DNA from: an uncultured Faecalibacterium sp.
GTDB lineage: Bacteria; Bacillota; Clostridia; Oscillospirales; Ruminococcaceae
DNA length: 64,000 nt
Direction of reading: 5' to 3'
Assembly (NCBI GenBank): GCA_934524985.1
Contig: CAKSYT010000009.1
Span: 13,545 to 77,544, forward strand
Positions within the stretch are counted from its first letter, which is position 1, and the number at the start of each line of letters is the position of its first letter. The position numbers and the translations under genes are program-made. Shown in pieces: positions 1-64,000 of this stretch. Under the pieces are notes generated by a model. It searched no databases and had not been told where the DNA came from. It worked only from the letters and a program-made list of their open reading frames with translations.

Positions 1-506
1 GCCGCCAGCAGCTTTTCGCCCATGGTCTGGGTGAAAATGCCCAGACTGAAGATGCAGCACACCGACAAATACCGGATGCCCTGCTGCGCGATGACGGCGT
101 CACTGGTCTGGGCGTAGAAGTAGGGCTTCATGCAGGTGAGGCCGATGACAAAGAACACCGCAAAGCTGCACAGGGAAAGGAAGATACCGTTTTCTGCGGT
201 GGTGTTGGCGCGGCTCTGGTTCTTCTCGCCAAGGCTCTTGCTCAGCAGGGCATTCACGCCCACGCCGGTGCCCACGCCCACGGCGATCATGACGTTCTGC
301 AATGAAAAGGCCAGCGATACGGCGGTAAGGGCGCTCTCGCTGACATGGGACACGAACACCGAGTCCACCACGTTGTACAGCGCCTGCACCAGCATGGAGA
401 TCATCATCGGGATGCTGAGTTTCAGCAAAAGGGGGTTGATCTCCATGGTGCCCATGATGTTTTCCCGCGCCTCGGCGGGTGCGGTCTGCGATTGATTTGT
501 TTTCAC
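1..506 (-). CDS. MATE family multidrug/organic cation exporter (N-terminal part, cut by window edge)
   Basis: Reads leftward and leaves the window at base 1, so only about 168 residues are visible. After a hydrophilic start the protein has LLLKLSIPMMISMLVQALYN and VVDSVFVSHVSESALTALS-like segments, the classic first helices of MATE exporters, which extrude drugs or metabolites in exchange for Na+ or H+ across the cytoplasmic membrane. A further hydrophobic helix and a GVGVNALLSKSLGEK loop follow. A GTG start at 506 is chosen because AAGGAG lies about 7 bases upstream and no better ATG precedes the conserved region. It lies downstream of the kinase-like gene, with a strong hairpin between them. 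The family call is firm; the substrate cannot be told. Confidence 0.85.
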   Translation of the reverse strand, partial: MKTNQSQTAPAEARENIMGTMEINPLLLKLSIPMMISMLVQALYNVVDSVFVSHVSESALTAVSLAFSLQNVMIAVGVGTGVGVNALLSKSLGEKNQSRANTTAENGIFLSLCSFAVFFVIGLTCMKPYFYAQTSDAVIAQQGIRYLSVCCIFSLGIFTQTMGEKLLA

Positions 507-523
507 GATTTCTCCTTGCCGGA

Positions 524-559
524 AACGTGGGCAGGGCGCAGAAGCGCCCTGCCCACGTT
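524..559 (-). terminator. intercistronic hairpin, possible terminator
   Basis: A perfect 16-bp stem (AACGTGGGCAGGGCGC pairing with its complement around a 4-base loop) sits between the kinase-like gene and the MATE gene. The U-run on the leftward strand is short (TTT), so it may be a leaky terminator or an mRNA-stability hairpin. Confidence 0.5.
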
Positions 560-589
560 CTGTCGTTGTTTATTGGGTCCTGCCGGGGG

Positions 590-1192
590 TCACAGCGTCT
601 TTTCCTTTGCGGCGGCTGCGTCTAAGATCATCTTCACGCAGGTCTCGCGGCCAAGGGCGGCGTTGATGGCCAGATCGTAGTTATGGGCATCGCCCCAGCG
701 GTTCTGGGTGTAGTAGTTGTAGTAGGCCGAGCGGTTGCGGTCGGTCTTTTCCACCTCGTCCTTGATGCCCTTTTCGTCCTTGGCCTTTACCAAGGGGTTT
801 GTCTTGGCGTACTGCAAGCGCCACTCCTTGGGTGCATACACGAACACCCGCAGCACGTCCTTGCGCTCCCGCAGAACGTAGTCACCGCAGCGGCCAAGGA
901 TCACGCAGGGGCCTTCCTCGGCCAGCTGCTTGATGATACGGCTCTGCAGAATGAACACCTGATCGCCCAGCGGCAGCTCGTTGCCCATGGTGTACAGGCT
1001 GTACAGCAGGCTGTGGGTATGCCGTTTCTCGCTGGCGGCAACAGCCTCCTCCGACAAGCCGGAGTTCTTTGCTGCCATGGTGATCAGCTCCTTGTCGTAA
1101 AGCTTGATGCCCAGCGCATTTGCCACGTCCTCTGCGATGTAGCGTCCGCCGGTGCAGTACTCACGGCCCAAAGTGATGATCGTCTTTGCCAT
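590..1192 (-). CDS. Cytidylate kinase-like family protein
   Basis: A 200-residue protein of the cytidylate-kinase-like (Cytidylate_kin2) family common in Clostridia. It starts with MAKTIITLGREYCTGGRYIA, where the GREYCTGGR stretch is the family's P-loop-like start, and continues with YDKELI and VILGRCGDYVL blocks. It is not the essential Cmk, which has a GPAGSGKS loop; members are thought to be nucleotide-binding kinases with unknown substrate. The ATG at 1192 is preferred over an in-frame codon 21 bases upstream because AGGAGG lies 9 bases before it. It precedes the MATE gene on the same strand. Confidence 0.8.
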   Translation of the reverse strand: MAKTIITLGREYCTGGRYIAEDVANALGIKLYDKELITMAAKNSGLSEEAVAASEKRHTHSLLYSLYTMGNELPLGDQVFILQSRIIKQLAEEGPCVILGRCGDYVLRERKDVLRVFVYAPKEWRLQYAKTNPLVKAKDEKGIKDEVEKTDRNRSAYYNYYTQNRWGDAHNYDLAINAALGRETCVKMILDAAAAKEKTL

Positions 1193-1231
1193 AATGTGTT
1201 CCTCCTGTTTCATATATCGCCCTGAAAAAGC

Positions 1232-2611
1232 TTACGGCTGTGCCGGGGCGTCCCCGGTCTGGCCGCTGGCTTGGGGGTCTGTGCTCGCGGGCGCGGGCTT
1301 CGGCTTCGGCAGCCGTGCCTCTGCTACCCGCATGGTGCCGGTCTGGTCCACTGCATACACACTGCAGCGCCCGCCTGCGGCCAGCAGCTCCGGCGGGAAC
1401 TGTACCCCGCCGTCCTCGGTGCGGGTACAGCGCAAAAAGGTGCGATGGGCGGTGGTGGCATGCGCCACGCCATCGTGGGGCGCGCAGGCGATCCAGCCGG
1501 AAAAGTTTTCCGGCAGGTCTGCGGGCTCTCCCCGCCGCTCAAAGTAGTAAACGCCCGGCTCGGTTCCGGCGCGCAGGTCGCAGCGCAGCCGCCGGGGACG
1601 GTCGGCCTCGGCCTCCCGCTGCTTCGGCCGCAGGGCAATGGCCTTGCCGGTAAAGTAACGCATAAAATCCACCAGCGCCATGGTGCAGTTCACTGCGCCG
1701 TCGGTATCGGCGGTGGGGTCGTTCAGCAGCACAAAATCTGCCATCACGGCGTCATCGTGCCCAAAGCCGCGCAGCCCCATCCACAGCCGCACCGGGTCGC
1801 GCTGACCGCGCACCCGCCGCTCCACCTGCACCGCCACCGAGCAGCCGTCGTGAATCTGCTCCCGCAGATCGGCAAGGTCCATCCACGCCTGCCAGCAGGG
1901 GTAGCCGCAGCAGCCTGCGGCGGCGGCAGCAAAGGCGGTGTTGCCGGTGCTGCGGGTGCTGCCGTCCTCCATGGCGTAGGCCACTTCCTCCGGCAGGATA
2001 TCCTCGCCCCAGCGGTTCATCAGCGCCGCCATGACCAGCGGCAGATCCATCTCCCGCCCAAAGCTGGGGTCGTGGGCGGAAAGGCAGTATTCCGGCAGAT
2101 AGAGCCGCCGGTTCAGCGGGTGGCCGTTGCGCTTTTCCCACGCAAGGGGACGCACCGCCGCCGCCAGCAGACGCACCGCCGGGGTGACTTTATCGTTGTT
2201 GGTGGAAAGGTTCACCTGCAATTGCACGCCGGTGCCGCCGCCCGGGGCGGCTACCGTGACGGTATCGCCCATCAAAAAGATCATGCCGTCCTCGCTGTGG
2301 CTGGATACGCTGCACCGGGGGTAATCCGGTGCCCACTTGCCAAAGCTCATCCAGCCCGTCCACGCCCCTGCCGCGTACACCCGGCAGCGCACCTCCACCA
2401 TGGTGTCCCGGGGTGCATGGGCGTTCCAGCTGACATTCAGGTTGCAGAAGGCCGGCATAGCGAACTCCGGGGTGGTGTAGCTGCCGTACAAAAGGCTGCG
2501 CCCGGCCACGCTGTCCAGCACCAGTGCGCCGTTTTCCAGCGCAACGTTGTCCAGCTGCCCGCGGGAAAAGGTCTCTGTCCCCTGCAGCACAAGATTATTC
2601 CGTTGTTCCAT
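1232..2611 (-). CDS. C39-like (papain-fold) protein lacking the catalytic cysteine
   Basis: A 459-residue protein with no signal peptide visible. Residues 1-150 look like a beta-sandwich. Residues 165-330 resemble the C39-like peptidase fold: LPLVMAALMNRWG matches the helix that normally follows the catalytic WCxPTS motif, and GFGHDDAVMADFVLLNDP matches the His and Asp strand. Where the Cys motif should be, the sequence reads SFGREMDLP, so the Cys appears to be missing. The last 30 residues are Pro/Ala-rich. AAAGGAG lies 9 bases before the ATG. It is probably a non-catalytic ligand-binding or scaffold relative; the fold assignment rests on motif memory only. Confidence 0.5.
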   Translation of the reverse strand: MEQRNNLVLQGTETFSRGQLDNVALENGALVLDSVAGRSLLYGSYTTPEFAMPAFCNLNVSWNAHAPRDTMVEVRCRVYAAGAWTGWMSFGKWAPDYPRCSVSSHSEDGMIFLMGDTVTVAAPGGGTGVQLQVNLSTNNDKVTPAVRLLAAAVRPLAWEKRNGHPLNRRLYLPEYCLSAHDPSFGREMDLPLVMAALMNRWGEDILPEEVAYAMEDGSTRSTGNTAFAAAAAGCCGYPCWQAWMDLADLREQIHDGCSVAVQVERRVRGQRDPVRLWMGLRGFGHDDAVMADFVLLNDPTADTDGAVNCTMALVDFMRYFTGKAIALRPKQREAEADRPRRLRCDLRAGTEPGVYYFERRGEPADLPENFSGWIACAPHDGVAHATTAHRTFLRCTRTEDGGVQFPPELLAAGGRCSVYAVDQTGTMRVAEARLPKPKPAPASTDPQASGQTGDAPAQP

Positions 2612-2642
2612 GGGACATCGCTCCTTTCCGCAGTGTCAGCGC

Positions 2643-3482
2643 TTATTCCTCCGGGGTGTCATCGTCGGCGTAGTCCTCTTTCAGTGCGGCCTCCAGCTCG
2701 GCATCCTTCATCTTGCGGATGTTCTCCTCGATGTGGAACACCCGGTCGATATCCCCGTACACGATCTGGCAGGACACCTCGGTGACGAACCAGAAACCGA
2801 AGATCAGCATCAGGAAAAGACCCAGCGGCATACACAGGATCACCACGCCCCAGAACAGCACCTGCACGATGGCGGCAGCCAGTGCGTGGGGCAGAAAGGC
2901 GATCATGCAGTTGATGCTGTTTTTCAAAGTCAGGCTCAAGGGCTGGTCCAGCAGCACCACCTGCGGCCACATATAGGCAAACAGCATCTGGAACAGTACC
3001 AGATTGAGCACCGTGGCTACCCACAGCGGGATGCCCACGTTGGTGCCGTGGTACAGCATATTGAAGCAGAAGTAGACGAGGAAAATTTGCAGCGTGACCA
3101 CCACGGTGTACAGCACACCGGGCAGCAGGCTAGACTTAAAGTTGCGCTTGAAGGCCTTGCGGTAGGTCACCCACCAGTAGCCCGCCTCGTCGCGCAGTGC
3201 GCGCAGGACGGTATCGTACATTCCGGCCAGTGCCGGGCCCGCCAGCAGACCGCCCACGGCGGCGCTGCCCAGCATCACCGGCAGACTGTTCTGCAAAAAG
3301 CCGATGTACACTAAGCAGATGGCCGGTGCAAACCCGATGCAGGTCAGCAGGTTTGCAAGGAACATGCCGTTCATGTCACGGCCTACAAGCTCAAAAAAGC
3401 GGCCGACGCCGGTCTTGCGGGGAGCGTCCTTTTCGACACCCTTACCGGCCTTGAAATCGTTGGCAGAAGGAAAAAGACCCAT
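2643..3482 (-). CDS. YesL-like (DUF624) integral membrane protein
   Basis: 279 residues. After a soluble N-terminal 45 residues come hydrophobic segments near 38-60, 68-85, 120-145, 150-172, 190-215 and 212-235, then an acidic C-terminal tail (AALKEDYADDDTPEE). The GPALAGMYDTVLRALRDE and WWVTYRKAFKRNFKSS loops are characteristic of the YesL/DUF624 family, whose members often sit near carbohydrate transporters; the molecular function is unknown. It is 31 bases upstream of the C39-like gene on the same strand, so the two are probably co-transcribed. A promoter with a perfect TTGACA box lies about 100 bases upstream. Confidence 0.7.
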   Translation of the reverse strand: MGLFPSANDFKAGKGVEKDAPRKTGVGRFFELVGRDMNGMFLANLLTCIGFAPAICLVYIGFLQNSLPVMLGSAAVGGLLAGPALAGMYDTVLRALRDEAGYWWVTYRKAFKRNFKSSLLPGVLYTVVVTLQIFLVYFCFNMLYHGTNVGIPLWVATVLNLVLFQMLFAYMWPQVVLLDQPLSLTLKNSINCMIAFLPHALAAAIVQVLFWGVVILCMPLGLFLMLIFGFWFVTEVSCQIVYGDIDRVFHIEENIRKMKDAELEAALKEDYADDDTPEE

Positions 3483-3561
3483 AATAACTGCGGTACCTCT
3501 CTTACGTTTTTAACCGGCACCGCAGGCGTTTTGTCTGGAAAGTGCCATTGTGCTGGCTTTA

Positions 3562-3590
3562 CAGATATAAATATACCTGTATTTTGTCAA
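3562..3590 (-). promoter_or_regulatory. Promoter for the YesL-like operon
   Basis: On the leftward strand TTGACA (3590-3585) is followed after 17 bases by TATCTG (3567-3562); a TATATC two bases nearer is an alternative -10. It faces the YesL-like and C39-like genes. Confidence 0.5.
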
Positions 3591-3656
3591 TTTTGCAAGA
3601 TACAACCGGGGCTAATTGTAAAAAAATATTTATCTCTCCCTTTTTTGCGTAAAATG

Positions 3657-3665
3657 TGCTACAAT
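3657..3665 (+). promoter_or_regulatory. Extended -10 promoter for plsC-like gene
   Basis: TGC-TACAAT is an extended -10 element about 36 bases before the acyltransferase start. No good -35 is visible, as usual for extended -10 promoters. Confidence 0.45.
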
Positions 3666-3700
3666 GACAATGGCATTTTTTGCAATAGGAGGAAACTATT

Positions 3701-4429
3701 ATGAGCATTCTTCGCACCATTGCGATGTTTATTTATCTGTTCGGGTACATGATCCTGCATTACGGCATTCTGCGCCGCGCCGAGCGCGCCGCAGCCGCCG
3801 GAGATATGGCCACCGTGGAGCAGATCGTGAACCAGCATATCCCCCGCTGGAGCCGGGGCATCTTAAAGGTGACCGGTGTTTCCCTGTCCGTGGAAGGGCT
3901 GGAAAACATCCCCAAGGACCGCCCCTGCGTGTTTGTGGCGAACCACCGCAGCTACTACGACATCCCCCTGCTGCTGGCAGGGCTGGAAAAGCCCCACGGC
4001 ATCCTTGCCAAGGAGGAGCTGGAAAAGATCTTTCTGCTCAGCCGCTGGATGAAGCTGCTGGGCTGCGTGTTCGTGCAGCGTGACGATGTGCGCGCCTCGG
4101 TGCGGGCACTGAACGATGCCACCGCCATCGTGGAGGGCGGCCGCAGCTTCGTCATCTTCCCCGAGGGCACCCGCTACAAGGGCGAAGAGGGCGGCGCAGG
4201 CGAGTTCAAGGCCGGTGCCTTCCGCATTGCGGTCAAGACAAGCGCCCCGGTGGTGCCTGTGGCTGTGACCGGTGCCCGCGCCCTGTTCGAGAGCAATGGC
4301 AACCGCTGCCGCCCGGGCAGCGTGCGCATCAAGATCATGCCCCCCATCCAGACCGCCGGTATGAGCAAGGCCGAGCAGAAGCAGCTGCCCGATGCCGTGC
4401 GCCAGAGCATTCTGGCTGCACTGAAGTAA
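3701..4429 (+). CDS. plsC: 1-acyl-sn-glycerol-3-phosphate acyltransferase family protein
   Basis: 242 residues, the usual size for the PlsC family, which adds the second acyl chain to lysophosphatidic acid in phospholipid synthesis. There is an N-terminal hydrophobic helix (IAMFIYLFGYMILHYGIL). The catalytic NHRSYYD motif (HX4D) is near residue 87, FPEGTRYKG near 152, and VVPVAVTGA near 185. AGGAGG lies 9 bases before the ATG. It is a single-gene unit with a terminator directly downstream. Clostridia often carry several PlsC paralogs, so the exact acyl acceptor is inferred. Confidence 0.88.
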   Translation: MSILRTIAMFIYLFGYMILHYGILRRAERAAAAGDMATVEQIVNQHIPRWSRGILKVTGVSLSVEGLENIPKDRPCVFVANHRSYYDIPLLLAGLEKPHGILAKEELEKIFLLSRWMKLLGCVFVQRDDVRASVRALNDATAIVEGGRSFVIFPEGTRYKGEEGGAGEFKAGAFRIAVKTSAPVVPVAVTGARALFESNGNRCRPGSVRIKIMPPIQTAGMSKAEQKQLPDAVRQSILAALK

Positions 4430-4453
4430 CAGTTTTTAATCACCGTTTCACTT

Positions 4454-4483
4454 AAAGGCTTCCCCCGTCCGGGGGAAGCCTTT
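4454..4483 (+). terminator. Terminator after plsC-like gene
   Basis: Thirteen-base stem AAAGGCTTCCCCC/GGGGGAAGCCTTT with a 4-base loop, ending in TTTT. The same arm recurs at 26613, so this hairpin belongs to the dispersed palindrome family as well. Confidence 0.75.
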
Positions 4484-4535
4484 TGGAAATATCTTTACAC
4501 TACTGCCCGACCGTATCACACAGGAGAATTATTTT

Positions 4536-5288
4536 ATGGCAAGCTACCGTTACGAACGCGACATTGACCCCAAGGACCTCAAGCCCCGCAAGGAGCGGCA
4601 GTACAGCCGCAAAGAGCGCTGGGCAAACTGGTGGGACTACAACCTGAAATGGGTGCTCATCTTCGGCATTGCCGGTGCGTTCGTGGCGTACTGCTTTATC
4701 GGGCAGTATTTCCTGACCACCCACCCGGATTACAACGTGGCGGTGGTAAGCCCCTACTATCTGCCCGAAGCCACCGTCACCGCCCTGCAAGAGCAGCTTG
4801 CCGCCTACGGCGAGGACTGCAACGGGGACGGCAAGGTGGTGGTGAAGCTGAACCAGTACACCATGGCCTTCAACAGTGAGGACTCGGACGCCTATCTGGA
4901 TATGGCGGGCACCACCAAGCTTTCCACCGATATCCAAAGCTCCCTCAGCTCCATCTTTATCCTCTACGACCCTGCTGGCTTCCAGCAGACCACCGGCACT
5001 TTGCGGTATCTGGACGGCCACCTGCCCAAATCCGACGCCGACAGCGACTGGTGGAACATGGTCTACCGCTGGACGGACTGCCCGGTGCTGACCGGGATGG
5101 AGCTGGGCAGCTACACCTCGGACGCGGTGCAGAGCGCCAGCGGCGACAGCCAGCAGCTGCTGGCAGATTACTATATCGGCATCCGGGGCGCATGGCTGAA
5201 GGAATCCGCTTCCCTGCTGGAAAACAGCGAGACCCTTTGGGCAAACCTGACCGCCGGGGCTGTCTCCACCGCCGGAGAGGGGCACTAA
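4536..5288 (+). CDS. Conserved hypothetical membrane-anchored protein
   Basis: 250 residues, not recognised. The first 35 residues are highly charged (Arg/Lys-rich, with WANWWDYN). A single transmembrane helix (WVLIFGIAGAFVAYCFIGQYFL, about 37-58) follows, then an outside domain of about 190 residues with NVAVVSPYYLPEATVTALQEQ and a DCNGDGKV acidic loop. The domain start resembles small secreted or lipoprotein-like sensors, but no family is assigned. AGGAG lies 10 bases before the ATG. A 59-residue gene follows 2 bases later, so the pair is co-transcribed. Confidence 0.7.
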   Translation: MASYRYERDIDPKDLKPRKERQYSRKERWANWWDYNLKWVLIFGIAGAFVAYCFIGQYFLTTHPDYNVAVVSPYYLPEATVTALQEQLAAYGEDCNGDGKVVVKLNQYTMAFNSEDSDAYLDMAGTTKLSTDIQSSLSSIFILYDPAGFQQTTGTLRYLDGHLPKSDADSDWWNMVYRWTDCPVLTGMELGSYTSDAVQSASGDSQQLLADYYIGIRGAWLKESASLLENSETLWANLTAGAVSTAGEGH

Positions 5289-5290
5289 AG

Positions 5291-5470
5291 ATGCGCTTCC
5301 GCATCAAAACCGGCGGCCCCGCCGCCCGGTTCACCTTTGACCGCACCTCCAAGCCCCAGCCGCCCGCGCCGCCCGGTCCCCGCGCCGCAGACCTTGATAA
5401 CCCCTACGGGCGCTATTACGGCAAAGCCCGCAGCTGGGAGGATATTTTGAAAAACAAAACAACAGATTGA
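5291..5470 (+). CDS. Small basic hypothetical protein
   Basis: 59 residues: a basic start (MRFRIKTGG), a Pro-rich middle (PQPPAPPGPR) and a C-terminus LDNPYGRYYGKARSWEDILKN. It starts 2 bases after the stop of the membrane-anchored protein, with GGAGAGG in the preceding gene's end serving as RBS, and is followed at once by a strong terminator. Operon position and the terminator support a real gene; the function is unknown. Confidence 0.6.
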   Translation: MRFRIKTGGPAARFTFDRTSKPQPPAPPGPRAADLDNPYGRYYGKARSWEDILKNKTTD

Positions 5471-5475
5471 CCCGG

Positions 5476-5510
5476 GCTGCCGCACAGCATTTTGTGCGGC
5501 AGCTTTTTTG
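5476..5510 (+). terminator. Rho-independent terminator
   Basis: Eleven-base perfect stem GCTGCCGCACA/TGTGCGGCAGC followed by TTTTTTG, directly after the 59-residue gene. Confidence 0.85.
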
Positions 5511-5545
5511 TGGGAACGAACCCTCTCCGCAGTGCAGCGTCCTCG

Positions 5546-5687
5546 CCCTCTCAGGCGCTCCCGCGCCAGCTCTCCCTTTGGGAGAGCTGGCAAGCCCGAC
5601 AGGGCTTGACTGAGAGGGCGCGTGTCGTTAGCTCTGCCACTAAAGTGTCAGGTGCAATGAGAAAGTTTCCGGGAGCACCTGAGAGGG
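5546..5687. repeat. Dispersed palindromic repeat, family 1 (composite copy)
   Basis: Runs from CCCTCTCAGG to GAGAGGG. It contains a hairpin with GCCAGCTCTCCC arms, a second small hairpin (AAGCCC/GGGCTT), another GACTGAGAGGG, then a 34-nt core (5640-5673) that recurs inverted at 34216-34249. It fills most of the 374-base gap before the aromatic operon; the rest is the promoter. Confidence 0.75.
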
Positions 5688-5770
5688 TTCGTCTTTTCTG
5701 TTTTCTATTTTCGTCTTTTTACCCGAGGCTTATTTGAAATTTTCTCCACCCTCAAATAAAGAGCGGTTTG

Positions 5771-5799
5771 TTGTTTCCCTGTCCGGGTTATGGTATACT
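5771..5799 (+). promoter_or_regulatory. Promoter of the aromatic amino acid operon
   Basis: TTGTTT, 17 bases, TATACT, ending 45 bases before the pheA ATG. No attenuator, T-box or leader peptide is visible between it and pheA. Confidence 0.55.
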
Positions 5800-5844
5800 T
5801 ACTAGGTATCCCCGCAAAAACCGACCAAAAAGGATGTGACCCCC

Positions 5845-6915
5845 ATGGACGCACTGGAACAAGCCCGTGCCGAGATCGACACGGTGGATGCGCAGCTGGC
5901 TGCGCTGTTCGAGCGCCGGATGGCTGCCGTTTTGCAGGTGGCCGAATATAAGCGGGCGCACGGTCTGCCCATCTACGATGCCGCCCGGGAGGCCGCCGTG
6001 CTGGAAAAGGCCGCAGCCCGCATCCAGCAGCCCGCGCTGCGCCCTTACTATAAAGACCATGTCCAGCACATGATGGACCTCGCCAAGCAGTACGAAGCCG
6101 CTGCACTGGGGCAGAACCGCGCCGCCTATCAGGGGGTGGAAGGGGCGTTTGCCCACATCGCCCTCAAGGCGCTGTTCCCCCACGCCGAGGCCGTGAGCTA
6201 CGCCACATGGGACGAGGTGTTCGAGGCTGTCGCCTCCGGCGAAGCTGCCCACGGCGTGGTGCCCTTTGAAAACAGCCACGCCGGAGACGTTTCCGCTGTG
6301 CTGGATCTGTGCTATAACCACCCGGAGCTGTGGGTGGTGGACGTATACGACCTGCCCATCTCCCAGAACCTTCTGGTGCTGCCGGGCACCCAGCTTTCCC
6401 AGCTGCGCACCGTGTACAGCCACCAGCAGGCCATCGCCCAGAGCGAGACCTTTTTAAAGCAGTTCCGTCTGCCCGCCACCGCCATGGCCAACACCGCTAT
6501 GGCTGCAAAGTTCGTGGCAGAAAGCGGCGATGCGACAAAGGCCGCCATTGCCAGCGCCGAGACTGCCGCCCTGTACGGGCTGGAAATTCTGGTGCCCAAC
6601 ATCAACACCGACGGCGACAACACCACCCGGTTCATCGTGCTCAGCCGCGAAAAGCCCACGGCGGGCAACCGGTTCTCCCTGCTGTTTACCGTAGACAACA
6701 AACCCGGCAAGCTGGCCGAAGTCATCCAGATCATCGGTGCAAGCGGCTTCAATATGGAATCCATCAAGAGCCGCCCCATGCCGCACGTTCCCTTTGAATA
6801 TTATTTTTACGTAGAGCTGGTGGGCGATGCCGCCGCCGGTGAGACTGCCGCGCTGCTGCGCGAGCTTGACCGCACCTGCCGGACGGTGCGGCTGTTAGGA
6901 GTGTATACAAAATGA
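5845..6915 (+). CDS. pheA: Bifunctional chorismate mutase / prephenate dehydratase (P-protein)
   Basis: 356 residues, standard P-protein length. Residues 1-90 are an AroQ-class chorismate mutase (ARAEIDTVDAQLAALFERRMAA). Residues about 100-270 are prephenate dehydratase, with GVVPFENSHAGDV and the catalytic TRF in NTTRFIVLS. The C-terminal 80 residues are an ACT domain (NKPGKLAEVIQIIGASGFN, then ESIKSRP), where phenylalanine feeds back in this family. It converts chorismate to phenylpyruvate in the cytoplasm. ATG 5845 is preferred to the GTG at 5836 because AAAAAGGA sits 11 bases upstream of the former and only 2 bases before the latter. It overlaps aroB by 4 bases and is first in the operon. 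Confidence 0.95.
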   Translation: MDALEQARAEIDTVDAQLAALFERRMAAVLQVAEYKRAHGLPIYDAAREAAVLEKAAARIQQPALRPYYKDHVQHMMDLAKQYEAAALGQNRAAYQGVEGAFAHIALKALFPHAEAVSYATWDEVFEAVASGEAAHGVVPFENSHAGDVSAVLDLCYNHPELWVVDVYDLPISQNLLVLPGTQLSQLRTVYSHQQAIAQSETFLKQFRLPATAMANTAMAAKFVAESGDATKAAIASAETAALYGLEILVPNINTDGDNTTRFIVLSREKPTAGNRFSLLFTVDNKPGKLAEVIQIIGASGFNMESIKSRPMPHVPFEYYFYVELVGDAAAGETAALLRELDRTCRTVRLLGVYTK

Positions 6916-7955
6916 GTGATTTTATCGGAACCAAGCTGACCATGAATCTGGGCGAGCGCAGCTACGACATCATCGTCAAGCGCGGCTCGCTGGAAAACCT
7001 GTACCAGTTCGCCCGGCTGGACCGCCGGGTGGCGGTGGTCACCGACAGCGGTGTGCCTGCACAGTACGCCCAGATGGTAGCCGACCAGTGCAAGGACGCC
7101 ACTATCATCACCGTACCGCAGGGCGAGGCCAGCAAGAGCTTTAAAATTCTGGAGACTGTGCTGCGGCAGATGCTGGACTTCGGCATGGGCCGGGGCGACC
7201 TTGTGGTGGCCGTAGGCGGCGGCGTAGTGGGCGACCTTGCCGGTTTTGCCGCTTCCATCTATATGCGCGGCATCGACTTCATCAACTGCCCCACCACCAC
7301 CCTTTCCATGATCGATTCCTCCATCGGCGGCAAGACCGCCGTGGATCTGGGCGACACCAAGAACATCGTGGGTTCCTTCTGGCAGCCCAAGCTGGTCATC
7401 GTGGACCCGGACACCCTGTCCACCCTGCCCCGCCGCCACTTCATCAACGGTCTGGCCGAGGCGGTCAAGGCAGGTCTGCTGGCTGACCCGGAGTTGTTCT
7501 CCATCTTTGAAAAGGAGGATGTGGACGACCGCATCGGCGAGATCATCTGCCGCAGCCTGCGCTTTAAAAAGAGCATCGTGGAGCAGGACGAGACCGAGCA
7601 GGGTATGCGCAAGGCGCTGAACTTCGGCCACACCATCGGCCACGGCATCGAGGCCGTGAAGGGCATCAAGGGACGCCGCACCACCGGCCTGTTCCATGGC
7701 GAGTGCGTGGCGCTGGGCATGCTGCCCATGATCGAATCCAAGGCGCTGCAAAAGCGGGTGCGCAATGTGTACCGCCGTCTGGGTCTGCCCACCCGCACCG
7801 CCTACGATAAGGAAAAGGTGCTGGCCGAGATGCTGCACGACAAAAAGGCGCAGGGCGGACAGATCACCATCATCAAGGTGCCCGGCCTTGGCTGCTGGCG
7901 CGCCGAGACCATCCCTGTGGAGGGGCTGCGCCCGCTGCTGGGCATGGAGGACTGA
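6912..7955 (+). CDS. aroB: 3-dehydroquinate synthase
   Basis: 347 residues. It converts DAHP to 3-dehydroquinate using NAD+ and a divalent metal. Visible motifs: PQGEASKSF, the NAD-binding VVAVGGGVVGDLAGFAASIYMRGI, PTTTLSMIDSSIGGKTAVD, and metal-ligand regions NGLAEAVKAG and NFGHTIGHGIEA. The start overlaps the pheA stop (ATGA), implying translational coupling. The next gene, aroC, starts 3 bases after the stop. Confidence 0.97.
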   Translation: MSDFIGTKLTMNLGERSYDIIVKRGSLENLYQFARLDRRVAVVTDSGVPAQYAQMVADQCKDATIITVPQGEASKSFKILETVLRQMLDFGMGRGDLVVAVGGGVVGDLAGFAASIYMRGIDFINCPTTTLSMIDSSIGGKTAVDLGDTKNIVGSFWQPKLVIVDPDTLSTLPRRHFINGLAEAVKAGLLADPELFSIFEKEDVDDRIGEIICRSLRFKKSIVEQDETEQGMRKALNFGHTIGHGIEAVKGIKGRRTTGLFHGECVALGMLPMIESKALQKRVRNVYRRLGLPTRTAYDKEKVLAEMLHDKKAQGGQITIIKVPGLGCWRAETIPVEGLRPLLGMED

Positions 7956-7958
7956 CCC

Positions 7959-9101
7959 ATGAAAAACACCTTTGGCAGCGACCTTTCGCTGACCATCTTC
8001 GGCGAGAGCCACGGCCGCGCCGTGGGCGCAGTGCTGGACGGCATGGCCGCCGGTGTACCGGTGGACGAGAGCTTTCTCGCCGCCTGCATGGACAAGCGCC
8101 GCGCCCGGGGCGACGGACTTTCCACTCCCCGTGTAGAAGCGGACGCGGTACAGCTGCTGTCCGGTGTGGTAAACGGCCACACCACCGGCACCGCCATTGC
8201 CCTGATGATCGAAAACCAGAACACCCGCAGCGGCGACTACGCCAAGACCGCCGACCTTCTGCGCCCCGGCCACGCGGACTTTACCGCCTACGCCAAGTAC
8301 CACGGCTTTCAGGACGCCCGGGGCGGCGGGCACTTTTCCGGCCGGGTGACCGCCGCTTTGGTGGCAGGCGGCAGCATCGTGCTGGCCGCATTGCAGCGGG
8401 CGGGCATTGATATCACCACCCACATTGCCCGGTGCGCAGGGCTTGCAGATACCCCCTTTGCGCTGGATGACCCCGCCGCCCTTGCGGCACAGGTGGGGAC
8501 GCTTGCCGCCAAGACCGAGGGCTTTGCGGTGCTGGACACCGCCGTGGAGGAGCCCATGAAGGCCGCCATCCGCGCCGCCGGTGCCGAGGGCGACAGCGTG
8601 GGCGGCGTGCTGGAAACGGCCATCCTCGGCCTGCCCGCCGGAGTCGGCGAGCCCTACTTTGACAGCGTAGAGAGCGAAATTGCACACCTCGCCTTTTCCA
8701 TCCCGGCGGTCAAGGGCATCGAGTTCGGCACCGGCTTCGGCTTTGCCGTGCTGCGCGGCTCGGAAGCAAACGACGCCTTCCGCATGACGGCAGAGGGCGC
8801 GGTGGTCACCGCCACCAACCACAACGCCGGCATCAACGGCGGCATTGCCAACGGAATGCCGGTGGTGTTCCGCACCGCCGTCAAGCCCACCCCCAGCATC
8901 TACAAGCAGCAGGATACGGTGGACTACATTGCCAAAAAGGACGCACAGCTGTCCATTCAGGGACGGCACGACCCCTGCATCGTGCCCCGGGCCGCCATTG
9001 TGCAGACCTGCGCCGCCGCCCTTGCGGTGGGCGACCTGCTCACCGCCCGGTACGGTACACGGTGGATGACCGACCCCACCGGCTACCGGAAGGAGGACTG
9101 A
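7959..9101 (+). CDS. aroC: Chorismate synthase
   Basis: 380 residues. Converts EPSP to chorismate with reduced FMN. The N-terminal FGESHGRAVGAVLDGMAAGVP signature, RPGHADFTAYAKY, the GGGHFSGRVTAA segment and C-terminal RHDPCIVPRAAIV are all present and complete. It sits between aroB and the aroE-aroK fusion with gaps of only 3 and 1 bases. Confidence 0.97.
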   Translation: MKNTFGSDLSLTIFGESHGRAVGAVLDGMAAGVPVDESFLAACMDKRRARGDGLSTPRVEADAVQLLSGVVNGHTTGTAIALMIENQNTRSGDYAKTADLLRPGHADFTAYAKYHGFQDARGGGHFSGRVTAALVAGGSIVLAALQRAGIDITTHIARCAGLADTPFALDDPAALAAQVGTLAAKTEGFAVLDTAVEEPMKAAIRAAGAEGDSVGGVLETAILGLPAGVGEPYFDSVESEIAHLAFSIPAVKGIEFGTGFGFAVLRGSEANDAFRMTAEGAVVTATNHNAGINGGIANGMPVVFRTAVKPTPSIYKQQDTVDYIAKKDAQLSIQGRHDPCIVPRAAIVQTCAAALAVGDLLTARYGTRWMTDPTGYRKED

Positions 9102-9102
9102 G

Positions 9103-10365
9103 ATGGAATACGGACTCATCGGCGGCAAGCTGGGACACTCCTACTCCAAGACCATCCATGAGCTGCTCTGCGGGTACAGCTACGAGCTGTGCCCCCTGCC
9201 CACCGAAGCAGACGCCCGTGTCTTTTTGCAGCGGCGGCAGTTCAAGGCCATCAATGTAACCATCCCCTACAAAAAACTGGTGATGGAGTACTGCTCCTTC
9301 ATCGACCCCCGCGCCCGCGCCATCGGCGCGGTGAACACGGTGGTAAATAAAAACGGCCTGCTCTACGGCTACAACACCGATTATCTGGGCTTTGCCCATC
9401 TGTGCGAAGCCCACGGCGTGGAGCTTGCGGGCAAGACCGTGCTCATTCTGGGCACCGGCGGCACCCACAACACCACCCGCGCGGTGGCGCTGGATAAGGG
9501 CGCAGCCAAGGTGCTGACGGTCAGCCGCACCCCCGACCCGGAAAAGGGCGAGTTAAGCTACGCCGAAGCCGTGCGCAGCGGCGCACAGGTGGTGTTCAAC
9601 ACCACCCCCGCCGGGATGTACCCCAACGTGGGCGTGTGCAGTCTGGACGTAGCCGCCATGCCCGGGCTGGAAGCCGTGGTGGACGTAGTATATAACCCCA
9701 ACAAGACCGAACTCATTCTCCGCGCCGAGGAAGCCGGTGTGCCGGTAGCCGTAGGCGGGCTGGAGATGCTGGTGGCACAGGCGGTGTACGCCGCCGAGTA
9801 TTTCCTCGGCCGCAAGTTCGAGGATTCCCCGGTCGAGGTGCGGCGCATCACCGCCGCGCTGCGCCGCGAGACGCTGAACATCGCCCTTGTGGGCATGCCC
9901 TCCTGCGGCAAATCCACCCTTGGCCGCCTGCTGGCAAAGCAGCTGGGCAGACCCCTTGTGGATCTGGACGAGGAGATCGTCAAGGCAGACGGGCGCAGCA
10001 TCCCGGATATCTTTGCCGCCGAGGGCGAAGCGGGTTTCCGCGCAAAGGAAGCCGCGCAGATCGCCCGCTTTGGCAAGGAAAAGGGGCTTGTGCTCTCCTG
10101 CGGCGGCGGCGCGGTAAAGCGGGCAGAGAATGTCCGCGCCCTGCGCCAGAACGGCGTGGTGCTGTTCATCGACCGGCCGGTGGAAGCGCTGTCTGTGGGC
10201 GGCGACCGCCCGCTTTCTTCCAGCGCTGAGGCGCTGCGCACCATGGAAGCCCAGCGCCGCCCGCTGTACCTTGCCGCCGCCGATGCGGTGGTCCCCAACA
10301 CCGGCACGCTGGCCGAGACGCTGGCAGCTGCACAGGAGGCACTGGATGAAATTTTTGATTCTTAA
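9103..10365 (+). CDS. aroE-aroK: Fused shikimate dehydrogenase - shikimate kinase
   Basis: 420 residues in two enzymes. Residues 1-250 are shikimate dehydrogenase: GKLGHSYSKTIHELL substrate loop, NVTIPYKK with the catalytic Lys, AVNTVV, NTDYLGF, and a dinucleotide site LILGTGGTHNTTRA. Residues about 260-420 are shikimate kinase: P-loop GMPSCGKSTLGRLLA, VDLDEEIV with the shikimate-binding Asp, FRAKEAAQIA, and CGGGAV. The protein therefore does two consecutive steps, dehydroshikimate to shikimate to shikimate-3-phosphate. The kinase's last 20 bases overlap aroQ. All catalytic motifs look intact. Confidence 0.95.
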   Translation: MEYGLIGGKLGHSYSKTIHELLCGYSYELCPLPTEADARVFLQRRQFKAINVTIPYKKLVMEYCSFIDPRARAIGAVNTVVNKNGLLYGYNTDYLGFAHLCEAHGVELAGKTVLILGTGGTHNTTRAVALDKGAAKVLTVSRTPDPEKGELSYAEAVRSGAQVVFNTTPAGMYPNVGVCSLDVAAMPGLEAVVDVVYNPNKTELILRAEEAGVPVAVGGLEMLVAQAVYAAEYFLGRKFEDSPVEVRRITAALRRETLNIALVGMPSCGKSTLGRLLAKQLGRPLVDLDEEIVKADGRSIPDIFAAEGEAGFRAKEAAQIARFGKEKGLVLSCGGGAVKRAENVRALRQNGVVLFIDRPVEALSVGGDRPLSSSAEALRTMEAQRRPLYLAAADAVVPNTGTLAETLAAAQEALDEIFDS

Positions 10366-10810
10366 CGGGCCAAACATCAATCTGGCCCGCTGGTCCGAGC
10401 CCGGTGTGCCGGGCGAGGTGGACTACACCGGCCTGATGGACTATGTGCAGGCGGGCTGTGACCAGCTTGGCATCGAGACGGACATCTGCCAGTCCAACCA
10501 CGAGGGCGACCTCATCGACGAGATCCAGTCCGCCCCGGGGCGGGTGGACGGCATCGTGCTGAACCCCGGCGGCTACGCCCATTACAGCGTAGCCATTCTG
10601 GACGCGCTGCGGCTGTGCAGCGTGCCCGCCGTAGAGGTGATGCTGGATGCCCCGGACGAGCGCGAGCCCTTCCGCAAGACGGACGTGGTGTCCTTTGGCT
10701 GTCAGGGACATTTTATCGGCGAGGGCCCGCAGGGCTACCTGCACGCCTGCATCTGGCTGGCGCAGCTGCTGCGCACCGATGGCTCCAGTAAGGCGCATAT
10801 CGTGATGTAA
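10346..10810 (+). CDS. aroQ: Type II 3-dehydroquinate dehydratase, divergent active site
   Basis: 154 residues, normal for the dodecameric type II enzyme that dehydrates 3-dehydroquinate. Present: ILNGPNINL start, QSNHEGDLID, NPGGYAHYS with one active-site His, EREPFR with its Arg, and GPQGY. Unusual: the REPxxYG lid motif reads SEPGVPG (Ser17 and Pro22 replace the Arg and the catalytic Tyr), and VEVHxS reads VEVMLD. The ATG at 10346 has AGGAGG 6 bases upstream inside the aroK end, giving a 20-base overlap. Operon context makes the role likely, yet the residue changes are striking. Confidence 0.85.
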   Translation: MKFLILNGPNINLARWSEPGVPGEVDYTGLMDYVQAGCDQLGIETDICQSNHEGDLIDEIQSAPGRVDGIVLNPGGYAHYSVAILDALRLCSVPAVEVMLDAPDEREPFRKTDVVSFGCQGHFIGEGPQGYLHACIWLAQLLRTDGSSKAHIVM

Positions 10811-10836
10811 AACAAACAGGAAAGGAACAACCTCCC

Positions 10837-11853
10837 ATGATCATCTCCACCAAAAAAGGCACTCCCAAAGAGGAACTGGAAAAGATCGTTGATAAATTCG
10901 AAAAGCAGGGTCTGGACGTGACCCTGATCACCGGCAAGGACTACAACGTGTTCGGTCTGGTGGGCGACACCACCAAGATCGACGAGCGGGACGTGCTGGC
11001 AAACCCGTGGATCGACAACGTTACCCGCGTGTCTGCGCCCTATAAGCGCGCAAACCGCCTGTTCCACCCCGCAGACTCGGTCATCGACTGCGGCGGCGTG
11101 AAGATCGGCAGCAAAGAAAAGATCGCCGTTATGGCGGGCCCCTGCAGCATCGAAAACGCCGAGCAGGCCCTGCGCATCGCGCAGGGGGTCAAGGCGGGCG
11201 GCGCAGCGCTGTTCCGCGGCGGTGCCTACAAGCCCCGCACCTCTCCCTACGCCTTTCAGGGTCTGGAGACCGAGGGCATCTTGGACATGGTAAAGGCTCG
11301 TGAAGCCACCGGCCTGCCCATCGTCTCCGAGCTGATGAGCGAGGACCGCATCCCGGAGTTTGAGGAGTATGTGGACGTGGTGCAGATCGGCGCACGCAAT
11401 ATGCAGAACTTCCAGCTGCTCAAGGCGGTGGGCAAGATGCACAAGCCCGTGCTGCTCAAGCGCGGCCTGTGCAACACCATCGAGGAGTGGATCATGAGCG
11501 CCGAGTACATCATGGCCGGCGGCAACGAGCAGGTCATCTTCTGCGAGCGCGGCATCCGCACCTTTGAAAAATACACCCGCAACACGCTGGATCTTTCCGC
11601 CGTGCCCATCATCCACGAAAAGACCCATCTGCCCATCGTGGTAGACCCCAGCCACGCTACCGGCAAGGCCAATCTGGTAGAGCCCATGATGATCGCCGCC
11701 GTGGCCGCCGGTGCGGACGGTCTGGAGGTAGAGGTGCACTACGACCCCCAGCACGCATGGAGCGATGGCGCTCAGTGCCTGACCCCGGACGCCTTTGCAC
11801 AGGCCATGGCAAAGTGCCGTCAGGTGGCTTGGGCCATCGGCCGGGAACTGTAA
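10837..11853 (+). CDS. aroF: 3-deoxy-7-phosphoheptulonate (DAHP) synthase with N-terminal ferredoxin-like regulatory domain
   Basis: 338 residues, same layout as the Thermotoga/Bacillus-type enzymes. Residues 1-75 form a ferredoxin-like domain (MIISTKKGTPKEELEKIVDK) that in that family mediates feedback inhibition. The barrel follows with MAGPCSIENAEQ, FRGGAYKPRTSPYAFQGL, QIGARNMQNF, KRGLCNTIEEW and VDPSHATGK. It condenses PEP and erythrose-4-phosphate, the committed step. AAAGGAAC lies 10 bases before the ATG. It comes 26 bases after aroQ. Confidence 0.96.
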   Translation: MIISTKKGTPKEELEKIVDKFEKQGLDVTLITGKDYNVFGLVGDTTKIDERDVLANPWIDNVTRVSAPYKRANRLFHPADSVIDCGGVKIGSKEKIAVMAGPCSIENAEQALRIAQGVKAGGAALFRGGAYKPRTSPYAFQGLETEGILDMVKAREATGLPIVSELMSEDRIPEFEEYVDVVQIGARNMQNFQLLKAVGKMHKPVLLKRGLCNTIEEWIMSAEYIMAGGNEQVIFCERGIRTFEKYTRNTLDLSAVPIIHEKTHLPIVVDPSHATGKANLVEPMMIAAVAAGADGLEVEVHYDPQHAWSDGAQCLTPDAFAQAMAKCRQVAWAIGREL

Positions 11854-11861
11854 ACCGTTTA

Positions 11862-11892
11862 CCCCCTCAGGCGCTGACGCGCTGCCCGGGGG
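11862..11892. repeat. Reduced copy of family 1 palindromic repeat
   Basis: CCCCCTCAGGCGCTGACGCG...CCCGGGGG between aroF and aroA, matching the CCCTCTCAGGCGCTCCCGCG arm at 5546 with the hairpin shrunk. It could also modulate read-through into aroA. Confidence 0.5.
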
Positions 11893-11916
11893 AAATTGCA
11901 AAAGGATAACACCGCT

Positions 11917-13200
11917 ATGCTAGTAACCATCAGACCTGCCCCCGGCGGCATCGGGGGCGTGATCGCCGCGCCGCCCAGCAAAAGCATGGCGCACCGCGCC
12001 GTGCTGTGCGCCGCGCTGGCTGTGGGGCGCTCCCACATCACTCATCTGGAATTCAGCAAGGACATCTCTGCCACCCTGTCCGCCGCCGCGCAGCTGTGCG
12101 CCGCCGTGGATACCGGCGCGGACGATGCCACCGTGCAGGGGCTTGGGCATTTTCTGCCCCTGACCGCCCCGGTGGACTGCTGCGAAAGCGGCAGCACCCT
12201 GCGGTTTTTGATCCCCATCGCCAGCCTGACCGGCCAGCCGGTCACCTTTACCGGGCGCGGGCGGCTGATGGAGCGCCCGCAATCCGTATACGAAACGTTA
12301 TATCGCGAGCAACATCTACGGTTTGAGCAGTCCTCTGCCGGGCTGACCGTGGAGGGCGCACTGACCCCCGGGGACTACCGGCTGGCGGGCAACGTGTCCA
12401 GCCAGTTCATCAGCGGGCTGCTGTTCGCGCTGCCGCTGCTGCCCGGGGACAGCCAGCTGCACCTCATCCCCCCCGTGGAGAGCCGCAGCTATATCGACAT
12501 GACCCGCGCCGTGCAGGCCGCCTTTGGGGTGCACAGCCGCTGGCTGGACGAAACCACCCTGCTGCTGCCCGGCGGGCAGCAGTACCGCCCCTGCGATTAC
12601 AACGTGGAGGGTGATTACAGTCAGGCCGCTTTCCCGGCAGTGCTGGGCGCGGTGTGCGGCGGGGTGACCATTACCGGCCTTGCGCCGGACACTTTGCAGG
12701 GCGATGCCGCCATTCTGGACATCCTGCGCCGGTGCGGCGCGGTGTTCACCCGCACGGGTGACAGCGTCACCTTTGCAAAAGCCCCCCTGCATGGGGTGGA
12801 CATCGACCTTGCGGACTGCCCCGACCTTGGCCCTGTGCTGATGGTGCTGGGTCTGCTGTGCGAGGGCACCACCGTCATCCGCAACGCCCAGCGGCTGCGC
12901 CTGAAAGAGAGCGACCGCATCGCGGCTATGGAAGCCGAGCTGCGCGCCTGCGGCGGTGTGCTGGAAAGCGACGGCGGCACCATCACGGTGCACGGCTGTG
13001 CCGGGCGTCTGCACGCCCCCGCCGCGCCCCTGCACGGCCACAACGACCACCGGGTGGTCATGAGCCTTGCGGTGCTGGCTGCTGCCGCCGCACTGCCCCT
13101 GACCGTGGACGATGCCGAAGCCATCCAGAAGAGCTGGCCCGGCTTTTTTGCAGATGCAGCGCCGCTTGGCGTGGAGGTTCAGGAAGAAACTTCCGATTAA
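11917..13200 (+). CDS. aroA: 3-phosphoshikimate 1-carboxyvinyltransferase (EPSP synthase)
   Basis: 427 residues, exactly the common size. Transfers enolpyruvate from PEP to shikimate-3-phosphate. Motifs: PPSKSMAHRA (N-terminal Lys of the active site), ESGSTLRFLIP, the GNVSSQFISGLLFALP loop, EGDYSQAAFP, and LRLKESDRIAAM near the C-terminus followed by HNDHRVVMSL. The ATG at 11917 has AAGGAT about 12 bases upstream; an in-frame TTG at 11896 would overlap the repeat and is less likely. Confidence 0.96.
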   Translation: MLVTIRPAPGGIGGVIAAPPSKSMAHRAVLCAALAVGRSHITHLEFSKDISATLSAAAQLCAAVDTGADDATVQGLGHFLPLTAPVDCCESGSTLRFLIPIASLTGQPVTFTGRGRLMERPQSVYETLYREQHLRFEQSSAGLTVEGALTPGDYRLAGNVSSQFISGLLFALPLLPGDSQLHLIPPVESRSYIDMTRAVQAAFGVHSRWLDETTLLLPGGQQYRPCDYNVEGDYSQAAFPAVLGAVCGGVTITGLAPDTLQGDAAILDILRRCGAVFTRTGDSVTFAKAPLHGVDIDLADCPDLGPVLMVLGLLCEGTTVIRNAQRLRLKESDRIAAMEAELRACGGVLESDGGTITVHGCAGRLHAPAAPLHGHNDHRVVMSLAVLAAAAALPLTVDDAEAIQKSWPGFFADAAPLGVEVQEETSD

Positions 13201-13210
13201 AGCCACTATT

Positions 13211-13352
13211 ACAGCTGCCGCTTCCCGCTGCGGCCCCTCTTGTGAAAATGCTTTTGTCGCGGCCCGCAGACCGCGACAAAAGCGAAATAATATAAATCAT
13301 TTTCCGCTGAATATGGCCAGAGCATCGCGGAGGCCATTCAAAATCGTCCACC
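13211..13352. repeat. Dispersed repeat, family 2, half copy A
   Basis: Lies in the 225-base gap between aroA and tyrA. It contains TGTGAAAATG, a perfect 13-bp hairpin (13250-13262 with 13271-13283, loop CCCGCAGA), then CGAAAT..ATAAAT, TTCCGCTGA, CAGAGCA, CGGAG and AATCGTCC. The same landmarks in the same order occur at 15423-15563. The hairpin could weaken transcription between aroA and tyrA. Confidence 0.65.
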
Positions 13353-13425
13353 CAAAAAGCCGCCGCACAAAGCCCTGCGCAGCAGCTTTAAACAAAATCA
13401 CGATTTCCATGCGTGGAGGTAGAAG

Positions 13426-14289
13426 ATGCTTGATAAAACAAAACGTTATCTCGTAGTGGGTCTGGGTCTGCTGGGCGGCAAGTACGCGCTGGAGCTGACC
13501 CGCGCCGGCTTCCATGTAGACGGCATCAACCGCAGCGAGGGACATTTGCAGTACGCGCTGGAGCACGGCTATATCGCCGGCGGCAAGACCCATGATTTTG
13601 AGGACCTTGTCCGGCAGGCCGACCATATCATCTTTGGCCTGTACCCCACCGCGCTGCTGGACTGGTTTGGCACCTACGGCCATCTGCTCAAACCCGGGTG
13701 CATCTTTACGGATGTTTCCGGCGTCAAGACCGGCCTTGTGGAGCCGGTGCAGGCGCTGTGCCCGGCGGGGGTGGAGTTCATTGCCAGCCACCCCATGGCC
13801 GGCCGCGAGACCTCCAGCGTGGAGCACGCCGCCGAGGTGAATTTTGCCCCGGCAAACTTCATCATCACTCCCACCGAAAAGAACACCCCGGCGGGCATCC
13901 AGTGGGCAAAGGAGCTTGCCGAGGTGCTGGGCTTCAAGCATATCTGCACCCTGACCGTGCAGGAGCACGACCGGATGATCGGCTATGTCAGCCAGCTGTG
14001 CCACGCCATTGCCGTAAGCCTGATGTGCGCCAACGACAACTCCTCGCTGTGCGAATACACCGGCGACTCCTTCCGCGACCTGACCCGCATTGCACGCATC
14101 AACGATAAAATGTGGGCAGAGCTGTTTTTGTGGAACAAGCAGAACCTGATCAGCGAGATCGACCAGTTCGATTCCGCTTTGCAGGAGATGCGCGCCGCCC
14201 TTGTGGCAGACGACCGGGACAAGCTGGAACAGATGTTCCGCCTTTCCACCCAGCGCCGCGCCGCCTTTGACAAAAAGCTGCCGGAATAA
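13426..14289 (+). CDS. tyrA: Prephenate dehydrogenase
   Basis: 287 residues. Oxidatively decarboxylates prephenate to 4-hydroxyphenylpyruvate with NAD(P)+. Rossmann start YLVVGLGLLGGKYALELTRAG, then DVSGVKTG, ASHPMAGRE with the catalytic His region, and the helical dimer domain QEHDRMIGYVSQLCHAIAV ending GDSFRDLTRIA. There is no C-terminal ACT domain, so feedback control by tyrosine, if any, must act elsewhere (perhaps on AroF). GGAGGT lies 5 bases before the ATG. It closes the biosynthetic operon, and a WYL regulator follows 22 bases later. Confidence 0.95.
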   Translation: MLDKTKRYLVVGLGLLGGKYALELTRAGFHVDGINRSEGHLQYALEHGYIAGGKTHDFEDLVRQADHIIFGLYPTALLDWFGTYGHLLKPGCIFTDVSGVKTGLVEPVQALCPAGVEFIASHPMAGRETSSVEHAAEVNFAPANFIITPTEKNTPAGIQWAKELAEVLGFKHICTLTVQEHDRMIGYVSQLCHAIAVSLMCANDNSSLCEYTGDSFRDLTRIARINDKMWAELFLWNKQNLISEIDQFDSALQEMRAALVADDRDKLEQMFRLSTQRRAAFDKKLPE

Positions 14290-14311
14290 ACTGTGACGGA
14301 GGTATTGCCCC

Positions 14312-15268
14312 ATGCCCAAGCAGGAAGGACAAAAATCCAAGCTGGTAACGCTGCTGCGCATCCTTGAGCAGCGCACCGACGAGAACCACCGCCTGAACGT
14401 GCCCCAGCTGGTGCAGCTGCTGGAAAATCAGGGCATTCTGGCCGAGCGCAAGAGCATTTACAGCGACATCGACACCCTGCGCAGTCTGGGCTACGACATC
14501 CAGCTGCAGCGGGGGCGCGGCGGCGGGTACTGGATGGCCAGCCGTGCATTCGAGCTTTCGGAGCTGAAACTGCTGGTGGATGCGGTACAGTCCAGCAGCG
14601 TCATCTCGGCGCGCACCAGCAAACGCATCATTCACAAGCTGGAAGCCCTCTGCTCCGACTACGAGGGCACCCAGTTGCAGCGTCAGGTGTATGTGGACGG
14701 ACGCCCCAAGACCGACAGCCAGACCCTTTTGTACAGCATCGACGCGCTGCACGCCGCCATCAACCGGGGGTGTCTGGTGCAGTTCCGCTACAAGGGCAGC
14801 AGCGCCGTGCGCACCGTAAGCCCGTGGCAGCTGGCGTGGGAAAACGGCTGTTATTACCTCATCGCCTATCAGGACGAAAAAGCGCCCCCGGTGCGCCACT
14901 ACCGGGTGGACCGGATGTCCGGGGTGCTGGTACTGGACGAGCCGCGCCGTGGCAAAGAGTTTTTCCGCACCTTCGACCTGCCCGCCTACCTGCGCAAGCA
15001 CTTCAACATGTTCGGCGGCACCGAGTACCGGGTCACCCTGCGGTGCGCTGCCGACCTTGAGCCGGTCATGCGGGAGCGCTTTGGCCGCGAGCCGGTGTTC
15101 TGCCCGGAGGACGCGGAGCACTTCCACTTTGACGTGCCCATCTGCGTCAGCCAGCAGTTTTTCGGCTGGGTGTGCGGCTTTGGCGGCAAGGTAGAGGTCA
15201 CCGCTCCCGCCGCCGTCCGCACCCAGCTGCACGAGATGGTGCAGGGGCTGGCAGAACAGCATAGGTAA
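14312..15268 (+). CDS. HTH and WYL domain transcriptional regulator
   Basis: 318 residues. The N-terminal 60 residues form a winged HTH (KLVTLLRILEQRTDENHRLNVPQ, ERKSIYSDIDTLRSLGYDIQ). The middle and C-terminus form a WYL sensor domain (RGCLVQFRYKG, then WQLAWENGCYYLIAYQDE, VRHYRVDRMSGV) plus the WCX extension. WYL proteins bind DNA and, in known cases, ligands or nucleic acid. The 22-base gap after tyrA suggests co-transcription with the aromatic operon; whether it controls that operon cannot be seen. Confidence 0.88.
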   Translation: MPKQEGQKSKLVTLLRILEQRTDENHRLNVPQLVQLLENQGILAERKSIYSDIDTLRSLGYDIQLQRGRGGGYWMASRAFELSELKLLVDAVQSSSVISARTSKRIIHKLEALCSDYEGTQLQRQVYVDGRPKTDSQTLLYSIDALHAAINRGCLVQFRYKGSSAVRTVSPWQLAWENGCYYLIAYQDEKAPPVRHYRVDRMSGVLVLDEPRRGKEFFRTFDLPAYLRKHFNMFGGTEYRVTLRCAADLEPVMRERFGREPVFCPEDAEHFHFDVPICVSQQFFGWVCGFGGKVEVTAPAAVRTQLHEMVQGLAEQHR

Positions 15269-15270
15269 AA

Positions 15271-15559
15271 CGATTTGAATGCGCTCCGCGTTGCTCTGCG
15301 CATCATTCAAGGAATTATATTTTTATATTTGCCAATCGGGAAAATCTGCGGATTTTCCCGATTGGCTTTTTCACGGGAGGGGTTCTCCGCCACGCGAATG
15401 TTTCCGTAGGAAACCAGCGCGGCAGCTGCCGTTTTCCTCCACGACCCCACCTGTGAAAATGGAACCCCGGAGCGTCCGCAGACGCTCCGGGGTTTCGAAA
15501 TTATAAATGATTCTTCCGCTGATCATGCGCAGAGCAACAGCGGAGCGCATTCTGAATCG
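15271..15559. repeat. MITE-like element with about 38-bp terminal inverted repeats (family 2)
   Basis: The left end 15271-15307 and right end 15521-15559 are inverted copies (CGATTTGAATGCGCTCCGC... against ...GCGGAGCGCATTCTGAATCG), differing by a few bases. The interior holds the WYL gene's terminator and a 14-bp hairpin (15463-15476 with 15481-15494). The right half matches copy A at 13211. No coding capacity. It occupies the gap between the WYL gene and the AAA gene. Confidence 0.65.
15331..15371 (+). terminator. Terminator of the WYL regulator / aromatic operon
   Basis: Sixteen-base stem GCCAATCGGGAAAATC/GATTTTCCCGATTGGC around TGCG, followed by TTTTT. Confidence 0.85.
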
Positions 15560-15576
15560 TCCCGGCGCAAGGGCGC

Positions 15577-17628
15577 TTATTCCTCAAATTCCAGATCGCT
15601 GGGCTGGATGAGGTCAAGGGGGGCGGCGGGCTCGGCGATGAGGCGGCGGCTCTGGTTGAAGATGGCCTTTTCCAGCGTGTTGCGCGCCAGACGGCCATTG
15701 CCGGCGGTGCGGCTGTCCAGCGCCTGACGGCGCTTGTAGTAGCCCAGCAGCGGGAAGGTGCAGCCCTCGGCAAGGCGGTAGCCCTTGCCCTTTGCCAGCA
15801 CGGCGGTGATGTCCAGCAGCTCGTCCGCTGTGTAGTCCGGGAACTCGATTTTATTGGGGAAGCGGCTGGCAAGGCCGCTGTTGGCGGTGAGGAATACCTC
15901 CATCTCCTTGGTATAGCCCGCAAGGATGACCACCAGCTCGTCCCGGTGATCCTCCATGCCCTTTACAAGGGTGTCGATGGCCTCCAGCCCGAAGCTGTCC
16001 TGCTCGCCGCGGTACAGGCTGTACGCCTCGTCAATGAACAGCACACCGCCCAGTGCACTCTCGATGACGCTGTTGGTCAGCGGGGCGGTGTGGCCGGTGT
16101 AGCGCCCCACAAGGTCGGCGCGGGTCACCTCCACCAGCTGCCCGCCCTTGAGTGCGCCGATGGCTTTGAGGTACTTTGCCACCAGCCGGGCAATGGTGGT
16201 CTTGCCGGTGCCGGGGTTGCCGGTAAAGATCATGTGCATGGACAGGCTTGCGGTCTTGAAGCCCGCCGCTGCGCGGCGCTGCTGCACCTGTAAATTGTCT
16301 GCCAGACCGAACACATACTCCTTGACCGGGGCAAGCCCCACCAGCGCATCCAGCTCGGCGCGGATCTGCTCCACCGCGCCGGTGTAGGCCGCCGGAAGCA
16401 GGCTGAACAGGTCTGCCGGGGCAGCGCCGTTCAGCGCAAATTGCAGCCCCTCGGGCGCGGCAGTCAGCGCCACCGTGCCGGACAGCTTTGCATCGGTCTG
16501 CAAACAGTACTCGCTCAGGGCGCGGAAAATGCGCTCGCAGCAGTCTGCCAGCCCTTCTGCGCCCTTTTCCTTGGAGCACTGCGCCGCCACATAGTCCCGC
16601 ACATCCGCTCCGGCGGCAAGGGTCAGACCCAGACGGCTGTGCACCCGCTGCGCCAGCGCGTTCAGCTGCTGCGCCGCCAGCGCCGTCAGCGCCTCCGGGG
16701 TAAAGGGGATGGTCTGGCACACATCCCCTACCGCCGCCACAAAGGACGCGCCGAACTTATCCGCCAGCGCCTCCCGCCCCCTGCGGGAGAAGAAGATCAG
16801 GTACTTGCCGCAGGGGTCGATGCGGCTCACTGCGCCGGGGGCAAGCGCCGTACCGGCTTCCACCAGAATGCCCTCCTTGTTCACCAGATACCGGCTGGAC
16901 AAAGGCGCACTGCCCTTGACCGCGAGGTCGGAGAGGATGCGCAGAAAGCCGGGGTGGCAGCTCTCGTAATGCTCGAACACCACGATCTCGCCCGGGGCGT
17001 GCAGGGCGGCGTACAGGTCCTGCAAAAACAGCTTTTCCGCGCCGGGGTCGGGGTAGAGCGCGAGATCCATCACCGCCATCCGGTCGCTCTGCAAAAGCCC
17101 CCGCGCCGCCATGATGCGGGCGGTCTCGGCCAGCGCAAAGTGCCGCCCCGTGCCCGGTGCGCCCCACAGCAGGATCACGTTGCGGGCGGCTGCGCCCTCG
17201 GTGCCCAGCACAAAGGGGCGGCGCATCGCCCGCACCACGCTGTCCACAAAGGCATCCTGCCCGAGGACGGTCTTTTTCACCTCGGCAGCAAGGCCCTCAA
17301 AGCTGCCCAGCTGCTCCGGTTTTGTGTCTGCCGTGCCCTTGGCAAGCAGACCGTCCGCTTCCATATCCCGCAGCATCCGGCGGCTGTCCTCCAGCGCCGT
17401 CTGCACCCCGGCATCCTGCGCTTTCAGCCGGGCGTTCTGCTGCTTGAGCATTTCGTCCAGCTGCTTTTGCTGTTCCAGCAGCGCCGCGTTCAAATCCGGC
17501 AGGCCGCTGCCCGCCGTTTTTTCGGGCTGCGGCTTTTCCGGCTGCGGCTGTGCGCCGCCGAACTTCAGTTTGCCGCCCACGCCGAACACGCCGTTCATCA
17601 AGCTTTCCCAATCATCGGTATATGCCAT
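15577..17628 (-). CDS. Two-AAA-domain ATPase, second domain CbxX/SpoVK type
   Basis: 683 residues. Residues 1-85 are Gln/Lys-rich coiled coil. AAA domain 1 (about 105-370) has a weakened Walker A, GAPGTGRHF, with Arg instead of the catalytic Lys. AAA domain 2 (about 430-683) is a CbxX/CfqX/SpoVK module: FTGNPGTGKTTIARLVAKYL, GGVLFIDEAYSL and sensor LASRFPNKIEF. Such ATPases remodel proteins. ATG 17628 has GGAGGG about 9 bases upstream; an upstream in-frame start 63 bases earlier has no RBS. It is last in a leftward cluster after the CobW proteins, though separated by a terminator hairpin. Confidence 0.82.
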   Translation of the reverse strand: MAYTDDWESLMNGVFGVGGKLKFGGAQPQPEKPQPEKTAGSGLPDLNAALLEQQKQLDEMLKQQNARLKAQDAGVQTALEDSRRMLRDMEADGLLAKGTADTKPEQLGSFEGLAAEVKKTVLGQDAFVDSVVRAMRRPFVLGTEGAAARNVILLWGAPGTGRHFALAETARIMAARGLLQSDRMAVMDLALYPDPGAEKLFLQDLYAALHAPGEIVVFEHYESCHPGFLRILSDLAVKGSAPLSSRYLVNKEGILVEAGTALAPGAVSRIDPCGKYLIFFSRRGREALADKFGASFVAAVGDVCQTIPFTPEALTALAAQQLNALAQRVHSRLGLTLAAGADVRDYVAAQCSKEKGAEGLADCCERIFRALSEYCLQTDAKLSGTVALTAAPEGLQFALNGAAPADLFSLLPAAYTGAVEQIRAELDALVGLAPVKEYVFGLADNLQVQQRRAAAGFKTASLSMHMIFTGNPGTGKTTIARLVAKYLKAIGALKGGQLVEVTRADLVGRYTGHTAPLTNSVIESALGGVLFIDEAYSLYRGEQDSFGLEAIDTLVKGMEDHRDELVVILAGYTKEMEVFLTANSGLASRFPNKIEFPDYTADELLDITAVLAKGKGYRLAEGCTFPLLGYYKRRQALDSRTAGNGRLARNTLEKAIFNQSRRLIAEPAAPLDLIQPSDLEFEE

Positions 17629-17691
17629 GGTGCTGCCCTCCATCGGTGTTTTTCTTCCAGTATAGTGAACTGCGCGGCATTTTGCAAGCAC

Positions 17692-17718
17692 AAAAAAGCT
17701 CCCCCTTTCGGGGGAGCT
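17692..17718 (-). terminator. Terminator between the acidic anchored protein and the AAA ATPase
   Basis: On the leftward strand AGCTCCCCC-GAAA-GGGGGAGCT is followed by TTTTTTG. The stem is the same as the core hairpin of family 1 repeats. Confidence 0.75.
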
Positions 17719-17753
17719 GATATCCGCGTCTGTGCGGGGATCATGCTGTTTTC

Positions 17754-18215
17754 TCAGCCCTTGCAGCCCTGCTCTTCCCAGTCGCCGAAATCGTTGGCAT
17801 CGGCGATCTTGGTGGCATCGAACTTGCCGCTCTCGTCCTTGGGGGCAACGGCGGGGCCGGCCTCCACGGGGTTGGCGTTCGGGGCTTCGGGGTCGTACAC
17901 CGGACGCTCTTCGGCGGTCTCCGGCTGGGTCTGGGGTGCGTCCTCGGCAGGGGCGGGAGCCTCCGGTGCGGCTTCCTCAGCGGCAGCTTCTGCGGCGGCA
18001 TCGGCAGCCTTTGCCTCTTTCTTAGCTTCGGCTTCCGCGTAGGCTTCGGCGGTCTTTTCGGCCTCCTCGGCGTCCTTTTCGGCTTCCTCCGGAAACTCGA
18101 CCTCCTCCACATGGAGCGGGTCTTTCTGGTTCAGGATCTTGTCCAGCACCACGATGGCAGCGCCGGTGACGGCCACGGCAGCAGCCGTGCCAAGAATACG
18201 GAACAGAGTTTTCAT
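17754..18215 (-). CDS. Membrane-anchored acidic Ala/Glu-rich protein
   Basis: 153 residues. One N-terminal transmembrane helix (LGTAAAVAVTGAAIVVL, about 8-24) precedes an Ala/Glu/Lys-rich helical stretch of about 70 residues (EEAEKDAEEAEKTAEAYAEA), a Pro/Glu-rich linker, and a C-terminal motif DATKIADANDFGDWEEQGCKG. Not recognised. Composition suggests a long rod or disordered tether. It is 28 bases downstream of the CobW-DUF1980 gene in the same orientation. AGGAGG precedes the start by 8 bases. Confidence 0.7.
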   Translation of the reverse strand: MKTLFRILGTAAAVAVTGAAIVVLDKILNQKDPLHVEEVEFPEEAEKDAEEAEKTAEAYAEAEAKKEAKAADAAAEAAAEEAAPEAPAPAEDAPQTQPETAEERPVYDPEAPNANPVEAGPAVAPKDESGKFDATKIADANDFGDWEEQGCKG

Positions 18216-18243
18216 ACCAGAACCTCCTTGTTATAAAGAAACG

Positions 18244-19206
18244 TTAAGAGAACGTTACGACCTCTTCAAGGGGCTTTTCGGCGGGCTCCACCGACACGGC
18301 GGTCAGCACCGGGCCCTTGCCCCGGTAGATGTTGTGGAACTTGTAGCCCACCTTGGCGGTCACCCGCACCCATGCGCGCTGTTCCAGCGCCTTGTAGCCA
18401 TCGTAGCTGCAGGGGAAGCCCACAAACTGGATATCCTGCACGCAGCAGGTCATGGCAAAGCGGCCGGGCACAAAGCTGTTTTTACCGGCGCGGTTGGTCT
18501 GGCAGACCTGTGCCAGAAAACGCACCGTCTTGCCGGTGTACTTCTGGGGCTCGTCCTGACAGTCCATGTACCAGATGCCGAAATCGTCATCCGGGATGTC
18601 GATGGGGTCGGCGTTGATATCAAAGGGCAGCGGGTCGGGGATATCATCGTAGGCTACGCTGCCGTCCTTGAACTCGTAGGCGATATCGCACTTGCGGGAA
18701 GCCTGCCGCACCAGCTTGTGCAGCTCCTGCCGGGCGTCATCGTTGTTCACGGCTTCGGCGCGGTTGAACACGATCAGCTCGCTGCGGGCGATCTTGTCCA
18801 GCATCAGGCTGCGCATGGAGTTGTCGCGGGCGTAGGTCAGGGCGGTGGTGCCGTCGGCAGTGGCGATGCACTGGTACACCAGCCAGTTTTCGGGCAGCGC
18901 CTCGGCTAAGTCCTGCAGCAGCCACATGCCGTTGTACTCGATGACCACGCGGCCTGCGTCCGCTTCCTTGCCCAGCTTTGCAAGGTTCTGGGGGTTCAGT
19001 TCGGACTTATCCTCCAGCACCTTCACGGTCACGCCGGGGAAGGCGAACTTTTTCTCGTTATACTCCTCTTCGCCCTCCTCGCAGATCAGCAGCAGGGTCT
19101 TGTCGCCGGAGTCGAAATTGGGGTCTTCAAAGGTCTCCTGAATAAACTTGGTCTTGCCGCTTTCCAGAAAGCCCACAAACAGGTAGACCGGGATCTCTTT
19201 TGCCAT
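18244..19206 (-). CDS. CobW-type GTPase fused to a DUF1980-like domain
   Basis: 320 residues. The first 200 resemble a COG0523/CobW GTPase: Walker A GFLESGKT at 12-19, LLICEEGEEEYN, and an FNRAEAVNNDD block near the usual guanine-specificity position. The CxCC metal motif of CobW proteins is absent. Residues about 215-315 (KYTGKTVRFLAQVCQTNR, FVPGRFAMTCCVQDIQFVGF, WVRVTAKV) look like the C-terminal domain of YcgQ/DUF1980 proteins, normally partners of YcgR-type permeases. It lies 49 bases after the His-rich CobW gene. The likely role is metal handling or cofactor insertion; the fusion is the unusual point. Confidence 0.72.
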   Translation of the reverse strand: MAKEIPVYLFVGFLESGKTKFIQETFEDPNFDSGDKTLLLICEEGEEEYNEKKFAFPGVTVKVLEDKSELNPQNLAKLGKEADAGRVVIEYNGMWLLQDLAEALPENWLVYQCIATADGTTALTYARDNSMRSLMLDKIARSELIVFNRAEAVNNDDARQELHKLVRQASRKCDIAYEFKDGSVAYDDIPDPLPFDINADPIDIPDDDFGIWYMDCQDEPQKYTGKTVRFLAQVCQTNRAGKNSFVPGRFAMTCCVQDIQFVGFPCSYDGYKALEQRAWVRVTAKVGYKFHNIYRGKGPVLTAVSVEPAEKPLEEVVTFS

Positions 19207-19255
19207 AATGAATGGTTGCTCCTTCTCTCAATAATTTCCGCCGGAAGGGATTTTC

Positions 19256-20506
19256 TCAGCAGCCGAACAGCTGGGCGATGGCAGTCTCGTTCAGCTTGGA
19301 GCCGATGACCACCAGCTTGCCGCCCACGTCTGCGCTGCGGCTGCGCACTTCCCACTCGCCGGGCACATAGTCGAACTCCAGCCAGCCGTCTGCACCGCCG
19401 TCCACGATGCCCTTGCTGCGCAGGATCATGCCGTAATTGCCGGTATCCAGCTCGGTGAGGGCGTGCTCCACCTCGGCCTTGGTGAACTTGCGGGCCGTCT
19501 CCACGCCCCAGCTGGTGAACACTTCATCGGCGTGGTGGTCGTGATGATGATGACCGCAGCAGCAATGACCGTCATGGTCGTGATGATGCTCGTGCTCCTC
19601 GTGGTCATGCTCGTCATGGTCATGGTGATGATGCTCATGCTCGTGCTCGTCATCATCCTCGTCATGGTCATGATCGTGGTGGTGACCGCAGCAGCAATGG
19701 TCATCGTGATCATGCTCGTCGTGGTCGTGGTGATGATGCTCGTGCTCATCCTCGTCGTCGTCATCATCGTGGTCATGATGATGACCGCAGCTGCACACAC
19801 CGTTCTCATGGTCGTGATGATGGTGATGCTCGTGCTCTTCTTCCTCGTCCTCGTGAGCGTGCTCCTCGTTTGCCTTGGCAGCCATGGCGATCAGTTCGGC
19901 CTTGAAGTCGTCCTTGGTGGACATGGCCTTCAGGATCTGCTCACCGGTCAGGTGGTCCCATGCGGTGGTCACGATGGTGGCGGTGGGGTTCTTTTCGCGC
20001 AGCATTGCCACGGCAGCGGCGATCTTTTCCTCGCTGGCGGTCTGGGTGCGGCTGAGCAGGATGCAGCTTGCGTGGCTGATCTGGTCATCGTAGAACTCGC
20101 CGAAGTTCTTCATATACATCTTCACCTTGTTCACGTCAGCCACGGTGACAAAGCTGTTCAGCTGCACGTCCAGATGCTCGGCCACGCCCTCCACGGCGCG
20201 GGTCACATCGCTCAGCTTGCCCACGCCCGAGGGCTCGATGACGATGCGGTCGGGGTGGTACTGCTCCACCACCTGCTGCAGAGCGGTGCGGAAATCGCCC
20301 ACCAGAGAGCAGCAGATGCAGCCGGCGTTCAGCTCGTTGATCTGAATGCCGCTTTCCTTCAGGAAACCGCCGTCAATGCCGATCTCGCCGAACTCGTTCT
20401 CGATCAGCACCACCTGCTGGCCTGCAAAGGCCTCGGTGATCAGCTTTTTGATCAGGGTGGTTTTGCCGGCGCCAAGGAAGCCGGAGAAGATATCAATTTT
20501 AGTCAT
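19256..20506 (-). CDS. COG0523 (CobW/ZNG1-like) metallochaperone GTPase with long His/Asp/Glu metal-binding insert
   Basis: 416 residues. Walker A GFLGAGKTT at 9-17, ENEFGEIGIDGG, the signature CICC at 63-66, EPSGVGK near 91. Residues about 215-326 are almost only His, Asp and Glu, interrupted by three C(S/C)CGHHH modules near 238, 271 and 315; then a CobW C-terminal domain (WGVETARKFTKAEVEHAL... WLEFDYVPGEWEVR). Family members deliver Zn2+, Co2+ or Ni2+ to client enzymes. A direct repeat CGCAAT-ATT-CGCAAT (20532-20546) lies just upstream and could be an operator, which is speculative. Confidence 0.9.
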   Translation of the reverse strand: MTKIDIFSGFLGAGKTTLIKKLITEAFAGQQVVLIENEFGEIGIDGGFLKESGIQINELNAGCICCSLVGDFRTALQQVVEQYHPDRIVIEPSGVGKLSDVTRAVEGVAEHLDVQLNSFVTVADVNKVKMYMKNFGEFYDDQISHASCILLSRTQTASEEKIAAAVAMLREKNPTATIVTTAWDHLTGEQILKAMSTKDDFKAELIAMAAKANEEHAHEDEEEEHEHHHHHDHENGVCSCGHHHDHDDDDDEDEHEHHHHDHDEHDHDDHCCCGHHHDHDHDEDDDEHEHEHHHHDHDEHDHEEHEHHHDHDGHCCCGHHHHDHHADEVFTSWGVETARKFTKAEVEHALTELDTGNYGMILRSKGIVDGGADGWLEFDYVPGEWEVRSRSADVGGKLVVIGSKLNETAIAQLFGC

Positions 20507-20691
20507 GTTCCAAATGCCTCTTTCTTTTTATCGCAATATTCGCAATTGTTAGCGCAAAGGGCCGCAGAGTGCTGACCCATAAAAATACTACACCTCTATT
20601 ATAACAAGGCTGTCAATGGAAAAACGGCCTTTTTCAAGAAAAAATTGTAACTTTTTTTGCAAATTGGTTGCGTTTTGGGGCGGGGACGAAC

Positions 20692-20867
20692 TCCCTCAGT
20701 CAAAACCTGACGGTTTTGCCAGCTCCATCTGGGAGGGAGCCAACCCTCTCAGGCTCACTGCGTTCGCCAGCTCCCCCGAAGGGGGAGCTTTTTGCCCTCT
20801 TCCGATAAGTAGAGCAAAACCTCCCCCTTTCGGGGGAGGTGGCATCGCGCAGCGATGACGGAGAGGG
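20692..20867. repeat. Family 1 palindromic repeats, double copy
   Basis: Two adjoining units in the 470-base gap between the CobW gene and pepP. The first has CCCTCAGTCAAAACCTGACGG...GGGAGGGAG. The second has CCCTCTCAGG, GCCAGCTCCCCCGAAGGGGGAGC and ends CGATGACGGAGAGGG. The unit's right arm (GCATCGCGCAGCGATGAC) recurs inverted at 33843. Apart from this and the pepP promoter the gap shows nothing. Confidence 0.7.
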
Positions 20868-20883
20868 TTCGTCCACCCCCGCA

Positions 20884-20912
20884 TTGCATTCTTCCCCGCA
20901 GAATGATACAAT
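20884..20912 (+). promoter_or_regulatory. Promoter of the aminopeptidase gene
   Basis: TTGCAT, 17 bases, TACAAT, 63 bases before the ATG. Confidence 0.65.
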
Positions 20913-20975
20913 AGCAGCAGCAAACCATCGCCGCCGGACGTTTTTCCGGCAAATGACAGAAAGAGGGCTTTTGTT

Positions 20976-22775
20976 ATGAGTATGAACACGGTTCCCGAGC
21001 GTCTGGCCGCGCTGCGTGCCGCTATGCAGGCAAACGGCGTGGACGTCTATCTGATCCCGGTGGGCGACCCGCATTCCAGCGAGTATCTGCCCGACCACTA
21101 CACCTCCCTGACCTACTTCTCCGGCTTCCACGGCGAAAACTCCAACTTTGTGGTCACCATGACCGAGAGCGCCGTCTGGGCAGACGGCCGGTATTTTGTG
21201 CAGGCAGAAAAGGAGATCGCCGGCACCGAGATCCAGCTGATGCGCATGGGCGAGCCGGGCGTGCCCACCGCCGAGGAATACTGCGGCAAGGTGCTGCCCG
21301 AGGGCGGCACGCTGGGTCTGTGCGGCCTGACCGCCAACTGTGCGCTGGTCAACAACCTGAAAAAGGAGCTGGAGCCCAAGCACGGCAGCATCAAGACCCT
21401 GTTCTTGGAGGACGAGCTGTGGGTGGAGGGCCGCCCTGCCCGCCCGGCTACCCCGGCATGGATCCTGCCCAAGGAGTATGCAGGCTTCTCCCCGGCAGAA
21501 AAGCTGGAGCAGCTGCGCGGCAAGCTGAAGGAGCAGGGCTGCACCGCCCAGCTGGTGGGCAAGCTGGATAATCTGGCTTGGCTTTTGAACCTGCGCGCCA
21601 TGGATATCGAGTGCACCCCCTACGCCATGGCCTACTGCTATGTTACCCCGAGCCGCGCCGTGCTGTTCATCAATCAGGCGCGGGTCACCCCGGAGGCCAA
21701 GGCAGAGCTGGAAGCCAACGGCGTGACGCTGGCCGACTACGACAGCATTCTGGACGTGATGGCCGCCGAGACCGAGCCGCAGACCGTGCTGGCTGAGAGC
21801 GCTACCGTGAACTACGCCGTGTATCAGGTGCTGGAAAACAACCCCGCCCTGACCGTGAAGGACGCCGCCGACCCGTTGCTTGCCATGAAGGGCGTGAAGA
21901 ACGAGGTGGAGCTGGCACACCTGCGCGAGTCCCATCTGCGGGACGCCGTGGCCATGGTGCGGTTCCAGATCGAGCTGGAGAACCGTCTGGCTTCCGGCGA
22001 AGAGCTGACCGAGCTGACCGTGGACGAGATCCTGCACAAGTACCGCAGCGCGGATGACAAGTTCCTTGTGGAGAGCTTTGGCACCATTGCAGCCTACGGC
22101 GGCAACGCAGCCATGATGCACTACCATGCCACCCCGGAGGATCACGCCGTCTTGCAGCGCAAGGGCTTTTTGCTGGTGGACAGCGGCGCTACCTACATGG
22201 ACGGCACCACTGACATCACCCGCACCTACCCGCTGGGCGAGCTGACCGAGGACGAGCGGCTGTTCTATACCTGGACGCTCCAGTGCCACATCGACATTGC
22301 CAAGGCCGTCTGGCTGGACTACTGCGACTGCCACATGCTGGACACCATCGCCCGCGAGCCGCTGTGGCGTCACCTCATCAACTACCGCTGCGGCACCGGC
22401 CACAGCGTCAGCTTTGTGGGCAACGTCCATGAGGGTCCCCACGCTTTGAACGGCCGCAACACCACCCTGATGCGCCCGGGCATGATCGTCACCGACGAGC
22501 CCGGCGTGTACGAGGCCGGAGAGGTGGGCATCCGCATCGAGAACGAGATCGAGTGCTATCACAAGGCCGACAACCAGTACGGCACCTTCCTTGCCTTCCG
22601 TCCCATCACCTTTGTGCCCATTGCCACCTCTCCCATCGTGCCCGGCGTGCTGGACAAGGAGCAGATCGCTTGGTTGAACGACTACCACCGCAAGGTGTTC
22701 GAGCAGCTGGCACCCCGTCTGACCGAGGACGAGCGTGCATGGCTGGCTGAGAAGTGCGCCGCCATCGGCTGCTGA
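20976..22775 (+). CDS. Xaa-Pro aminopeptidase (M24B, aminopeptidase P family)
   Basis: 599 residues, the long three-domain type. Two N-terminal creatinase-like domains (VYLIPVGDPHSSEYLPDHYTSL, WADGRYFVQAEKEI) precede the catalytic pita-bread domain from about residue 310. Metal and catalytic residues are visible in MHYHATPEDHAVLQ, LVDSGATYMDGTTDITRTY, GHSVSFVGNVHEGPHAL, TDEPGVYEAGEVGIRIENE. It cleaves the N-terminal residue before proline in the cytoplasm. AAAGAGGG is about 10 bases upstream. Monocistronic, with a clear promoter and terminator. Confidence 0.95.
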   Translation: MSMNTVPERLAALRAAMQANGVDVYLIPVGDPHSSEYLPDHYTSLTYFSGFHGENSNFVVTMTESAVWADGRYFVQAEKEIAGTEIQLMRMGEPGVPTAEEYCGKVLPEGGTLGLCGLTANCALVNNLKKELEPKHGSIKTLFLEDELWVEGRPARPATPAWILPKEYAGFSPAEKLEQLRGKLKEQGCTAQLVGKLDNLAWLLNLRAMDIECTPYAMAYCYVTPSRAVLFINQARVTPEAKAELEANGVTLADYDSILDVMAAETEPQTVLAESATVNYAVYQVLENNPALTVKDAADPLLAMKGVKNEVELAHLRESHLRDAVAMVRFQIELENRLASGEELTELTVDEILHKYRSADDKFLVESFGTIAAYGGNAAMMHYHATPEDHAVLQRKGFLLVDSGATYMDGTTDITRTYPLGELTEDERLFYTWTLQCHIDIAKAVWLDYCDCHMLDTIAREPLWRHLINYRCGTGHSVSFVGNVHEGPHALNGRNTTLMRPGMIVTDEPGVYEAGEVGIRIENEIECYHKADNQYGTFLAFRPITFVPIATSPIVPGVLDKEQIAWLNDYHRKVFEQLAPRLTEDERAWLAEKCAAIGC

Positions 22776-22822
22776 AAACAGCTGCCGCTTGTGCGTTAAA
22801 GCGTACACTGCTATAAAAATCC

Positions 22823-22866
22823 AAACGGTCTGGATCCTGTATGGCACAGGGTTCAGACCGTTTTTT
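22823..22866 (+). terminator. Terminator after aminopeptidase gene
   Basis: AAACGGTCTG...CAGACCGTTT with an inner TCCTGT/ACAGGG stem, followed by TTTT. Confidence 0.8.
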
Positions 22867-22896
22867 GTAAAATAAATCTTTATGGCAAAACGTTCC

Positions 22897-22925
22897 TTGA
22901 CATTATCGGTTTTATCCGATAAAAT
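22897..22925 (+). promoter_or_regulatory. Strong promoter of the toxin-antitoxin pair
   Basis: Perfect TTGACA, 17-base spacer, TAAAAT. The spacer is filled by a palindrome (next entry). Confidence 0.8.
22903..22922. promoter_or_regulatory. Probable autoregulatory operator (palindrome)
   Basis: TTATCGG-N6-CCGATAA, a perfect 7-bp inverted repeat lying between the -35 and -10 boxes, where a dimeric Xre antitoxin would block RNA polymerase. Confidence 0.7.
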
Positions 22926-22958
22926 ATAGATAGAAAGATTCGGTGTGAGGATGTAAAA

Positions 22959-23318
22959 ATGCAGGAATACGATGTTGACTTCTTCATAAGGGAGAATGGC
23001 GATTGCCCGGTAAAAGAGTTTTTGCTCTCCCTTGACAAAAAGATGAGGGCAAAGCTTTTGGTGGAACTCGACCTGCTGGAAGAAAACGGTCCCCAGCTCA
23101 GAGAGCCCTATTCAAAGCATCTTGAGGACGGGATCTTTGAGCTCCGGGCAAAGCAGAGGTCGGACATCACGCGCGTGCTGTACTTCTTCTTTGTAGGAAA
23201 GAAGATCGTCCTCACAAACGGATTCACAAAGAAAACCCAGAAAACACCCCGCGCTGAGATAGCAACCGCGAAAAAATACCGTGCGGAATACATAGAGCGA
23301 AAGGAGAACCTCTCATGA
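22959..23318 (+). CDS. Type II toxin, RelE/HigB (Gp49-like) family
   Basis: 119 residues. YDVDFFIRENGDCPVKEFLLSLDKKMRAK at the start, LREPYSKHLEDGIFELRAKQRSDITRVLYFF in the middle and LTNGFTKKTQKTP near the end match Gp49-like HigB toxins, ribosome-dependent mRNA endonucleases. The toxin precedes the antitoxin, as in higBA loci, and overlaps it by 4 bases. GAGG lies 8 bases before the ATG. The region is slightly less GC-rich than its neighbours, in line with acquisition. Confidence 0.88.
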   Translation: MQEYDVDFFIRENGDCPVKEFLLSLDKKMRAKLLVELDLLEENGPQLREPYSKHLEDGIFELRAKQRSDITRVLYFFFVGKKIVLTNGFTKKTQKTPRAEIATAKKYRAEYIERKENLS

Positions 23319-23605
23319 GTGACTTTAGAAAATTCCTTGATGAACAGCTTGAGGACCCGGAGCTCAAGGCTGAATGGGATGCTTTGCAGCCGGAACGCGC
23401 ACTGGTCCAAGCCATGATCGATGCGCGCAAGCGCACCGGCATGACGCAGCAGCAGCTGGCAGAGAAAACCGGCATCTCGCAATCCGATATCAGCAAATTT
23501 GAAACCGGAGGCGGCAATCCTTCCATCAAGACCTTGCAGCGTCTGGCAGCAGGCATGGGAATGATCCTTCAGGTCGAATTTAAGCCTGTCACAAGCACCC
23601 ACTAA
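23315..23605 (+). CDS. Xre-family antitoxin
   Basis: 96 residues with a C-terminal HTH: ALVQAMIDARKRTGMTQQQLAEKTGISQSDISKFETGGGNPSIKTLQRLAAGMG. The N-terminal 35 residues (FRKFLDEQLEDPELKAEWDALQPE) are the typical HigA-type toxin-neutralising part. It should bind the palindrome at 22903 and repress the pair. Translationally coupled to the toxin (ATGA overlap), with AAAGGAG upstream. Confidence 0.9.
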   Translation: MSDFRKFLDEQLEDPELKAEWDALQPERALVQAMIDARKRTGMTQQQLAEKTGISQSDISKFETGGGNPSIKTLQRLAAGMGMILQVEFKPVTSTH

Positions 23606-23685
23606 GCCGCAGGCATGTTCCGTTTTGACAGGCATTATTTTTGAAAATCGCGGTAGATCGTCTACCCTGCAAAGGAAACCGAACC

Positions 23686-24405
23686 ATGATCTTTCACATT
23701 GCGATATGCAGCCCGGACGGGACGCTGCGCAGCAGGCTGGAGCACCAGTGCATGGAGTTTTTCGCCCGGCGGGAGGACGCCTGCATCGTGGAGCAGCTGC
23801 AAAGCCCGGAGGCGCTTTTGCAGCAGGATGCCGCCGGGCTGCGGTACGAGCTGTACCTCATTGAGCTTGCGGCGGTAGCCCGGCCCGACGGGCTTACGGC
23901 GGCGGCAGAGCTGCGCCGCCGGGGACGCCGCAGCCCGCTGGCCTTTGTGGCACGCACCCCGGCACACGCATACAGCGCCTACCGGGTGGACGCCATGCAG
24001 TATTTGCTGCAGCCGGTGCACCAGCCGGAGATCTCTGCCCTGCTCAAGCGGGCGGTGGAGCCGGAATACGGCCCCACCCTTACCGTGACCACCGCAGACG
24101 GCGTACGGGCGCTGACCTATGCAGAAATCGAATATCTGGAATGCACCCACCATATCGTGCACTTTCACCTGACCACCGGGGAGGATGTGGCCTCCCTCTC
24201 GCTGCGAGTGCCCTTTTCCGCCGTGGCGCAGCCGCTATTGGCAGACGGCCGCTTTGTGCAGCCGCACCGCTCCTATGTGGTCAATTTGGAAGCGGTACAG
24301 CTGCTGTCCCCCGGCGAGGTACGGATGCGCAGCGGGGCACGCATCCCCATCCCCCGCGGGCGGGAAGCCGCCGTCCGGGAGGCTTTCTGTGCCCGGGTAG
24401 GGTAA
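23686..24405 (+). CDS. LytTR-type response regulator with degenerate receiver
   Basis: 239 residues. Residues 1-120 have receiver-domain layout, but the phospho-acceptor strand reads YLIEL with Glu60 where Asp is expected, and the acidic pair near residue 10 reads SPD. Residues 135-235 are a LytTR DNA-binding domain (ALTYAEIEYLECTHHIVHFHL, FVQPHRSYVVNLEAVQLL, IPIPRGREAAVREAF). No histidine kinase is adjacent. ATG 23686 has AAAGGA 9 bases upstream. It may be phosphorylation-independent. Target unknown. Confidence 0.85.
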   Translation: MIFHIAICSPDGTLRSRLEHQCMEFFARREDACIVEQLQSPEALLQQDAAGLRYELYLIELAAVARPDGLTAAAELRRRGRRSPLAFVARTPAHAYSAYRVDAMQYLLQPVHQPEISALLKRAVEPEYGPTLTVTTADGVRALTYAEIEYLECTHHIVHFHLTTGEDVASLSLRVPFSAVAQPLLADGRFVQPHRSYVVNLEAVQLLSPGEVRMRSGARIPIPRGREAAVREAFCARVG

Positions 24406-24417
24406 AATAAAAATGAA

Positions 24418-24460
24418 GAAGCCGCTGCACGCAAATTGCTGTGCAGCGGCTTCTGTTTTA
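24418..24460. terminator. Bidirectional terminator
   Basis: Thirteen-base stem GAAGCCGCTGCAC/GTGCAGCGGCTTC with 10-base loop, then TGTTTT. It separates the convergent LytTR gene and glycosyltransferase gene. Confidence 0.8.
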
Positions 24461-24472
24461 CGGAAAAATCGA

Positions 24473-25396
24473 TCACTTGGACTGGGTTTTGCGCTTCAGC
24501 AGGGTCTGGACAGGGCCTGCGGGCATGAAACGCTCCGACTGGGCAATGAGGGTGTGGTACAGCCGCAGCTGATTGCCCCGGGCGATCCCCAGCTCGGTCA
24601 GCATCTGCTTGTAATGGGGGAACATCTGTAAGCGGCTGTTCACGATCTTACCAAGATCCACATTGGTGTGCAGCAGGCTTTGGGGATTCTGGATGTAGTA
24701 ATAGCCCGGGTCGGCAAGGGCGGTATACGCCTTTGCCAGCCGGAAATACCGCACGTTGAACAGCTGATCCTCGTTGTAGATCTCGCGGGTGAACCAGAGC
24801 CCCGCGTTCATCAAAAGGCTGCGGCGGTACAGCTTGTTGCACACGATATTGAAATAGAAGGAGGAGGGCTTTTTCATGTACTCCTGCATAAACTCCTTCT
24901 GGCCGTAGTTCCCGGCGGGCAGAAAGCTGTAAACGTTCACCTCCGGCTCGGCGGTGTCGGTCTGCACGCCCAGCTGTGCCAGCAGCTTTTCGGTGCGCTG
25001 ACCGCTTTTGCTGGAAGCCAGCGGGATCACCATCCAATAGGGTGCAATGACCAGATCGGCATAGTTCTTCTCGGCGGCTTCCACCATGCGGGCGGTAAAG
25101 GTGGGTTCAATATAATCATCACTGTCCACGAACTGCAAATACTTGCCGTGGGCTGCGCGCATTCCGGCGTTGCGGGTGAGAGAAAGCCCCTCGTTCTCCT
25201 TGCTGATGACCACCACGCGGGGGTCTTTTGCCCGGAACTGCTCACAGATGGCAAGACTGCCATCCGGGGAGCCATCGTTCACCACAATGATCTCAAGGTT
25301 CTGGTAACTCTGGCCGCAGATGCTTTCCAGACAGCGGGCAAGGGTCTTTTCCACGTTGTAAACGGGCACGATCACGCTGACGAGCGGGGTGTTCAT
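24473..25396 (-). CDS. Family 2 glycosyltransferase
   Basis: 307 residues. GT-A fold start PLVSVIVPVYNVEKTLARCLESI, VNDGSPDGSLAIC, ENEGLSLTRNAGMRAAHG, and the metal-binding DXD region FVDSDDYIEP. The C-terminal half (NKLYRRSLLMNAGLWFTREIYNEDQLFN, YYYIQNPQSLL) is typical of enzymes adding sugars to cell-surface glycans. No transmembrane segment. It is 20 bases after a paralog of similar sequence. AGGAGG precedes the ATG. Donor and acceptor unknown. Confidence 0.9.
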   Translation of the reverse strand: MNTPLVSVIVPVYNVEKTLARCLESICGQSYQNLEIIVVNDGSPDGSLAICEQFRAKDPRVVVISKENEGLSLTRNAGMRAAHGKYLQFVDSDDYIEPTFTARMVEAAEKNYADLVIAPYWMVIPLASSKSGQRTEKLLAQLGVQTDTAEPEVNVYSFLPAGNYGQKEFMQEYMKKPSSFYFNIVCNKLYRRSLLMNAGLWFTREIYNEDQLFNVRYFRLAKAYTALADPGYYYIQNPQSLLHTNVDLGKIVNSRLQMFPHYKQMLTELGIARGNQLRLYHTLIAQSERFMPAGPVQTLLKRKTQSK

Positions 25397-25416
25397 GGGC
25401 TTCCTCCTTTACAGGC

Positions 25417-26457
25417 TTACTCCGTTCCGAGCTTCTGCTTGTTCTTTGCGGCCTTCCGTCTGCTGCGCTCGGCGGCAAGCTCCGCTTCCTCATCGCTGCC
25501 GGCAAAAAAGGCATACCAGTACTCCGCCGCATCGCTCAGCGCCTTCTGGATGCCGATGGCAGGGCTGACACTTTCCGCCAGCCCCAGCAGCGAGGCGTGC
25601 AGCTGGGTCTGCACCTCCTCGTAAAGGCCAAGTTTCGTGTAGAGATCCTTATAGTAGTCTATCATTTGCAGACGGTTCTGCATGATGGTAGAAAGGTTGA
25701 TCTGGGTGTGGCAGATGCTCTGGGGGTTCTGGACATAGTAATAGCCCGGCTCTTCCAGCGAGACCACCCGCTCCACAAATTCCAAATACAGGATATTGAA
25801 CTGCTGATCCTCAGCGTGGACCAATTCGTTGGTGAACTCCAGCCCGTGGGCGTTCAGCACATCCCGGCGGTAGAGTTTGTTCCACACCACATTATAGAAA
25901 AAGGTCACGGGCTTTTCCATCAGGTGCAGCGCATAGCTTTTCTGGTCGTAGACCCCGGCGGGCAGAAAACCGTACTCCCGGTACTCCACCTCCGGCTTTT
26001 TCCGGCGCAACTTCTTTTTGGCGATGTCCTCCGGGTTGCTTGCCTTGGCCTTTTCCCGCTGCTGTTCCTTCTGGGTATCTCGGGGGATCTCCATCCAGTA
26101 GGGCGAGATGACCAGCGTGGCATCGTGCTGCTCGGCGGCCGTCACCATACGCTGGGTGAAATCCGGGGCAAGGTGGTCATCACTGTCCACGAACTGCAAA
26201 TATTTACCCTGTGCCAGCCGCATTCCCACATTGCGGGTGATGGAAAGGCCCTCGTTTTCCTTGTCCACCACCGTCACACGGGGGTCTTTTGCACAAAACT
26301 GATTGCAGATGGTAAGGCTGTCATCCGTAGAGCCATCGTTCAGCACGATGATCTCCAATTCCTGATAGGTCTGGCCGCAAATACTTTCCAGACAACGAGC
26401 AACACTATTCTGCGCGTTGTACACAGGCACAATAACGCTGACGAGCGGGTTTGTCAT
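25417..26457 (-). CDS. Family 2 glycosyltransferase (paralog of the next gene downstream)
   Basis: 346 residues. PLVSVIVPVYNAQNSVARCLESICGQ, NDGSTDDSLTIC, FVDSDDHLAPDFTQRM, then a Lys/Arg-rich insert (AKKKLRRKKPEV) not found in the neighbour, NKLYRRDVLNAHGLEFTNELVHAEDQQFN and YYYVQNPQSI. The C-terminus is basic (RSRRKAAKNKQK), maybe for membrane-surface contact. High similarity to the 24473 gene over the whole length implies tandem duplication. Leads a two-gene leftward operon with AAAGGAG before the ATG. Confidence 0.9.
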   Translation of the reverse strand: MTNPLVSVIVPVYNAQNSVARCLESICGQTYQELEIIVLNDGSTDDSLTICNQFCAKDPRVTVVDKENEGLSITRNVGMRLAQGKYLQFVDSDDHLAPDFTQRMVTAAEQHDATLVISPYWMEIPRDTQKEQQREKAKASNPEDIAKKKLRRKKPEVEYREYGFLPAGVYDQKSYALHLMEKPVTFFYNVVWNKLYRRDVLNAHGLEFTNELVHAEDQQFNILYLEFVERVVSLEEPGYYYVQNPQSICHTQINLSTIMQNRLQMIDYYKDLYTKLGLYEEVQTQLHASLLGLAESVSPAIGIQKALSDAAEYWYAFFAGSDEEAELAAERSRRKAAKNKQKLGTE

Positions 26458-26543
26458 GACAGGGGTCTCCTTTTGACGATAAGGTTTGGTTTTTTCGCTT
26501 CACCAAAGCACGTCTTTGTAAAAAAGACGTAATTATTTATAAT

Positions 26544-26572
26544 ATCATACTCCTGTGGCACGCAAAATGCAA
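26544..26572 (-). promoter_or_regulatory. Promoter of the glycosyltransferase pair
   Basis: On the leftward strand TTGCAT (26572-26567), 17 bases, TATGAT (26549-26544). Downstream in the 5' UTR is a small hairpin ACGTCTTT/AAAGACGT (26512-26532). Confidence 0.65.
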
Positions 26573-26612
26573 GAGGATGGGCGTTTTATCCATAGAGATC
26601 AATTTTCCGATT

Positions 26613-26744
26613 AAAGGCTTCCCCCGGTCGGGGGAAGCTGTCACCGCAGGTGACTGATGAGGGCGCAGGCAAGCAGCTGCTTACGGGGAATTACCCCTCA
26701 TCCGGCGCTACGCGCCACCTTCCCCCCAAGGGGTGAAGGCTTTT
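26613..26744. repeat. Family 1-like palindromic repeat
   Basis: AAAGGCTTCCCCC..GGGGGAAGC at the left, TGATGAGGG and CCCTCATCCGGCGCTACGCG in the middle, CCTTCCCCCCAAGGGGTGAAGGC at the right. It is a variant of the family with TTCCCCC arms. It occupies most of the gap between the glycosyltransferase operon and the HAD gene, in which nothing else is seen. Confidence 0.6.
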
Positions 26745-26804
26745 GCCCCGGGTCAGACTGCAAAATTGATTTCCGTACATTTTATCCATCCGGGAGCGGG
26801 CAGT

Positions 26805-27455
26805 TTATACTTGCGCCCAGTCCAGCGCAGTCCAGTCCGGCAGGAACTGATCGCAGATGCGGCGCAGGGCGGGGGCATCGGCGGCGCTGGTGGTGTCCTG
26901 AATGCCCACCAGATAAAAACCGGCATCGTGGGCGGTCTGGGCAGCGTAAAGGGCGTCCTCACACACGGCGCACACGGCGGGGTCTGCGCCGCCAAGGCGG
27001 TGCAGCGCCTCCATAAAGGGCGCAGAGCTGCTTTTGCTCATCGCGCCCCGTGCTTCGATGTAAAAATCAAAGTATTCATCAATGCCAAGGCGTGTCAGCA
27101 CGGTGCGGCACTGGCTGCTCCATGTGTTGGAGCACACGCACATCCGCGCACCCTCGGCCCGCAGCCGGGCAAGGGTGTCCCGTACGCCGGGCTTCAGCTC
27201 CACCTTCTCGTACAGGGCGGCGATCACCTCCCGCATCACGTCCAGATAGCCGTCCCTGTCCAGCGGCAGCGCATATTCCCGGATAAGGTACTGTGCGCCG
27301 TCCTCCATGCCCATGGTCAGCAGGGTCTCGTGCAGGTCTGCCTTCGGGGTTCGGCCAAAGCGCGCCAGCAGCGCCTTCGGAGCGCCCTCCCACACCACCA
27401 CCATGCTGTCGGTCAGGGTGCCGTCCATATCAAAGATCCATTGTTTGCAGTGCAT
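26805..27455 (-). CDS. HAD superfamily hydrolase (phosphoglycolate phosphatase-like)
   Basis: 216 residues. Motif I FDMDGTLTDS with both catalytic Asp residues near residue 9, motif II CVCSNTWSSQ, a Lys-containing motif III near MSKSSSAPFMEAL, and CEDALYAAQTAHDAGF for motif IV, with a helical cap domain between. Hydrolyses a small phosphate ester; the substrate cannot be read. AGGAGG about 7 bases before ATG. Divergent from the patatin gene. Confidence 0.87.
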   Translation of the reverse strand: MHCKQWIFDMDGTLTDSMVVVWEGAPKALLARFGRTPKADLHETLLTMGMEDGAQYLIREYALPLDRDGYLDVMREVIAALYEKVELKPGVRDTLARLRAEGARMCVCSNTWSSQCRTVLTRLGIDEYFDFYIEARGAMSKSSSAPFMEALHRLGGADPAVCAVCEDALYAAQTAHDAGFYLVGIQDTTSAADAPALRRICDQFLPDWTALDWAQV

Positions 27456-27579
27456 ACGTTCCTCCTGTTGTGCGCCCCTCCGGGCGGCCTCTATACTTAT
27501 CTCCGGCTAGTATAGCACGAAACTTTCACAGGAAAAAGGCATGATCCCCGAAAAAACGGGAGAATTTTACCCAAAAGTA

Positions 27580-27588
27580 TGGTATAAT
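27580..27588 (+). promoter_or_regulatory. Extended -10 promoter of the patatin operon
   Basis: TGG-TATAAT, 46 bases before the patatin ATG; the -35 region is not convincing. Confidence 0.55.
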
Positions 27589-27634
27589 TATAACAATGTT
27601 GGAAATACCGGGAACGTGCACGGGAGGGTTTGAT

Positions 27635-28816
27635 ATGGAACGCAGAGATCCCACGCAAAAGGCGCTGGTGCTGGCAGGCGGCGGTGCGCGCGGCAGCTAT
27701 CAGGTAGGCGTCTGGCGGGCTTTGATGGAACTGGACTGGCATCCGCAGATCATCACCGGCACCAGCGTAGGCGGGCTGAACGGTGCCATGTTCGTGCTGG
27801 ACCTGTACGAGACCGCCCGGGATATGTGGCTGACCATCCGCAGCCGGGATGTGATGGAGCTGCCGGAGGAAAACGCCGACCTTTCCGCCCTGCACCAGTT
27901 TTTGCGCCGGGTGGTAAAGGAAGGCGGCATGGACGTGACCCCGCTGGAAGAGATCGTGGAGCGGGTGCTGGACGAGGACGCGCTGCGGGCAGCGCCCATC
28001 CGGTTCGGCATCGTGACGGTGGAGCAGCGCGGGCTGCGCCCCCGGGAGCTGACGCTGGAGGATATCCCCGCCGGGCAGGTGCGGGACTACCTGATGGCTT
28101 CGGCGGCCTGTTTCCCTGCCCTGCGGGCGCGGCAGATCGATGGGGTAAAGTTTCTGGACGGCGGGTACAGCGATAATATGCCCACCGGCCTTGCCAAGAC
28201 CATGGGCGCGGAGGAGCTGGTCTGTGTGGACCTTGAGGGCGTGGGCATCACCCGCCCCAACCTGACCGGTCTGCCCACCACCATGATCCGCAGCTACTGG
28301 GAGCTGGGCGATATCCTCCACTTCGACCCCGACACCGCAAAGCGCAACATGGAGCTGGGCTACTACGACACTCTGCGCGCCTTTGGCCGCATCCGGGGCT
28401 GTGCCTACGCGGTGGACAGCGGTACGGACAGCAGCGCCGACGCTGAAGCCTTCCGCGCGGCCTTTGACGCGGTGCAGAAGGAAGTGCGGGAGAAGTACCC
28501 CGTCACCCTGACGGCAGACGCCGCTTTGCTGCTGGCACGGATGAAGGACGCCCAGCTTGCCCCGCTGGAAGCCGCCGCCGAGGCTGCCGGGGTGGACCCC
28601 ACCCATTTCTACACCACCCGGACGCTGGCCGAGGCGTTTCTGGCGGCGTGCGATAAAGAGCGCATGGAAAGCTTTGCCCCGCTGTTTACAGGCAGCAGCA
28701 CCGCCGGGCAGGCGGCGCTGGCCGCTTTGCTGCCCAATACATTCTTACAGGCGCTGGTGTGGCGCACTTTGACCGCACCGGCTTTGCCGGAGGTGACAGA
28801 AGATGAAGGTTTATAA
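27635..28816 (+). CDS. Patatin-like phospholipase
   Basis: 393 residues. The oxyanion loop GGGARGSYQ is at 15-23, the nucleophile GTSVGG has Ser44, and the catalytic Asp is in LDGGYSDN (Asp174), so the Ser-Asp dyad is intact. Cytoplasmic lipid acyl hydrolase by family. The C-terminal 170 residues form a helical extension of unknown role. ATG 27635 has GGGAGGG 6 bases upstream; the longer frame from 27596 lacks an RBS. It overlaps the enzyme-I-like gene by 14 bases, indicating coupled expression. Confidence 0.9.
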   Translation: MERRDPTQKALVLAGGGARGSYQVGVWRALMELDWHPQIITGTSVGGLNGAMFVLDLYETARDMWLTIRSRDVMELPEENADLSALHQFLRRVVKEGGMDVTPLEEIVERVLDEDALRAAPIRFGIVTVEQRGLRPRELTLEDIPAGQVRDYLMASAACFPALRARQIDGVKFLDGGYSDNMPTGLAKTMGAEELVCVDLEGVGITRPNLTGLPTTMIRSYWELGDILHFDPDTAKRNMELGYYDTLRAFGRIRGCAYAVDSGTDSSADAEAFRAAFDAVQKEVREKYPVTLTADAALLLARMKDAQLAPLEAAAEAAGVDPTHFYTTRTLAEAFLAACDKERMESFAPLFTGSSTAGQAALAALLPNTFLQALVWRTLTAPALPEVTEDEGL

Positions 28817-30434
28817 AGGCGTATCCGCATCCCCGGGGCTGGTGCTGGGTCAGGTGAGCCGTCTGGAGCACCATGTGGAGACCTTCAGCCACGGCCCTTT
28901 CAACCCGGAGCGGGAGCTGCGGCTGCTGGCCAACGCCGTGCACACGGCGCAGAACGAGCTGGACTCCATGGCAGAGCGCGCCGCCCCCACCGAGCAGGCC
29001 ATCTTTTTGTTCCAGAGCATGATGCTGGACGATGAGGGCATGATGAACGAGGTGCGTTTTTGCATCAATGCGGGCATCAGCGCCTCGGCGGCGATGCATC
29101 AGGTGGGGCAGCGCTACGCCGACCAGCTTGCCAACATGAAGGATAACCCCTATATGCAGCTGCGCAGCGTGGATATTCTGGACGCCACCCGCCGGGTGAT
29201 CAATATCCTGACCAACCGTCCCCGGGTGTGGCTGGCGCTGGATCATCCGGTGATCCTTGCCGCCGACCGGCTGATGCCCACCGACCTGTTCAGCGTGCCC
29301 TCCGGCATGATCTTAGGCGTCATCACCGCCGAGGGCAGCGGCCAGAGCCACGCCGCCATCATTGCCCGGGCAATGAATATCCCGGGCATCGTGCAGGTGG
29401 GCAAGGATTTTCTGGACGACTGCGACGGACGCACCGTCATTCTGGACGCAACCAACGGCAACTGCATCCTTGACCCGGATGCTGTCGCCCGCCAGCAGGC
29501 GGAGGCCAGCATCTGCCAGCTCCAGCGCGAGGACGCGGAGATGAAGCAGCTGCACAGCCTGCCGGACGAGACGCGGGACGGCGTGCCCTTTGAACTGCTT
29601 GCCAACTGCTTCGGCCCGGAGGATATCGACACTGCCATGCAGTCCGGTGCCAAGGGCGTGGGGCTGCTGCGCAGCGGCTACATGATGCTGCCCGGGCGCA
29701 TTCTGGACGAGCAGGAGCAGTATTTCTTCTATTGCTCCTGTCTGGCGGCGGCAAACGGCTGTCCGGTGACCGTGCGCACCTTCGACTTCGGCTCCGACCG
29801 CACCGTGGCGGATGCCAATCAGGGGCCGCAGTCCTCTAAGCTCGGCCTGCGCGGCATCCGCAACAGCCTGCGCCAGCCCCAGCAGTTCCAGACCCAGATC
29901 TGCGCCTTGCTGCGCGCCGCCGCGCGCGGGCCGCTGCGGGTGATGTTCCCCATGGTGACCGAGGTGGAAGATTGGGACGCTGCCATGAGCATTGTGGAGC
30001 ACTGCCGCCAGAGCCTGCGGGAGCGGGGCGTGCCCTTTAATGAGGATGTCAAATTCGGCGTGATGCTGAGCATCCCCGCCGCCTGCCTGACCGTGGAGGA
30101 CTTTGTAGCCCACGGCTGCGATTTTCTGGTCATCGGCACCAACGACCTGACCCAGTACACCCACGCCGCCGACCGGGAGCTTGCCAGCGCAGAACACTAC
30201 TACCGCCCCGCCAGCCCTGCCATGAAAAAGCTGATCACCATGGTGATGGATGCCGCCAGCGCGCACCACGTCCCGGTGACTATCTGCGGCCTTGCCGTGG
30301 GCAACCCCGCCAACACGGCGCAGTACCTGCACCTTGGTCTGCGCAGCTTCTCGGTGAGCCCCCAGAACCTGCTCAAGGTAAAGCAAGCTCTGCTGGACAC
30401 CGATGCCCACCCGGATGCAGGGGAAAACGCCTGA
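28803..30434 (+). CDS. Enzyme I-like PEP-protein phosphotransferase with altered metal site
   Basis: 543 residues, three-part architecture of PTS enzyme I. The N-terminal domain (YKGVSASPGLVLGQV) is followed by a swivelling phospho-His segment GSGQSHAAIIARAMNIPGI (His183), then the PEP-binding barrel with GVGLLRS, VRTFDFGSD, GTNDLTQYTHAADR (Asp448, Arg458) and ICG (Cys495). Two departures from E. coli PtsI: the Mg2+ ligand in the VEIP motif is Ser423 (MLSIPAA), and CGE reads CGL. It overlaps the patatin gene. No HPr is in the window. It may be a canonical EI with tolerated changes or a specialised paralog. Confidence 0.82.
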   Translation: MKVYKGVSASPGLVLGQVSRLEHHVETFSHGPFNPERELRLLANAVHTAQNELDSMAERAAPTEQAIFLFQSMMLDDEGMMNEVRFCINAGISASAAMHQVGQRYADQLANMKDNPYMQLRSVDILDATRRVINILTNRPRVWLALDHPVILAADRLMPTDLFSVPSGMILGVITAEGSGQSHAAIIARAMNIPGIVQVGKDFLDDCDGRTVILDATNGNCILDPDAVARQQAEASICQLQREDAEMKQLHSLPDETRDGVPFELLANCFGPEDIDTAMQSGAKGVGLLRSGYMMLPGRILDEQEQYFFYCSCLAAANGCPVTVRTFDFGSDRTVADANQGPQSSKLGLRGIRNSLRQPQQFQTQICALLRAAARGPLRVMFPMVTEVEDWDAAMSIVEHCRQSLRERGVPFNEDVKFGVMLSIPAACLTVEDFVAHGCDFLVIGTNDLTQYTHAADRELASAEHYYRPASPAMKKLITMVMDAASAHHVPVTICGLAVGNPANTAQYLHLGLRSFSVSPQNLLKVKQALLDTDAHPDAGENA

Positions 30435-30467
30435 AAATGCTTTACAAATCGTAATATAATGCAAAAT

Positions 30468-30511
30468 AATAAGAGGCTGCTGCACAAACCTTTGTGCAGC
30501 AGCCTCTTATT
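30468..30511. terminator. Bidirectional terminator
   Basis: Twenty-one-base nearly perfect stem (AATAAGAGGCTGCTGCACAAA with complement), between the convergent enzyme-I-like and rsmE genes. Confidence 0.85.
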
Positions 30512-30516
30512 GCTTC

Positions 30517-31260
30517 TTACTCCAGATTCCCGGTCAGGGTCATGACGGCGGAGAGCACCGCCAGCGGGGCGGTCTCGCACCGGAGGATGCGGGGGCCAAG
30601 GCCCACCGTTTTTGCCCCGGCGCGCGCAGCCATTTCGGCTTCCTCGGCGGCAAAGCCGCCCTCTGCGCCGGTCACGATGGCAAGGCGCAGCTTCTGCCCA
30701 TCGGCGGGCTTTGCTTCGGCCAGCAGCTGGCGCAGGGGTGCGCCGCCGCACTCGTAGCAGAACAGCACAAGGTCGTACTGGTCAAAGCTGCGGCACACCG
30801 CCCCAAAGTTCGGCAGCGGCAGGGCTACGTCCGGCAGAACGCCCCGGCCGCACTGCTTGGCGGCTTCCAGCGCAATGCGGTTGTAGCGCTCGTTCTTCTG
30901 CTCCTCTTTTTTGGGTGCAGCCACACAGTAGCGGCTGAAAAAGGGCACGATGTGGGCAGCGCCCAGCTCCACCCCGTGCTTGATGATCTGTTCCAGCTTA
31001 TCCTGCTTGGGGTAGCCCGCCAGCAGAGTTACCTCCACGGTGGGCTCGGCGGCACTGGGATAGCCCGGCTCTACGGCAAAGTCTACTCTGTCCTCCCCAA
31101 AACCGGTGATGGTGGCGGTGTACTCCACGGCGTTGCCGTCGCAGAGGATGACGGTATCCCCCGGCTTTGCCCGCATCACCCGGGCAAGGTGATGGGCGTC
31201 CGCACCCCGCAGGGTGGCGGTGCCGTCAGAGATCTCGGTGGTAAAGTAGCGGTGCGGCAT
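30517..31260 (-). CDS. rsmE: 16S rRNA (uracil-1498-N3)-methyltransferase
   Basis: 247 residues. N-terminal PUA-like domain (HRYFTTEISDGTATLRGADAHHLARVMRAKPGD) and a SPOUT methyltransferase domain with the knot motifs LAIVTGAEGGFAAEEAE and TVGLGPRILRCETAPLAVLSAVM. Methylates U1498 in the 30S subunit using SAM. It is 31 bases downstream of prmA, the usual pairing in Firmicutes. Confidence 0.95.
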   Translation of the reverse strand: MPHRYFTTEISDGTATLRGADAHHLARVMRAKPGDTVILCDGNAVEYTATITGFGEDRVDFAVEPGYPSAAEPTVEVTLLAGYPKQDKLEQIIKHGVELGAAHIVPFFSRYCVAAPKKEEQKNERYNRIALEAAKQCGRGVLPDVALPLPNFGAVCRSFDQYDLVLFCYECGGAPLRQLLAEAKPADGQKLRLAIVTGAEGGFAAEEAEMAARAGAKTVGLGPRILRCETAPLAVLSAVMTLTGNLE

Positions 31261-31291
31261 ACTGTGCGCTCCTTCTTACAATATTTGAATC

Positions 31292-32206
31292 TCAGGCCTT
31301 TTTGCAGACGATGCACTCCCAGCCGCGCTTTTCCTTGACCTCCACGACGGACAGACCGGCTTTTTCCAGCCCGGCGATCACTTCGTCCTTGCGGCTGTCG
31401 ATGATGCCGCTGGCAATAAAGGTAGCGCCCTCGGCCATCAGGCCGGGCACGGCGGGCGCAAGGCTGAGGATGGCGTTTGCCACGATGTTGGCAGTGATGA
31501 TATCATAGGTGCCGCTGGCCTTGTCGGACAAATCGCCCACCAGCACGGTCAGCTTATCCTGCACGCCGTTCAGGGCTGCGTTCTCCCCGGCAGTGCGCAC
31601 CGCCACGGGGTCGATGTCCACGCCCTCGGCGCTGGCAGCGCCCAGCTTGAGGGCGGCAATAGCAAGGATGCCGCTGCCGGTGCCGATATCCAGCACCCGC
31701 TCGCCGCCGCGCACCTGCTCGTCCAGTGCTTCAAGGCAGAGGCTGGTGGTCTCGTGGCCGCCGGTGCCGAAGGCAAGGCCGGGGTCAAGGATCAGCTTGA
31801 CCCGGTCGGTGTCGTACTGCTGCCACGAGGGCACCACAGCCAGACGGCTGCCGATCTCCATGGGGTGGTAGTATTTGCGCCAGCCGTTCTGCCAGTCCTC
31901 CTGCTCCACACCCTCGGTCTCCACGGTGTAGGGGATGCCGGCGGCTTCCATGCGGGCGGCGATGAGCGCCAGTGTCTCCACCTGAGAAGCACCCGGCTCC
32001 AGATACAGATGGATGATCACGGTATCCCGGGGCTTATCCAGCAGCTCCTGCTCGATCAGGTCCACATGGGCGATCTCGGCCACCTGCTGCTCGATGTCGC
32101 TGTAATCCTCGATGTAGATGCCGCCCTCGGCGATCAGGGTAGCAACGGCCTCGGCGTTTTCGGCATCAGCCTTGGCCACGGTCAGGCGGATATCGGTCCA
32201 TTCCAT
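31292..32206 (-). CDS. prmA: Ribosomal protein L11 methyltransferase
   Basis: 304 residues. N-terminal L11-recognition domain, then a class I methyltransferase with the LDPGLAFGTGGHETTSLCLEAL signature, SAM motif I VLDIGTGSGILAIAALKLGA, and the NIVANAILSL motif. Trimethylates L11. ATG 32206 has AGGAG 9 bases upstream; the reading frame is open 68 codons further but those run through the promoter. Confidence 0.95.
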   Translation of the reverse strand: MEWTDIRLTVAKADAENAEAVATLIAEGGIYIEDYSDIEQQVAEIAHVDLIEQELLDKPRDTVIIHLYLEPGASQVETLALIAARMEAAGIPYTVETEGVEQEDWQNGWRKYYHPMEIGSRLAVVPSWQQYDTDRVKLILDPGLAFGTGGHETTSLCLEALDEQVRGGERVLDIGTGSGILAIAALKLGAASAEGVDIDPVAVRTAGENAALNGVQDKLTVLVGDLSDKASGTYDIITANIVANAILSLAPAVPGLMAEGATFIASGIIDSRKDEVIAGLEKAGLSVVEVKEKRGWECIVCKKA

Positions 32207-32273
32207 AGTACAAGTCTCCTTTTTGTATGCTTGCCCTTCCGGCGGCGCCGGAGGGAAAAATTCTGTCACCTGT

Positions 32274-32302
32274 ATAGTACCCGATTCTGCGCCCGGATGC
32301 AA
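32274..32302 (-). promoter_or_regulatory. Promoter of prmA-rsmE
   Basis: Leftward TTGCAT (32302-32297), 17 bases, TACTAT (32279-32274). Confidence 0.65.
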
Positions 32303-32346
32303 GCCCCTCGGCAAAACCGGCGGCGCTGGTACAATGTTTGCACAGA

Positions 32347-32375
32347 TTGACTTTCGGTAAAACATCCGGTATGCT
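32347..32375 (+). promoter_or_regulatory. Promoter of the GNAT gene
   Basis: TTGACT, 17 bases, TATGCT; 63 bases before the chosen ATG. Confidence 0.6.
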
Positions 32376-32438
32376 ATACTGGACAAGGCAAAAAACGTGA
32401 TGCTGCGCAAAGCGGCATCGGAAAGGGTTCTTTATCGT

Positions 32439-33041
32439 ATGTGTACCAAAACCTTCACATGGCGGCTGCTCACCGGCCCTGAGCTGACCGAAGTGTATCT
32501 GAACGAGATGCGCCGGGACTTCCCCGCCGGGGAGCTGAAGCCCCTGAGCATGATCCTGACCAGCGAAGCGGAGGGCACCGCCCACACATGGGGCGTGTTT
32601 GACGGCGACACGCTGGCGGCTTATCTTTTGATGGTGCGGCCGGAGGGCTGCCGGGTGAGCCAGCTGGATTATTTTGCCGTGGTGCCCGCCTACCGCGCCC
32701 ACGGCATCGGGGCGCAGCTGCTGGCGCAGCTGCCCGCCCAGGAGGGCGACGCCGAAGCGATTTTGATTGAAGCCGAAATGCCGGAAAAGGCCGAGGACGC
32801 CGCCATGGCGGTGCGGCGTCTGGGCTTCTACGCCCGCTGCGGCGCATGGGACACCCACTACACCGAGCATCTTTTTGACGCATGGTTCCGTATTCTGGTG
32901 CTGGACTGCCCGGGCTGTACCTCCCTTGCCCCGGAAGCTGTGGTAGAGGCACTGGCCGACTGCTACCGCCGCACCATCAGCCCCACCCAGTGGCAAAAGC
33001 ACGTTCAGTTCTTTGCCCCGGACGGCAGTGTGTGCGGGTAA
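32439..33041 (+). CDS. GNAT family N-acetyltransferase
   Basis: 200 residues. The acetyl-CoA binding block is LDYFAVVPAYRAHGIGAQLLAQL (motif A with RAHGIG), followed by AILIEAEMPEKAED and the motif B-like AMAVRRLGFYARCGAWD. The substrate is unknown. ATG 32439 has AAAGGG about 12 bases upstream; the frame is open 14 codons earlier without an RBS. The GntR gene starts 39 bases later. Confidence 0.83.
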   Translation: MCTKTFTWRLLTGPELTEVYLNEMRRDFPAGELKPLSMILTSEAEGTAHTWGVFDGDTLAAYLLMVRPEGCRVSQLDYFAVVPAYRAHGIGAQLLAQLPAQEGDAEAILIEAEMPEKAEDAAMAVRRLGFYARCGAWDTHYTEHLFDAWFRILVLDCPGCTSLAPEAVVEALADCYRRTISPTQWQKHVQFFAPDGSVCG

Positions 33042-33080
33042 CAAAACCATCAAATGCGCAAGGACATGGAGGGAGCTGCC

Positions 33081-33836
33081 ATGAGTGAATTTTCACACCT
33101 GAAAAACAAGCTGCTGGCCGAGCAGGTGGAGGACCAGATCTACCATTATATTCTGGACGAAGCGCTGGAGCCGGGGGCAAAACTGCCCAACGAGTTTGCA
33201 CTGGGCGAAAAGTTCCGGGTGGGGCGCAGCACCATCCGCGAGGCGGTGAAGCTGCTGTCCAGCAAGGGCATCGTAGAGGTGCGGCAAGGCTCCGGCACCT
33301 ATGTGGTGACCACGGTGAAGGGGCTTTCCGACCCGCTGAACCTGCGCAGCGTGCAGAACAAGAACGCACTGGCCTTTGATCTGGTAAACGTCCGTCTGCT
33401 GCTGGAACCGGGCATTGCGGAGATGGCGGCGCAGAACGCCACCCCGGAGGACATCGAGCGGCTGCGGCGGCTCTGCGAACGGGTGGAGACTAAGATCCAC
33501 GAGGGCGACCGCTACATCGAGGACGATATTGCCTTTCACACCTGCATCGCCGAGAGCAGCAAGAATCTGGTGGTGGGGCAGTTGATCCCGGTCATCGACA
33601 CGGCGGTGATGATGTTCGTGAACGTCACCCACAAAAAGCTCATTGATGAGACCATCATGACCCACCGCATGATCACCGAAGCCATTGCCAACCACGACCC
33701 CATCGGCGCAAAGGCCGCCATGGTGATGCACCTGAACTTCAACCGCAGCTACATCAAAAAGGTCTACGATGGTGAGGACCCGGATGACGGCACCATCGGC
33801 ATGGCGGCGTATGTCATGGATAAGAAAGAGGACTAG
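33081..33836 (+). CDS. GntR family transcriptional regulator, FadR/FCD subfamily
   Basis: 251 residues. The winged HTH (KLPNEFALGEKFRVGRSTIREAVKLLSSKGIVEVRQGSGTYV) spans about 28-75, then an all-helical FCD domain with metal/ligand residues in LRRLCERVETKIHEGD, DDIAFHTCIAESSKN and HRMITEAIANHDP. FCD regulators sense sugar acids or other carboxylates. GGAGGGAG lies before the ATG. Next on the same strand are an IlvD/Edd dehydratase and a GntP permease, so it likely regulates that pair. Confidence 0.92.
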   Translation: MSEFSHLKNKLLAEQVEDQIYHYILDEALEPGAKLPNEFALGEKFRVGRSTIREAVKLLSSKGIVEVRQGSGTYVVTTVKGLSDPLNLRSVQNKNALAFDLVNVRLLLEPGIAEMAAQNATPEDIERLRRLCERVETKIHEGDRYIEDDIAFHTCIAESSKNLVVGQLIPVIDTAVMMFVNVTHKKLIDETIMTHRMITEAIANHDPIGAKAAMVMHLNFNRSYIKKVYDGEDPDDGTIGMAAYVMDKKED

Positions 33837-33837
33837 A

Positions 33838-33891
33838 CCCTCTCAGTCATCGCTGCGCGATGCCAGCTCCCCCGAAAGGGGGAGCTTTTTT
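33838..33891 (+). terminator. Family 1 repeat acting as terminator of the GntR gene
   Basis: CCCTCTCAGTCATCGCTGCGCGATGCC followed by AGCTCCCCC-GAAA-GGGGGAGCT and TTTTTT. It is a repeat unit placed 2 bases after the GntR stop. The left arm matches, inverted, the end of the 20692 repeat. Confidence 0.7.
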
Positions 33892-33984
33892 GCGTTATCA
33901 TCAGAGGAAAAAACCTTTTATTTGCAAGCTCTGCTGCGGGATAACCTTTTTCTTGCCAGTAGCGTGCAAAGACGCTCCGCTGGG

Positions 33985-34030
33985 CCAGAGGCAGGGAGGG
34001 GTGTTCCGACTCCCCCCTCCCTACCTCTGG
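33985..34030. other. Large hairpin in a 715-base intergenic region
   Basis: CCAGAGGCAGGGAGGGG pairs with CCCCCTCCCTACCTCTGG across an 8-base loop. A second imperfect palindrome flanked by AAAAAAGC and GCTTTTTT runs at about 34100-34148. The 33892-34165 stretch has no credible ORF. Confidence 0.55.
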
Positions 34031-34165
34031 ACTCCACCCACCCCGCAACGGGTCAAGGGCTGCACGCCCTTAACAATCCTAAAGAAGAAGTCGAAGCACA
34101 AAAAAGCTAGCGCTGCGCCAGTCGGCGCTATCGCTTTAACGCTTTTTTCGCTTCTCCATCCATAG

Positions 34166-34310
34166 CCCCTCAGGCTCACTACGTTCGCCAGCTCCCCCGA
34201 GGGGGAGCGAGCACGCCCGGAAGCTTTCTCGTTATTCCTAACACTTTAGCAATGAACGTAACGGCTTGGCTCCCCCTTCGGGGGAGCTGGCGCGGGAGCG
34301 CCTGAGAGGG
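34166..34310. repeat. Dispersed palindromic repeat, family 1 (composite copy, inverted)
   Basis: Starts CCCCTCAGG and ends CCTGAGAGGG, with two CCCCC/GGGGG hairpins flanking a 34-nt core (34216-34249). The core is, inverted, identical at 28 of 34 positions to 5640-5673. The outer right arm (GAGCTGGCGCGGGAGCGCCTGAGAGGG) is the exact inverse of the 5546 copy's left arm. Confidence 0.75.
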
Positions 34311-34461
34311 TCTTCCCAAAGTCATCAGACGACTTTTTCTCCGTATTTTTACCAAAAGCCGCTTTGGCGGCTGATTTTGGGCAAAATTCGCCCGGATTTG
34401 GGCAGAGTGCATGATGTATCCCAGAGCTTTTGCACAAAAAGTAGGACATACCCGTGACAAC

Positions 34462-34490
34462 TTGCAAAGAGACGTCTGCGGATTTACAAT
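34462..34490 (+). promoter_or_regulatory. Promoter of the dehydratase-permease operon
   Basis: TTGCAA, 17 bases, TACAAT, 62 bases before the dehydratase ATG. No clear GntR half-site pair was found. Confidence 0.65.
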
Positions 34491-34551
34491 AAAATCACAG
34501 AAGGTCCGACAGAAAAAAGGACAAAGGCAAGCAATATTTGGAGGTATGGAT

Positions 34552-36339
34552 ATGGAGTTGCGTTCACAAAACGTCCGCACGTTAGCACCCGAGAATGACC
34601 CGCTGAAGATGGGTATGGGCTGGAAGGTCGAGGACCTTGCAAAGCCCCAAATCATGGTGGAAAGCACCTTCGGCGACAGCCACCCCGGCAGCGCCCATCT
34701 GGATCAGTTCGTCAAGGAAGCCGTGCAGGCGGTCAACGACAACGGCGGCAAGGCTGCCCGCTACTTTGCCACCGATATGTGCGACGGCATCGCACAGGGG
34801 CATGACGGCATCAATTATTCCCTGCCCCACCGCGACGCCATCGTGAATCTGGTGGAAGCACAGGCAAACGCCAGCGTCTATGACGGCGGCGTGTTCATCG
34901 CCAGCTGCGACAAGTCCGTGCCCGCCATGCTGATGAGCATCGGCCGCTTGAAGGACATGAGCGCCATCGTGGTCACCGGCGGCGTCATGGAAGCCCATAC
35001 CCTGCCGAAAGAATATGTGGTCAGCGACCCCGCCTGCGCCATCAACGAGCTGCTGACCTTGGAGCAGATCGGCAAGTTTGACGCATGGGAAAAGACCGGC
35101 GTCATCCCCAACAGCCAGCTGGACTACTACAAGCACAACGCCTGCCCCAGCTGCGGTGCCTGCTCCTTCATGGGCACCGCCTCCACCATGCAGATCATGG
35201 CGGAAGCACTGGGCCTGATGCTGCCGGGCACCGCCCTGATGCCCGCCACCGCCCCGGAGCTGAAGCAGGCCGCCTACGATGCCGGCAAGCAGCTGATGGA
35301 GCTGGTCAAGAAGGGCATCACCGCCAAGGACATCGTGACCAAGAAGAGCTTTGAGAACGCCATCATGGTGCACGCCGCCATTTCCGGCTCCACCAACGCC
35401 ACCATGCACCTGCCCGCCATCGCCCACGAGTTCGGCATTGAGATCGACGCCGACACCTTTGACCGGATGCACCGCGGCGCACACTACCTGCTGAACATCC
35501 GTCCCTCCGGCGACTGGCCCGCACAGTACTTCTACTACGCAGGCGGCGTGCCCCGGGTGATGGAGGAGATCAAGTCCATGCTGCATCTGGACGTGATGAC
35601 CGTCACCGGCAAGACGCTGGGCGAGAATCTGGAGGAGCTGAAGAAGAACGGCTTCTACCAGCACTGCGATGCCATTCTGGCGGAAAAGACCGCCGGTTTT
35701 GCCCGCCCGGTCAGCCGCGAGGACATCATCCACAGCTTTGATAACGCCAAGGGCACCGACGGCAGCATCGCCATCCTGAAGGGTAACCTTGCCCCGGAAG
35801 GCTGTGTCATCAAGCACACCGCCTGCCCCAAGAATATGTTTGAAGCCACCCTGCGCGCCAAGCCCTACGACAGCGAGGAGGAGTGCATCTCCGCTGTGCT
35901 GCACGGCGAGGTGAAGCCCGGTGACGCCATCTTTATCCGGTACGAGGGCCCGCGCGGCAGCGGTATGCCCGAGATGTTCTACACGGGCGAAGCCATCTGC
36001 GCCGACCCGAAGCTGGCTTCCAGCGTAGCGCTGATCACCGACGGACGCTTCTCCGGCGCAAGCCGCGGCCCGGTCATCGGTCATGTCAGCCCGGAGGCTG
36101 CTGTGGGCGGCCCCATCGCACTGGTGGAGCCGGACGACCTGATCCAGATCGATGTGCATAACCGCAAGCTGGCCATTGTGGGCGTGAAGGGCGAGCCCAA
36201 GACCCCCGAGGAGATGGACGCCATCCTTGCCGCGCGCCGCGCCAACTGGAAGCCCAAGGCTCCCAAGTACACCAAGGGTCTGCTGAAACTCTACTCTCAG
36301 CACGCCGTCAGCCCCATGAAGGGTGCATACATGGAGTAA
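34552..36339 (+). CDS. IlvD/Edd family dehydratase, probably acting on a sugar acid
   Basis: 595 residues. The three Fe-S cluster cysteines are in ATDMCDGIAQG, IASCDKSVPAML and CPSCGACSFMGTASTMQ; GRFSGASRGPVIGHVSPEA, the C-terminal signature, is intact. The family includes dihydroxy-acid dehydratase (branched-chain amino acids), 6-phosphogluconate dehydratase, and xylonate/gluconate dehydratases. A GntR regulator upstream and a GntP permease downstream favour a sugar-acid dehydratase over IlvD; no other ilv gene is present. ATG 34552 has GGAGGT 6 bases upstream; an ATG at 34546 is too close to it. Confidence 0.85.
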   Translation: MELRSQNVRTLAPENDPLKMGMGWKVEDLAKPQIMVESTFGDSHPGSAHLDQFVKEAVQAVNDNGGKAARYFATDMCDGIAQGHDGINYSLPHRDAIVNLVEAQANASVYDGGVFIASCDKSVPAMLMSIGRLKDMSAIVVTGGVMEAHTLPKEYVVSDPACAINELLTLEQIGKFDAWEKTGVIPNSQLDYYKHNACPSCGACSFMGTASTMQIMAEALGLMLPGTALMPATAPELKQAAYDAGKQLMELVKKGITAKDIVTKKSFENAIMVHAAISGSTNATMHLPAIAHEFGIEIDADTFDRMHRGAHYLLNIRPSGDWPAQYFYYAGGVPRVMEEIKSMLHLDVMTVTGKTLGENLEELKKNGFYQHCDAILAEKTAGFARPVSREDIIHSFDNAKGTDGSIAILKGNLAPEGCVIKHTACPKNMFEATLRAKPYDSEEECISAVLHGEVKPGDAIFIRYEGPRGSGMPEMFYTGEAICADPKLASSVALITDGRFSGASRGPVIGHVSPEAAVGGPIALVEPDDLIQIDVHNRKLAIVGVKGEPKTPEEMDAILAARRANWKPKAPKYTKGLLKLYSQHAVSPMKGAYME

Positions 36340-36437
36340 ACCGTTCCGCATAAATAACAAAAAGTAAACCGCCCGGCGGGTTTTGCCGGACGGCTTGGAT
36401 AAGTGCAACCAAAAATCACGAAACGGAGGAAATTTCT

Positions 36438-37793
36438 ATGACAGCAGTTGCAACTCCCGATGCGGCACGGCTGGTTTTTGCTGCCGTGGCAGGCCTGATT
36501 CTATTGCTCATCCTTATCATCAAGTTCAAGGTCCACGCCATGATCTCCATCCTGATCGGTGCGGTGGGCATCGGCCTGATGGCCGGTATGCCCCTGTCCG
36601 ACATCATCGGCTCGGTCAACGAGGGCATCGGCAACACCTTAAAGGGCATCGCCCTTCTGGTGGGTCTGGGTTCCATGTTCGGTGCCATTCTGGAAGAATC
36701 CGGCGGCGCGCAGACGCTGGCTGTGACCATGGTGCGGAAGTTCGGTGACGAAAAGGCCGCGTGGGCACTGGGCATCACGGGTCTGGTGGTTGCCATGCCG
36801 GTGTTCTTTGACGCCGGTCTGATCATCCTCATCCCGCTGGCCTTCTCTCTGGCAAAGCGCACTAAGCGCTCTGTGCTGTACTACGTCATTCCCCTGCTGG
36901 CCGGTCTGGCTGTCGGCCACGCCTTCATCCCTCCCACGCCGGGCCCCGTGCTGGTGGCTACCATGCTGGGCGTTGACCTTGGCTGGGTCATCCTCATCGG
37001 CATCTTCTGCGGCATCTTTGCCATGATCGCCGCCGGTCCCATCTGGGGCAGCATCTGCGGCAAAAAGTACATGATCGAAGTCCCCGAGCACGTTGCACAG
37101 CAGGCTGACATTGACGAGAGCAAGCTGCCCAAGTTCGGCACCATCGTGGGCATCATCATGATCCCCCTGCTGCTCATCATCGCAAACTCTGTGGCAAAGG
37201 TGGTGCCCGCACTGGCAGGCATTCAGCCCGTTCTGGCCTTCCTCGGCGAGCCTTTCATGGCTCTGCTGCTGGCTACCATCGCTGCTATGTACCTGCTGGG
37301 CACCCGTCACGGCTATAACAATGCCCAGCTGGAAAAGATCATGACCAAGTCTCTGGAGCCCACCGGCATGATCCTGCTGGTCACCGCCTGCGGCGGCGTG
37401 CTGCGCTACATGCTGCAGAACTCCGGTCTGGGCGACGTCATCGGCAACGCCGTGGCAAACGCCAGCCTGCCGCTGGTGCTGGTGGCCTTCATCGTGGCTG
37501 CTCTGGTTCGCATCTCGGTGGGTTCCTCTACCGTGGCTATGACCATGGCCGCAGGCATCATCTCCGCCATGCCCGGCATCAGCGCGCTGAGCCCGCTGTA
37601 CCTCGCCTGTGTCACCGCTGCCATTGCAGGCGGCTCCACCGTCTGCTCCCACTTCAACGACTCCGGCTTCTGGCTGGTGAAGAGCCTTGTGGGCATGGAC
37701 GAAAAGACCACCCTCAAGACCTGGACCATCATGGAAACGCTGGTCGGCGGCGTGGGCTTCCTGGTAGCACTGGTTATTTCCTTCTTTGCCTGA
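36438..37793 (+). CDS. GntP family gluconate/sugar-acid:H+ symporter
   Basis: 451 residues with about 12-14 hydrophobic segments. GntP signatures: FKVHAMISILIGAVGIGLMAGMP, GLGSMFGAILEESGGAQ, HAFIPPTPGPVLVATMLGVDLG, and C-terminal VRISVGSSTVAMTMAAGII and SHFNDSGFWLVK. Imports gluconate or a related sugar acid. AACGGAGG lies 8 bases before the ATG. Follows the dehydratase by 98 bases, with no terminator seen between them. Confidence 0.92.
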   Translation: MTAVATPDAARLVFAAVAGLILLLILIIKFKVHAMISILIGAVGIGLMAGMPLSDIIGSVNEGIGNTLKGIALLVGLGSMFGAILEESGGAQTLAVTMVRKFGDEKAAWALGITGLVVAMPVFFDAGLIILIPLAFSLAKRTKRSVLYYVIPLLAGLAVGHAFIPPTPGPVLVATMLGVDLGWVILIGIFCGIFAMIAAGPIWGSICGKKYMIEVPEHVAQQADIDESKLPKFGTIVGIIMIPLLLIIANSVAKVVPALAGIQPVLAFLGEPFMALLLATIAAMYLLGTRHGYNNAQLEKIMTKSLEPTGMILLVTACGGVLRYMLQNSGLGDVIGNAVANASLPLVLVAFIVAALVRISVGSSTVAMTMAAGIISAMPGISALSPLYLACVTAAIAGGSTVCSHFNDSGFWLVKSLVGMDEKTTLKTWTIMETLVGGVGFLVALVISFFA

Positions 37794-37865
37794 GCGCCTG
37801 TCCGGGGCCTGCACCCCGGGATAAGCGTTGAGAGATCCTTCTTCATTTACCTCATTACCTCCTTC

Positions 37866-37899
37866 AAAAAACGGAACGCCCGCAGACGTTCCGTTTTTT
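37866..37899. terminator. Bidirectional terminator
   Basis: AAAAAACGGAACG-N8-CGTTCCGTTTTTT between the convergent GntP and LysR genes. Confidence 0.9.
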
Positions 37900-37900
37900 G

Positions 37901-38788
37901 TTATGAAAGCAATGCTTTTATCCGTTCCCCGTAAACCTCGGTGAACACCCGGCGCAGGGTGGCAAGCTCCGGGCGGGGGTCGTCCCGCAAAGTCAGCAGA
38001 ACGGTGTCCGGCAGGGGCAGCCATACCTGCCGGTACCACGCTGCCGGGTAGGCAGGGTACCGCATAGGGAACAAAAACATCCCCCGCCCGGCCAGCAGCT
38101 CGGTGTAGACATGGGCATAGTTTTCCTCACTGCGCCATTCCATGGTGGAAAACGGCATTCCGGGCTGGACGCTTGCATAGTCCACGATCTCCTGATACAG
38201 CGGCTCGTAGTACACCCGCTGCCCCGCAAGGTCTGCCAATTGCAGGCTCTCGCAGCGGTAGAGCGGATGCTCCGGCGCAAGCACCAGATAAAAGATGTTT
38301 TGCATGATGGGGGTGCGCTCCACCTCCGGCTGTGCCGCCCCGAAGGGCAGGATCACGGCGGCGTCCACCTCGGTGCAGAGCATCAGGTGGGCATTCAGCA
38401 GCGGCGGGGCGGTGTCCACCCGGAACTCGTATCCGGGCAGCGCAGTGTGCAGCCGTTCCATCAGCACCGGGTAGATGGGGTCGCGCTGCAGCAGCACCGG
38501 CGGCAGGCGCAGGGTAAGGGTGTGCCCGGCGGAAAAACCCTTCAGCGCGGTGCGGGCGTTCAGGAAGCCCCGGTACAGCTGCTCCGCGTGGGGCACAAAG
38601 GCGCGGCCTGCCGCCGTCAGCACCACCCGGGTGGTGCTGCGCTCGAACAGCGGCAGATCCAGCTCCTTTTCCAGACTGCGGATCTGGTAGCTGAGGGCGG
38701 GCTGGGTGCAGTACAGCTCCTTTGCGGCGGCGGTAAAGTTCAGCGTGCGCTGCACGGTCAAAAAACACAGCAGCTGATGGTCGTTCAT
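37901..38788 (-). CDS. LysR family transcriptional regulator
   Basis: 295 residues. N-terminal HTH (LLCFLTVQRTLNFTAAAKELYCTQPALSYQIRSLEKELDLPLFERSTTRVVLTAAG) and a two-lobed substrate-binding domain. Divergent from the FAD/FMN lipoprotein gene with a 193-base shared intergenic region, the classic layout in which LysR proteins control the neighbouring gene and themselves. Inducer unknown; the target enzyme's substrate would be the natural candidate. Confidence 0.93.
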   Translation of the reverse strand: MNDHQLLCFLTVQRTLNFTAAAKELYCTQPALSYQIRSLEKELDLPLFERSTTRVVLTAAGRAFVPHAEQLYRGFLNARTALKGFSAGHTLTLRLPPVLLQRDPIYPVLMERLHTALPGYEFRVDTAPPLLNAHLMLCTEVDAAVILPFGAAQPEVERTPIMQNIFYLVLAPEHPLYRCESLQLADLAGQRVYYEPLYQEIVDYASVQPGMPFSTMEWRSEENYAHVYTELLAGRGMFLFPMRYPAYPAAWYRQVWLPLPDTVLLTLRDDPRPELATLRRVFTEVYGERIKALLS

Positions 38789-38823
38789 GGCTGGGGCTTC
38801 TCCCTTCTCTGGTTTATATCATC

Positions 38824-38852
38824 AGTATACCATAGAACGCCGGAGTTATAAA
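38824..38852 (-). promoter_or_regulatory. Promoter of the LysR gene
   Basis: Leftward TTTATA, 17 bases, TATACT (38829-38824), preceded by TGG (extended -10). Confidence 0.5.
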
Positions 38853-38981
38853 CGTTTTTTATCACGCTTGCAAAAATCTTTTGTTTCTCTTTTGGTTCGT
38901 TATATTTTATACTATCTGAGGACAGGGACAAAAAATCCCGCACACACGAAAAAAGAAGGAACACAAAAAAGGAGAAACAAG

Positions 38982-41039
38982 ATGGAAAAGATCTCTCGTA
39001 AGGGCTTTTTGAAGGTTGCCGCTGCCGCCGCCATGAGCGGCGTCACCGCTGGCGCTCTGGCCGCCTGCAACGGCAGCAGTGCCTCTTCCGGCAGCGCAGC
39101 AGACGCTATCTACACCCCTGGCACCTACACCGGCACTGCCACCGGCATCGGCGAGGTGAAGGTGACCATGACCTTCAGCGCCACTGCCATCACCGATGTG
39201 GTGGTGGATACCTCCAACGAGACCGAGAGCATCGGCGGCGTGGCTGCTCCCACCCTGCAGGAAGCGCTGATGGAAGCCCAGAACGCCGAAATCGACAACA
39301 TCTCCGGCGCTACTGTTACCACCAACGCCGTCAAGAAGGCTGCCGCCAGCTGCATCGAGCAGGCCATGGGCGTAAAAACCGAGGACGGGAATGCCGCCGC
39401 CGCTTCGGAGAACGACTGGCTGGGCGAAGCTCCCGAGATCGACGAGAGCAAGGTCACCAAGACGGTGGACGTGGATGTGGCCGTGGTGGGCTGCGGCATT
39501 GCCGGTGTGGCAGCTGTGCGCAGCATTGCCGAGGACGGCGGCAAGGTGGCTGCCTTTGAAAAGGCTGACGGCCCCCAGTGCCGCAGCGGCGAGTATGCCG
39601 TCATCAACGGCAATGTGCAGGCCAAGTGGGGCCGCAACACCTGGACCCGCGAGCAGATCGACGAGATCATCGATTCTCACATGGTAGAAAGCACCTACCG
39701 CTGCAAGCGCTCCATTATGAGCAAGTGGGCGCACAACATCGGCGAGACCTTTGACTGGTGGGTAGAAGCAAACCCGGATCTGTACTACGCCGAGACCACC
39801 CGCAGCGCCATCCCCGATGAAAACGCAAACAACTTCCTGATCCCCATCTTCTACCCGCTGCCCGAGCACTACGACTGGACGCAGGAGCGCTTCCCCTGCT
39901 ACCCCACCTCTGTGGAGTTTTTGCCCAACCAGTCCGTCACCGTCAACGCCAATATGCAGAAGGCCGTTGACACCGGCAACGTGGACACCTTCTATGGCTG
40001 CTTTGTGGAAAAGCTGATCATGGAGGACGGCCGCTGCGTAGGCCTGTATGCCCGCGATGCCGCCACCGGTGAGTACATCAAGTGCAACGCCGCCAAGGGC
40101 GTCATCCTGTCCACCGGCGATTACTCCCAGAACACCAAAATGCTGCAGCATTTCTGCCCGGAGGTCATCGAGAATAACATCCAGTGCCTGTTTACCAACG
40201 TGGACGTAGAGGGCAACTTTACCAATCAGGGCGATGGCATCCAGCTGGGTATGTGGGCTGGTGCACAGGTGCAGCAGAGCCATGCACCCATGATCCATCA
40301 CATGGGCGGCGGTGCAGACCTGAGCGGCGTCGGCGTTATGGGCAACGCCGGTTTCCTGAATCTGGATATGAACGGCAAGCGCTTCATGAACGAGGATCTG
40401 CCCGGCCAGCAGCTGGAAAATCAGGTCGAGCTGCAGAAGAACCGCGAGAGCTGGCAGATCTTTGACGCCAACTGGCCCGAGCAGCTGCCCTATATGCCGG
40501 CAGCCCACGGCGGTGCCTGCTACTACGAGGACTACGCCAGCGAGGCAGACGGCCCCAAGAACAACACGACCTACCGCAACTACAAGAGCCCCTATCAGCT
40601 GGAGGCTGCTGTAGCCGATGGCCGCGCTGTCAAGGCCGACACGCTGGAAGAGCTGGTCGCCAAGATCTACCCGGACGACACCGCTGCACAGCAGACTGCA
40701 CTGGAGTCCATCCAGCGCTACAACCAGCTGGCCAAGGACGGCTACGATGAGGACTTCCACAAGCCCGCATCCCGTATGTGGGCGCTGGAGAACGGCCCCT
40801 TCTACGCCGACAAGTTCACCACCGCGCTGCTGCTGGTGTGCATCGGCGGTCTGGAAAGCGACGAGAACTGCCACACCTTCGATGCCGACCGCAACGTCAT
40901 CCCCGGCCTGTATGTGGCAGGCAACGTGCAGGGCAACCGCTTTGCCACCGAGTACCCCATCGGCCTGAAGGGCGTGAGCCACTCCATGGCCATGTACTAC
41001 GGCTATGTGGCAGGCAAGAACGCCATGCAGAGCATCTGA
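38982..41039 (+). CDS. FAD-dependent reductase/dehydrogenase lipoprotein with covalent FMN domain (flavocytochrome c / fumarate reductase-like)
   Basis: 685 residues. N-terminus SRKGFLKVAAAAAMSGVTAGALAAC combines a near-Tat motif (one Arg is Lys) with a lipobox, predicting export and lipid anchoring at Cys29 or so. Residues 45-130 form an FMN_bind domain with the flavinylation motif ISGATVTT. From about 160 comes a FAD-binding domain (VDVAVVGCGIAGVAAVRSIAEDGGKVAAFEKADG) and a C-terminal YVAGNVQGNRFATEYPIGLKGVSHSMAMYYG. Related enzymes reduce fumarate, urocanate or acrylate-like acceptors outside the cell. AAAGGAGAAACAAG precedes the ATG. Divergent from LysR. Confidence 0.87.
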   Translation: MEKISRKGFLKVAAAAAMSGVTAGALAACNGSSASSGSAADAIYTPGTYTGTATGIGEVKVTMTFSATAITDVVVDTSNETESIGGVAAPTLQEALMEAQNAEIDNISGATVTTNAVKKAAASCIEQAMGVKTEDGNAAAASENDWLGEAPEIDESKVTKTVDVDVAVVGCGIAGVAAVRSIAEDGGKVAAFEKADGPQCRSGEYAVINGNVQAKWGRNTWTREQIDEIIDSHMVESTYRCKRSIMSKWAHNIGETFDWWVEANPDLYYAETTRSAIPDENANNFLIPIFYPLPEHYDWTQERFPCYPTSVEFLPNQSVTVNANMQKAVDTGNVDTFYGCFVEKLIMEDGRCVGLYARDAATGEYIKCNAAKGVILSTGDYSQNTKMLQHFCPEVIENNIQCLFTNVDVEGNFTNQGDGIQLGMWAGAQVQQSHAPMIHHMGGGADLSGVGVMGNAGFLNLDMNGKRFMNEDLPGQQLENQVELQKNRESWQIFDANWPEQLPYMPAAHGGACYYEDYASEADGPKNNTTYRNYKSPYQLEAAVADGRAVKADTLEELVAKIYPDDTAAQQTALESIQRYNQLAKDGYDEDFHKPASRMWALENGPFYADKFTTALLLVCIGGLESDENCHTFDADRNVIPGLYVAGNVQGNRFATEYPIGLKGVSHSMAMYYGYVAGKNAMQSI

Positions 41040-41072
41040 TGCCCCGACCCCGCAATAACTGAACCATCCCCC

Positions 41073-41112
41073 GCCCGGAGCAGTCTTTTTTCTTCCTGCT
41101 CCGGGCTTTTTT
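41073..41112 (+). terminator. Terminator after the flavoprotein gene
   Basis: GCCCGGAGCAG/CTGCTCCGGGC stem, 12-base loop, TTTTTTG. Confidence 0.85.
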
Positions 41113-41206
41113 GCGCCTGCGTGACCCGGTCACGGAAAAGCGGGCGGAGTATGGGGTATATTGATAGTGTCAGTAAAACACAACACCCATTCAGGAGGGA
41201 AAAAAT

Positions 41207-41515
41207 ATGGCAGTCATCAACATTACCAAGGAAAACTTTGCACAGGAAGTGCTCCAAAGCGAAAAGCCCGTTCTGCTGGACTTCTGGGCCAGCTGGTGCG
41301 GCCCCTGCCGGATGCTGAGCCCCGTGGTGGACGAGGTAGCCGAGGAGCGCACCGATGTGAAGGTGGGCAAGGTGAACGTGGACGAGCAGCCGGACTTGGC
41401 GGCGCAGTTCGGGGTAATGAGCATCCCCACCCTGCTGGTGTTCGAGCAGGGCAAGCTGGTGCGTCAGGCCGTGGGTGCCCGCCCCAAGGCCGGTGTGCTG
41501 GAGCTGCTGGGCTGA
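41207..41515 (+). CDS. trxA: Thioredoxin
   Basis: 102 residues, normal length. Active site WASWCGPCRM (Cys31, Cys34), KVNVDEQPDLAAQFGVMSIPTLLVFEQGK with the cis-Pro. Cytoplasmic dithiol reductant. GGAGGG lies 8 bases before the ATG. A thioredoxin reductase is not in the window. Confidence 0.96.
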   Translation: MAVINITKENFAQEVLQSEKPVLLDFWASWCGPCRMLSPVVDEVAEERTDVKVGKVNVDEQPDLAAQFGVMSIPTLLVFEQGKLVRQAVGARPKAGVLELLG

Positions 41516-41533
41516 ATCGTTGTTTTGAAAAAA

Positions 41534-41576
41534 GGGACAGCGGAGCGCCTGCGGGCGTTCTGCAGTCCCCTTTTTT
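41534..41576 (+). terminator. Terminator after trxA
   Basis: GGGACAGC..GCGCC/GGGCG..GCAGTCCC imperfect stem followed by TTTTTT. Confidence 0.75.
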
Positions 41577-41592
41577 ACGGAAATGGGCGGTA

Positions 41593-42255
41593 TCAATTCA
41601 AAAAAATCATCCACGCTTCTACAAATGGAACCACAAAACCAAAGCAAAAGAAAAACAGAAGATCCAGTACAACCTTCATCCATCGGGCAGAGCGTGTGCC
41701 GAAGGACATTGCGTGAATGATGAAAAGATTGATCTCGCCCGAGCGGCGATAATAGCCGGTCTGTTCAAAGCTGTTCCAGATCTCAAGCGATAAAAATTCA
41801 ATGCCTGCGCACAACGGAAAAATGAGGAAAGAAGGCATCCAGCCGTCTGCCCGAAAAGAACCATCGCCAAGACCATACCAGTGCACCGCAATGGTGCCGG
41901 GACAGGCCAAAACGCCCCACAGGGCAAGCGCAATGCTCAGTCCAAGCAGGGCAGTGCGCACGGAATGCCAATCTACGGTGTGCTGTCGGCGCAGCATGGT
42001 AAAGAAATCCTCCAGCTGGACAGTCGGTGCGGTATCGGCTTCCTCCGGGGCGCGGCAGTGCATAAGGTCGGCAAGGGTCAGCCCCAGAGCATCTGCCAGC
42101 GGTTCCAGTGTGTTGATATCCGGCAGACCGATGCCCCGCTCCCAGCGGCTGACAGCCTTGTCAGTAACGTGCAGCTGTTCTGCCAGCTCAGCCTGTGTCA
42201 ACCCCTGCGCTTTGCGCATCCGGCTCAGATAATTTCCGAAGGTTCTGGCATCCAT
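41593..42255 (-). CDS. XRE-family regulator with C-terminal membrane domain
   Basis: 220 residues. HTH in the first 65 (FGNYLSRMRKAQGLTQAELAEQLHVTDKAVSRWERGIGLPDINTLEPLADALG). The C-terminus has about four hydrophobic helices (ALLGLSIALALWGVLACP, WMPSFLIFPLCAGIEFL, VVLDLLFFFCFGFVVPFVEAWMIFL). It resembles membrane-tethered Xre regulators of Firmicutes with an immunity-protein-like domain (SdpI-like). Probably senses envelope conditions; the target is unknown. GGGAG 7 bases before the ATG. Confidence 0.85.
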   Translation of the reverse strand: MDARTFGNYLSRMRKAQGLTQAELAEQLHVTDKAVSRWERGIGLPDINTLEPLADALGLTLADLMHCRAPEEADTAPTVQLEDFFTMLRRQHTVDWHSVRTALLGLSIALALWGVLACPGTIAVHWYGLGDGSFRADGWMPSFLIFPLCAGIEFLSLEIWNSFEQTGYYRRSGEINLFIIHAMSFGTRSARWMKVVLDLLFFFCFGFVVPFVEAWMIFLN

Positions 42256-42276
42256 TTTATCAACTCCCTTGGAAAG

Positions 42277-42305
42277 AGCATAGCATAAGGCAGCATAAAA
42301 CGCAA
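42277..42305 (-). promoter_or_regulatory. Promoter of the XRE gene
   Basis: Leftward TTGCGT (42305-42300), 17 bases, TATGCT (42282-42277). Confidence 0.6.
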
Positions 42306-42361
42306 TCGACGCTCTGTTTACCCGGACAAAAAGTGTTTGGATAGCTTGAATGTAAACAGCA

Positions 42362-42407
42362 AAGCGCCCGCCCTATGGTTTGAGCAAAAACCACGGGGCG
42401 GGCGCTT
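42362..42407 (-). terminator. Terminator of pckA
   Basis: AAGCGCCCGCCC/GGGCGGGCGCTT stem with 22-base loop located 40 bases after the pckA stop; a short T-rich tail on that strand. Confidence 0.65.
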
Positions 42408-42446
42408 ATTTTATATGGAGTTCAGAAGAAAAATGCGGGTTTCAGC

Positions 42447-44051
42447 TTACAGCTGGGGGCCTGCGGAGACCAGAGCCTTGCCGTGCTCGTTGCCCTCGTA
42501 CTTGGCGAAGTTCTTCACGAAGCGGCCAGCCAGATCCTTTGCCTTCTCTTCCCACTGAGCGGCATCTGCGTAGGTGTCGCGGGGATCGAGGATGGCGGGG
42601 TCAACACCGGGCAGAGCGGTGGGAACCTCAAAGTCGAAGTAGGGGATCTTCTTGGTGGGAGCCTCGTTGATGGCACCGCTCAGGATGGCGTCGATGATGC
42701 CGCGGGTATCCTTGATGGAGATGCGCTTGCCGGTGCCGTTCCAGCCGGTGTTGACCAGATAAGCCTTTGCGCCGCTGGCCTTCATCTTCTTGACCAGCTC
42801 CTCAGCGTACTTGGTGGGGTGCAGCTCCAGGAAGGCCTGACCGAAGCAAGCGGAGAAGGTGGGGGTGGGCTCGGTGATGCCGCGCTCGGTGCCTGCCAGC
42901 TTTGCGGTAAAGCCGGACAGGAAGTAGTACTGGGTCTGCTCCGGGGTCAGGATGGAGACCGGGGGCAGAACGCCGAAGGCGTCAGCAGACAGGAAGATCA
43001 CGTTCTTTGCTGCGGGAGCAGAAGAAACGGGACGCACGATGTTCTGGATGTGGTTGATGGGGTAGGACACACGGGTGTTCTCGGTGACAGACTTGTCAGC
43101 GAAGTCGATGTGACCCTCGGCATCCAGAGTGACGTTCTCCAGCAGAGCGTTGCGCTTGATGGCGTTGTAGATATCGGGCTCGGACTCCTTATCCAGGTTG
43201 ATGACCTTAGCGTAGCAGCCGCCCTCGAAGTTGAACACGCCGTTGTCGTCCCAGCCGTGCTCGTCGTCACCGATCAGCAGACGCTTGGGATCGGTGGACA
43301 GGGTGGTCTTGCCGGTGCCGGACAGGCCGAAGAAGATGGCGGTGTTCTCGCCGTTCATATCGGTGTTGGCAGAGCAGTGCATGGAAGCCATGCCCTTCAG
43401 CGGCAGGAAGTAGTTCATCATGGAGAACATACCCTTCTTCATCTCGCCGCCGTACCAAGTGTTGACGATGACCTGCTCCTTGCTGGTGATGTTAAACAGC
43501 ACAGCAGTCTCGGAGTTCAGGCCCAGCTCCTTGTAGTTCTCGACCTTAGCCTTGGAAGCGTTGTAAACAACGAAATCAGGCTCGAAGTTCTCCAGCTCCT
43601 CAGCGGTGGGACGGATGAACATATTGGTAACGAAGTGTGCCTGCCAGGCCACTTCCACAATGAAACGCACTGCCATGCGGGTATCCTTGTTGGCGCCGCA
43701 GAAAGCATCCACGACGTACAGGCGCTTGTTGGACAGCTCCTTCTGAGCGATCTCCTTGACAGCCTTCCAAGCCTCCTGAGAAGCGGGGTGGTTGTCGTTC
43801 TTGTACTCATCGCTGGTCCACCACACGGTGTCCTTGGAGTTCTCGTCCATCACGATGAACTTGTCCTTGGGAGAACGGCCGGTATAGATGCCGGTCATCA
43901 CGTTCACAGCACCCAGCTCGCTGACGTGACCCTTCTCGTAGCCTTCCAGCTCGGGCTTGGTCTCCTCGGCGAACAGCTGCTCGTAGGAGGGGTTGTGCAC
44001 AACTTCAGTCGTGCCAGTGATGCCATACTTGGTAAGATCCAACTTTGCCAT
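42447..44051 (-). CDS. pckA: Phosphoenolpyruvate carboxykinase (ATP)
   Basis: 534 residues, full length. Interconverts oxaloacetate plus ATP with PEP, CO2 and ADP; in anaerobic gut bacteria it often runs toward oxaloacetate. Motifs: [11 protein letters not shown], the substrate and Mn site [18 protein letters not shown], the kinase P-loop [16 protein letters not shown], and [27 protein letters not shown] is about 9 bases before the ATG. Codon use is the most biased in the window, suggesting high expression. Monocistronic, with a long (about 120-base) 5' UTR. Confidence 0.97.
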
Positions 44052-44181
44052 ATTTGCGTACCTCTACTTTCGTTTGATCCTTACATATATCTGTGTAGGA
44101 GATGCAGCGCCATTTATGGTACGGACACCGCACAAGGGGGAGACTGCACAGAACGATGCAATGCAAATTCTCCTGTCTACC

Positions 44182-44209
44182 ATTATACACAAAAGCTTTC
44201 CAAAAGCAA
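44182..44209 (-). promoter_or_regulatory. Promoter of pckA
   Basis: Leftward TTGCTT (44209-44204), 16 bases, TATAAT (44187-44182). The 490-base gap from 44052 to 44541 holds this promoter, the pckA 5' UTR and the next gene's promoter; no riboswitch was recognised. Confidence 0.7.
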
Positions 44210-44472
44210 TAAATGGAAGGTTCTGTTTGCAAAAAAGAAACAAATTTCATAAACAAGCTTTCCCACATTAAGTAATTTCACGAAGCCCGGCAGGGATGCA
44301 GACTGTGAAAAATAAGGCGGGAAGCGAGAAAACCGACATTTTGATAAAACTTTGACGAGCAGGGATACATGGAAAAACAGGTCGGTTTTTGCCCCGACTC
44401 GCCGCCCGCTTTGTTTCAATGTGCAATTTTTGCGTTGGTTCAAACGTTTTTCTGGCAAAAGGACTTTACTTG

Positions 44473-44481
44473 TGCTATACT
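44473..44481 (+). promoter_or_regulatory. Extended -10 promoter
   Basis: TGC-TATACT, with a weak TGGCAA 17 bases upstream, serving the NlpC/P60-like gene. Confidence 0.5.
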
Positions 44482-44541
44482 TATTATATATAAAAGCACT
44501 TTTCCGCCCGCTGCGGCGGTCTACATATAAAAGGAACTGCC

Positions 44542-45168
44542 ATGAAAACCATCTACATCCTGCTCACCCGCTCCGGCACGCTGCTGTCCAAACTGGTCTA
44601 TGCCGCCACCGGCGCCAGCTATACCCACGCCTCCATGGCCTTTGATGCAGAACTGAGCTGCCTGTACAGCTCCACCCGCAAAAACGGCTACACCATGTTC
44701 CCGGCAGGCCCCAGCAAAGAATACCTGAACAAGGGCGTTTTCCGTCTGCGGGACGATGCCCCTTGTGCGCTGTACACGCTGGAGGTGTCCGACGAGGCCT
44801 ATGTCCGCGCCCTGCACCGCGCCGAGGAGTTCATGCGCCACAGCGAGGAGTATAGCTTCAACACGCTGGGGCTGATCTTGTGCGGGCTGCATATCCGCTG
44901 GCAGCGCCGCCACCATTATTTCTGCTCCCAGTTCGTCAGCGAGGTTCTGGAGCAAAGCGGCGCACTGGCGCTGCCCAAGGACAGCACCCTGATGCACCCA
45001 AACGACTACACCCTGCTGCCCCAGCTGAAGTGCCTGTACAAGGGACGCTTGGCCGACCTGCCCCAGCGCAAGGCGATGGATCTGGGCGAGACACCCTCGA
45101 TGGTCAGCATTTATACCGGTCTGCTGGTGGAGCTGCTGCAGCGCCGGGCGCAAAGGTTTTTTGAGTGA
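44542..45168 (+). CDS. Permuted papain-fold (YiiX/NlpC-P60-like) putative amidase
   Basis: 208 residues. YTHASMAFD near residue 32 gives the His and YFCSQFVSEVLEQSG near residue 132 gives the Cys of a circularly permuted NlpC/P60 (YiiX/YebB-type) domain, usually an amidase acting on lipids or amides. No signal peptide. AAAGGAAC lies 8 bases before the ATG. Monocistronic, just before the tRNA. Confidence 0.72.
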   Translation: MKTIYILLTRSGTLLSKLVYAATGASYTHASMAFDAELSCLYSSTRKNGYTMFPAGPSKEYLNKGVFRLRDDAPCALYTLEVSDEAYVRALHRAEEFMRHSEEYSFNTLGLILCGLHIRWQRRHHYFCSQFVSEVLEQSGALALPKDSTLMHPNDYTLLPQLKCLYKGRLADLPQRKAMDLGETPSMVSIYTGLLVELLQRRAQRFFE

Positions 45169-45273
45169 TTTTTCTGTATAAAACCGAAATTTCCGCTTTT
45201 TTGAGCGCTGCTCTTGCTTTTTGCAGCCAATTGTGGTAATATTATTCGGCGGTATTGTTTTGCCGCAGAATAT

Positions 45274-45349
45274 GCGCTCGTAGCTCAGCCGGTAGAGCAT
45301 CTGACTTTTAATCAGAGGGCCAGGGATTCGAGTTCCCTCGAGCGCACCA
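45274..45349 (+). tRNA. tRNA-Lys (anticodon UUU)
   Basis: 76 bases including encoded CCA. Acceptor stem GCGCTCG/CGAGCGC, D-arm GCTC/GAGC, anticodon loop CTTTTAA, T-loop TTCGAGT. It marks the left edge of the integrated element; the integrase gene points at it. Confidence 0.97.
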
Positions 45350-45388
45350 AAATCCCACGAAGAATCGAAAGATTCTTCGTGGGATTTT
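45349..45388 (+). terminator. Terminator after tRNA-Lys
   Basis: A perfect 18-base stem (AAAATCCCACGAAGAATC and complement) with GAAA loop starting at the last base of the tRNA. Confidence 0.85.
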
Positions 45389-45405
45389 CCTTTTATACGC
45401 CATTT

Positions 45406-45434
45406 GCACGGTCTCTGCACGGTTTTTGCACGGT
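45406..45434. repeat. Three 11-bp direct repeats, candidate integrase arm sites
   Basis: GCACGGT occurs three times with exact 11-base period (45406, 45417, 45428), between the tRNA and the integrase gene, where arm-type binding sites of tyrosine recombinases lie. Confidence 0.6.
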
Positions 45435-45501
45435 CCGCATTTTTCATGTCAGATGGAGTAAGTCTTTGAATTACTCTGCAATCCGTGCTGTTTTTTGCAA
45501 T

Positions 45502-46887
45502 TCAGGTCAGCAGAGCCAAGCGGAGCTGCGCTTTTACGGCAGGGTCTGCGTCTTTCAAAAGTTCCAGCAAAGCCGACATGGAGATGGTCGGTTCTGCTTC
45601 AACCGGGGCAGTCTGCACAGGTGCTGTTCCCGGCTTGTAGAAGCCCTCCTCGAACTTTTTACCCAGCTTCTTACGGGAATCCTGCTGGATGTGTGCATAG
45701 GTGTTGACCAGCAGATTTGCACTGGCGTGGCCTGTTGTGCCTTGCACCGCTTTCACATCGCCGCCGGAGATCATCAACTGGTAGGTGGCACTGGAATGCC
45801 GCAGGCCATGGAACACGATGCGGGTAAATTCCGGGTGTTCGTCCTGCCACTTGATGAACTTCTTGCGGATAAGGATCGGCTCTACCGCCAGACCGTTGGG
45901 CAGACGCAGGAGCATCCCGCTGTTGCGGTAGCGTTCCGGGTCAACGGCTTCGTCCATTTCCAAACGCTTCAGCCAGTGCTTCAGTTCTTCTTTCAACACT
46001 GCCGTCATGAAGATGGTTCGGTTGGAGGATGCTGTTTTAGTCTTTTTGAGCACCAGCGTTGTGGTGCTGCCCTCACGCTTATCTTCAAATTCCTGCAAAA
46101 TACAGTCCTTGCCCGTTTTTGCCAGCGATATCTTTTGGACACGCTGCATACACTTGTTGATGCGGAAAGTGCCTGTACCGTCTGCTCCCTCAAAATCAAG
46201 GTCTTCCGGGGTCAGGCCAGCGACTTCGCCCTCACGCAGTGCGCCCACCAGCGTAAGGTGGACTGCCAGATGCAGGATGGGGTCCTCCATGCTGGCAAGT
46301 GCGGCCCACATCTCGTCCGCGTCCCAGATGGCGCGCTCCTGAATCGATTTTTTAGGGCTGTCCACCGGAACGGGGCTTTTGATGAGGATGCCCCACTCCA
46401 CCGCGTATTGGAACGCTGTCCGCAGCAGGCGATGCACCTCATGGATGGTCGTGCCGGAGAGAAACCGCTGCTTCTGCTTTTCCGAAAGAACCTGCTTTTT
46501 GCCCTCAAGATACTGGCCACAGGGCGTTTTGCCAAGAGTGGCATACAGGTCTTCCAGATGGTAAGGCTTGAGCTTCTGCATCTGCATATCACCGATGTAC
46601 GGAATAATAAGGTTCTGGACGGTTCCCAGATTGGATTGATAGGTGCAGGGTGCCCACTTGTGCTTGTTGCACTGCTTGGGAAGCCACTCCATCAAAAACT
46701 CTTTGACGGTGATGGTGGACGGAATCAGAAAAGTTCCGTTTGCCAGTTCATGTTCGATTTGTTTTTTGCGGTTTGTTGCCTCCTCTTTCGTGGAAAAACT
46801 TTCCCATTTATTGCAGTTTTTGCCCTGCTCGTCTTGGTAAGTATAGCGGACGCCATAGGAGCTGCCGCGTTTCGTAATATATGCCAT
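45502..46887 (-). CDS. Tyrosine recombinase integrase
   Basis: 461 residues. N-terminal AP2-like arm-binding domain (YGVRYTYQDEQGKNCNKWESFSTKEEA), a SAM-like core-binding domain about 60-170, and a catalytic domain with GALREGEVAGL (Arg I), HGLRHSS (HxxR), TGHASANLLVNTYAH (His and the Tyr nucleophile). The C-terminal 50 residues are an extra acidic/Pro tail. AAAGGAG before the ATG. Reads toward tRNA-Lys, its probable attachment site. Confidence 0.95.
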   Translation of the reverse strand: MAYITKRGSSYGVRYTYQDEQGKNCNKWESFSTKEEATNRKKQIEHELANGTFLIPSTITVKEFLMEWLPKQCNKHKWAPCTYQSNLGTVQNLIIPYIGDMQMQKLKPYHLEDLYATLGKTPCGQYLEGKKQVLSEKQKQRFLSGTTIHEVHRLLRTAFQYAVEWGILIKSPVPVDSPKKSIQERAIWDADEMWAALASMEDPILHLAVHLTLVGALREGEVAGLTPEDLDFEGADGTGTFRINKCMQRVQKISLAKTGKDCILQEFEDKREGSTTTLVLKKTKTASSNRTIFMTAVLKEELKHWLKRLEMDEAVDPERYRNSGMLLRLPNGLAVEPILIRKKFIKWQDEHPEFTRIVFHGLRHSSATYQLMISGGDVKAVQGTTGHASANLLVNTYAHIQQDSRKKLGKKFEEGFYKPGTAPVQTAPVEAEPTISMSALLELLKDADPAVKAQLRLALLT

Positions 46888-46902
46888 ACGTTATCTCCTT
46901 TT

Positions 46903-47214
46903 TCAAGCAGCCCGGAGCCACGCATCGAAACTGTCTTTCGGGACGCGGATGCTTCCGCCTACCCGCAGGACACGGAATTCGGTAGTGCTGTTGCACAGGT
47001 TGTAGGCGGAGCGCAGGCTGATGGCCAGCATCTGCGCAATTTCCTCCACCGTGTACACTAGTGTTGTGGCTTTCAGGCTGTCAGTCAGAGACTTGACGGC
47101 ATTGGTTTGAGTGACCACTTCCATTGTATCGTTATTCGGAATGGTCTGCAAGATATTTTTCGTATAATCCAAAGATTTCACAGTTTCGGTCGCAACAGGC
47201 CGAGATTTGTTCAT
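46903..47214 (-). CDS. Excisionase-like helix-turn-helix protein
   Basis: 103 residues. The C-terminal 50 (YTVEEIAQMLAISLRSAYNLCNS, FRVLRVGGSIRVPKDSFDAWLRA) are a MerR/Xis-type winged HTH as in excisionases. The N-terminal half is uncharacterised. GGAGG lies 8 bases before the ATG at 47214. It is 15 bases upstream of the integrase gene, co-oriented. Confidence 0.82.
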   Translation of the reverse strand: MNKSRPVATETVKSLDYTKNILQTIPNNDTMEVVTQTNAVKSLTDSLKATTLVYTVEEIAQMLAISLRSAYNLCNSTTEFRVLRVGGSIRVPKDSFDAWLRAA

Positions 47215-47337
47215 AGGCAAAACCTCCATATTTTATTTTTGATATAAATTAAAAATCGCCTGCTCACTCTGCTCATCCTGCACATTTCACGCACTGTGAG
47301 CAGACTGAGCAGGGCTTTTTCAAGTTGATTCTATTTT

Positions 47338-48651
47338 TTAATCCCACGGACTTGGGACATCAACGGGTAAAAACAGGTCAACGTCTACATTGTGAAAACC
47401 CCGGTTTGTGCCGATGCACTTATCGTCGTAGACGATGCCCAAACTTTTTTGATTGTCTTTCAGATGGTGGATAAAGGTTGATGCGGCCAGCGGCTTTTCC
47501 AGATTGTCCAGACACCAGCGTTCATAGACCTTATAAAAATCCGTGGATTTGCACTTGGCACCCTGCCGAATTTCAAAGTAGCCCTCAGATTTGAGGAAGC
47601 CCAGAATGTTGTTGCCCTGCTCCATCGCTTCTTTCAGATTCGCGGCGGTGCGTTCGCTGATGGTAAACTGATAGTTGTTCCGAATCAGCCGATGCAGCCC
47701 CTCCAACGCCCAAAGCAGGATGCCCTCTTTTTCGTTCCGCATCTTGTCGATGAGGAAAGGATCATCTACCCGGCCAACGGGCTTTTCCTTTGTGGTAAGC
47801 AGCAGTTGGCGGCGATAAAAGCCATTGGACTTGTCGTACAGTGCGTGTAGACTGCCATTCCCGAAGCAGGCAAACCGCACATACAGCGTACCCTGCACAC
47901 TCTGCTGTCCTTTGCGTTCAATGTCGATTTTATCTTCCAACGTGACAAGGGTTTTAATGTTGTTCGTCTGCGGTAATGCTTCGGTTTTCATATCGTCATC
48001 CACTAAAAGCAGCTTGTACTCCAAGTCTGCACGAGCAAAGCGGTTGGTTTCCACCTTTTGCAGACTGCCCGTGTACATACTGTTGCCAAACAATTCTCGC
48101 AGAATTAACCCGATTCTGGATTTTCCCTCACCGCCCTTGCCAACCATCAGCAGCATTTTCTGCGCTTTGGTGACAGGTAACAGACAATAGCCGATATACT
48201 CCTGCAAGGCCGGAATATCTTCTTCGTACAGCAGTTCGTTCAGAAATTGTATCCAGCGCATTGGTTCTGGTGCATCCGGCACATAGGCGATGGGCAGTCG
48301 GTTCATGCAGTATTCCTTTTCAGGTGTAAAGTGACCGTCTGCAAAATATGTACCGTTTCGGACATGGATGCGGTCTGTCTGAATCTCCGGTGGTTCGGAT
48401 GCACAGGCCAGCTTGATGGCCTGCATGATATGTTCAATACGTCGTGCTACGCTGGTGGTAGCGTAATAGCGAATCTGCTCATAGATTTCCTTTTTCAATG
48501 AGGCTTCATCCTCCACCATGCCATCCACGGTGAACAGTCTGCCTTGAAAGCAGCGCATGGGGTGCTGGCTCAAAAAGTAATCTGCAAACAACGGTTCGAT
48601 GATTTTCCCGTTGTCGCCCACCCAGTTTCGGGCGGGTGCACTATGCTGCAT
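47338..48651 (-). CDS. D5/P4-type SF3 helicase (replication protein)
   Basis: 437 residues. A D5_N-like region (about 60-150) precedes an SF3 helicase with Walker A VGKGGEGKSRIG, Walker B YKLLLVDDDM, and sensor FACFGNGSLHAL. Such proteins unwind DNA for replication of phages and integrative elements. ATG 48651 has AAGGAAA upstream and overlaps the stop of the primase-like gene by 11 bases, so the two are coupled. A short AT-rich gap (47215-47337) separates it from the excisionase gene. Confidence 0.85.
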   Translation of the reverse strand: MQHSAPARNWVGDNGKIIEPLFADYFLSQHPMRCFQGRLFTVDGMVEDEASLKKEIYEQIRYYATTSVARRIEHIMQAIKLACASEPPEIQTDRIHVRNGTYFADGHFTPEKEYCMNRLPIAYVPDAPEPMRWIQFLNELLYEEDIPALQEYIGYCLLPVTKAQKMLLMVGKGGEGKSRIGLILRELFGNSMYTGSLQKVETNRFARADLEYKLLLVDDDMKTEALPQTNNIKTLVTLEDKIDIERKGQQSVQGTLYVRFACFGNGSLHALYDKSNGFYRRQLLLTTKEKPVGRVDDPFLIDKMRNEKEGILLWALEGLHRLIRNNYQFTISERTAANLKEAMEQGNNILGFLKSEGYFEIRQGAKCKSTDFYKVYERWCLDNLEKPLAASTFIHHLKDNQKSLGIVYDDKCIGTNRGFHNVDVDLFLPVDVPSPWD

Positions 48652-49129
48652 CTTCGGTTTCCTTGCATCGTTCGATTGCTTTTCCAAGGGCGGTCACTTC
48701 CTTTCCGTTCAATAGTTGTTGCTTTTCATTTGGACTTCCCTGCAAAAGAATATCCAGCAGATATTGCACACGGTCTGCATAGTGTAGACTTGCTACAAAA
48801 CAAGGATGCAGGGATGCTTCTGGATTTTTGGGTGCATAGGCCATGCGCCAATTTGCTAGCAGAGAACGATAGCCACACAGGATTTTGTAGAATTGCTCTT
48901 TCGGACTTAGCGGTTTTTCCACCGGCTTGCAGGGAAGTGGTTGAAAATTATCTGTTGCAGAAAGTCCAAAATCTGCGGTCAGCTTTTCAGCGGCCTGCCG
49001 CAAGGATAGCTGAAACAATTTTGCGGCAAAGTCAATCACATCTCCGTCCGCTCCACAGCCAAAACAGTGAAACCGGGAATCTACTTTCATGCTGGGATTG
49101 CGGTCTGCGTGGAATGGACAGCAAATCAT
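48641..49129 (-). CDS. CHC2 zinc-finger primase-like protein (start codon unclear)
   Basis: 162 residues from the first ATG. Zinc ligands CCPFH and HCFGCG span about 3-27, as in DnaG N-terminal domains; GDVIDFAAKLFQLSLRQAAEKL follows. Coding similarity seems to continue upstream to 49225 (frame FKNNNLFGIVKLNITARQAAEAYGF), right after an ideal AAGGAGG at the relaxase stop. The codon there is ATC, and no ATG/GTG/TTG occurs in frame before 49129. Either ATC is used, or a former ATG mutated, or translation begins at 49129. Confidence 0.78.
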   Translation of the reverse strand: MICCPFHADRNPSMKVDSRFHCFGCGADGDVIDFAAKLFQLSLRQAAEKLTADFGLSATDNFQPLPCKPVEKPLSPKEQFYKILCGYRSLLANWRMAYAPKNPEASLHPCFVASLHYADRVQYLLDILLQGSPNEKQQLLNGKEVTALGKAIERCKETEDAA

Positions 49130-49234
49130 GCTGCTGCGGTTGGCCTGAAATCCGTAGGCTTCTGCGGCTTGTCGGGCGGTAATGTTCAGCTTTACGATTC
49201 CAAATAAATTGTTGTTCTTGAAGATTTTCCTCCT

Positions 49235-50602
49235 TTACAGTTCCATGCCATGACTGCGCTTTTTCGGTTTGGTGCGTGTCTGCTCACGCTGATTGATTTC
49301 TTCCTGCCGCTGATGCAGCTTTTGCAGAACAGACGGACGAGCATTTTCTTTGATTTGCTCGATTGAAGGTTTTTTGATTTCCGGCTTTATAAGGGCAATT
49401 GTCAATCTTGCGGTAATCCTGTTTACTGCTGCAATAATATTTTTTCGCAGCGTTGTGACTTGATATGTGGTGTAGTCCAATGTTTCCTTGCTTACCTTTC
49501 GCCCCGGCTCTTTCAGCCAGTCCAAATATATATCGACCTGTTCTGTGCTTGCTTTCAAAGCATCGTTCACAGCGTTTTCTGAAACAACAGCCACAGCTTT
49601 GTCGTAGGCAACTGCAGAAATCTCATCCAACAAGTTCTCCGTATCTTCGATCTTCTGAGAAAGTTCACTTAACCGTTTTTCCTGCTTTTGAATTTTTTTG
49701 TCATTGCTCATAATCGTCAAAGACTGATATGTCGTGTGGCGAACTTGCAGAAGATTTTCATTCTCATGTTCCTGTTTCAAATTTTCAAGCTGAGCGGTTT
49801 GCTCCTGCACGGCTTTTTCCTGTTGAGCAAGTTGTTCTTTTTGTTTTGCCATGATATAGTCCTGCTTTTCCAGATAAGCCCGTCCACCGTATTCCGGCAC
49901 TTCATCTAATTCCAGACCGTGGCGTTTGGCGATTTCAAACAGCATCGTGCGGCAGGCTGCATCGAATGTGATTTTGCGATTGTTATAGCGGCCAAGGGGC
50001 TTGTCTGGCTTCGGCAATTCAAAGCCAAGTGCTTCCAATGCCTTTTCCTGCTGGGGTGCAATTTCACCATATTTGTTCTCACAATCAAACACATGGCGTT
50101 CGTGGATGTGCGGCGTTCCCTCATCCAGATGTAACGCCCAATCCAGAATGTGGACGTGCTTGCCAAAACGCTCGTGAAACTCGTCCATAAATTCCGTAGC
50201 GATTTGAAAAAGCTCTTTCGGGGAAGCGTGACTTTCCAGCGTTCCAAGCTGATAGATACTTTCTTCGGGACAGGTCTTTTTGCTGGTTAGCAAATCTTCT
50301 GTTGAGCGGTTTCGTTCTGTGTGCCGGATTTTTGCATTGCGCTCATTCTGCTTTTCGGTGAAGTTGGTGTAATGCAGTTTGTAGTAGAGCTTTTCGACTT
50401 CTTCAAAGGTGTCAGCCAGACTATCCACATCTTTGGGCTGCAAGGCAGAACGGATGCCGTTGTAGCAATCCCAATAGATGTTTTGCTGGACACGTTCCGG
50501 GTCGATATGCTCGCTGTTGGCAATTTCAAAACTGCGGTCATTGTGCTTTGGATTGTAAGTGCCGTGCTTTCCGGCGCGGCCATTGTGTCGGGTCAGTTTC
50601 AG
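49235..50602 (-). CDS. MobV-type relaxase (plasmid mobilization), apparent CTG start
   Basis: 455 residues. The N-terminal KLTRHNGRAGKHGTYNPKHND is the conserved start of this relaxase group; the HUH metal motif is HLDEGTPHIHE near residue 160, followed by a Gln/Glu-rich coiled coil (about 255-330). It nicks oriT and pilots the strand during mobilization by a helper conjugative system. The codon at the conserved start is CTG, with GGAGAG 9 bases upstream; alternatives are TTG at 50632 or 50659. An ATG 7 bases upstream is out of frame. Confidence 0.85.
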   Translation of the reverse strand: MKLTRHNGRAGKHGTYNPKHNDRSFEIANSEHIDPERVQQNIYWDCYNGIRSALQPKDVDSLADTFEEVEKLYYKLHYTNFTEKQNERNAKIRHTERNRSTEDLLTSKKTCPEESIYQLGTLESHASPKELFQIATEFMDEFHERFGKHVHILDWALHLDEGTPHIHERHVFDCENKYGEIAPQQEKALEALGFELPKPDKPLGRYNNRKITFDAACRTMLFEIAKRHGLELDEVPEYGGRAYLEKQDYIMAKQKEQLAQQEKAVQEQTAQLENLKQEHENENLLQVRHTTYQSLTIMSNDKKIQKQEKRLSELSQKIEDTENLLDEISAVAYDKAVAVVSENAVNDALKASTEQVDIYLDWLKEPGRKVSKETLDYTTYQVTTLRKNIIAAVNRITARLTIALIKPEIKKPSIEQIKENARPSVLQKLHQRQEEINQREQTRTKPKKRSHGMEL

Positions 50603-51353
50603 CGACCATCTCTCCTTTCTATGGTTACGCAAAGGACGCCGTGCGCGGGGTAGGGGCAACGCGGTGCAGCGAAGCTACAAATCTGCCGCCTGCTATGCGC
50701 CAGATAATACCCAGTAGGATATGACGCAGAGCATCACATCCACTGGGCAAGGCTGCCGCCCTTGACCCGCGCAAAGATCTGCGATCTCTGCACTCTTGCG
50801 CCGAACAACCTGACAGACAAGACTTGTGAAGTCCTCTCTGCCAGCTTGCCCGGTTCTTCTTCGGTGTCGGTCTGCCTGCAAGCGGTTCCTGCCCGATCCC
50901 CTCCGGTGTATGGCTTCTTCTTGGTGCGCTCATATCATGGCGGCACTTCTCCGAAAAAGCATAGTGGCTTGCAGCCGATCATGCTGTTGTCAAGGTACAA
51001 TGTTGTTTTGTAAGAAGTCGAGGGCTTTCAAAAATGCGAGCAAGCCCGTTTTGAAAGTAATCCCTACACCCTATACAAACTTAATGGGGTGTTTTTAAAC
51101 CGTCTTTCCTAAAAGTTCAGAATTTCTTCACTTTTTAAAAACCTCCTACACCTATAACATTCTAACCGGGGTGTTTGGCAACCTGATTTTCAAATTTTAT
51201 TTGAACGCCTTCTTACTCCTTACACCAATATGAATCTATAGGGCCGTTTTGGAATACAATTTTGGACAAAAAGAAAAACGGCAAAGTTCACAATAGAACC
51301 TTACCGTTTCTGGGAATGCTGCACAGCAGCACCGTATTATTTGTTTGGGCTTA
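50603..51353. other. Intergenic region upstream of relaxase, candidate oriT/replication region
   Basis: 750 bases without a credible gene between two leftward genes. The left 350 bases are GC-rich and the right 400 AT-rich with three iterated hairpin units (51064-51250). This is where an oriT would be expected for a MobV element, but I cannot point to the nick site. Confidence 0.4.
51064..51250. repeat. Three iteron-like units
   Basis: Units at 51064-51095, 51144-51176 and 51217-51250 share (C)TACACC, TATA-rich centre, then GGGGTGTTT (GGGCCGTTT in the last), spaced about 75-80 bases. In the first two, ACACC can pair with GGTGT, giving small hairpins followed by T-runs. Confidence 0.5.
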
Positions 51354-54300
51354 TTATTTCATAACTGCGTTCAGCAATGTCTGATAGTCACTCACCACAT
51401 CGTACACCACGTTTTCATCATTCAGTGCCTTGAAATGTGCGCGGGCACAATCAATTTTCGCTTGTTCTACCGGGGTGATGTGATTGAGCTTCATGGAATC
51501 CAGTGTGCCTTTGGTTTCAGCAACAAAGTAGATGTGCTTGACTGTGCCCTCATAGAACGCAATCGCCCAGTCGGGATTGTATTTTCCAACAGGTGTGGAA
51601 ATATAGAACCCATCCGGCAGCTTTACATAGACTGCCACATCACGGTTCGTATCGAGGTCGGCGGCAAAATCACGCTCATTGCTTGAGTCGTAAATCAAAT
51701 GGTCATACAGATGCCGCTGTACTTTCATAACGTTCGTACCGAGCTTTCCCTTCAAGGTCGGCTCGGTGAAAATGTCCGTGTCGTAATGCTCATCCAGAAT
51801 ATTGTAGGTGATATGCTGGATGATGGCTGTTGCCTTTTCGTCATTGATGAGGGCAGCTGCTTTTAGGATGAACTCTTCCGGGTTATCCTTGAACTGATCG
51901 AACACCGCTTTTTCAATGCCAACCAGAATCTGTACAATCGCCTTGCGGGTCAGCTTAGTTTCAGCCACCAGCTTGCCAATCAGGTCATACTTGACGCTCT
52001 GGCTGGCGTGAATTTTGGTCTGTGGGTCATATTTATGCTGATCCGCTTTTGCGAAAGCAGAGCCATCTAACAGAGAATCCTTGGATTTGATTTCCGTCAT
52101 TTCACCGGATTCTACTTTGAAGTAAATCTTCGATACGTTCAGATTGCGGTTGAGCGAGCGAATGGATTTTTGCACCAGTTCATCCGTGTCAAAATCCACC
52201 ACATAAACCGATTTCGGGCTGATTTTGTTCCAAAGGGCCTTGAACTCCGGCATGGCCAGCTTGTCCGGATCGATTTTTAACTCCACATTGTTGGAACGTG
52301 CATTTTCAGGCAGCATGACCTTATCGCTGTAAACAGAGTCCAGCAAGTCAATGACCGATGCTGCACAGTCTGCAACTTCTTCTGCCACCTGCACCGCATG
52401 GTTTGCATGGTCGGCATAATACTTATCTGTCAGCGCTCCATGGCGGTCCACATAGCCATTCTGCACCAAATCAAAGTAGATGGCAGCGGCGGTGTCAGCG
52501 TCCACAATCTGCTCGTTGCCGTTTGCGTCCGTAAGAACCTTGCCAATAAACAAGGCTGTATCCACCTTTCTGGGACGGTTCGCAACTGCTTCGGCCAGTT
52601 CGCTTTGCAGGCCTTTGGCGAAGCTGTCATAACTTTCGCTGGCAATGACAGTCAGAATGTTGATGTTATGCACATCGTTGCCCAGCACATTCGCATCCAT
52701 GCGTTCGCCGTTCTGGTTGACGCACAGACGCAGGCCGCGGCCAACCTCCTGCCGTTTGCGGACTTCACTGCTGCTCTGTTTCAGCGTGCAGATCTGGAAC
52801 ACGTTCGGATTGTCCCAGCCTTCCCGGAGGGCAGAGTGTGAGAAGATAAAGCGCACGGGGGAACGCTTGGGGTCCCGGTCAAGAAGAAGCTCCTTGTTTT
52901 TCATAATCAGGTCATAGGCACTGATGTCATTGGAGGTTTTCTCCCGCTTGTCATCGCCTGCAACCTGATTGACAAAATGGCCTTTCTTATCCACCGAAAA
53001 ATAACCCGCATGGGTATCGTGCGCAGAGATTGCTTTCAGGTAGCGGATGTAATCATCCTCGCCCAGCGAAAGCTGCATCTGGCCGACAATATCCTCGTAC
53101 TCCTGCTCAAACATCTCTGCATAAATGCCGTTATAGGGCTGGCCTGCGGCATCATAGCACTTGTACTTGTCCACTTCATCAATAAAGAACAGGCTCAGCA
53201 CTTTAATACCCTTGTGGAACAGCTGACGTTCCCGCTCAAGATGCGAAAGGATCGTTTCCCGAATCTGAATGCGGCGCAGCTGGTCCTCGTCCACCTTGCC
53301 GACCACATCTCCGGCAAACAATCGGACACCATTCAGAAATTCGATGTGATTGTCCCGGCCATCGATCTCTTTCACCACATAGCCATCCTTGTATTCGTCC
53401 AGATTGCCGGAATGGTCATAGAGGTTGAATTTCAGCCCAACGGTGCGCGTTACCTTGCGCAGGCCGGATTTTCCCTTGCAGTCGAACTGGATCGTTGCCG
53501 TAGGGTCTGCCTTGGAAAGATTGATACTTTCCAGATAGACAAACCCATCCGTAGCGGTACTGCCGGATTCCGTAATGCCTTTGACCACGATTTTCTTGAC
53601 CAGACACTTATTATAGGCTTCCATTGCATCCAGCCGGTAGACCATGTTGTAGATGCTGTCTGCACGGTGGGTAGCCGAGTAGCGCAGGGTGATCATCGGG
53701 TTGAACTCTTTCATCCGCTCTTTGGTCTGCTTGCCCTCTACCGACTGCGGCTCATCAATAATCAGGATCGGGTTTGTCTTTGCAATAATATCAATGGGCC
53801 GACGGGAACGGAACTCGTCCAGCTTCATGTAAATACGGCGGGCATCTTTGCCTTTGGCATTAAACGCCTGCGAGTTGATGATCATGACATTGATGGAGCT
53901 ATCCGAGGCAAAGCGGTCGATTTCGGTCAGTTGCGCAGAGTTGTAGATAAAGAAGCGGATCTTCTTGCCGTACTCCTCTGCAAAGTGATCCTGTGTGACC
54001 TCAAACGATTTATACACGCCCTCACGGATGGCAACACTGGGCACGACCACGATAAACTTACTCCAGCCGTAATGCTTGTTCAGCTCATACATGGTCTTGA
54101 TATAGGTGTAGGTTTTGCCGACACCTGTTTCCATCTCAATGGTAAGGTTATAGTGTCCCTCCAACTGCTTGGATGGCTCAATCTGGTTGGTGCGCTGGAT
54201 TTTTTGCAGGTGTTCCAGAATAATACTGTCGTTCAGCTCTGGTACAATATGTTCATTGCGCCAGCCTGTGAAGCTTGTTTCCATATCGGTCTGGTAAATG

Positions 54301-54416
54301 CCGCTGCCGTTGTCGATGCGGTAATTCGTGGTCAGATAAGGCTGGCCTGCAAAGACGTCCACTACCGCTTTTGCGGCATCTGCCTGAAATTTTTGGTGTT
54401 TGAATTGAAGTTTCAT
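51354..54416 (-). CDS. Type III restriction endonuclease, Res subunit
   Basis: 1020 residues, full length. SF2 helicase motor: Walker A EMETGVGKT (Lys101), motif II DEPQ at 221, LRYSATHR, and motif VI QEVGRGLRL. The C-terminal nuclease motif NPDWAIAF...FVAETKGT (PD-E-K) near 955-985 is intact. In type III systems Res needs Mod to recognise DNA. It begins 13 bases after the Mod frame, with GGGAG before the ATG. Confidence 0.95.
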   Translation of the reverse strand: MKLQFKHQKFQADAAKAVVDVFAGQPYLTTNYRIDNGSGIYQTDMETSFTGWRNEHIVPELNDSIILEHLQKIQRTNQIEPSKQLEGHYNLTIEMETGVGKTYTYIKTMYELNKHYGWSKFIVVVPSVAIREGVYKSFEVTQDHFAEEYGKKIRFFIYNSAQLTEIDRFASDSSINVMIINSQAFNAKGKDARRIYMKLDEFRSRRPIDIIAKTNPILIIDEPQSVEGKQTKERMKEFNPMITLRYSATHRADSIYNMVYRLDAMEAYNKCLVKKIVVKGITESGSTATDGFVYLESINLSKADPTATIQFDCKGKSGLRKVTRTVGLKFNLYDHSGNLDEYKDGYVVKEIDGRDNHIEFLNGVRLFAGDVVGKVDEDQLRRIQIRETILSHLERERQLFHKGIKVLSLFFIDEVDKYKCYDAAGQPYNGIYAEMFEQEYEDIVGQMQLSLGEDDYIRYLKAISAHDTHAGYFSVDKKGHFVNQVAGDDKREKTSNDISAYDLIMKNKELLLDRDPKRSPVRFIFSHSALREGWDNPNVFQICTLKQSSSEVRKRQEVGRGLRLCVNQNGERMDANVLGNDVHNINILTVIASESYDSFAKGLQSELAEAVANRPRKVDTALFIGKVLTDANGNEQIVDADTAAAIYFDLVQNGYVDRHGALTDKYYADHANHAVQVAEEVADCAASVIDLLDSVYSDKVMLPENARSNNVELKIDPDKLAMPEFKALWNKISPKSVYVVDFDTDELVQKSIRSLNRNLNVSKIYFKVESGEMTEIKSKDSLLDGSAFAKADQHKYDPQTKIHASQSVKYDLIGKLVAETKLTRKAIVQILVGIEKAVFDQFKDNPEEFILKAAALINDEKATAIIQHITYNILDEHYDTDIFTEPTLKGKLGTNVMKVQRHLYDHLIYDSSNERDFAADLDTNRDVAVYVKLPDGFYISTPVGKYNPDWAIAFYEGTVKHIYFVAETKGTLDSMKLNHITPVEQAKIDCARAHFKALNDENVVYDVVSDYQTLLNAVMK

Positions 54417-54429
54417 CTGCTGCTCTCCC

Positions 54430-56574
54430 TCAAATCACCTTGACATCGGTATCCGGCGCATACAGCTTGAAAATCTCAAACACATTGATCTTTTCCGGGC
54501 TGCTGGCAAAGGAAGAATCCCGGAACACTGCACGGCGCGGCTTGCGCTTGGCGATTTCTTTGATAATCGTTTCGGGCACATTGCTGTCAAAACAGGCAAT
54601 CAGCGCATCGGGAACATTCAGCGCAGCATCGCCGGGTGCGTAGGTATGGACAGTGCAGTTGTCGATTTTCTCAGACCGATACGGCATGGACAGCGGCAGT
54701 CCCCAATCCAGCAGACAGCCAAACAGCAAATCAAGGTCGGTGCGGTCCTCTTTGATGTTGCTTTCCAAATCTTCAAGATTGGTCTGGGAGTATTCTTCGG
54801 CAGAATAATAGACGTCCTTCATATTGGTATCGTCCAGCTTGAAAACACGGAAGCCAATGTCCAGACCATCCGCTAACTTTTGGTTTTCAGCAGTTTCATC
54901 TGCTTTGCTCCAACGAGTGGGAATAATCGGAACATCAAAAGGAGTCTGACCATCATCTGCGGCAAATGTTTTCCTAGGTGCAGTATTGATGTTTTTTGCA
55001 ATGTGCTGAAAATCTTTTCCGCTTGTTTTCAATGTTTCATAAAGTTTATCTCCAGCTCTGCGGATACGCTCTTTGCCAATATCGCTGACATTTTTATAAC
55101 CATTTTTGTAGGCTTCGCTTTTTTCATCGCATTGTTCAGGTAACTGCACCATAATAAATTTACGATACCCTGAATCTATGGCATTCAAATCCATTACGGC
55201 ATGGGCAGTCGTTGAAGAGCCTGCGAAAAAATCAAGGATAACAGAATCTTTATCCGCACCAATTTGTATGATTTTTTCAAGCAAAGCGACAGATTTAGGA
55301 AAATCAAATGGTGCGCATCCAAGAAGTGCTTTCAAGGTACGTCGTGCTACATCAGAAGATATATCACCACCACTCCAAACCGTTTTTGCTTTAGACATCT
55401 TTTCATCTTCGTCAGTATCATCTAAAGGATTGAGTTTTGGATCTAAATATATCCGATAATTTACATTCCATTTTTGAGTCCTTTCAGAGTAGTTTGGTTC
55501 AATAATGGACAAGTTTTGCTGAACACGTTCCTTTCCCCAACGCCAACGACCATCCTCACCATTACTTAAACGGGGAACAATTTCAATGAAGTTTTCTTTT
55601 GGAGAAAGGGAAATTTCTTTTGTTTCTTTATTATAATAAATTGGAAAATACATTAAGGGTCTGTCTGCGCGTTTATCAGCATTGCCTCTTTTTCTCAAAT
55701 CACGAAGTTGATATCGATTTCCATTTTCGTCAACCAGATTAAATGCTGCACGTTGTTCTTCTGTTAAAGGAAGTCCATTTGCAGAAAAGTTGTGTTTTCC
55801 AAACACCAATAAATATTCATGACAAATAGCAAAATTTTTGCTATCATTTCGTCCTTTAAGATTACTGACAATGACTAGCTGAGCAACAAAATTTTCTTCA
55901 CCATATATTTCTTCACCTATTTTTCTGAGATTTTCCACTTCATGTTCATCAACACTAATAAAAATAACGCCGTCATCTGTCAACAGATTCCGCGCCAGCA
56001 TCAGCCGCGAATACATCATGCTGCACCAGTCGGAGTGAAACCGTCCGTTGCTGTCATTGTTTTTGAACAGCCGATTCTCGTCCTCATCATACATTCCCAT
56101 CTGACGGTTTTCTTCATCCTGCGAACGCATGAAATCGTCTGCATAGATAAAATCGTTGCCCGTATTATACGGCGGGTCAATGTAAATCATCTTGACCTTG
56201 CCCAGATAGCTCTCCTACAACAGCTTGAGCACTTCCAGATTGTCGCCCTCAATGTAGAGATTCTCGGTATCATTCCAGTTCTTACTTTCTGCCGGGCAGG
56301 GGCGCAGGGTCTTGCGAATGGGCTTGTTGGCTTCCACAATGGATGCCTTTTTGCCCACCCATGTAAACTCGTATGCTTCATCTCCGTCTACAACGTCCGG
56401 CGAGAGCATCTGCTTCAGCAGTTCAAAATTGATACCGCGCTTGTAAACCTTGTGGTCGGCTGTGCTTTTCTCCTCGTCCAGCATTTCTGTGATGCAGTTG
56501 GGGAAGAGCGCGGCGATTTTATCAATGTTCTGGGTTGTCAGGTTGGGGGTCTGAAGGGGAAGTTTGTTGTTCAT
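54430..56574 (-). pseudogene. Type III DNA methyltransferase (Mod) interrupted by one in-frame TAG
   Basis: 715 codons from ATG 56574 (AGGAGG 9 bases upstream) to 54430. Codons 1-119 encode the usual Mod N-terminus (LYIEGDNLEVLKLL at its end). Codon 120 is TAG (56217-56215) where the flanking frame suggests Gln (CAG). Then ESYLGKVK leads to IYIDPPYNTG (motif IV, 132-141) and FFAGSSTTAHAV (motif I, 449-460). Everything else is in frame. A re-start at ATG 56190 (codon 129) would give a 586-residue protein with both motifs but no N-terminus. Could be a nonsense mutation, suppression, or sequencing error. Confidence 0.9.
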
Positions 56575-57325
56575 TGGGAGAGTCCTCCTGTTTTTTGCTT
56601 GTACTATTTATAAAATTTCTAATATCTGCTAAAGATACATCTTCATAAGATATCTTATTTAAAACTCGTTCGGTTCGGGATATGTATATTGATCTATATT
56701 TAATGAACTCTTGGTGTGCCGCAATATATTCTGCAAGCACTTTTTCGCCAAGTGAATCGGACGTTCCTGAAAAATAGTGGTCTATAATTTCTTCAGTTGC
56801 ATCACTCAATCTAATAATTGCATCGCAAATCTTTTGAGAAGGAATCCCCTTATTCCCAGAAATTTCAATAATAAGATTTTCTACTTTTATTGTGAGATCA
56901 CGGCTACATTCGCTTAAAAGGCTTCCTCGTTCAGACATATCTGCTGCCCTTGTATATGCCGATTCTATAGTCCCTGGACTAGATACAATTTCAAATTCAA
57001 AAAAGCAAGTTTGAAGGCGTTGTAATTTTGCGCTACGGTTATCTATAATTTTCCCAATTATCGCTAACTCGTTTGCCTGTTGTGTCAACTTTTCCAGTCT
57101 TTCTTGTGCCCTATCATTTTCTTCCTTGAATTTTTGGTTTTGCCAAACTGCAAGCAAACCCAGAGCCACCGTGCTTGTATAGGTTAAAATATCGCCCGCA
57201 CCCCATTGGGCTTGAAGTTTATCACATGGCGCATCGGTAACGAATAGAATATGAATCAAAATAGCAAATACAATACTGGCGATAATCCATGTTTGGATGA
57301 GATGTTCCTTAATAAATTTTTTCAT
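56522..57325 (-). CDS. Two-helix membrane protein with coiled coil, defence operon, unknown function
   Basis: 267 residues, not recognised. Transmembrane helices at about 12-31 (TWIIASIVFAILIHILFVTD) and 44-61 (GDILTYTSTVALGLLAVW), a coiled coil 65-95 (KFKEENDRAQERLEKLTQQ), then a mostly helical soluble domain and a Gln/Pro/Ser tail. Overlaps the preceding membrane-protein gene by 4 bases (ATGA) and the Mod gene by 53, so it is an integral part of the operon. More AT-rich than the R-M genes around it. Confidence 0.75.
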   Translation of the reverse strand: MKKFIKEHLIQTWIIASIVFAILIHILFVTDAPCDKLQAQWGAGDILTYTSTVALGLLAVWQNQKFKEENDRAQERLEKLTQQANELAIIGKIIDNRSAKLQRLQTCFFEFEIVSSPGTIESAYTRAADMSERGSLLSECSRDLTIKVENLIIEISGNKGIPSQKICDAIIRLSDATEEIIDHYFSGTSDSLGEKVLAEYIAAHQEFIKYRSIYISRTERVLNKISYEDVSLADIRNFINSTSKKQEDSPNEQQTSPSDPQPDNPEH

Positions 57326-57861
57326 AGTTGTGTTTCTTTGTCTTGTTCGGCAGTTTTATTATCTTTGAAAAGTAAAAGGAACAATTTGAATTGTTTCCAT
57401 TGCCCTTTTGTAAATTGTTGGCAGTCAACCAACCACATACTAAAAAACACCAATGCACACGATGCAATTGATATTGCGTTGTTTATCTTTGATGGAAAAT
57501 CAAACGGCACAACAAATGAAGCAAACAAAACAATGTACGCCACACTTTTTATGCTACTTGATATTATACTCCAAATTTTGGTTTTGCGATTATCCGTAAA
57601 ACAGTCAACATAATTTTTTAGAAAAGCTATCATTTTCTCGTCACACTTTGAATCCAAAGTCTCATTGAAAATATCTACTTTTTCTTCTAAAATAGTGGTG
57701 GAAAAATCAAGTTGAGAATCAATCGCTTGCGAAATAGCCAATAAAAAAGTGAAAAGGCCCAGTCCGGCAATAATCCGTGAATTGACTTCCCAGAAAAATG
57801 AGATCACGCATAGACCTGTAAAGCCAACTGCAAGAAAAAGCATACCATTGTTCTTTTTCAC
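57322..57861 (-). CDS. Four-helix membrane protein, defence operon, unknown function
   Basis: 179 residues, GTG start. Hydrophobic helices near 7-24, 29-45, 100-120 and 124-146 as two hairpins around a central soluble part (DFSTTILEEKVDIFNETLDSKCDEKMIAFL). Not recognised. AAAGGAG lies about 12 bases before the start, and the gene overlaps both neighbours by 4 bases. It forms a pair with the 267-residue membrane protein. Confidence 0.72.
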   Translation of the reverse strand: MKKNNGMLFLAVGFTGLCVISFFWEVNSRIIAGLGLFTFLLAISQAIDSQLDFSTTILEEKVDIFNETLDSKCDEKMIAFLKNYVDCFTDNRKTKIWSIISSSIKSVAYIVLFASFVVPFDFPSKINNAISIASCALVFFSMWLVDCQQFTKGQWKQFKLFLLLFKDNKTAEQDKETQL

Positions 57862-58505
57862 AGTTCTTTCAACTCCTTTCGTAATGCTATTAAAGTTGCA
57901 TTCATCTCTACCTGACGATTGAACTGCTTCTCTTTCCGAATCTTATTCTCCAATGCCGCAATCTGCTTTTGCAGCTTTTCACGTTCCGCAGAGCGTTGGA
58001 TGTTCTCCTCAACGCTGTATTCTGCACTCCAGTTCTCGCCCTGCAATCGGGCAATCTGCCGCACCAGTCCATCGTAAACTGCCTCTAAGCTCAGGCCGCT
58101 TATCGCAAGGGACAATTCCGTTTCCGGCATCCAGTCTGTATGCAGATAACAGCTTACCTTGGTATTGCTGTTCGCAGATGTATCTTTACAGCCGATCCAA
58201 GCCTGCACCTTATTCTCATAAGAAAGGACAAACAGAATGTGATAGGGGATTTCGCAGTCGATTTGGCGCAGAACAGCTTCATCCAGCTTTGGCCCGGTCA
58301 GACAGAGCTTGAAAATCTCGATCTCTGTCACCTGTTCCCCGGCAGTGAGATTCAAGGTGGACACCGCCAGCTTGTTGCGCCAGTAGATACAGCGCAGTTG
58401 GTCTGCAAACAATCGCTTGACTGCCGCTGGAACGGCAGCGTTTTCATAGAACTTCTGTTTCGGAATCCGTTTGTTAAACTCCGTGGAGGGTGGAAAGCCC
58501 AGCAT
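57858..58505 (-). CDS. DUF4391 family protein
   Basis: 215 residues. LGFPPSTEFNKRIPKQKFYENA at the start, FKLCLTGPKLDEAVLRQIDCEIPYHILFVL in the middle, a C-terminal coiled coil (about 165-215). This is the DUF4391 family, which I know as a companion of SNF2-type helicases and type III R-M genes; the biochemical role is unknown. ATG 58505 has AGAGG 8 bases upstream, preferred to GTG 58514. Follows the helicase stop by 12 bases. Confidence 0.82.
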   Translation of the reverse strand: MLGFPPSTEFNKRIPKQKFYENAAVPAAVKRLFADQLRCIYWRNKLAVSTLNLTAGEQVTEIEIFKLCLTGPKLDEAVLRQIDCEIPYHILFVLSYENKVQAWIGCKDTSANSNTKVSCYLHTDWMPETELSLAISGLSLEAVYDGLVRQIARLQGENWSAEYSVEENIQRSAEREKLQKQIAALENKIRKEKQFNRQVEMNATLIALRKELKEL

Positions 58506-58517
58506 TGATCTCACCTC

Positions 58518-61500
58518 TTATTGTACCACAAGGAAGCAAATCAGTTCAAAGTCATCCAGCCCGGAAATCGAAGAAAGCAGGGCCGTCGTACCGCCCATCT
58601 TGAACAGACTGTCAATGTCGCTCTCTTCCTTTGCATCCAGAATGGAATTGATAGCCTCGCTCAGCAATTCAGAATAGGCAGACATGTTTTTGCCATCGTC
58701 CGTGGCCTGATTGAACTGTTGGCAAAGGCTCTGATCAGGTTCGGTTTTGCCTTTGCAGAGCAGCCGCAGACGATCCAGCAGCTCTTTCGGAGAAAGATAA
58801 TCACAGACAGTCGAGCCGTCTTGCCCAATATAAACCATATAGAATGGGTGCAGACGGTTTTGCTGATCCACATTGATTTCATTGTTGATGTTTTTCAGAA
58901 CAAAGATCACACCCGGAGGGGCATCGGGCGTAGATGCAACAATCGCGTGCATCCCAAGCGGCGTATGCTCCACATCATCGTGTTTCTTCATATAGTCCAG
59001 CAAGTCCAGCCGGAACTCATTCAACCCCAAGTCCATGATGGAAATGCCGCCCGACATTTCTTCCAGATCGACTACCTCATTCTTTAACCGTTTGAGCTGT
59101 GCGCTGCGATATTCCAAATCGCCTTTTTCTTCCGGGCTGATGAGGTTATCATCCCCTGTTGAAGTCATGACTGTCAGCTTCATTCGAGTTTCCACGCGGC
59201 CCTTCAGGTTGATGTACTCATCCAAATCCACATCCGGCCAGAAGTTGACCAACTGGATGCAGCGATTCTGGCTTCCGATGCGGTCAATGCGGCCAAAACG
59301 CTGGATAATGCGCACAGGATTCCAGTGAATATCATAGTTGATCAGATAATCACAGTCCTGCAAGTTCTGACCTTCGGAAATGCAGTCGGTGGCAATCAAC
59401 AAATCAATATCCGCCTGATTCGCGTTCGGCAGGCTGTCCCGCCGCTTGGAAATGGGCGAAAAGCAGGTGAGAACTGTATTCAGATCACCACTGAGTTTGG
59501 GAATGGTTGTTTTACCATCCACGCTGCCGGTGATTTCGGCAGTGTTCAGCCCAAACTTTTGCTTTACATAGCCGGAAATATTCTGATACAGATAGTCAGC
59601 AGTATCTGAAAACGCAGTAAAAATAATGATTTTCCGGTTGCCGGGATTGATGGGATGCCTTTGCTTTTCGTCAATCAGGCGCAGCAGTTCTTGCAGCTTG
59701 GCATCGTATGCAGGGGTGATATCCTGCACCATCAGGGAAAGAAGCTCCAGATTTTCAGCATCCTTTTCCAGATCATGCAGCCACGAAACATGATCCATAT
59801 CCGCAAGATCAATCTTTACTTTGCGGCCGACTGTAAAAATGTCGTTGTTCTGGTCATCATCGTCCCAATCGGTTGCATCGGAAATGTCGTTCAGCTCCAG
59901 CACACGGCTGCCATTTTGATATGAACGTACCGATTGCATGGTATCTTCAATCAGTTTACTGATTCGGTCAATCGTCAGCCGGAACGCATAAACAGAACTT
60001 TCCAGCCGTTTGAGCAGGTTAATGCTCATCAGACGGCGGATTCCCTCTTCACGGCCTGCCTGCGTCAGCCCCTTTCCATGCTGACTGGGGTCGATGTATT
60101 TGGAAATCCGAGAGGACAGAATAAAGCTGGTTGGGGTGTAAATGTGCAGCGTCAGCGAATCCAGTACATTATAGATCTGCTGATAGTTGATTGCATTATC
60201 AAGACTTGTCAGGCACGGCTGCACAGAAATCGGCTTCAACCGTTCCGGGAAAGTACCAACATCAGAAATATTATAGTATTTTTTGATATGTCGGCGAGAA
60301 CGTGCAATCGTCACACTGTCCAGCACCTCAAAGAAGTCGAAGTCCAATGCCGCAAGCAGCGCGTTTGTGGTACGCTCTGTGACAGGAAGCTTGCTCCATG
60401 TATTGAAAGCCTTTTGCGCCTGCCGGAAAATTTCATCAATCGGAGACGAAGTATTCAGCTTTTCATTGATTTTTCCGGCATCTCCCTCATAGGCAAGCGC
60501 AAGTTGATTTTTCAAATCCACAAAACGATTATTTACGGGCGTTGCCGAAAGCATCAGCACCTTGGTGCGCACCCCAGAACGAATCACGCGATTCATCAAT
60601 TTTGTGTAGCGGTTTTCTTTCTCATCAGTAGAGGTATTACTGCCATTGCGGAAATTGTGGCTTTCGTCAATCACAACAAGGTCAAAGTTCCCCCAGTTAA
60701 GTGCAGCAAGGTCAATACCGTTAGAGGTTCCGCCGGAACGGCTCAAATCCGTATGGTACAACACATCGTAACGGAAACGGTCTTCTACCAGTGGATTGTT
60801 GACGTAGTTGCCTTTATAGATGTTCCAGTTTGCTGCCAACTTTTTGGGACAGAGTACCAAAACGGATTTGTTGCGATTTTCATAGTACTTGATTACAGCC
60901 AGTGCAGTGAACGTCTTGCCAAGGCCCACGCTGTCTGCAAGAATGCAGCCGTTATACTGTTCCAGCTTGTGGATAATGGCCAACGCTGCATCTCGCTGAA
61001 AATCATAGAGCATATTCCAGATTTTACTCTGCTTGAAGCCTGTAGCTTCATTTGGGAGATTATCTTCTGACACATCCTCCAAAAATTCACTGAAAATATT
61101 GTAGAGGGTGAAGAAATAGATAAAGTCCGGGCTGTTTTCTCGATAAGCTGTGCTGATGCTTTGCAATACAATGTCTGTAACATCCTGAAGTCGGGAAGAA
61201 TCATTCCAGATTTCATCGAACAGCGACAAAAAGTAACGGCCGTTTTCAAAGGCTTCGGTTCGCTGAACAGGGTAGTATGCGTTGTTTCCGCGTTCACAAC
61301 CAAGGTCAACCGTTGTAAACCCACTGATTGGCATATAGGAACTTTCACCAACCGTCATGAAACCGGGCATTTGCTCTCCACTGACGTTGGAACGAAATTT
61401 TACTTTCCGTCGCACCCAGTCGGCACATTCTTTCGCCAGTGCTTTTTGGGTGAGTTCATTCCGCAAGCGAACCTCAAATTCTGTGCCGTAAAGGCTCTTT

Positions 61501-61736
61501 TCACGGGTCAATTTCGGAATATAGAACTCTCGCCGCTCTTTTGGCGTGTTTTCCTGCACAAAGGTCGGTGAAGTAAAAATAAAGCGAAGTTCCGCGATTT
61601 CTTCCAACTGTTTCTTTAATTCCTGATACGCATAAATGGAAAAACAGGCCGCAGCAATGGACACGCGGCTCCCTTTCTGCATAGTATCCTGTAAATCTTC
61701 CCGAACAGTGTGGTTGATATTATCCAGAATTTTCAT
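58518..61736 (-). CDS. SNF2-type helicase with N-terminal PLD-like region
   Basis: 1072 residues. Residues 1-170 resemble the phospholipase-D-like domain often fused to such helicases, but no HxKxxxxD motif is seen. The motor has [18 protein letters not shown] (Lys274), DESH at 357-360, [10 protein letters not shown], and C-terminal [43 protein letters not shown] split over motifs V-VI. First gene of the defence operon. Such helicases translocate on double-stranded DNA. Promoter about 75-100 bases upstream. Confidence 0.9.
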   Translation of the reverse strand: [1072 protein letters not shown]

Positions 61737-61808
61737 AGAAGAGTCCCCGCAATCGACTGACTAAAGCGAAAATTAACTTTCAACGACAAGATACAACAAC
61801 TCATTTTA

Positions 61809-61837
61809 ATGATACTCTAATCAGGTTGGAAAATCAA
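61809..61837 (-). promoter_or_regulatory. Promoter of the defence operon
   Basis: Leftward TTGATT (61837-61832), 17 bases, TATCAT (61814-61809). Back-to-back with the regulator's promoter, 51 bases apart. Confidence 0.65.
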
Positions 61838-61887
61838 TCGTTGCTCAGGCAGAAAAAGTTCGGCAGGCACTAAACAGATAAAAAGTT

Positions 61888-61916
61888 TTGAATTTGGCCT
61901 TCAAATAAGGTATAAT
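61888..61916 (+). promoter_or_regulatory. Promoter of the AlbA_2 regulator
   Basis: TTGAAT, 17 bases, TATAAT. The -10 box overlaps the first in-frame ATG (61915), which rules that ATG out and supports the start at 61960. Confidence 0.75.
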
Positions 61917-61959
61917 GAATTTGCAAACGCTAAAGATTAAGAAGCGAGTAGGTGATACC

Positions 61960-63477
61960 ATGCCTTTCCCCCTCGACCATTACATTGAAGCCTCTCATGT
62001 GGATTACAAGGAACGTCTTGAAGAGAAAAAGCCGCGCAGCTGGCTGAAATCCGTGTCGGCATTTGCCAACACCGAGGGCGGACACCTGATTTTTGGCGTA
62101 AAGAATGAGCCGCGCGAGGTCGTAGGATTGGAAAATCCGCAGGCTGTGGTAAGCAGATTGACGGAACTTATCAAAGTCCGCATTGACCCTACGCCGCGCT
62201 ATCGGGTGCGGGAGGTCGAAATAGAGGGCAAGTCCTGCGTTGATCTGGAAGTACAGGACGGTCCGGCGTATCCATATTATTATGCCTTTGACGGTTCTCA
62301 TACAGCCTATGTGCGGCATGGCGACCAGTCCGAAGAAGCCACTTCACGGGAACTGAACGAACTGATTTTGCAGGGCATGAACCAGACCTTTGATGCCCTG
62401 CCCAGCTCTTATCGGGTGGGTGATGTCAGTTTTACACTGCTGGCAGCTACATTTAAGAATTTGAAAAAAGAGGATTTTGACCTCGAAAAAGACTTGCCAT
62501 CCGCAGGATTAGTAACAGACGATGGACAGATTACGAATGGCGGCCTGTTACTCTGCGATCAGGGCGTTCTGAAACAATCCCGTATTTTCTGCACTCGCTG
62601 GAAAGGCAACTACAAGGGCAGCATTGAAGAAGATGCTCTGGATGACAAGGAATTTCAGGGTGCAAGTCTGATTACGCTGCTGCAAAATGCGGAAGATTTT
62701 GTTCGCAACAACAGCAAAAACCCGTGGAGCATCCGTGGTATGACCCGTGAAGAACGCAGCGACTATCCGTATAAGGCCGTTCGTGAGGTGTTGGTCAATG
62801 CGCTGATTCATCGGAATTATCAGATTCTTGGTTCGGAGATTCATGTGGAAGTGTTCGATGATCGACTGGAGATCACTTCGCCGGGCGGCATGATGAATGG
62901 CCGCAGGGTGCAGGATATGGATATCCGGCACATTCCGTCTATGCGGCGCAATCAGGTGATCTCGGATGTGTTCTCACGGCTCGGCTTTATGGAGCGCCGT
63001 GGCAGCGGCATTGACCGCATCCTGAACTCTTATGTGGAAGTAGCCCAGAAGCCGACCTTCTACTCAGATTCGGATTTCTTTATCGTTACACTGCCGAATA
63101 GAAGTGTAGCGACTCCAGCACAGGTCAGTATGGAAAGTGTGGCAAGTGGTGCGGAAAGTGCGGAAACCTCTGCGGAAAGTGCGGAAACCTCTGCGGAAAG
63201 TGCGGAAACTTCTACAGTGCTCCACGGAATGAGTACGGATGCAGAAGTGAGTGAACTTTGCGAAAGGCTGAATGGCACGAGACTAACTGCAAGTACAAAA
63301 GAGCGGACGCTTGAACTTTTCAAGAGATATCGGTATCAATATCAGTTCCGCAGCATAAACGTTGCACAGCTATATGGCGTTCAGAAATCTCGTGCATCCT
63401 CTATTATCAAGAATCTTATCAAGCATGGATTGGTGACGTCACCAGAATATGGCGTATACCAATTTGTGAAGAAGTAA
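61960..63477 (+). CDS. AlbA_2 / HATPase_c_4 family putative regulator
   Basis: 505 residues. Residues about 8-130 are an AlbA_2 (Schlafen-like) domain (KERLEEKKPRSWLKSVSAFANTEGGHLIFGVKNE), then a GHKL-type ATPase relative (REVLVNALIHRNYQ, LEITSPGGMMNGRRV, FSRLGFMERRGSGIDRI) and a C-terminal winged HTH (INVAQLYGVQKSRASSIIKNLIKHGL). An Ala/Glu/Ser repeat linker joins the last two. Such proteins are predicted transcription regulators or ATP-dependent DNA-binding proteins. It is divergent from the defence operon over a 223-base region, so it may regulate it. Confidence 0.85.
   Translation: MPFPLDHYIEASHVDYKERLEEKKPRSWLKSVSAFANTEGGHLIFGVKNEPREVVGLENPQAVVSRLTELIKVRIDPTPRYRVREVEIEGKSCVDLEVQDGPAYPYYYAFDGSHTAYVRHGDQSEEATSRELNELILQGMNQTFDALPSSYRVGDVSFTLLAATFKNLKKEDFDLEKDLPSAGLVTDDGQITNGGLLLCDQGVLKQSRIFCTRWKGNYKGSIEEDALDDKEFQGASLITLLQNAEDFVRNNSKNPWSIRGMTREERSDYPYKAVREVLVNALIHRNYQILGSEIHVEVFDDRLEITSPGGMMNGRRVQDMDIRHIPSMRRNQVISDVFSRLGFMERRGSGIDRILNSYVEVAQKPTFYSDSDFFIVTLPNRSVATPAQVSMESVASGAESAETSAESAETSAESAETSTVLHGMSTDAEVSELCERLNGTRLTASTKERTLELFKRYRYQYQFRSINVAQLYGVQKSRASSIIKNLIKHGLVTSPEYGVYQFVKK
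63151..63213 (+). repeat. In-frame 3 x 21-bp tandem repeat
   Basis: Three copies encoding AESAETS; the first two are identical and the third differs at one base (CCTCT to CTTCT). It lies in the linker of the AlbA_2 protein. Confidence 0.9.
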
Positions 63478-63479
63478 CC

Positions 63480-63504
63480 TGAGGTGCACTCCGTCAAGTA
63501 GACA
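63480..63504. repeat. Possible insertion sequence end
   Basis: TGAGGTGCACTCCGTCAAGTAGACA starts with TG 2 bases after the regulator's stop and looks like an IS3-type terminal repeat. The matching end would lie beyond 64000. Confidence 0.35.
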
Positions 63505-63526
63505 GAAAAAATAACATAAGATTTTT

Positions 63527-63562
63527 ATTCGCTGTTTCCACAAGGGAACAGCGAATTTTTTG
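63527..63562. terminator. Bidirectional terminator
   Basis: ATTCGCTGTTTCC/GGGAACAGCGAAT stem (one G-T pair), 4-base loop, TTTTTTG; between the convergent AlbA_2 and IS OrfA genes. Confidence 0.85.
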
Positions 63563-63567
63563 TGCAG

Positions 63568-63959
63568 TTAATCTTTCTTGTGTCGGCCACGGTGATCTTT
63601 TAAAGCCGCTTCTCCTTTTTCTTTGTATTTCCTGACCCATGTCATGTATAGATTTGCTGATAACCGACCTTGTACTTTTTCACTATCTCCCCGTAATTGT
63701 ATCCCTTTTCAATGCACTCTCTTACAAGTGCGATTCGTTCCTCGTAGGTAGTACTTCTCCCTTTGGTCATACGGCTGCCTCCTGTATAACTCTTTAATTC
63801 CGTATGACTATTATACATCTTTATCCAGTTTCGCAACTGCCGATCTGACAAAATTCCATATTTTTTGCAGACCGCATCTAGTGTTTTCTGCCCCTTTAGA
63901 TATTCTCCTACTGCTTGATATTTTAATTCGGATGAGTAGTGATGGTTTTTTCTTGACAT
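63568..63959 (-). pseudogene. IS3-family transposase OrfA (HTH) with frameshift
   Basis: ATG 63959 opens SRKNHHYSSELKYQAVGEYL, with two HTH units (VCKKYGILSDRQLRNWIKMY, GYNYGEIVKKYKVGYQQIYT). The frame stops at 63642 after QQIYT because ACATG is duplicated (ACATGACATGG). Removing one copy continues WVRKYKEKGEAALKDHRGRHKKD to a natural stop at 63568. No OrfB (DDE) follows, so this is an inactive IS fragment. Confidence 0.85.
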
Positions 63960-64000
63960 GAAAATACCCCCAGAGTATTCAGAGTTTTTGTTTTTACTCT

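Follow-up and report, generated by a model that had tools for sequence, protein, structure and literature searches.

A putative antiviral membrane-protein cassette in an exchangeable slot of a Faecalibacterium type III restriction-modification operon that includes a helicase

Within a 64,000-nucleotide stretch of DNA from an uncultured Faecalibacterium sp. (the window), two membrane-protein genes, TM4 and TM2, occupy the junction between the DUF4391 and Mod genes of a helicase-containing type III restriction-modification (R-M) operon. We consider it moderately likely that they form a two-gene, membrane-acting abortive-infection cassette in what is an exchangeable slot. The pair is probably antiviral because the same slot carries different anti-virus genes in other genomes and, since a different gene set fills it at almost every locus, would be one of many exchangeable cassettes. 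We therefore regard TM4/TM2 as probably an antiviral system not yet described, with the operon probably serving as a collecting point for such systems.

The operon and its membrane pair

All genes of the operon lie on the minus strand. The core opens with a SNF2-family helicase (Hel; 58518..61736; PF00176/PF00271; PADLOC 'HKD+Snf2' PDLC01075, E 8.2e-126) and a DUF4391 protein (57858..58514; PF14335, E 1.3e-55), whose 3' end bounds the cargo slot (slot B) on the left, and closes with the type III restriction helicase/endonuclease Res (51354..54416; PF19778, PF04851; REase_III, E 2.4e-283). Judged by sequence, Mod is a DPPY-type adenine methylase adjoining a Res with ATPase and endonuclease domains, as expected of type III R-M. 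In the window copy of Mod, codon 120 is an in-frame TAG (56217-56215) that ends an N-terminal piece of 119 aa (56215..56574; PADLOC MTase_III, E 2.5e-38); a C-terminal piece of 586 aa begins at the DPPY motif and also carries the FAGS motif (54430..56190; PF01555, E 1.9e-31; MTase_III, E 1.7e-153). Mod is uninterrupted in F. prausnitzii APC923/61-1 (locus L011). The Hel-DUF4391-Mod-Res core was also found elsewhere in Bacillota and on plasmids, one archaeal. The simple HxK...G(S/G)xN pattern of an active HKD nuclease was missing from 82 of 83 full-length Hel proteins, including that of the window. A match to the DrmD-type helicase of DISARM reached 158 bits against a family cut-off of 610, and the operon was not assigned to that system.

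A preliminary description had read six leftward genes as one unit. All six are present with the overlaps it gave (4, 4 and 53 bases for DUF4391/TM4, TM4/TM2 and TM2/Mod), but the interval it delimited stops at the Mod stop codon and so leaves out Res, and Mod is split by the TAG. It was right that both membrane genes are AT-richer than their neighbours, with a GC content of 0.343 (TM4) and 0.372 (TM2) versus 0.469 (Hel), 0.492 (DUF4391) and 0.494 (Res), and 0.566 for the window. The recognition-domain region of Mod is similarly AT-rich (0.374).

TM4 (57322..57861; 179 aa), the upstream partner and candidate effector, has four hydrophobic peaks. TM2 (56522..57325; 267 aa), the candidate sensor, is divided by its structure model, conservation and mosaic pattern into an anchor region (residues ~1-80) and a variable C-terminal helical bundle. 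Neither protein scored above the cut-off of any Pfam, NCBIfam or PADLOC family; relatives numbered 26 for TM4 (profile search) and 171 for TM2. By Kyte-Doolittle hydropathy only the first hydrophobic segment of TM2 exceeds the cut-off, and the second (~45-63) is weaker and opens a long helix in the structure model (pLDDT 80, low over the anchor), giving a predicted layout of two transmembrane helices, the second weak by hydropathy, followed by a helical region. SLATT effector domains consist of two transmembrane segments plus a helical region, a layout that TM2 may share, but TM2 matches SLATT_1 (NCBIfam NF033634) only weakly (E 0.012; 15.6 bits, below the cut-off of 41) and was not placed in that family. 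Nor did the putAbiC-type family of abortive infection proteins appear among Pfam matches to TM2 up to E 1, a range in which HMMER filters lose most matches above ~0.1. Among TM2 relatives, each of two anchor types was seen with the same three C-terminal types, and a conserved segment is kept while the bundle varies. The tail that overlaps Mod was present in 19 of 120 TM2 relatives among the matches listed.

Replacement borders and varied cargo in the slot

Comparison with L011 gave 93-97% identity along the operon outside two bounded replacements. One, the cassette island (56568..57898, minus strand), runs from ~40 bases before the end of DUF4391 to just inside the start of Mod; its flanks are 97.4% and 92.7% identical, and only 108 bases inside it align (81%, within TM2). 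The other covers the Mod recognition-domain region (54863..55883, minus strand), where flanks of 92.7% and 96.4% identity enclose a stretch with identity of 0.06-0.72 per 150 alignment columns and one 196-base piece at 77.6%. The cargo swap was repeated in an independent trio (L013/L015/L017), and in both comparisons the Mod recognition region had changed along with the cargo. At four loci the slot itself contains remnants, either of the end of DUF4391 or of the start of Mod, which points to stacking of cassettes by recombination; no such remnant lies between the TM4 and TM2 genes, which overlap.

Across loci, the DUF4391|Mod junction held cargo in 36 of 82 cases (37 scored, minus L042, a Mod fragment) and was empty in the other 46, compared with cargo in 23 of 79 Mod|Res junctions and 5 of 86 Hel|DUF4391 junctions; empty junctions mostly measured -38 to ~+30 bases. 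Cargo mostly changes from locus to locus, and 60 of 90 counted cargo genes had no relative in the set. Known systems in slot B comprised Thoeris (L018), SIR2-HerA (L089) and Gabija (L104), with PADLOC E values of 8e-15 to 3e-262, and a further locus (L108) carried relatives of both L089 genes. Over all slots, cargo included TIR, DUF2971, Abi_C, AbiU2, RES, GmrSD, HEPN/MNT, OLD and Schlafen genes, together with small membrane proteins and many unknowns, many cargo genes having no recognised domain. If our reading is correct, the DUF4391|Mod and Mod|Res junctions are a ready trap for undescribed defence genes, whose domain-less cargo, placed where other loci hold known systems, could be collected by searching for two gene ends.

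The neighbours of TM2 relatives were surveyed in 394 genomes of the taxonomic order to which the nearest available genome belongs. Matches occurred in eight (four strong, four weak), and four of these (two strong, two weak) lay in the DUF4391|Mod slot of the same module. The remaining four adjoined an MmeI-type enzyme, lay ~2 kb from Eco57I-type methylases, stood one gene from HsdS or were near a recombinase-like gene. TM2 relatives recur at or near DNA-modification genes. The preliminary description is supported in placing the pair outside the module core and in suggesting a nested unit. Its reading of a six-gene defence operon is not supported as it stands: slot content differs at almost every locus, so that no fixed six-gene system exists, and coupling of the pair to this DNA-recognition complex finds no support, Mod even being interrupted here.

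Proposed mechanism and competing explanations

The slot has its content exchanged and, at some loci, stacked, and we propose that this happens by recombination in or close to the conserved DUF4391 and Mod ends. TM2, membrane-anchored and bearing in the cytosol a four-helix bundle that varies by exchange from strain to strain, would detect an infection signal; TM4 would then damage the membrane and thereby halt the cell ahead of phage maturation, making the cassette a backup behind restriction. On this basis the variable half of TM2 would be a candidate for recognising phage signals directly in gut bacteria, Faecalibacterium among them. More tentatively, and with somewhat less than even confidence, we suggest that operons of this helicase-type III R-M kind act as platforms for cassettes, in which DUF4391, Mod and Res ends serve as recombination arms that capture, stack head-to-tail and exchange whole defence modules in an integron-like manner without a dedicated integrase, and that in one cassette family the membrane receptor TM2 is itself built of modules, with sensing bundles traded against membrane-anchor/effector halves via a conserved 40-residue segment to give combinatorial trigger/effector variation. 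If our reading is right, the way in which backup effectors become part of restriction loci, namely recombination at the ends of genes, becomes testable.

The pair might instead guard the restriction enzymes, watching Hel, DUF4391, Mod and Res and firing once these are blocked by an anti-restriction protein of a phage, in the manner of PrrC within its type IC locus. Nesting with 4- and 53-base overlaps and the joint change of cargo and Mod recognition region are consistent with this, although the latter could reflect two independently variable regions, and in the sections cited PrrC and PARIS are precedents for guarding restriction (PMC12707154). Guarding nevertheless appears rather unlikely: the slot accepts complete systems known elsewhere (Thoeris, Gabija and SIR2-HerA), the enzymes near TM2 relatives are quite different, and the pair is still open here beside an interrupted Mod.

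MNT plus HEPN is a known toxin-antitoxin arrangement, and slot A of L016 holds one MNT and one HEPN gene. Together with the small size and overlap of the two genes, this would suit TM4 as a membrane toxin and TM2 as its antitoxin, retained mainly for stabilising the operon or element, but TM2 relatives exist without TM4 and a conserved segment with a swapped bundle would be odd for a plain antitoxin, making this improbable. Least plausible, to the point of being very improbable, is a structural role in which the membrane proteins tether the restriction complex to the membrane where phage DNA enters: the TM2 anchor and the position between DUF4391 and Mod fit, whereas the empty junctions (more than half), the cores without cargo in several phyla and the predominance of cargo without relatives do not.

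Relation to known systems

In its genetic setting the pair fits a nested backup effector of a restriction operon: it sits within the operon, is replaceable and shares its place with known defence genes. Backup effectors nested in restriction loci are an already known kind, of which TM4/TM2 is probably a variant not described before. BREX and BREX-related core loci carry nested backup or auxiliary HEPN, MNT, GmrSD, OLD/TOPRIM and Schlafen effectors, according to the sections cited (PMC12839542), and so likewise combine variable effectors, several families of them common to both, with a modification-restriction operon. The core here instead combines Hel and DUF4391 with type III Mod/Res, and a scan of nine window genes (Pfam, PADLOC) gave no match to PglZ or BrxL; the candidate effectors are small membrane proteins rather than the nucleases described in that part of the source, and replacement borders and stacked remnants are documented for the present operon. 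PrrC, an anticodon nuclease in a type IC R-M locus, is similarly a suicide gene within an R-M operon, an action that TM4/TM2 may share, but in the portion cited it is a single cargo that has been characterised and whose trigger is known (PMC12707154), as opposed to many cargos in a type III setting. P2/P4-like elements are described as having antiviral hotspots, positions that stay fixed in the mobile element while the antiviral genes there are exchanged (PMC9122126), whereas the hotspot here lies within a restriction operon, bordered by restriction-gene ends. EcoP15I-type type III R-M shares Mod and Res, their order and domains, but not the additional helicase, DUF4391 and cargo slots. At the operon border, a divergent AlbA_2 (Schlafen-type)/GHKL-like gene (61915..63477, plus strand; PF04326, PF13749) is possibly a further cargo gene; a similar gene occupies the equivalent position in L011 (3973-5553).

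The window operon and its membrane pair

The six genes, all leftward and overlapping as the preliminary description had it, run on the minus strand from Hel (58518-61736) and DUF4391 (57858-58514) through a membrane pair, TM4 (179 aa, a 4-TM protein) and TM2 (267 aa, with a membrane anchor at its N-terminus), to Mod and Res (51354-54416), the last lying beyond the interval 54430..61736 first assigned to the operon. Codon 120 of Mod is an in-frame TAG (56215-56217, minus strand) that splits the gene, while Hel, DUF4391, TM4, TM2 and Res remain open frames; in the near relative L011 (F. prausnitzii APC923/61-1), Mod is open (695 aa). Mod is apparently also broken in three further collected loci (L015, L042 and L045), so its loss with the cargo retained may be a recurrent event across loci. 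GC content of the operon genes (0.34-0.51) is below that of the whole window (0.566), and by eye the operon is flanked by a mobilisation-type protein (49235-50659, minus strand; no match over cut-off in a Pfam scan) and a transposase-like HTH protein (63642-63998, minus strand), which together suggest an acquired island. At the operon border lies a divergent AlbA_2/GHKL-like gene (61915-63477, plus strand), and a similar gene adjoins the L011 operon; Schlafen-histidine-kinase-wHTH genes are reported in PMC12839542 to be linked to BREX loci.

Neither TM4 nor TM2 matched a family over its cut-off in Pfam and NCBIfam scans, or any family in a PADLOC scan at E 1. A search of 5.8 billion proteins returned 171 TM2 relatives at E 1e-3, and TM4 had at least 8 relatives, or at least 26 by profile, scored among the best 7,996 candidates. 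The TM2 tail PQPD-PEH is the Mod start in another reading frame, and because this tail or one near it ends 19 of the 120 listed TM2 relatives, those 19 probably also sit directly before Mod.

Within the order sampled, which we take to be Oscillospirales, TM2 matched in 8 of 394 genomes (four at E below 1e-80, four between 7e-15 and 1.4e-4) and DUF4391 in 18 of apparently the same 394 (16 over cut-off). Four genomes held both, compared with 0.4 expected under independence (8 x 18/394), each with its TM2 relative between DUF4391 and Mod, two as strong matches (L011/G007, L016/G131) and two as weak ones (L012/G185, L026/G139). Elsewhere, TM2 relatives adjoined an MmeI-type enzyme (G321) or lay approximately 2 kb upstream of Eco57I-type methylases, with stops within the match (G334), and weak matches lay one gene from HsdS (G323) or beside what we read as a recombinase-like gene (G331). 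Scanning with the TM2 sequence also recovered L009, in the DUF4391|Mod junction, and L010, at a contig end. A distant TM4 relative (24% identical) was observed outside any restriction module at L034 9939-10481, beside a 599-aa protein whose cysteines we read as zinc-ribbon-like.

Cargo at the operon junctions

Loci were gathered with PF14335 from genomes of the genus (3/31), order (18/394), class (27/391) and phylum (33/398) and from plasmid records (17/52), the genomes being one per species and many of them drafts. Seventy-four, including the window and L009, had the complete core of Hel, DUF4391, Mod and Res and the three junctions between them; loci truncated by the end of a contig, or in which a core gene carried no label, were left out, among them L032, where an opposite-strand frame hid DUF4391 in the gene calls (profile match at 9255-9878) and three cargo genes first listed between Hel and DUF4391 belong between DUF4391 and Mod. 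Counting mechanically called same-strand extra genes of at least 80 aa, cargo was present in 39 of the 74 loci (38 after removal of L042, which held a Mod fragment only). By group, in counts that ignore relatedness, it occurred in all 17 loci of the order (15/15 without the window and L009), 6/15 of the class (5 without L042), 12/26 of the phylum and 4/16 of the plasmids. Cargo-free cores were found on plasmids of, for example, E. coli, Methylotuvimicrobium, Acinetobacter, Leuconostoc and Enterococcus, and cargo on those of Raoultella, Aeromonas, Citrobacter and the archaeon Methanomethylovorans. Cargo occupied 5/86 Hel|DUF4391, 37/82 DUF4391|Mod (36 without L042) and 23/79 Mod|Res junctions; cargo-free junctions mostly lay between -38 and about +30 bases, and a few were longer (66 to 737 bases). 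The 90 cargo genes (89 without L042), of which three represent one gene of L044 that we read as a broken AIPR-like gene, fell into 72 homology groups, of which 60 had a single member.

A first set of 52 cargo proteins, from which TM2 relatives were excluded and in which one opposite-strand L012 transposase was included, matched TIR_2 (5), ThsB_TIR (3), DUF2971 (3), RhuM (2), YhcG (2), Abi_C (2) and, once each, ThsA-macro, GmrSD, AbiU2, HEPN, MNT and RES, multiple matches per protein being possible. The second set (28 of 29 proteins, an L070 relative of an L068 gene being excluded) contained OLD-like ATPases, TOPRIM, SIR2, HerA, UvrD, DUF4276, RhuM, Schlafen AlbA_2 and TIR. Ten cargo proteins were compared singly with PADLOC, and between DUF4391 and Mod we found Thoeris ThsA (E 1e-99) and ThsB (8e-15) in L018, SIR2 (2e-164) and HerA (3e-262) in L089, with relatives of both in L108, and Gabija GajA (4e-145) and GajB (3e-86) in L104. 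Therefore, the slot housing TM4-TM2 here takes complete two-gene systems at other loci. Literature searches turned up no account of this operon having cargo slots, remnants or exchanged cassettes; PMC12707154 covers guardian systems and the presence of PrrC within a type IC locus.

By a simple hydropathy count, further small membrane proteins occupy slots of L015, L024, L025, L027, L043 and L049, the last having a 1-TM protein ahead of Mod and a 4-TM protein behind it, in two slots of one operon. On the Aeromonas plasmid of L070, an AAA ATPase and DUF4276 pair, similar in layout to PARIS, lies between Mod and Res (12380-14174), and a DUF262 gene precedes the helicase.

As a control, 19 Res places without the DUF4391 core were taken and 17 loci examined; 14 had Mod and Res, with a same-strand gene between them in 10, including 6/6 loci with a shorter Hel-like gene. 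The slot occurs independently of DUF4391, and we therefore read slots as a property of the order's helicase-containing type III operons, reaching beyond it. L119, L120 and L123-L126 show another type III layout, in which the Hel-like gene is shorter (841-904 aa), no DUF4391 is labelled, and varied genes surround Mod, among them small membrane proteins and, in our reading, TIR-like ones.

Replacement islands and remnants

The window and L011 are 97.4% identical over 61867 to 57898, 92.7% over 56568 to 55883 and 96.4% over 54863 to 51300, the two gaps corresponding to the cassette (TM4-TM2 in the window; in L011, a 107-aa gene with a TM2 that has diverged) and the Mod recognition-domain region. 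Long flanking pieces of L013, L015 and L017 are 83-95% identical; homology ends 27-40 bases short of the DUF4391 end and restarts 3-4 bases ahead of the Mod start, and the middle of Mod is also replaced. L013 and L015 share a gene between Mod and Res, and relative to L017 homology ends 2 bases beyond the Mod end and restarts exactly at the Res start.

Core-gene remnants were detected in 4 of the 72 slots of at least 150 bases at E 1e-5, with no opposite-strand match at this threshold; at E 0.01, the first locus set gave more short plus-strand matches and two opposite-strand matches of 13 bases. All four lie between DUF4391 and Mod. L024 contains a DUF4391 end at 11562-11614 as well as decayed Mod starts at 11441-11526 and 12693-12779; in L012 a DUF4391 end (9537-9584) comes after a Mod start (9418-9520); L017 has two DUF4391 ends between cargo genes (9311-9340 and 10078-10301, in operon orientation); and in the archaeal L075 a Mod start (7816-7864) directly follows DUF4391. 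The order of Mod start, then DUF4391 end, in L024 and L012 is what head-to-tail stacking of units of DUF4391 end, cargo and Mod start would leave; in the majority of multi-gene slots no remnant was found.

TM2 modularity and putative roles

Across an alignment of 28 relatives, TM2 conservation (mean commonest-residue frequency) was highest at residues 41-80 (0.85) and lowest at 111-200 (0.34-0.35). Two anchor types (residues 1-40) were 33-44% identical to each other in compared pairs, and each occurs with the same three C-terminal types, which over residues 81-240 are 98% (P0011/P0012), 92% (P0015/P0042) and 96% and 94% (P0038/P0045 and P0038/P0051) identical. All six combinations were found, and recombination in or close to residues 41-80 is the best explanation of the mosaic. 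P0053 fuses a stretch resembling the start of the L011 107-aa partner to the third C-terminal type (92-98%). The C-terminal part is modelled as a four-helix bundle (block-mean pLDDT at least 84, residues 61-230). We read TM2 as a putative receptor whose sensing half can be exchanged, and the gene upstream of it as the changing partner; that gene is TM4 in the window and encodes 107 aa in L011, 255 aa in L016 and 232 aa in L009. The 255-aa protein, without a PADLOC match when checked singly among the ten, contains an Rx5H motif, and we read it as HEPN-like.
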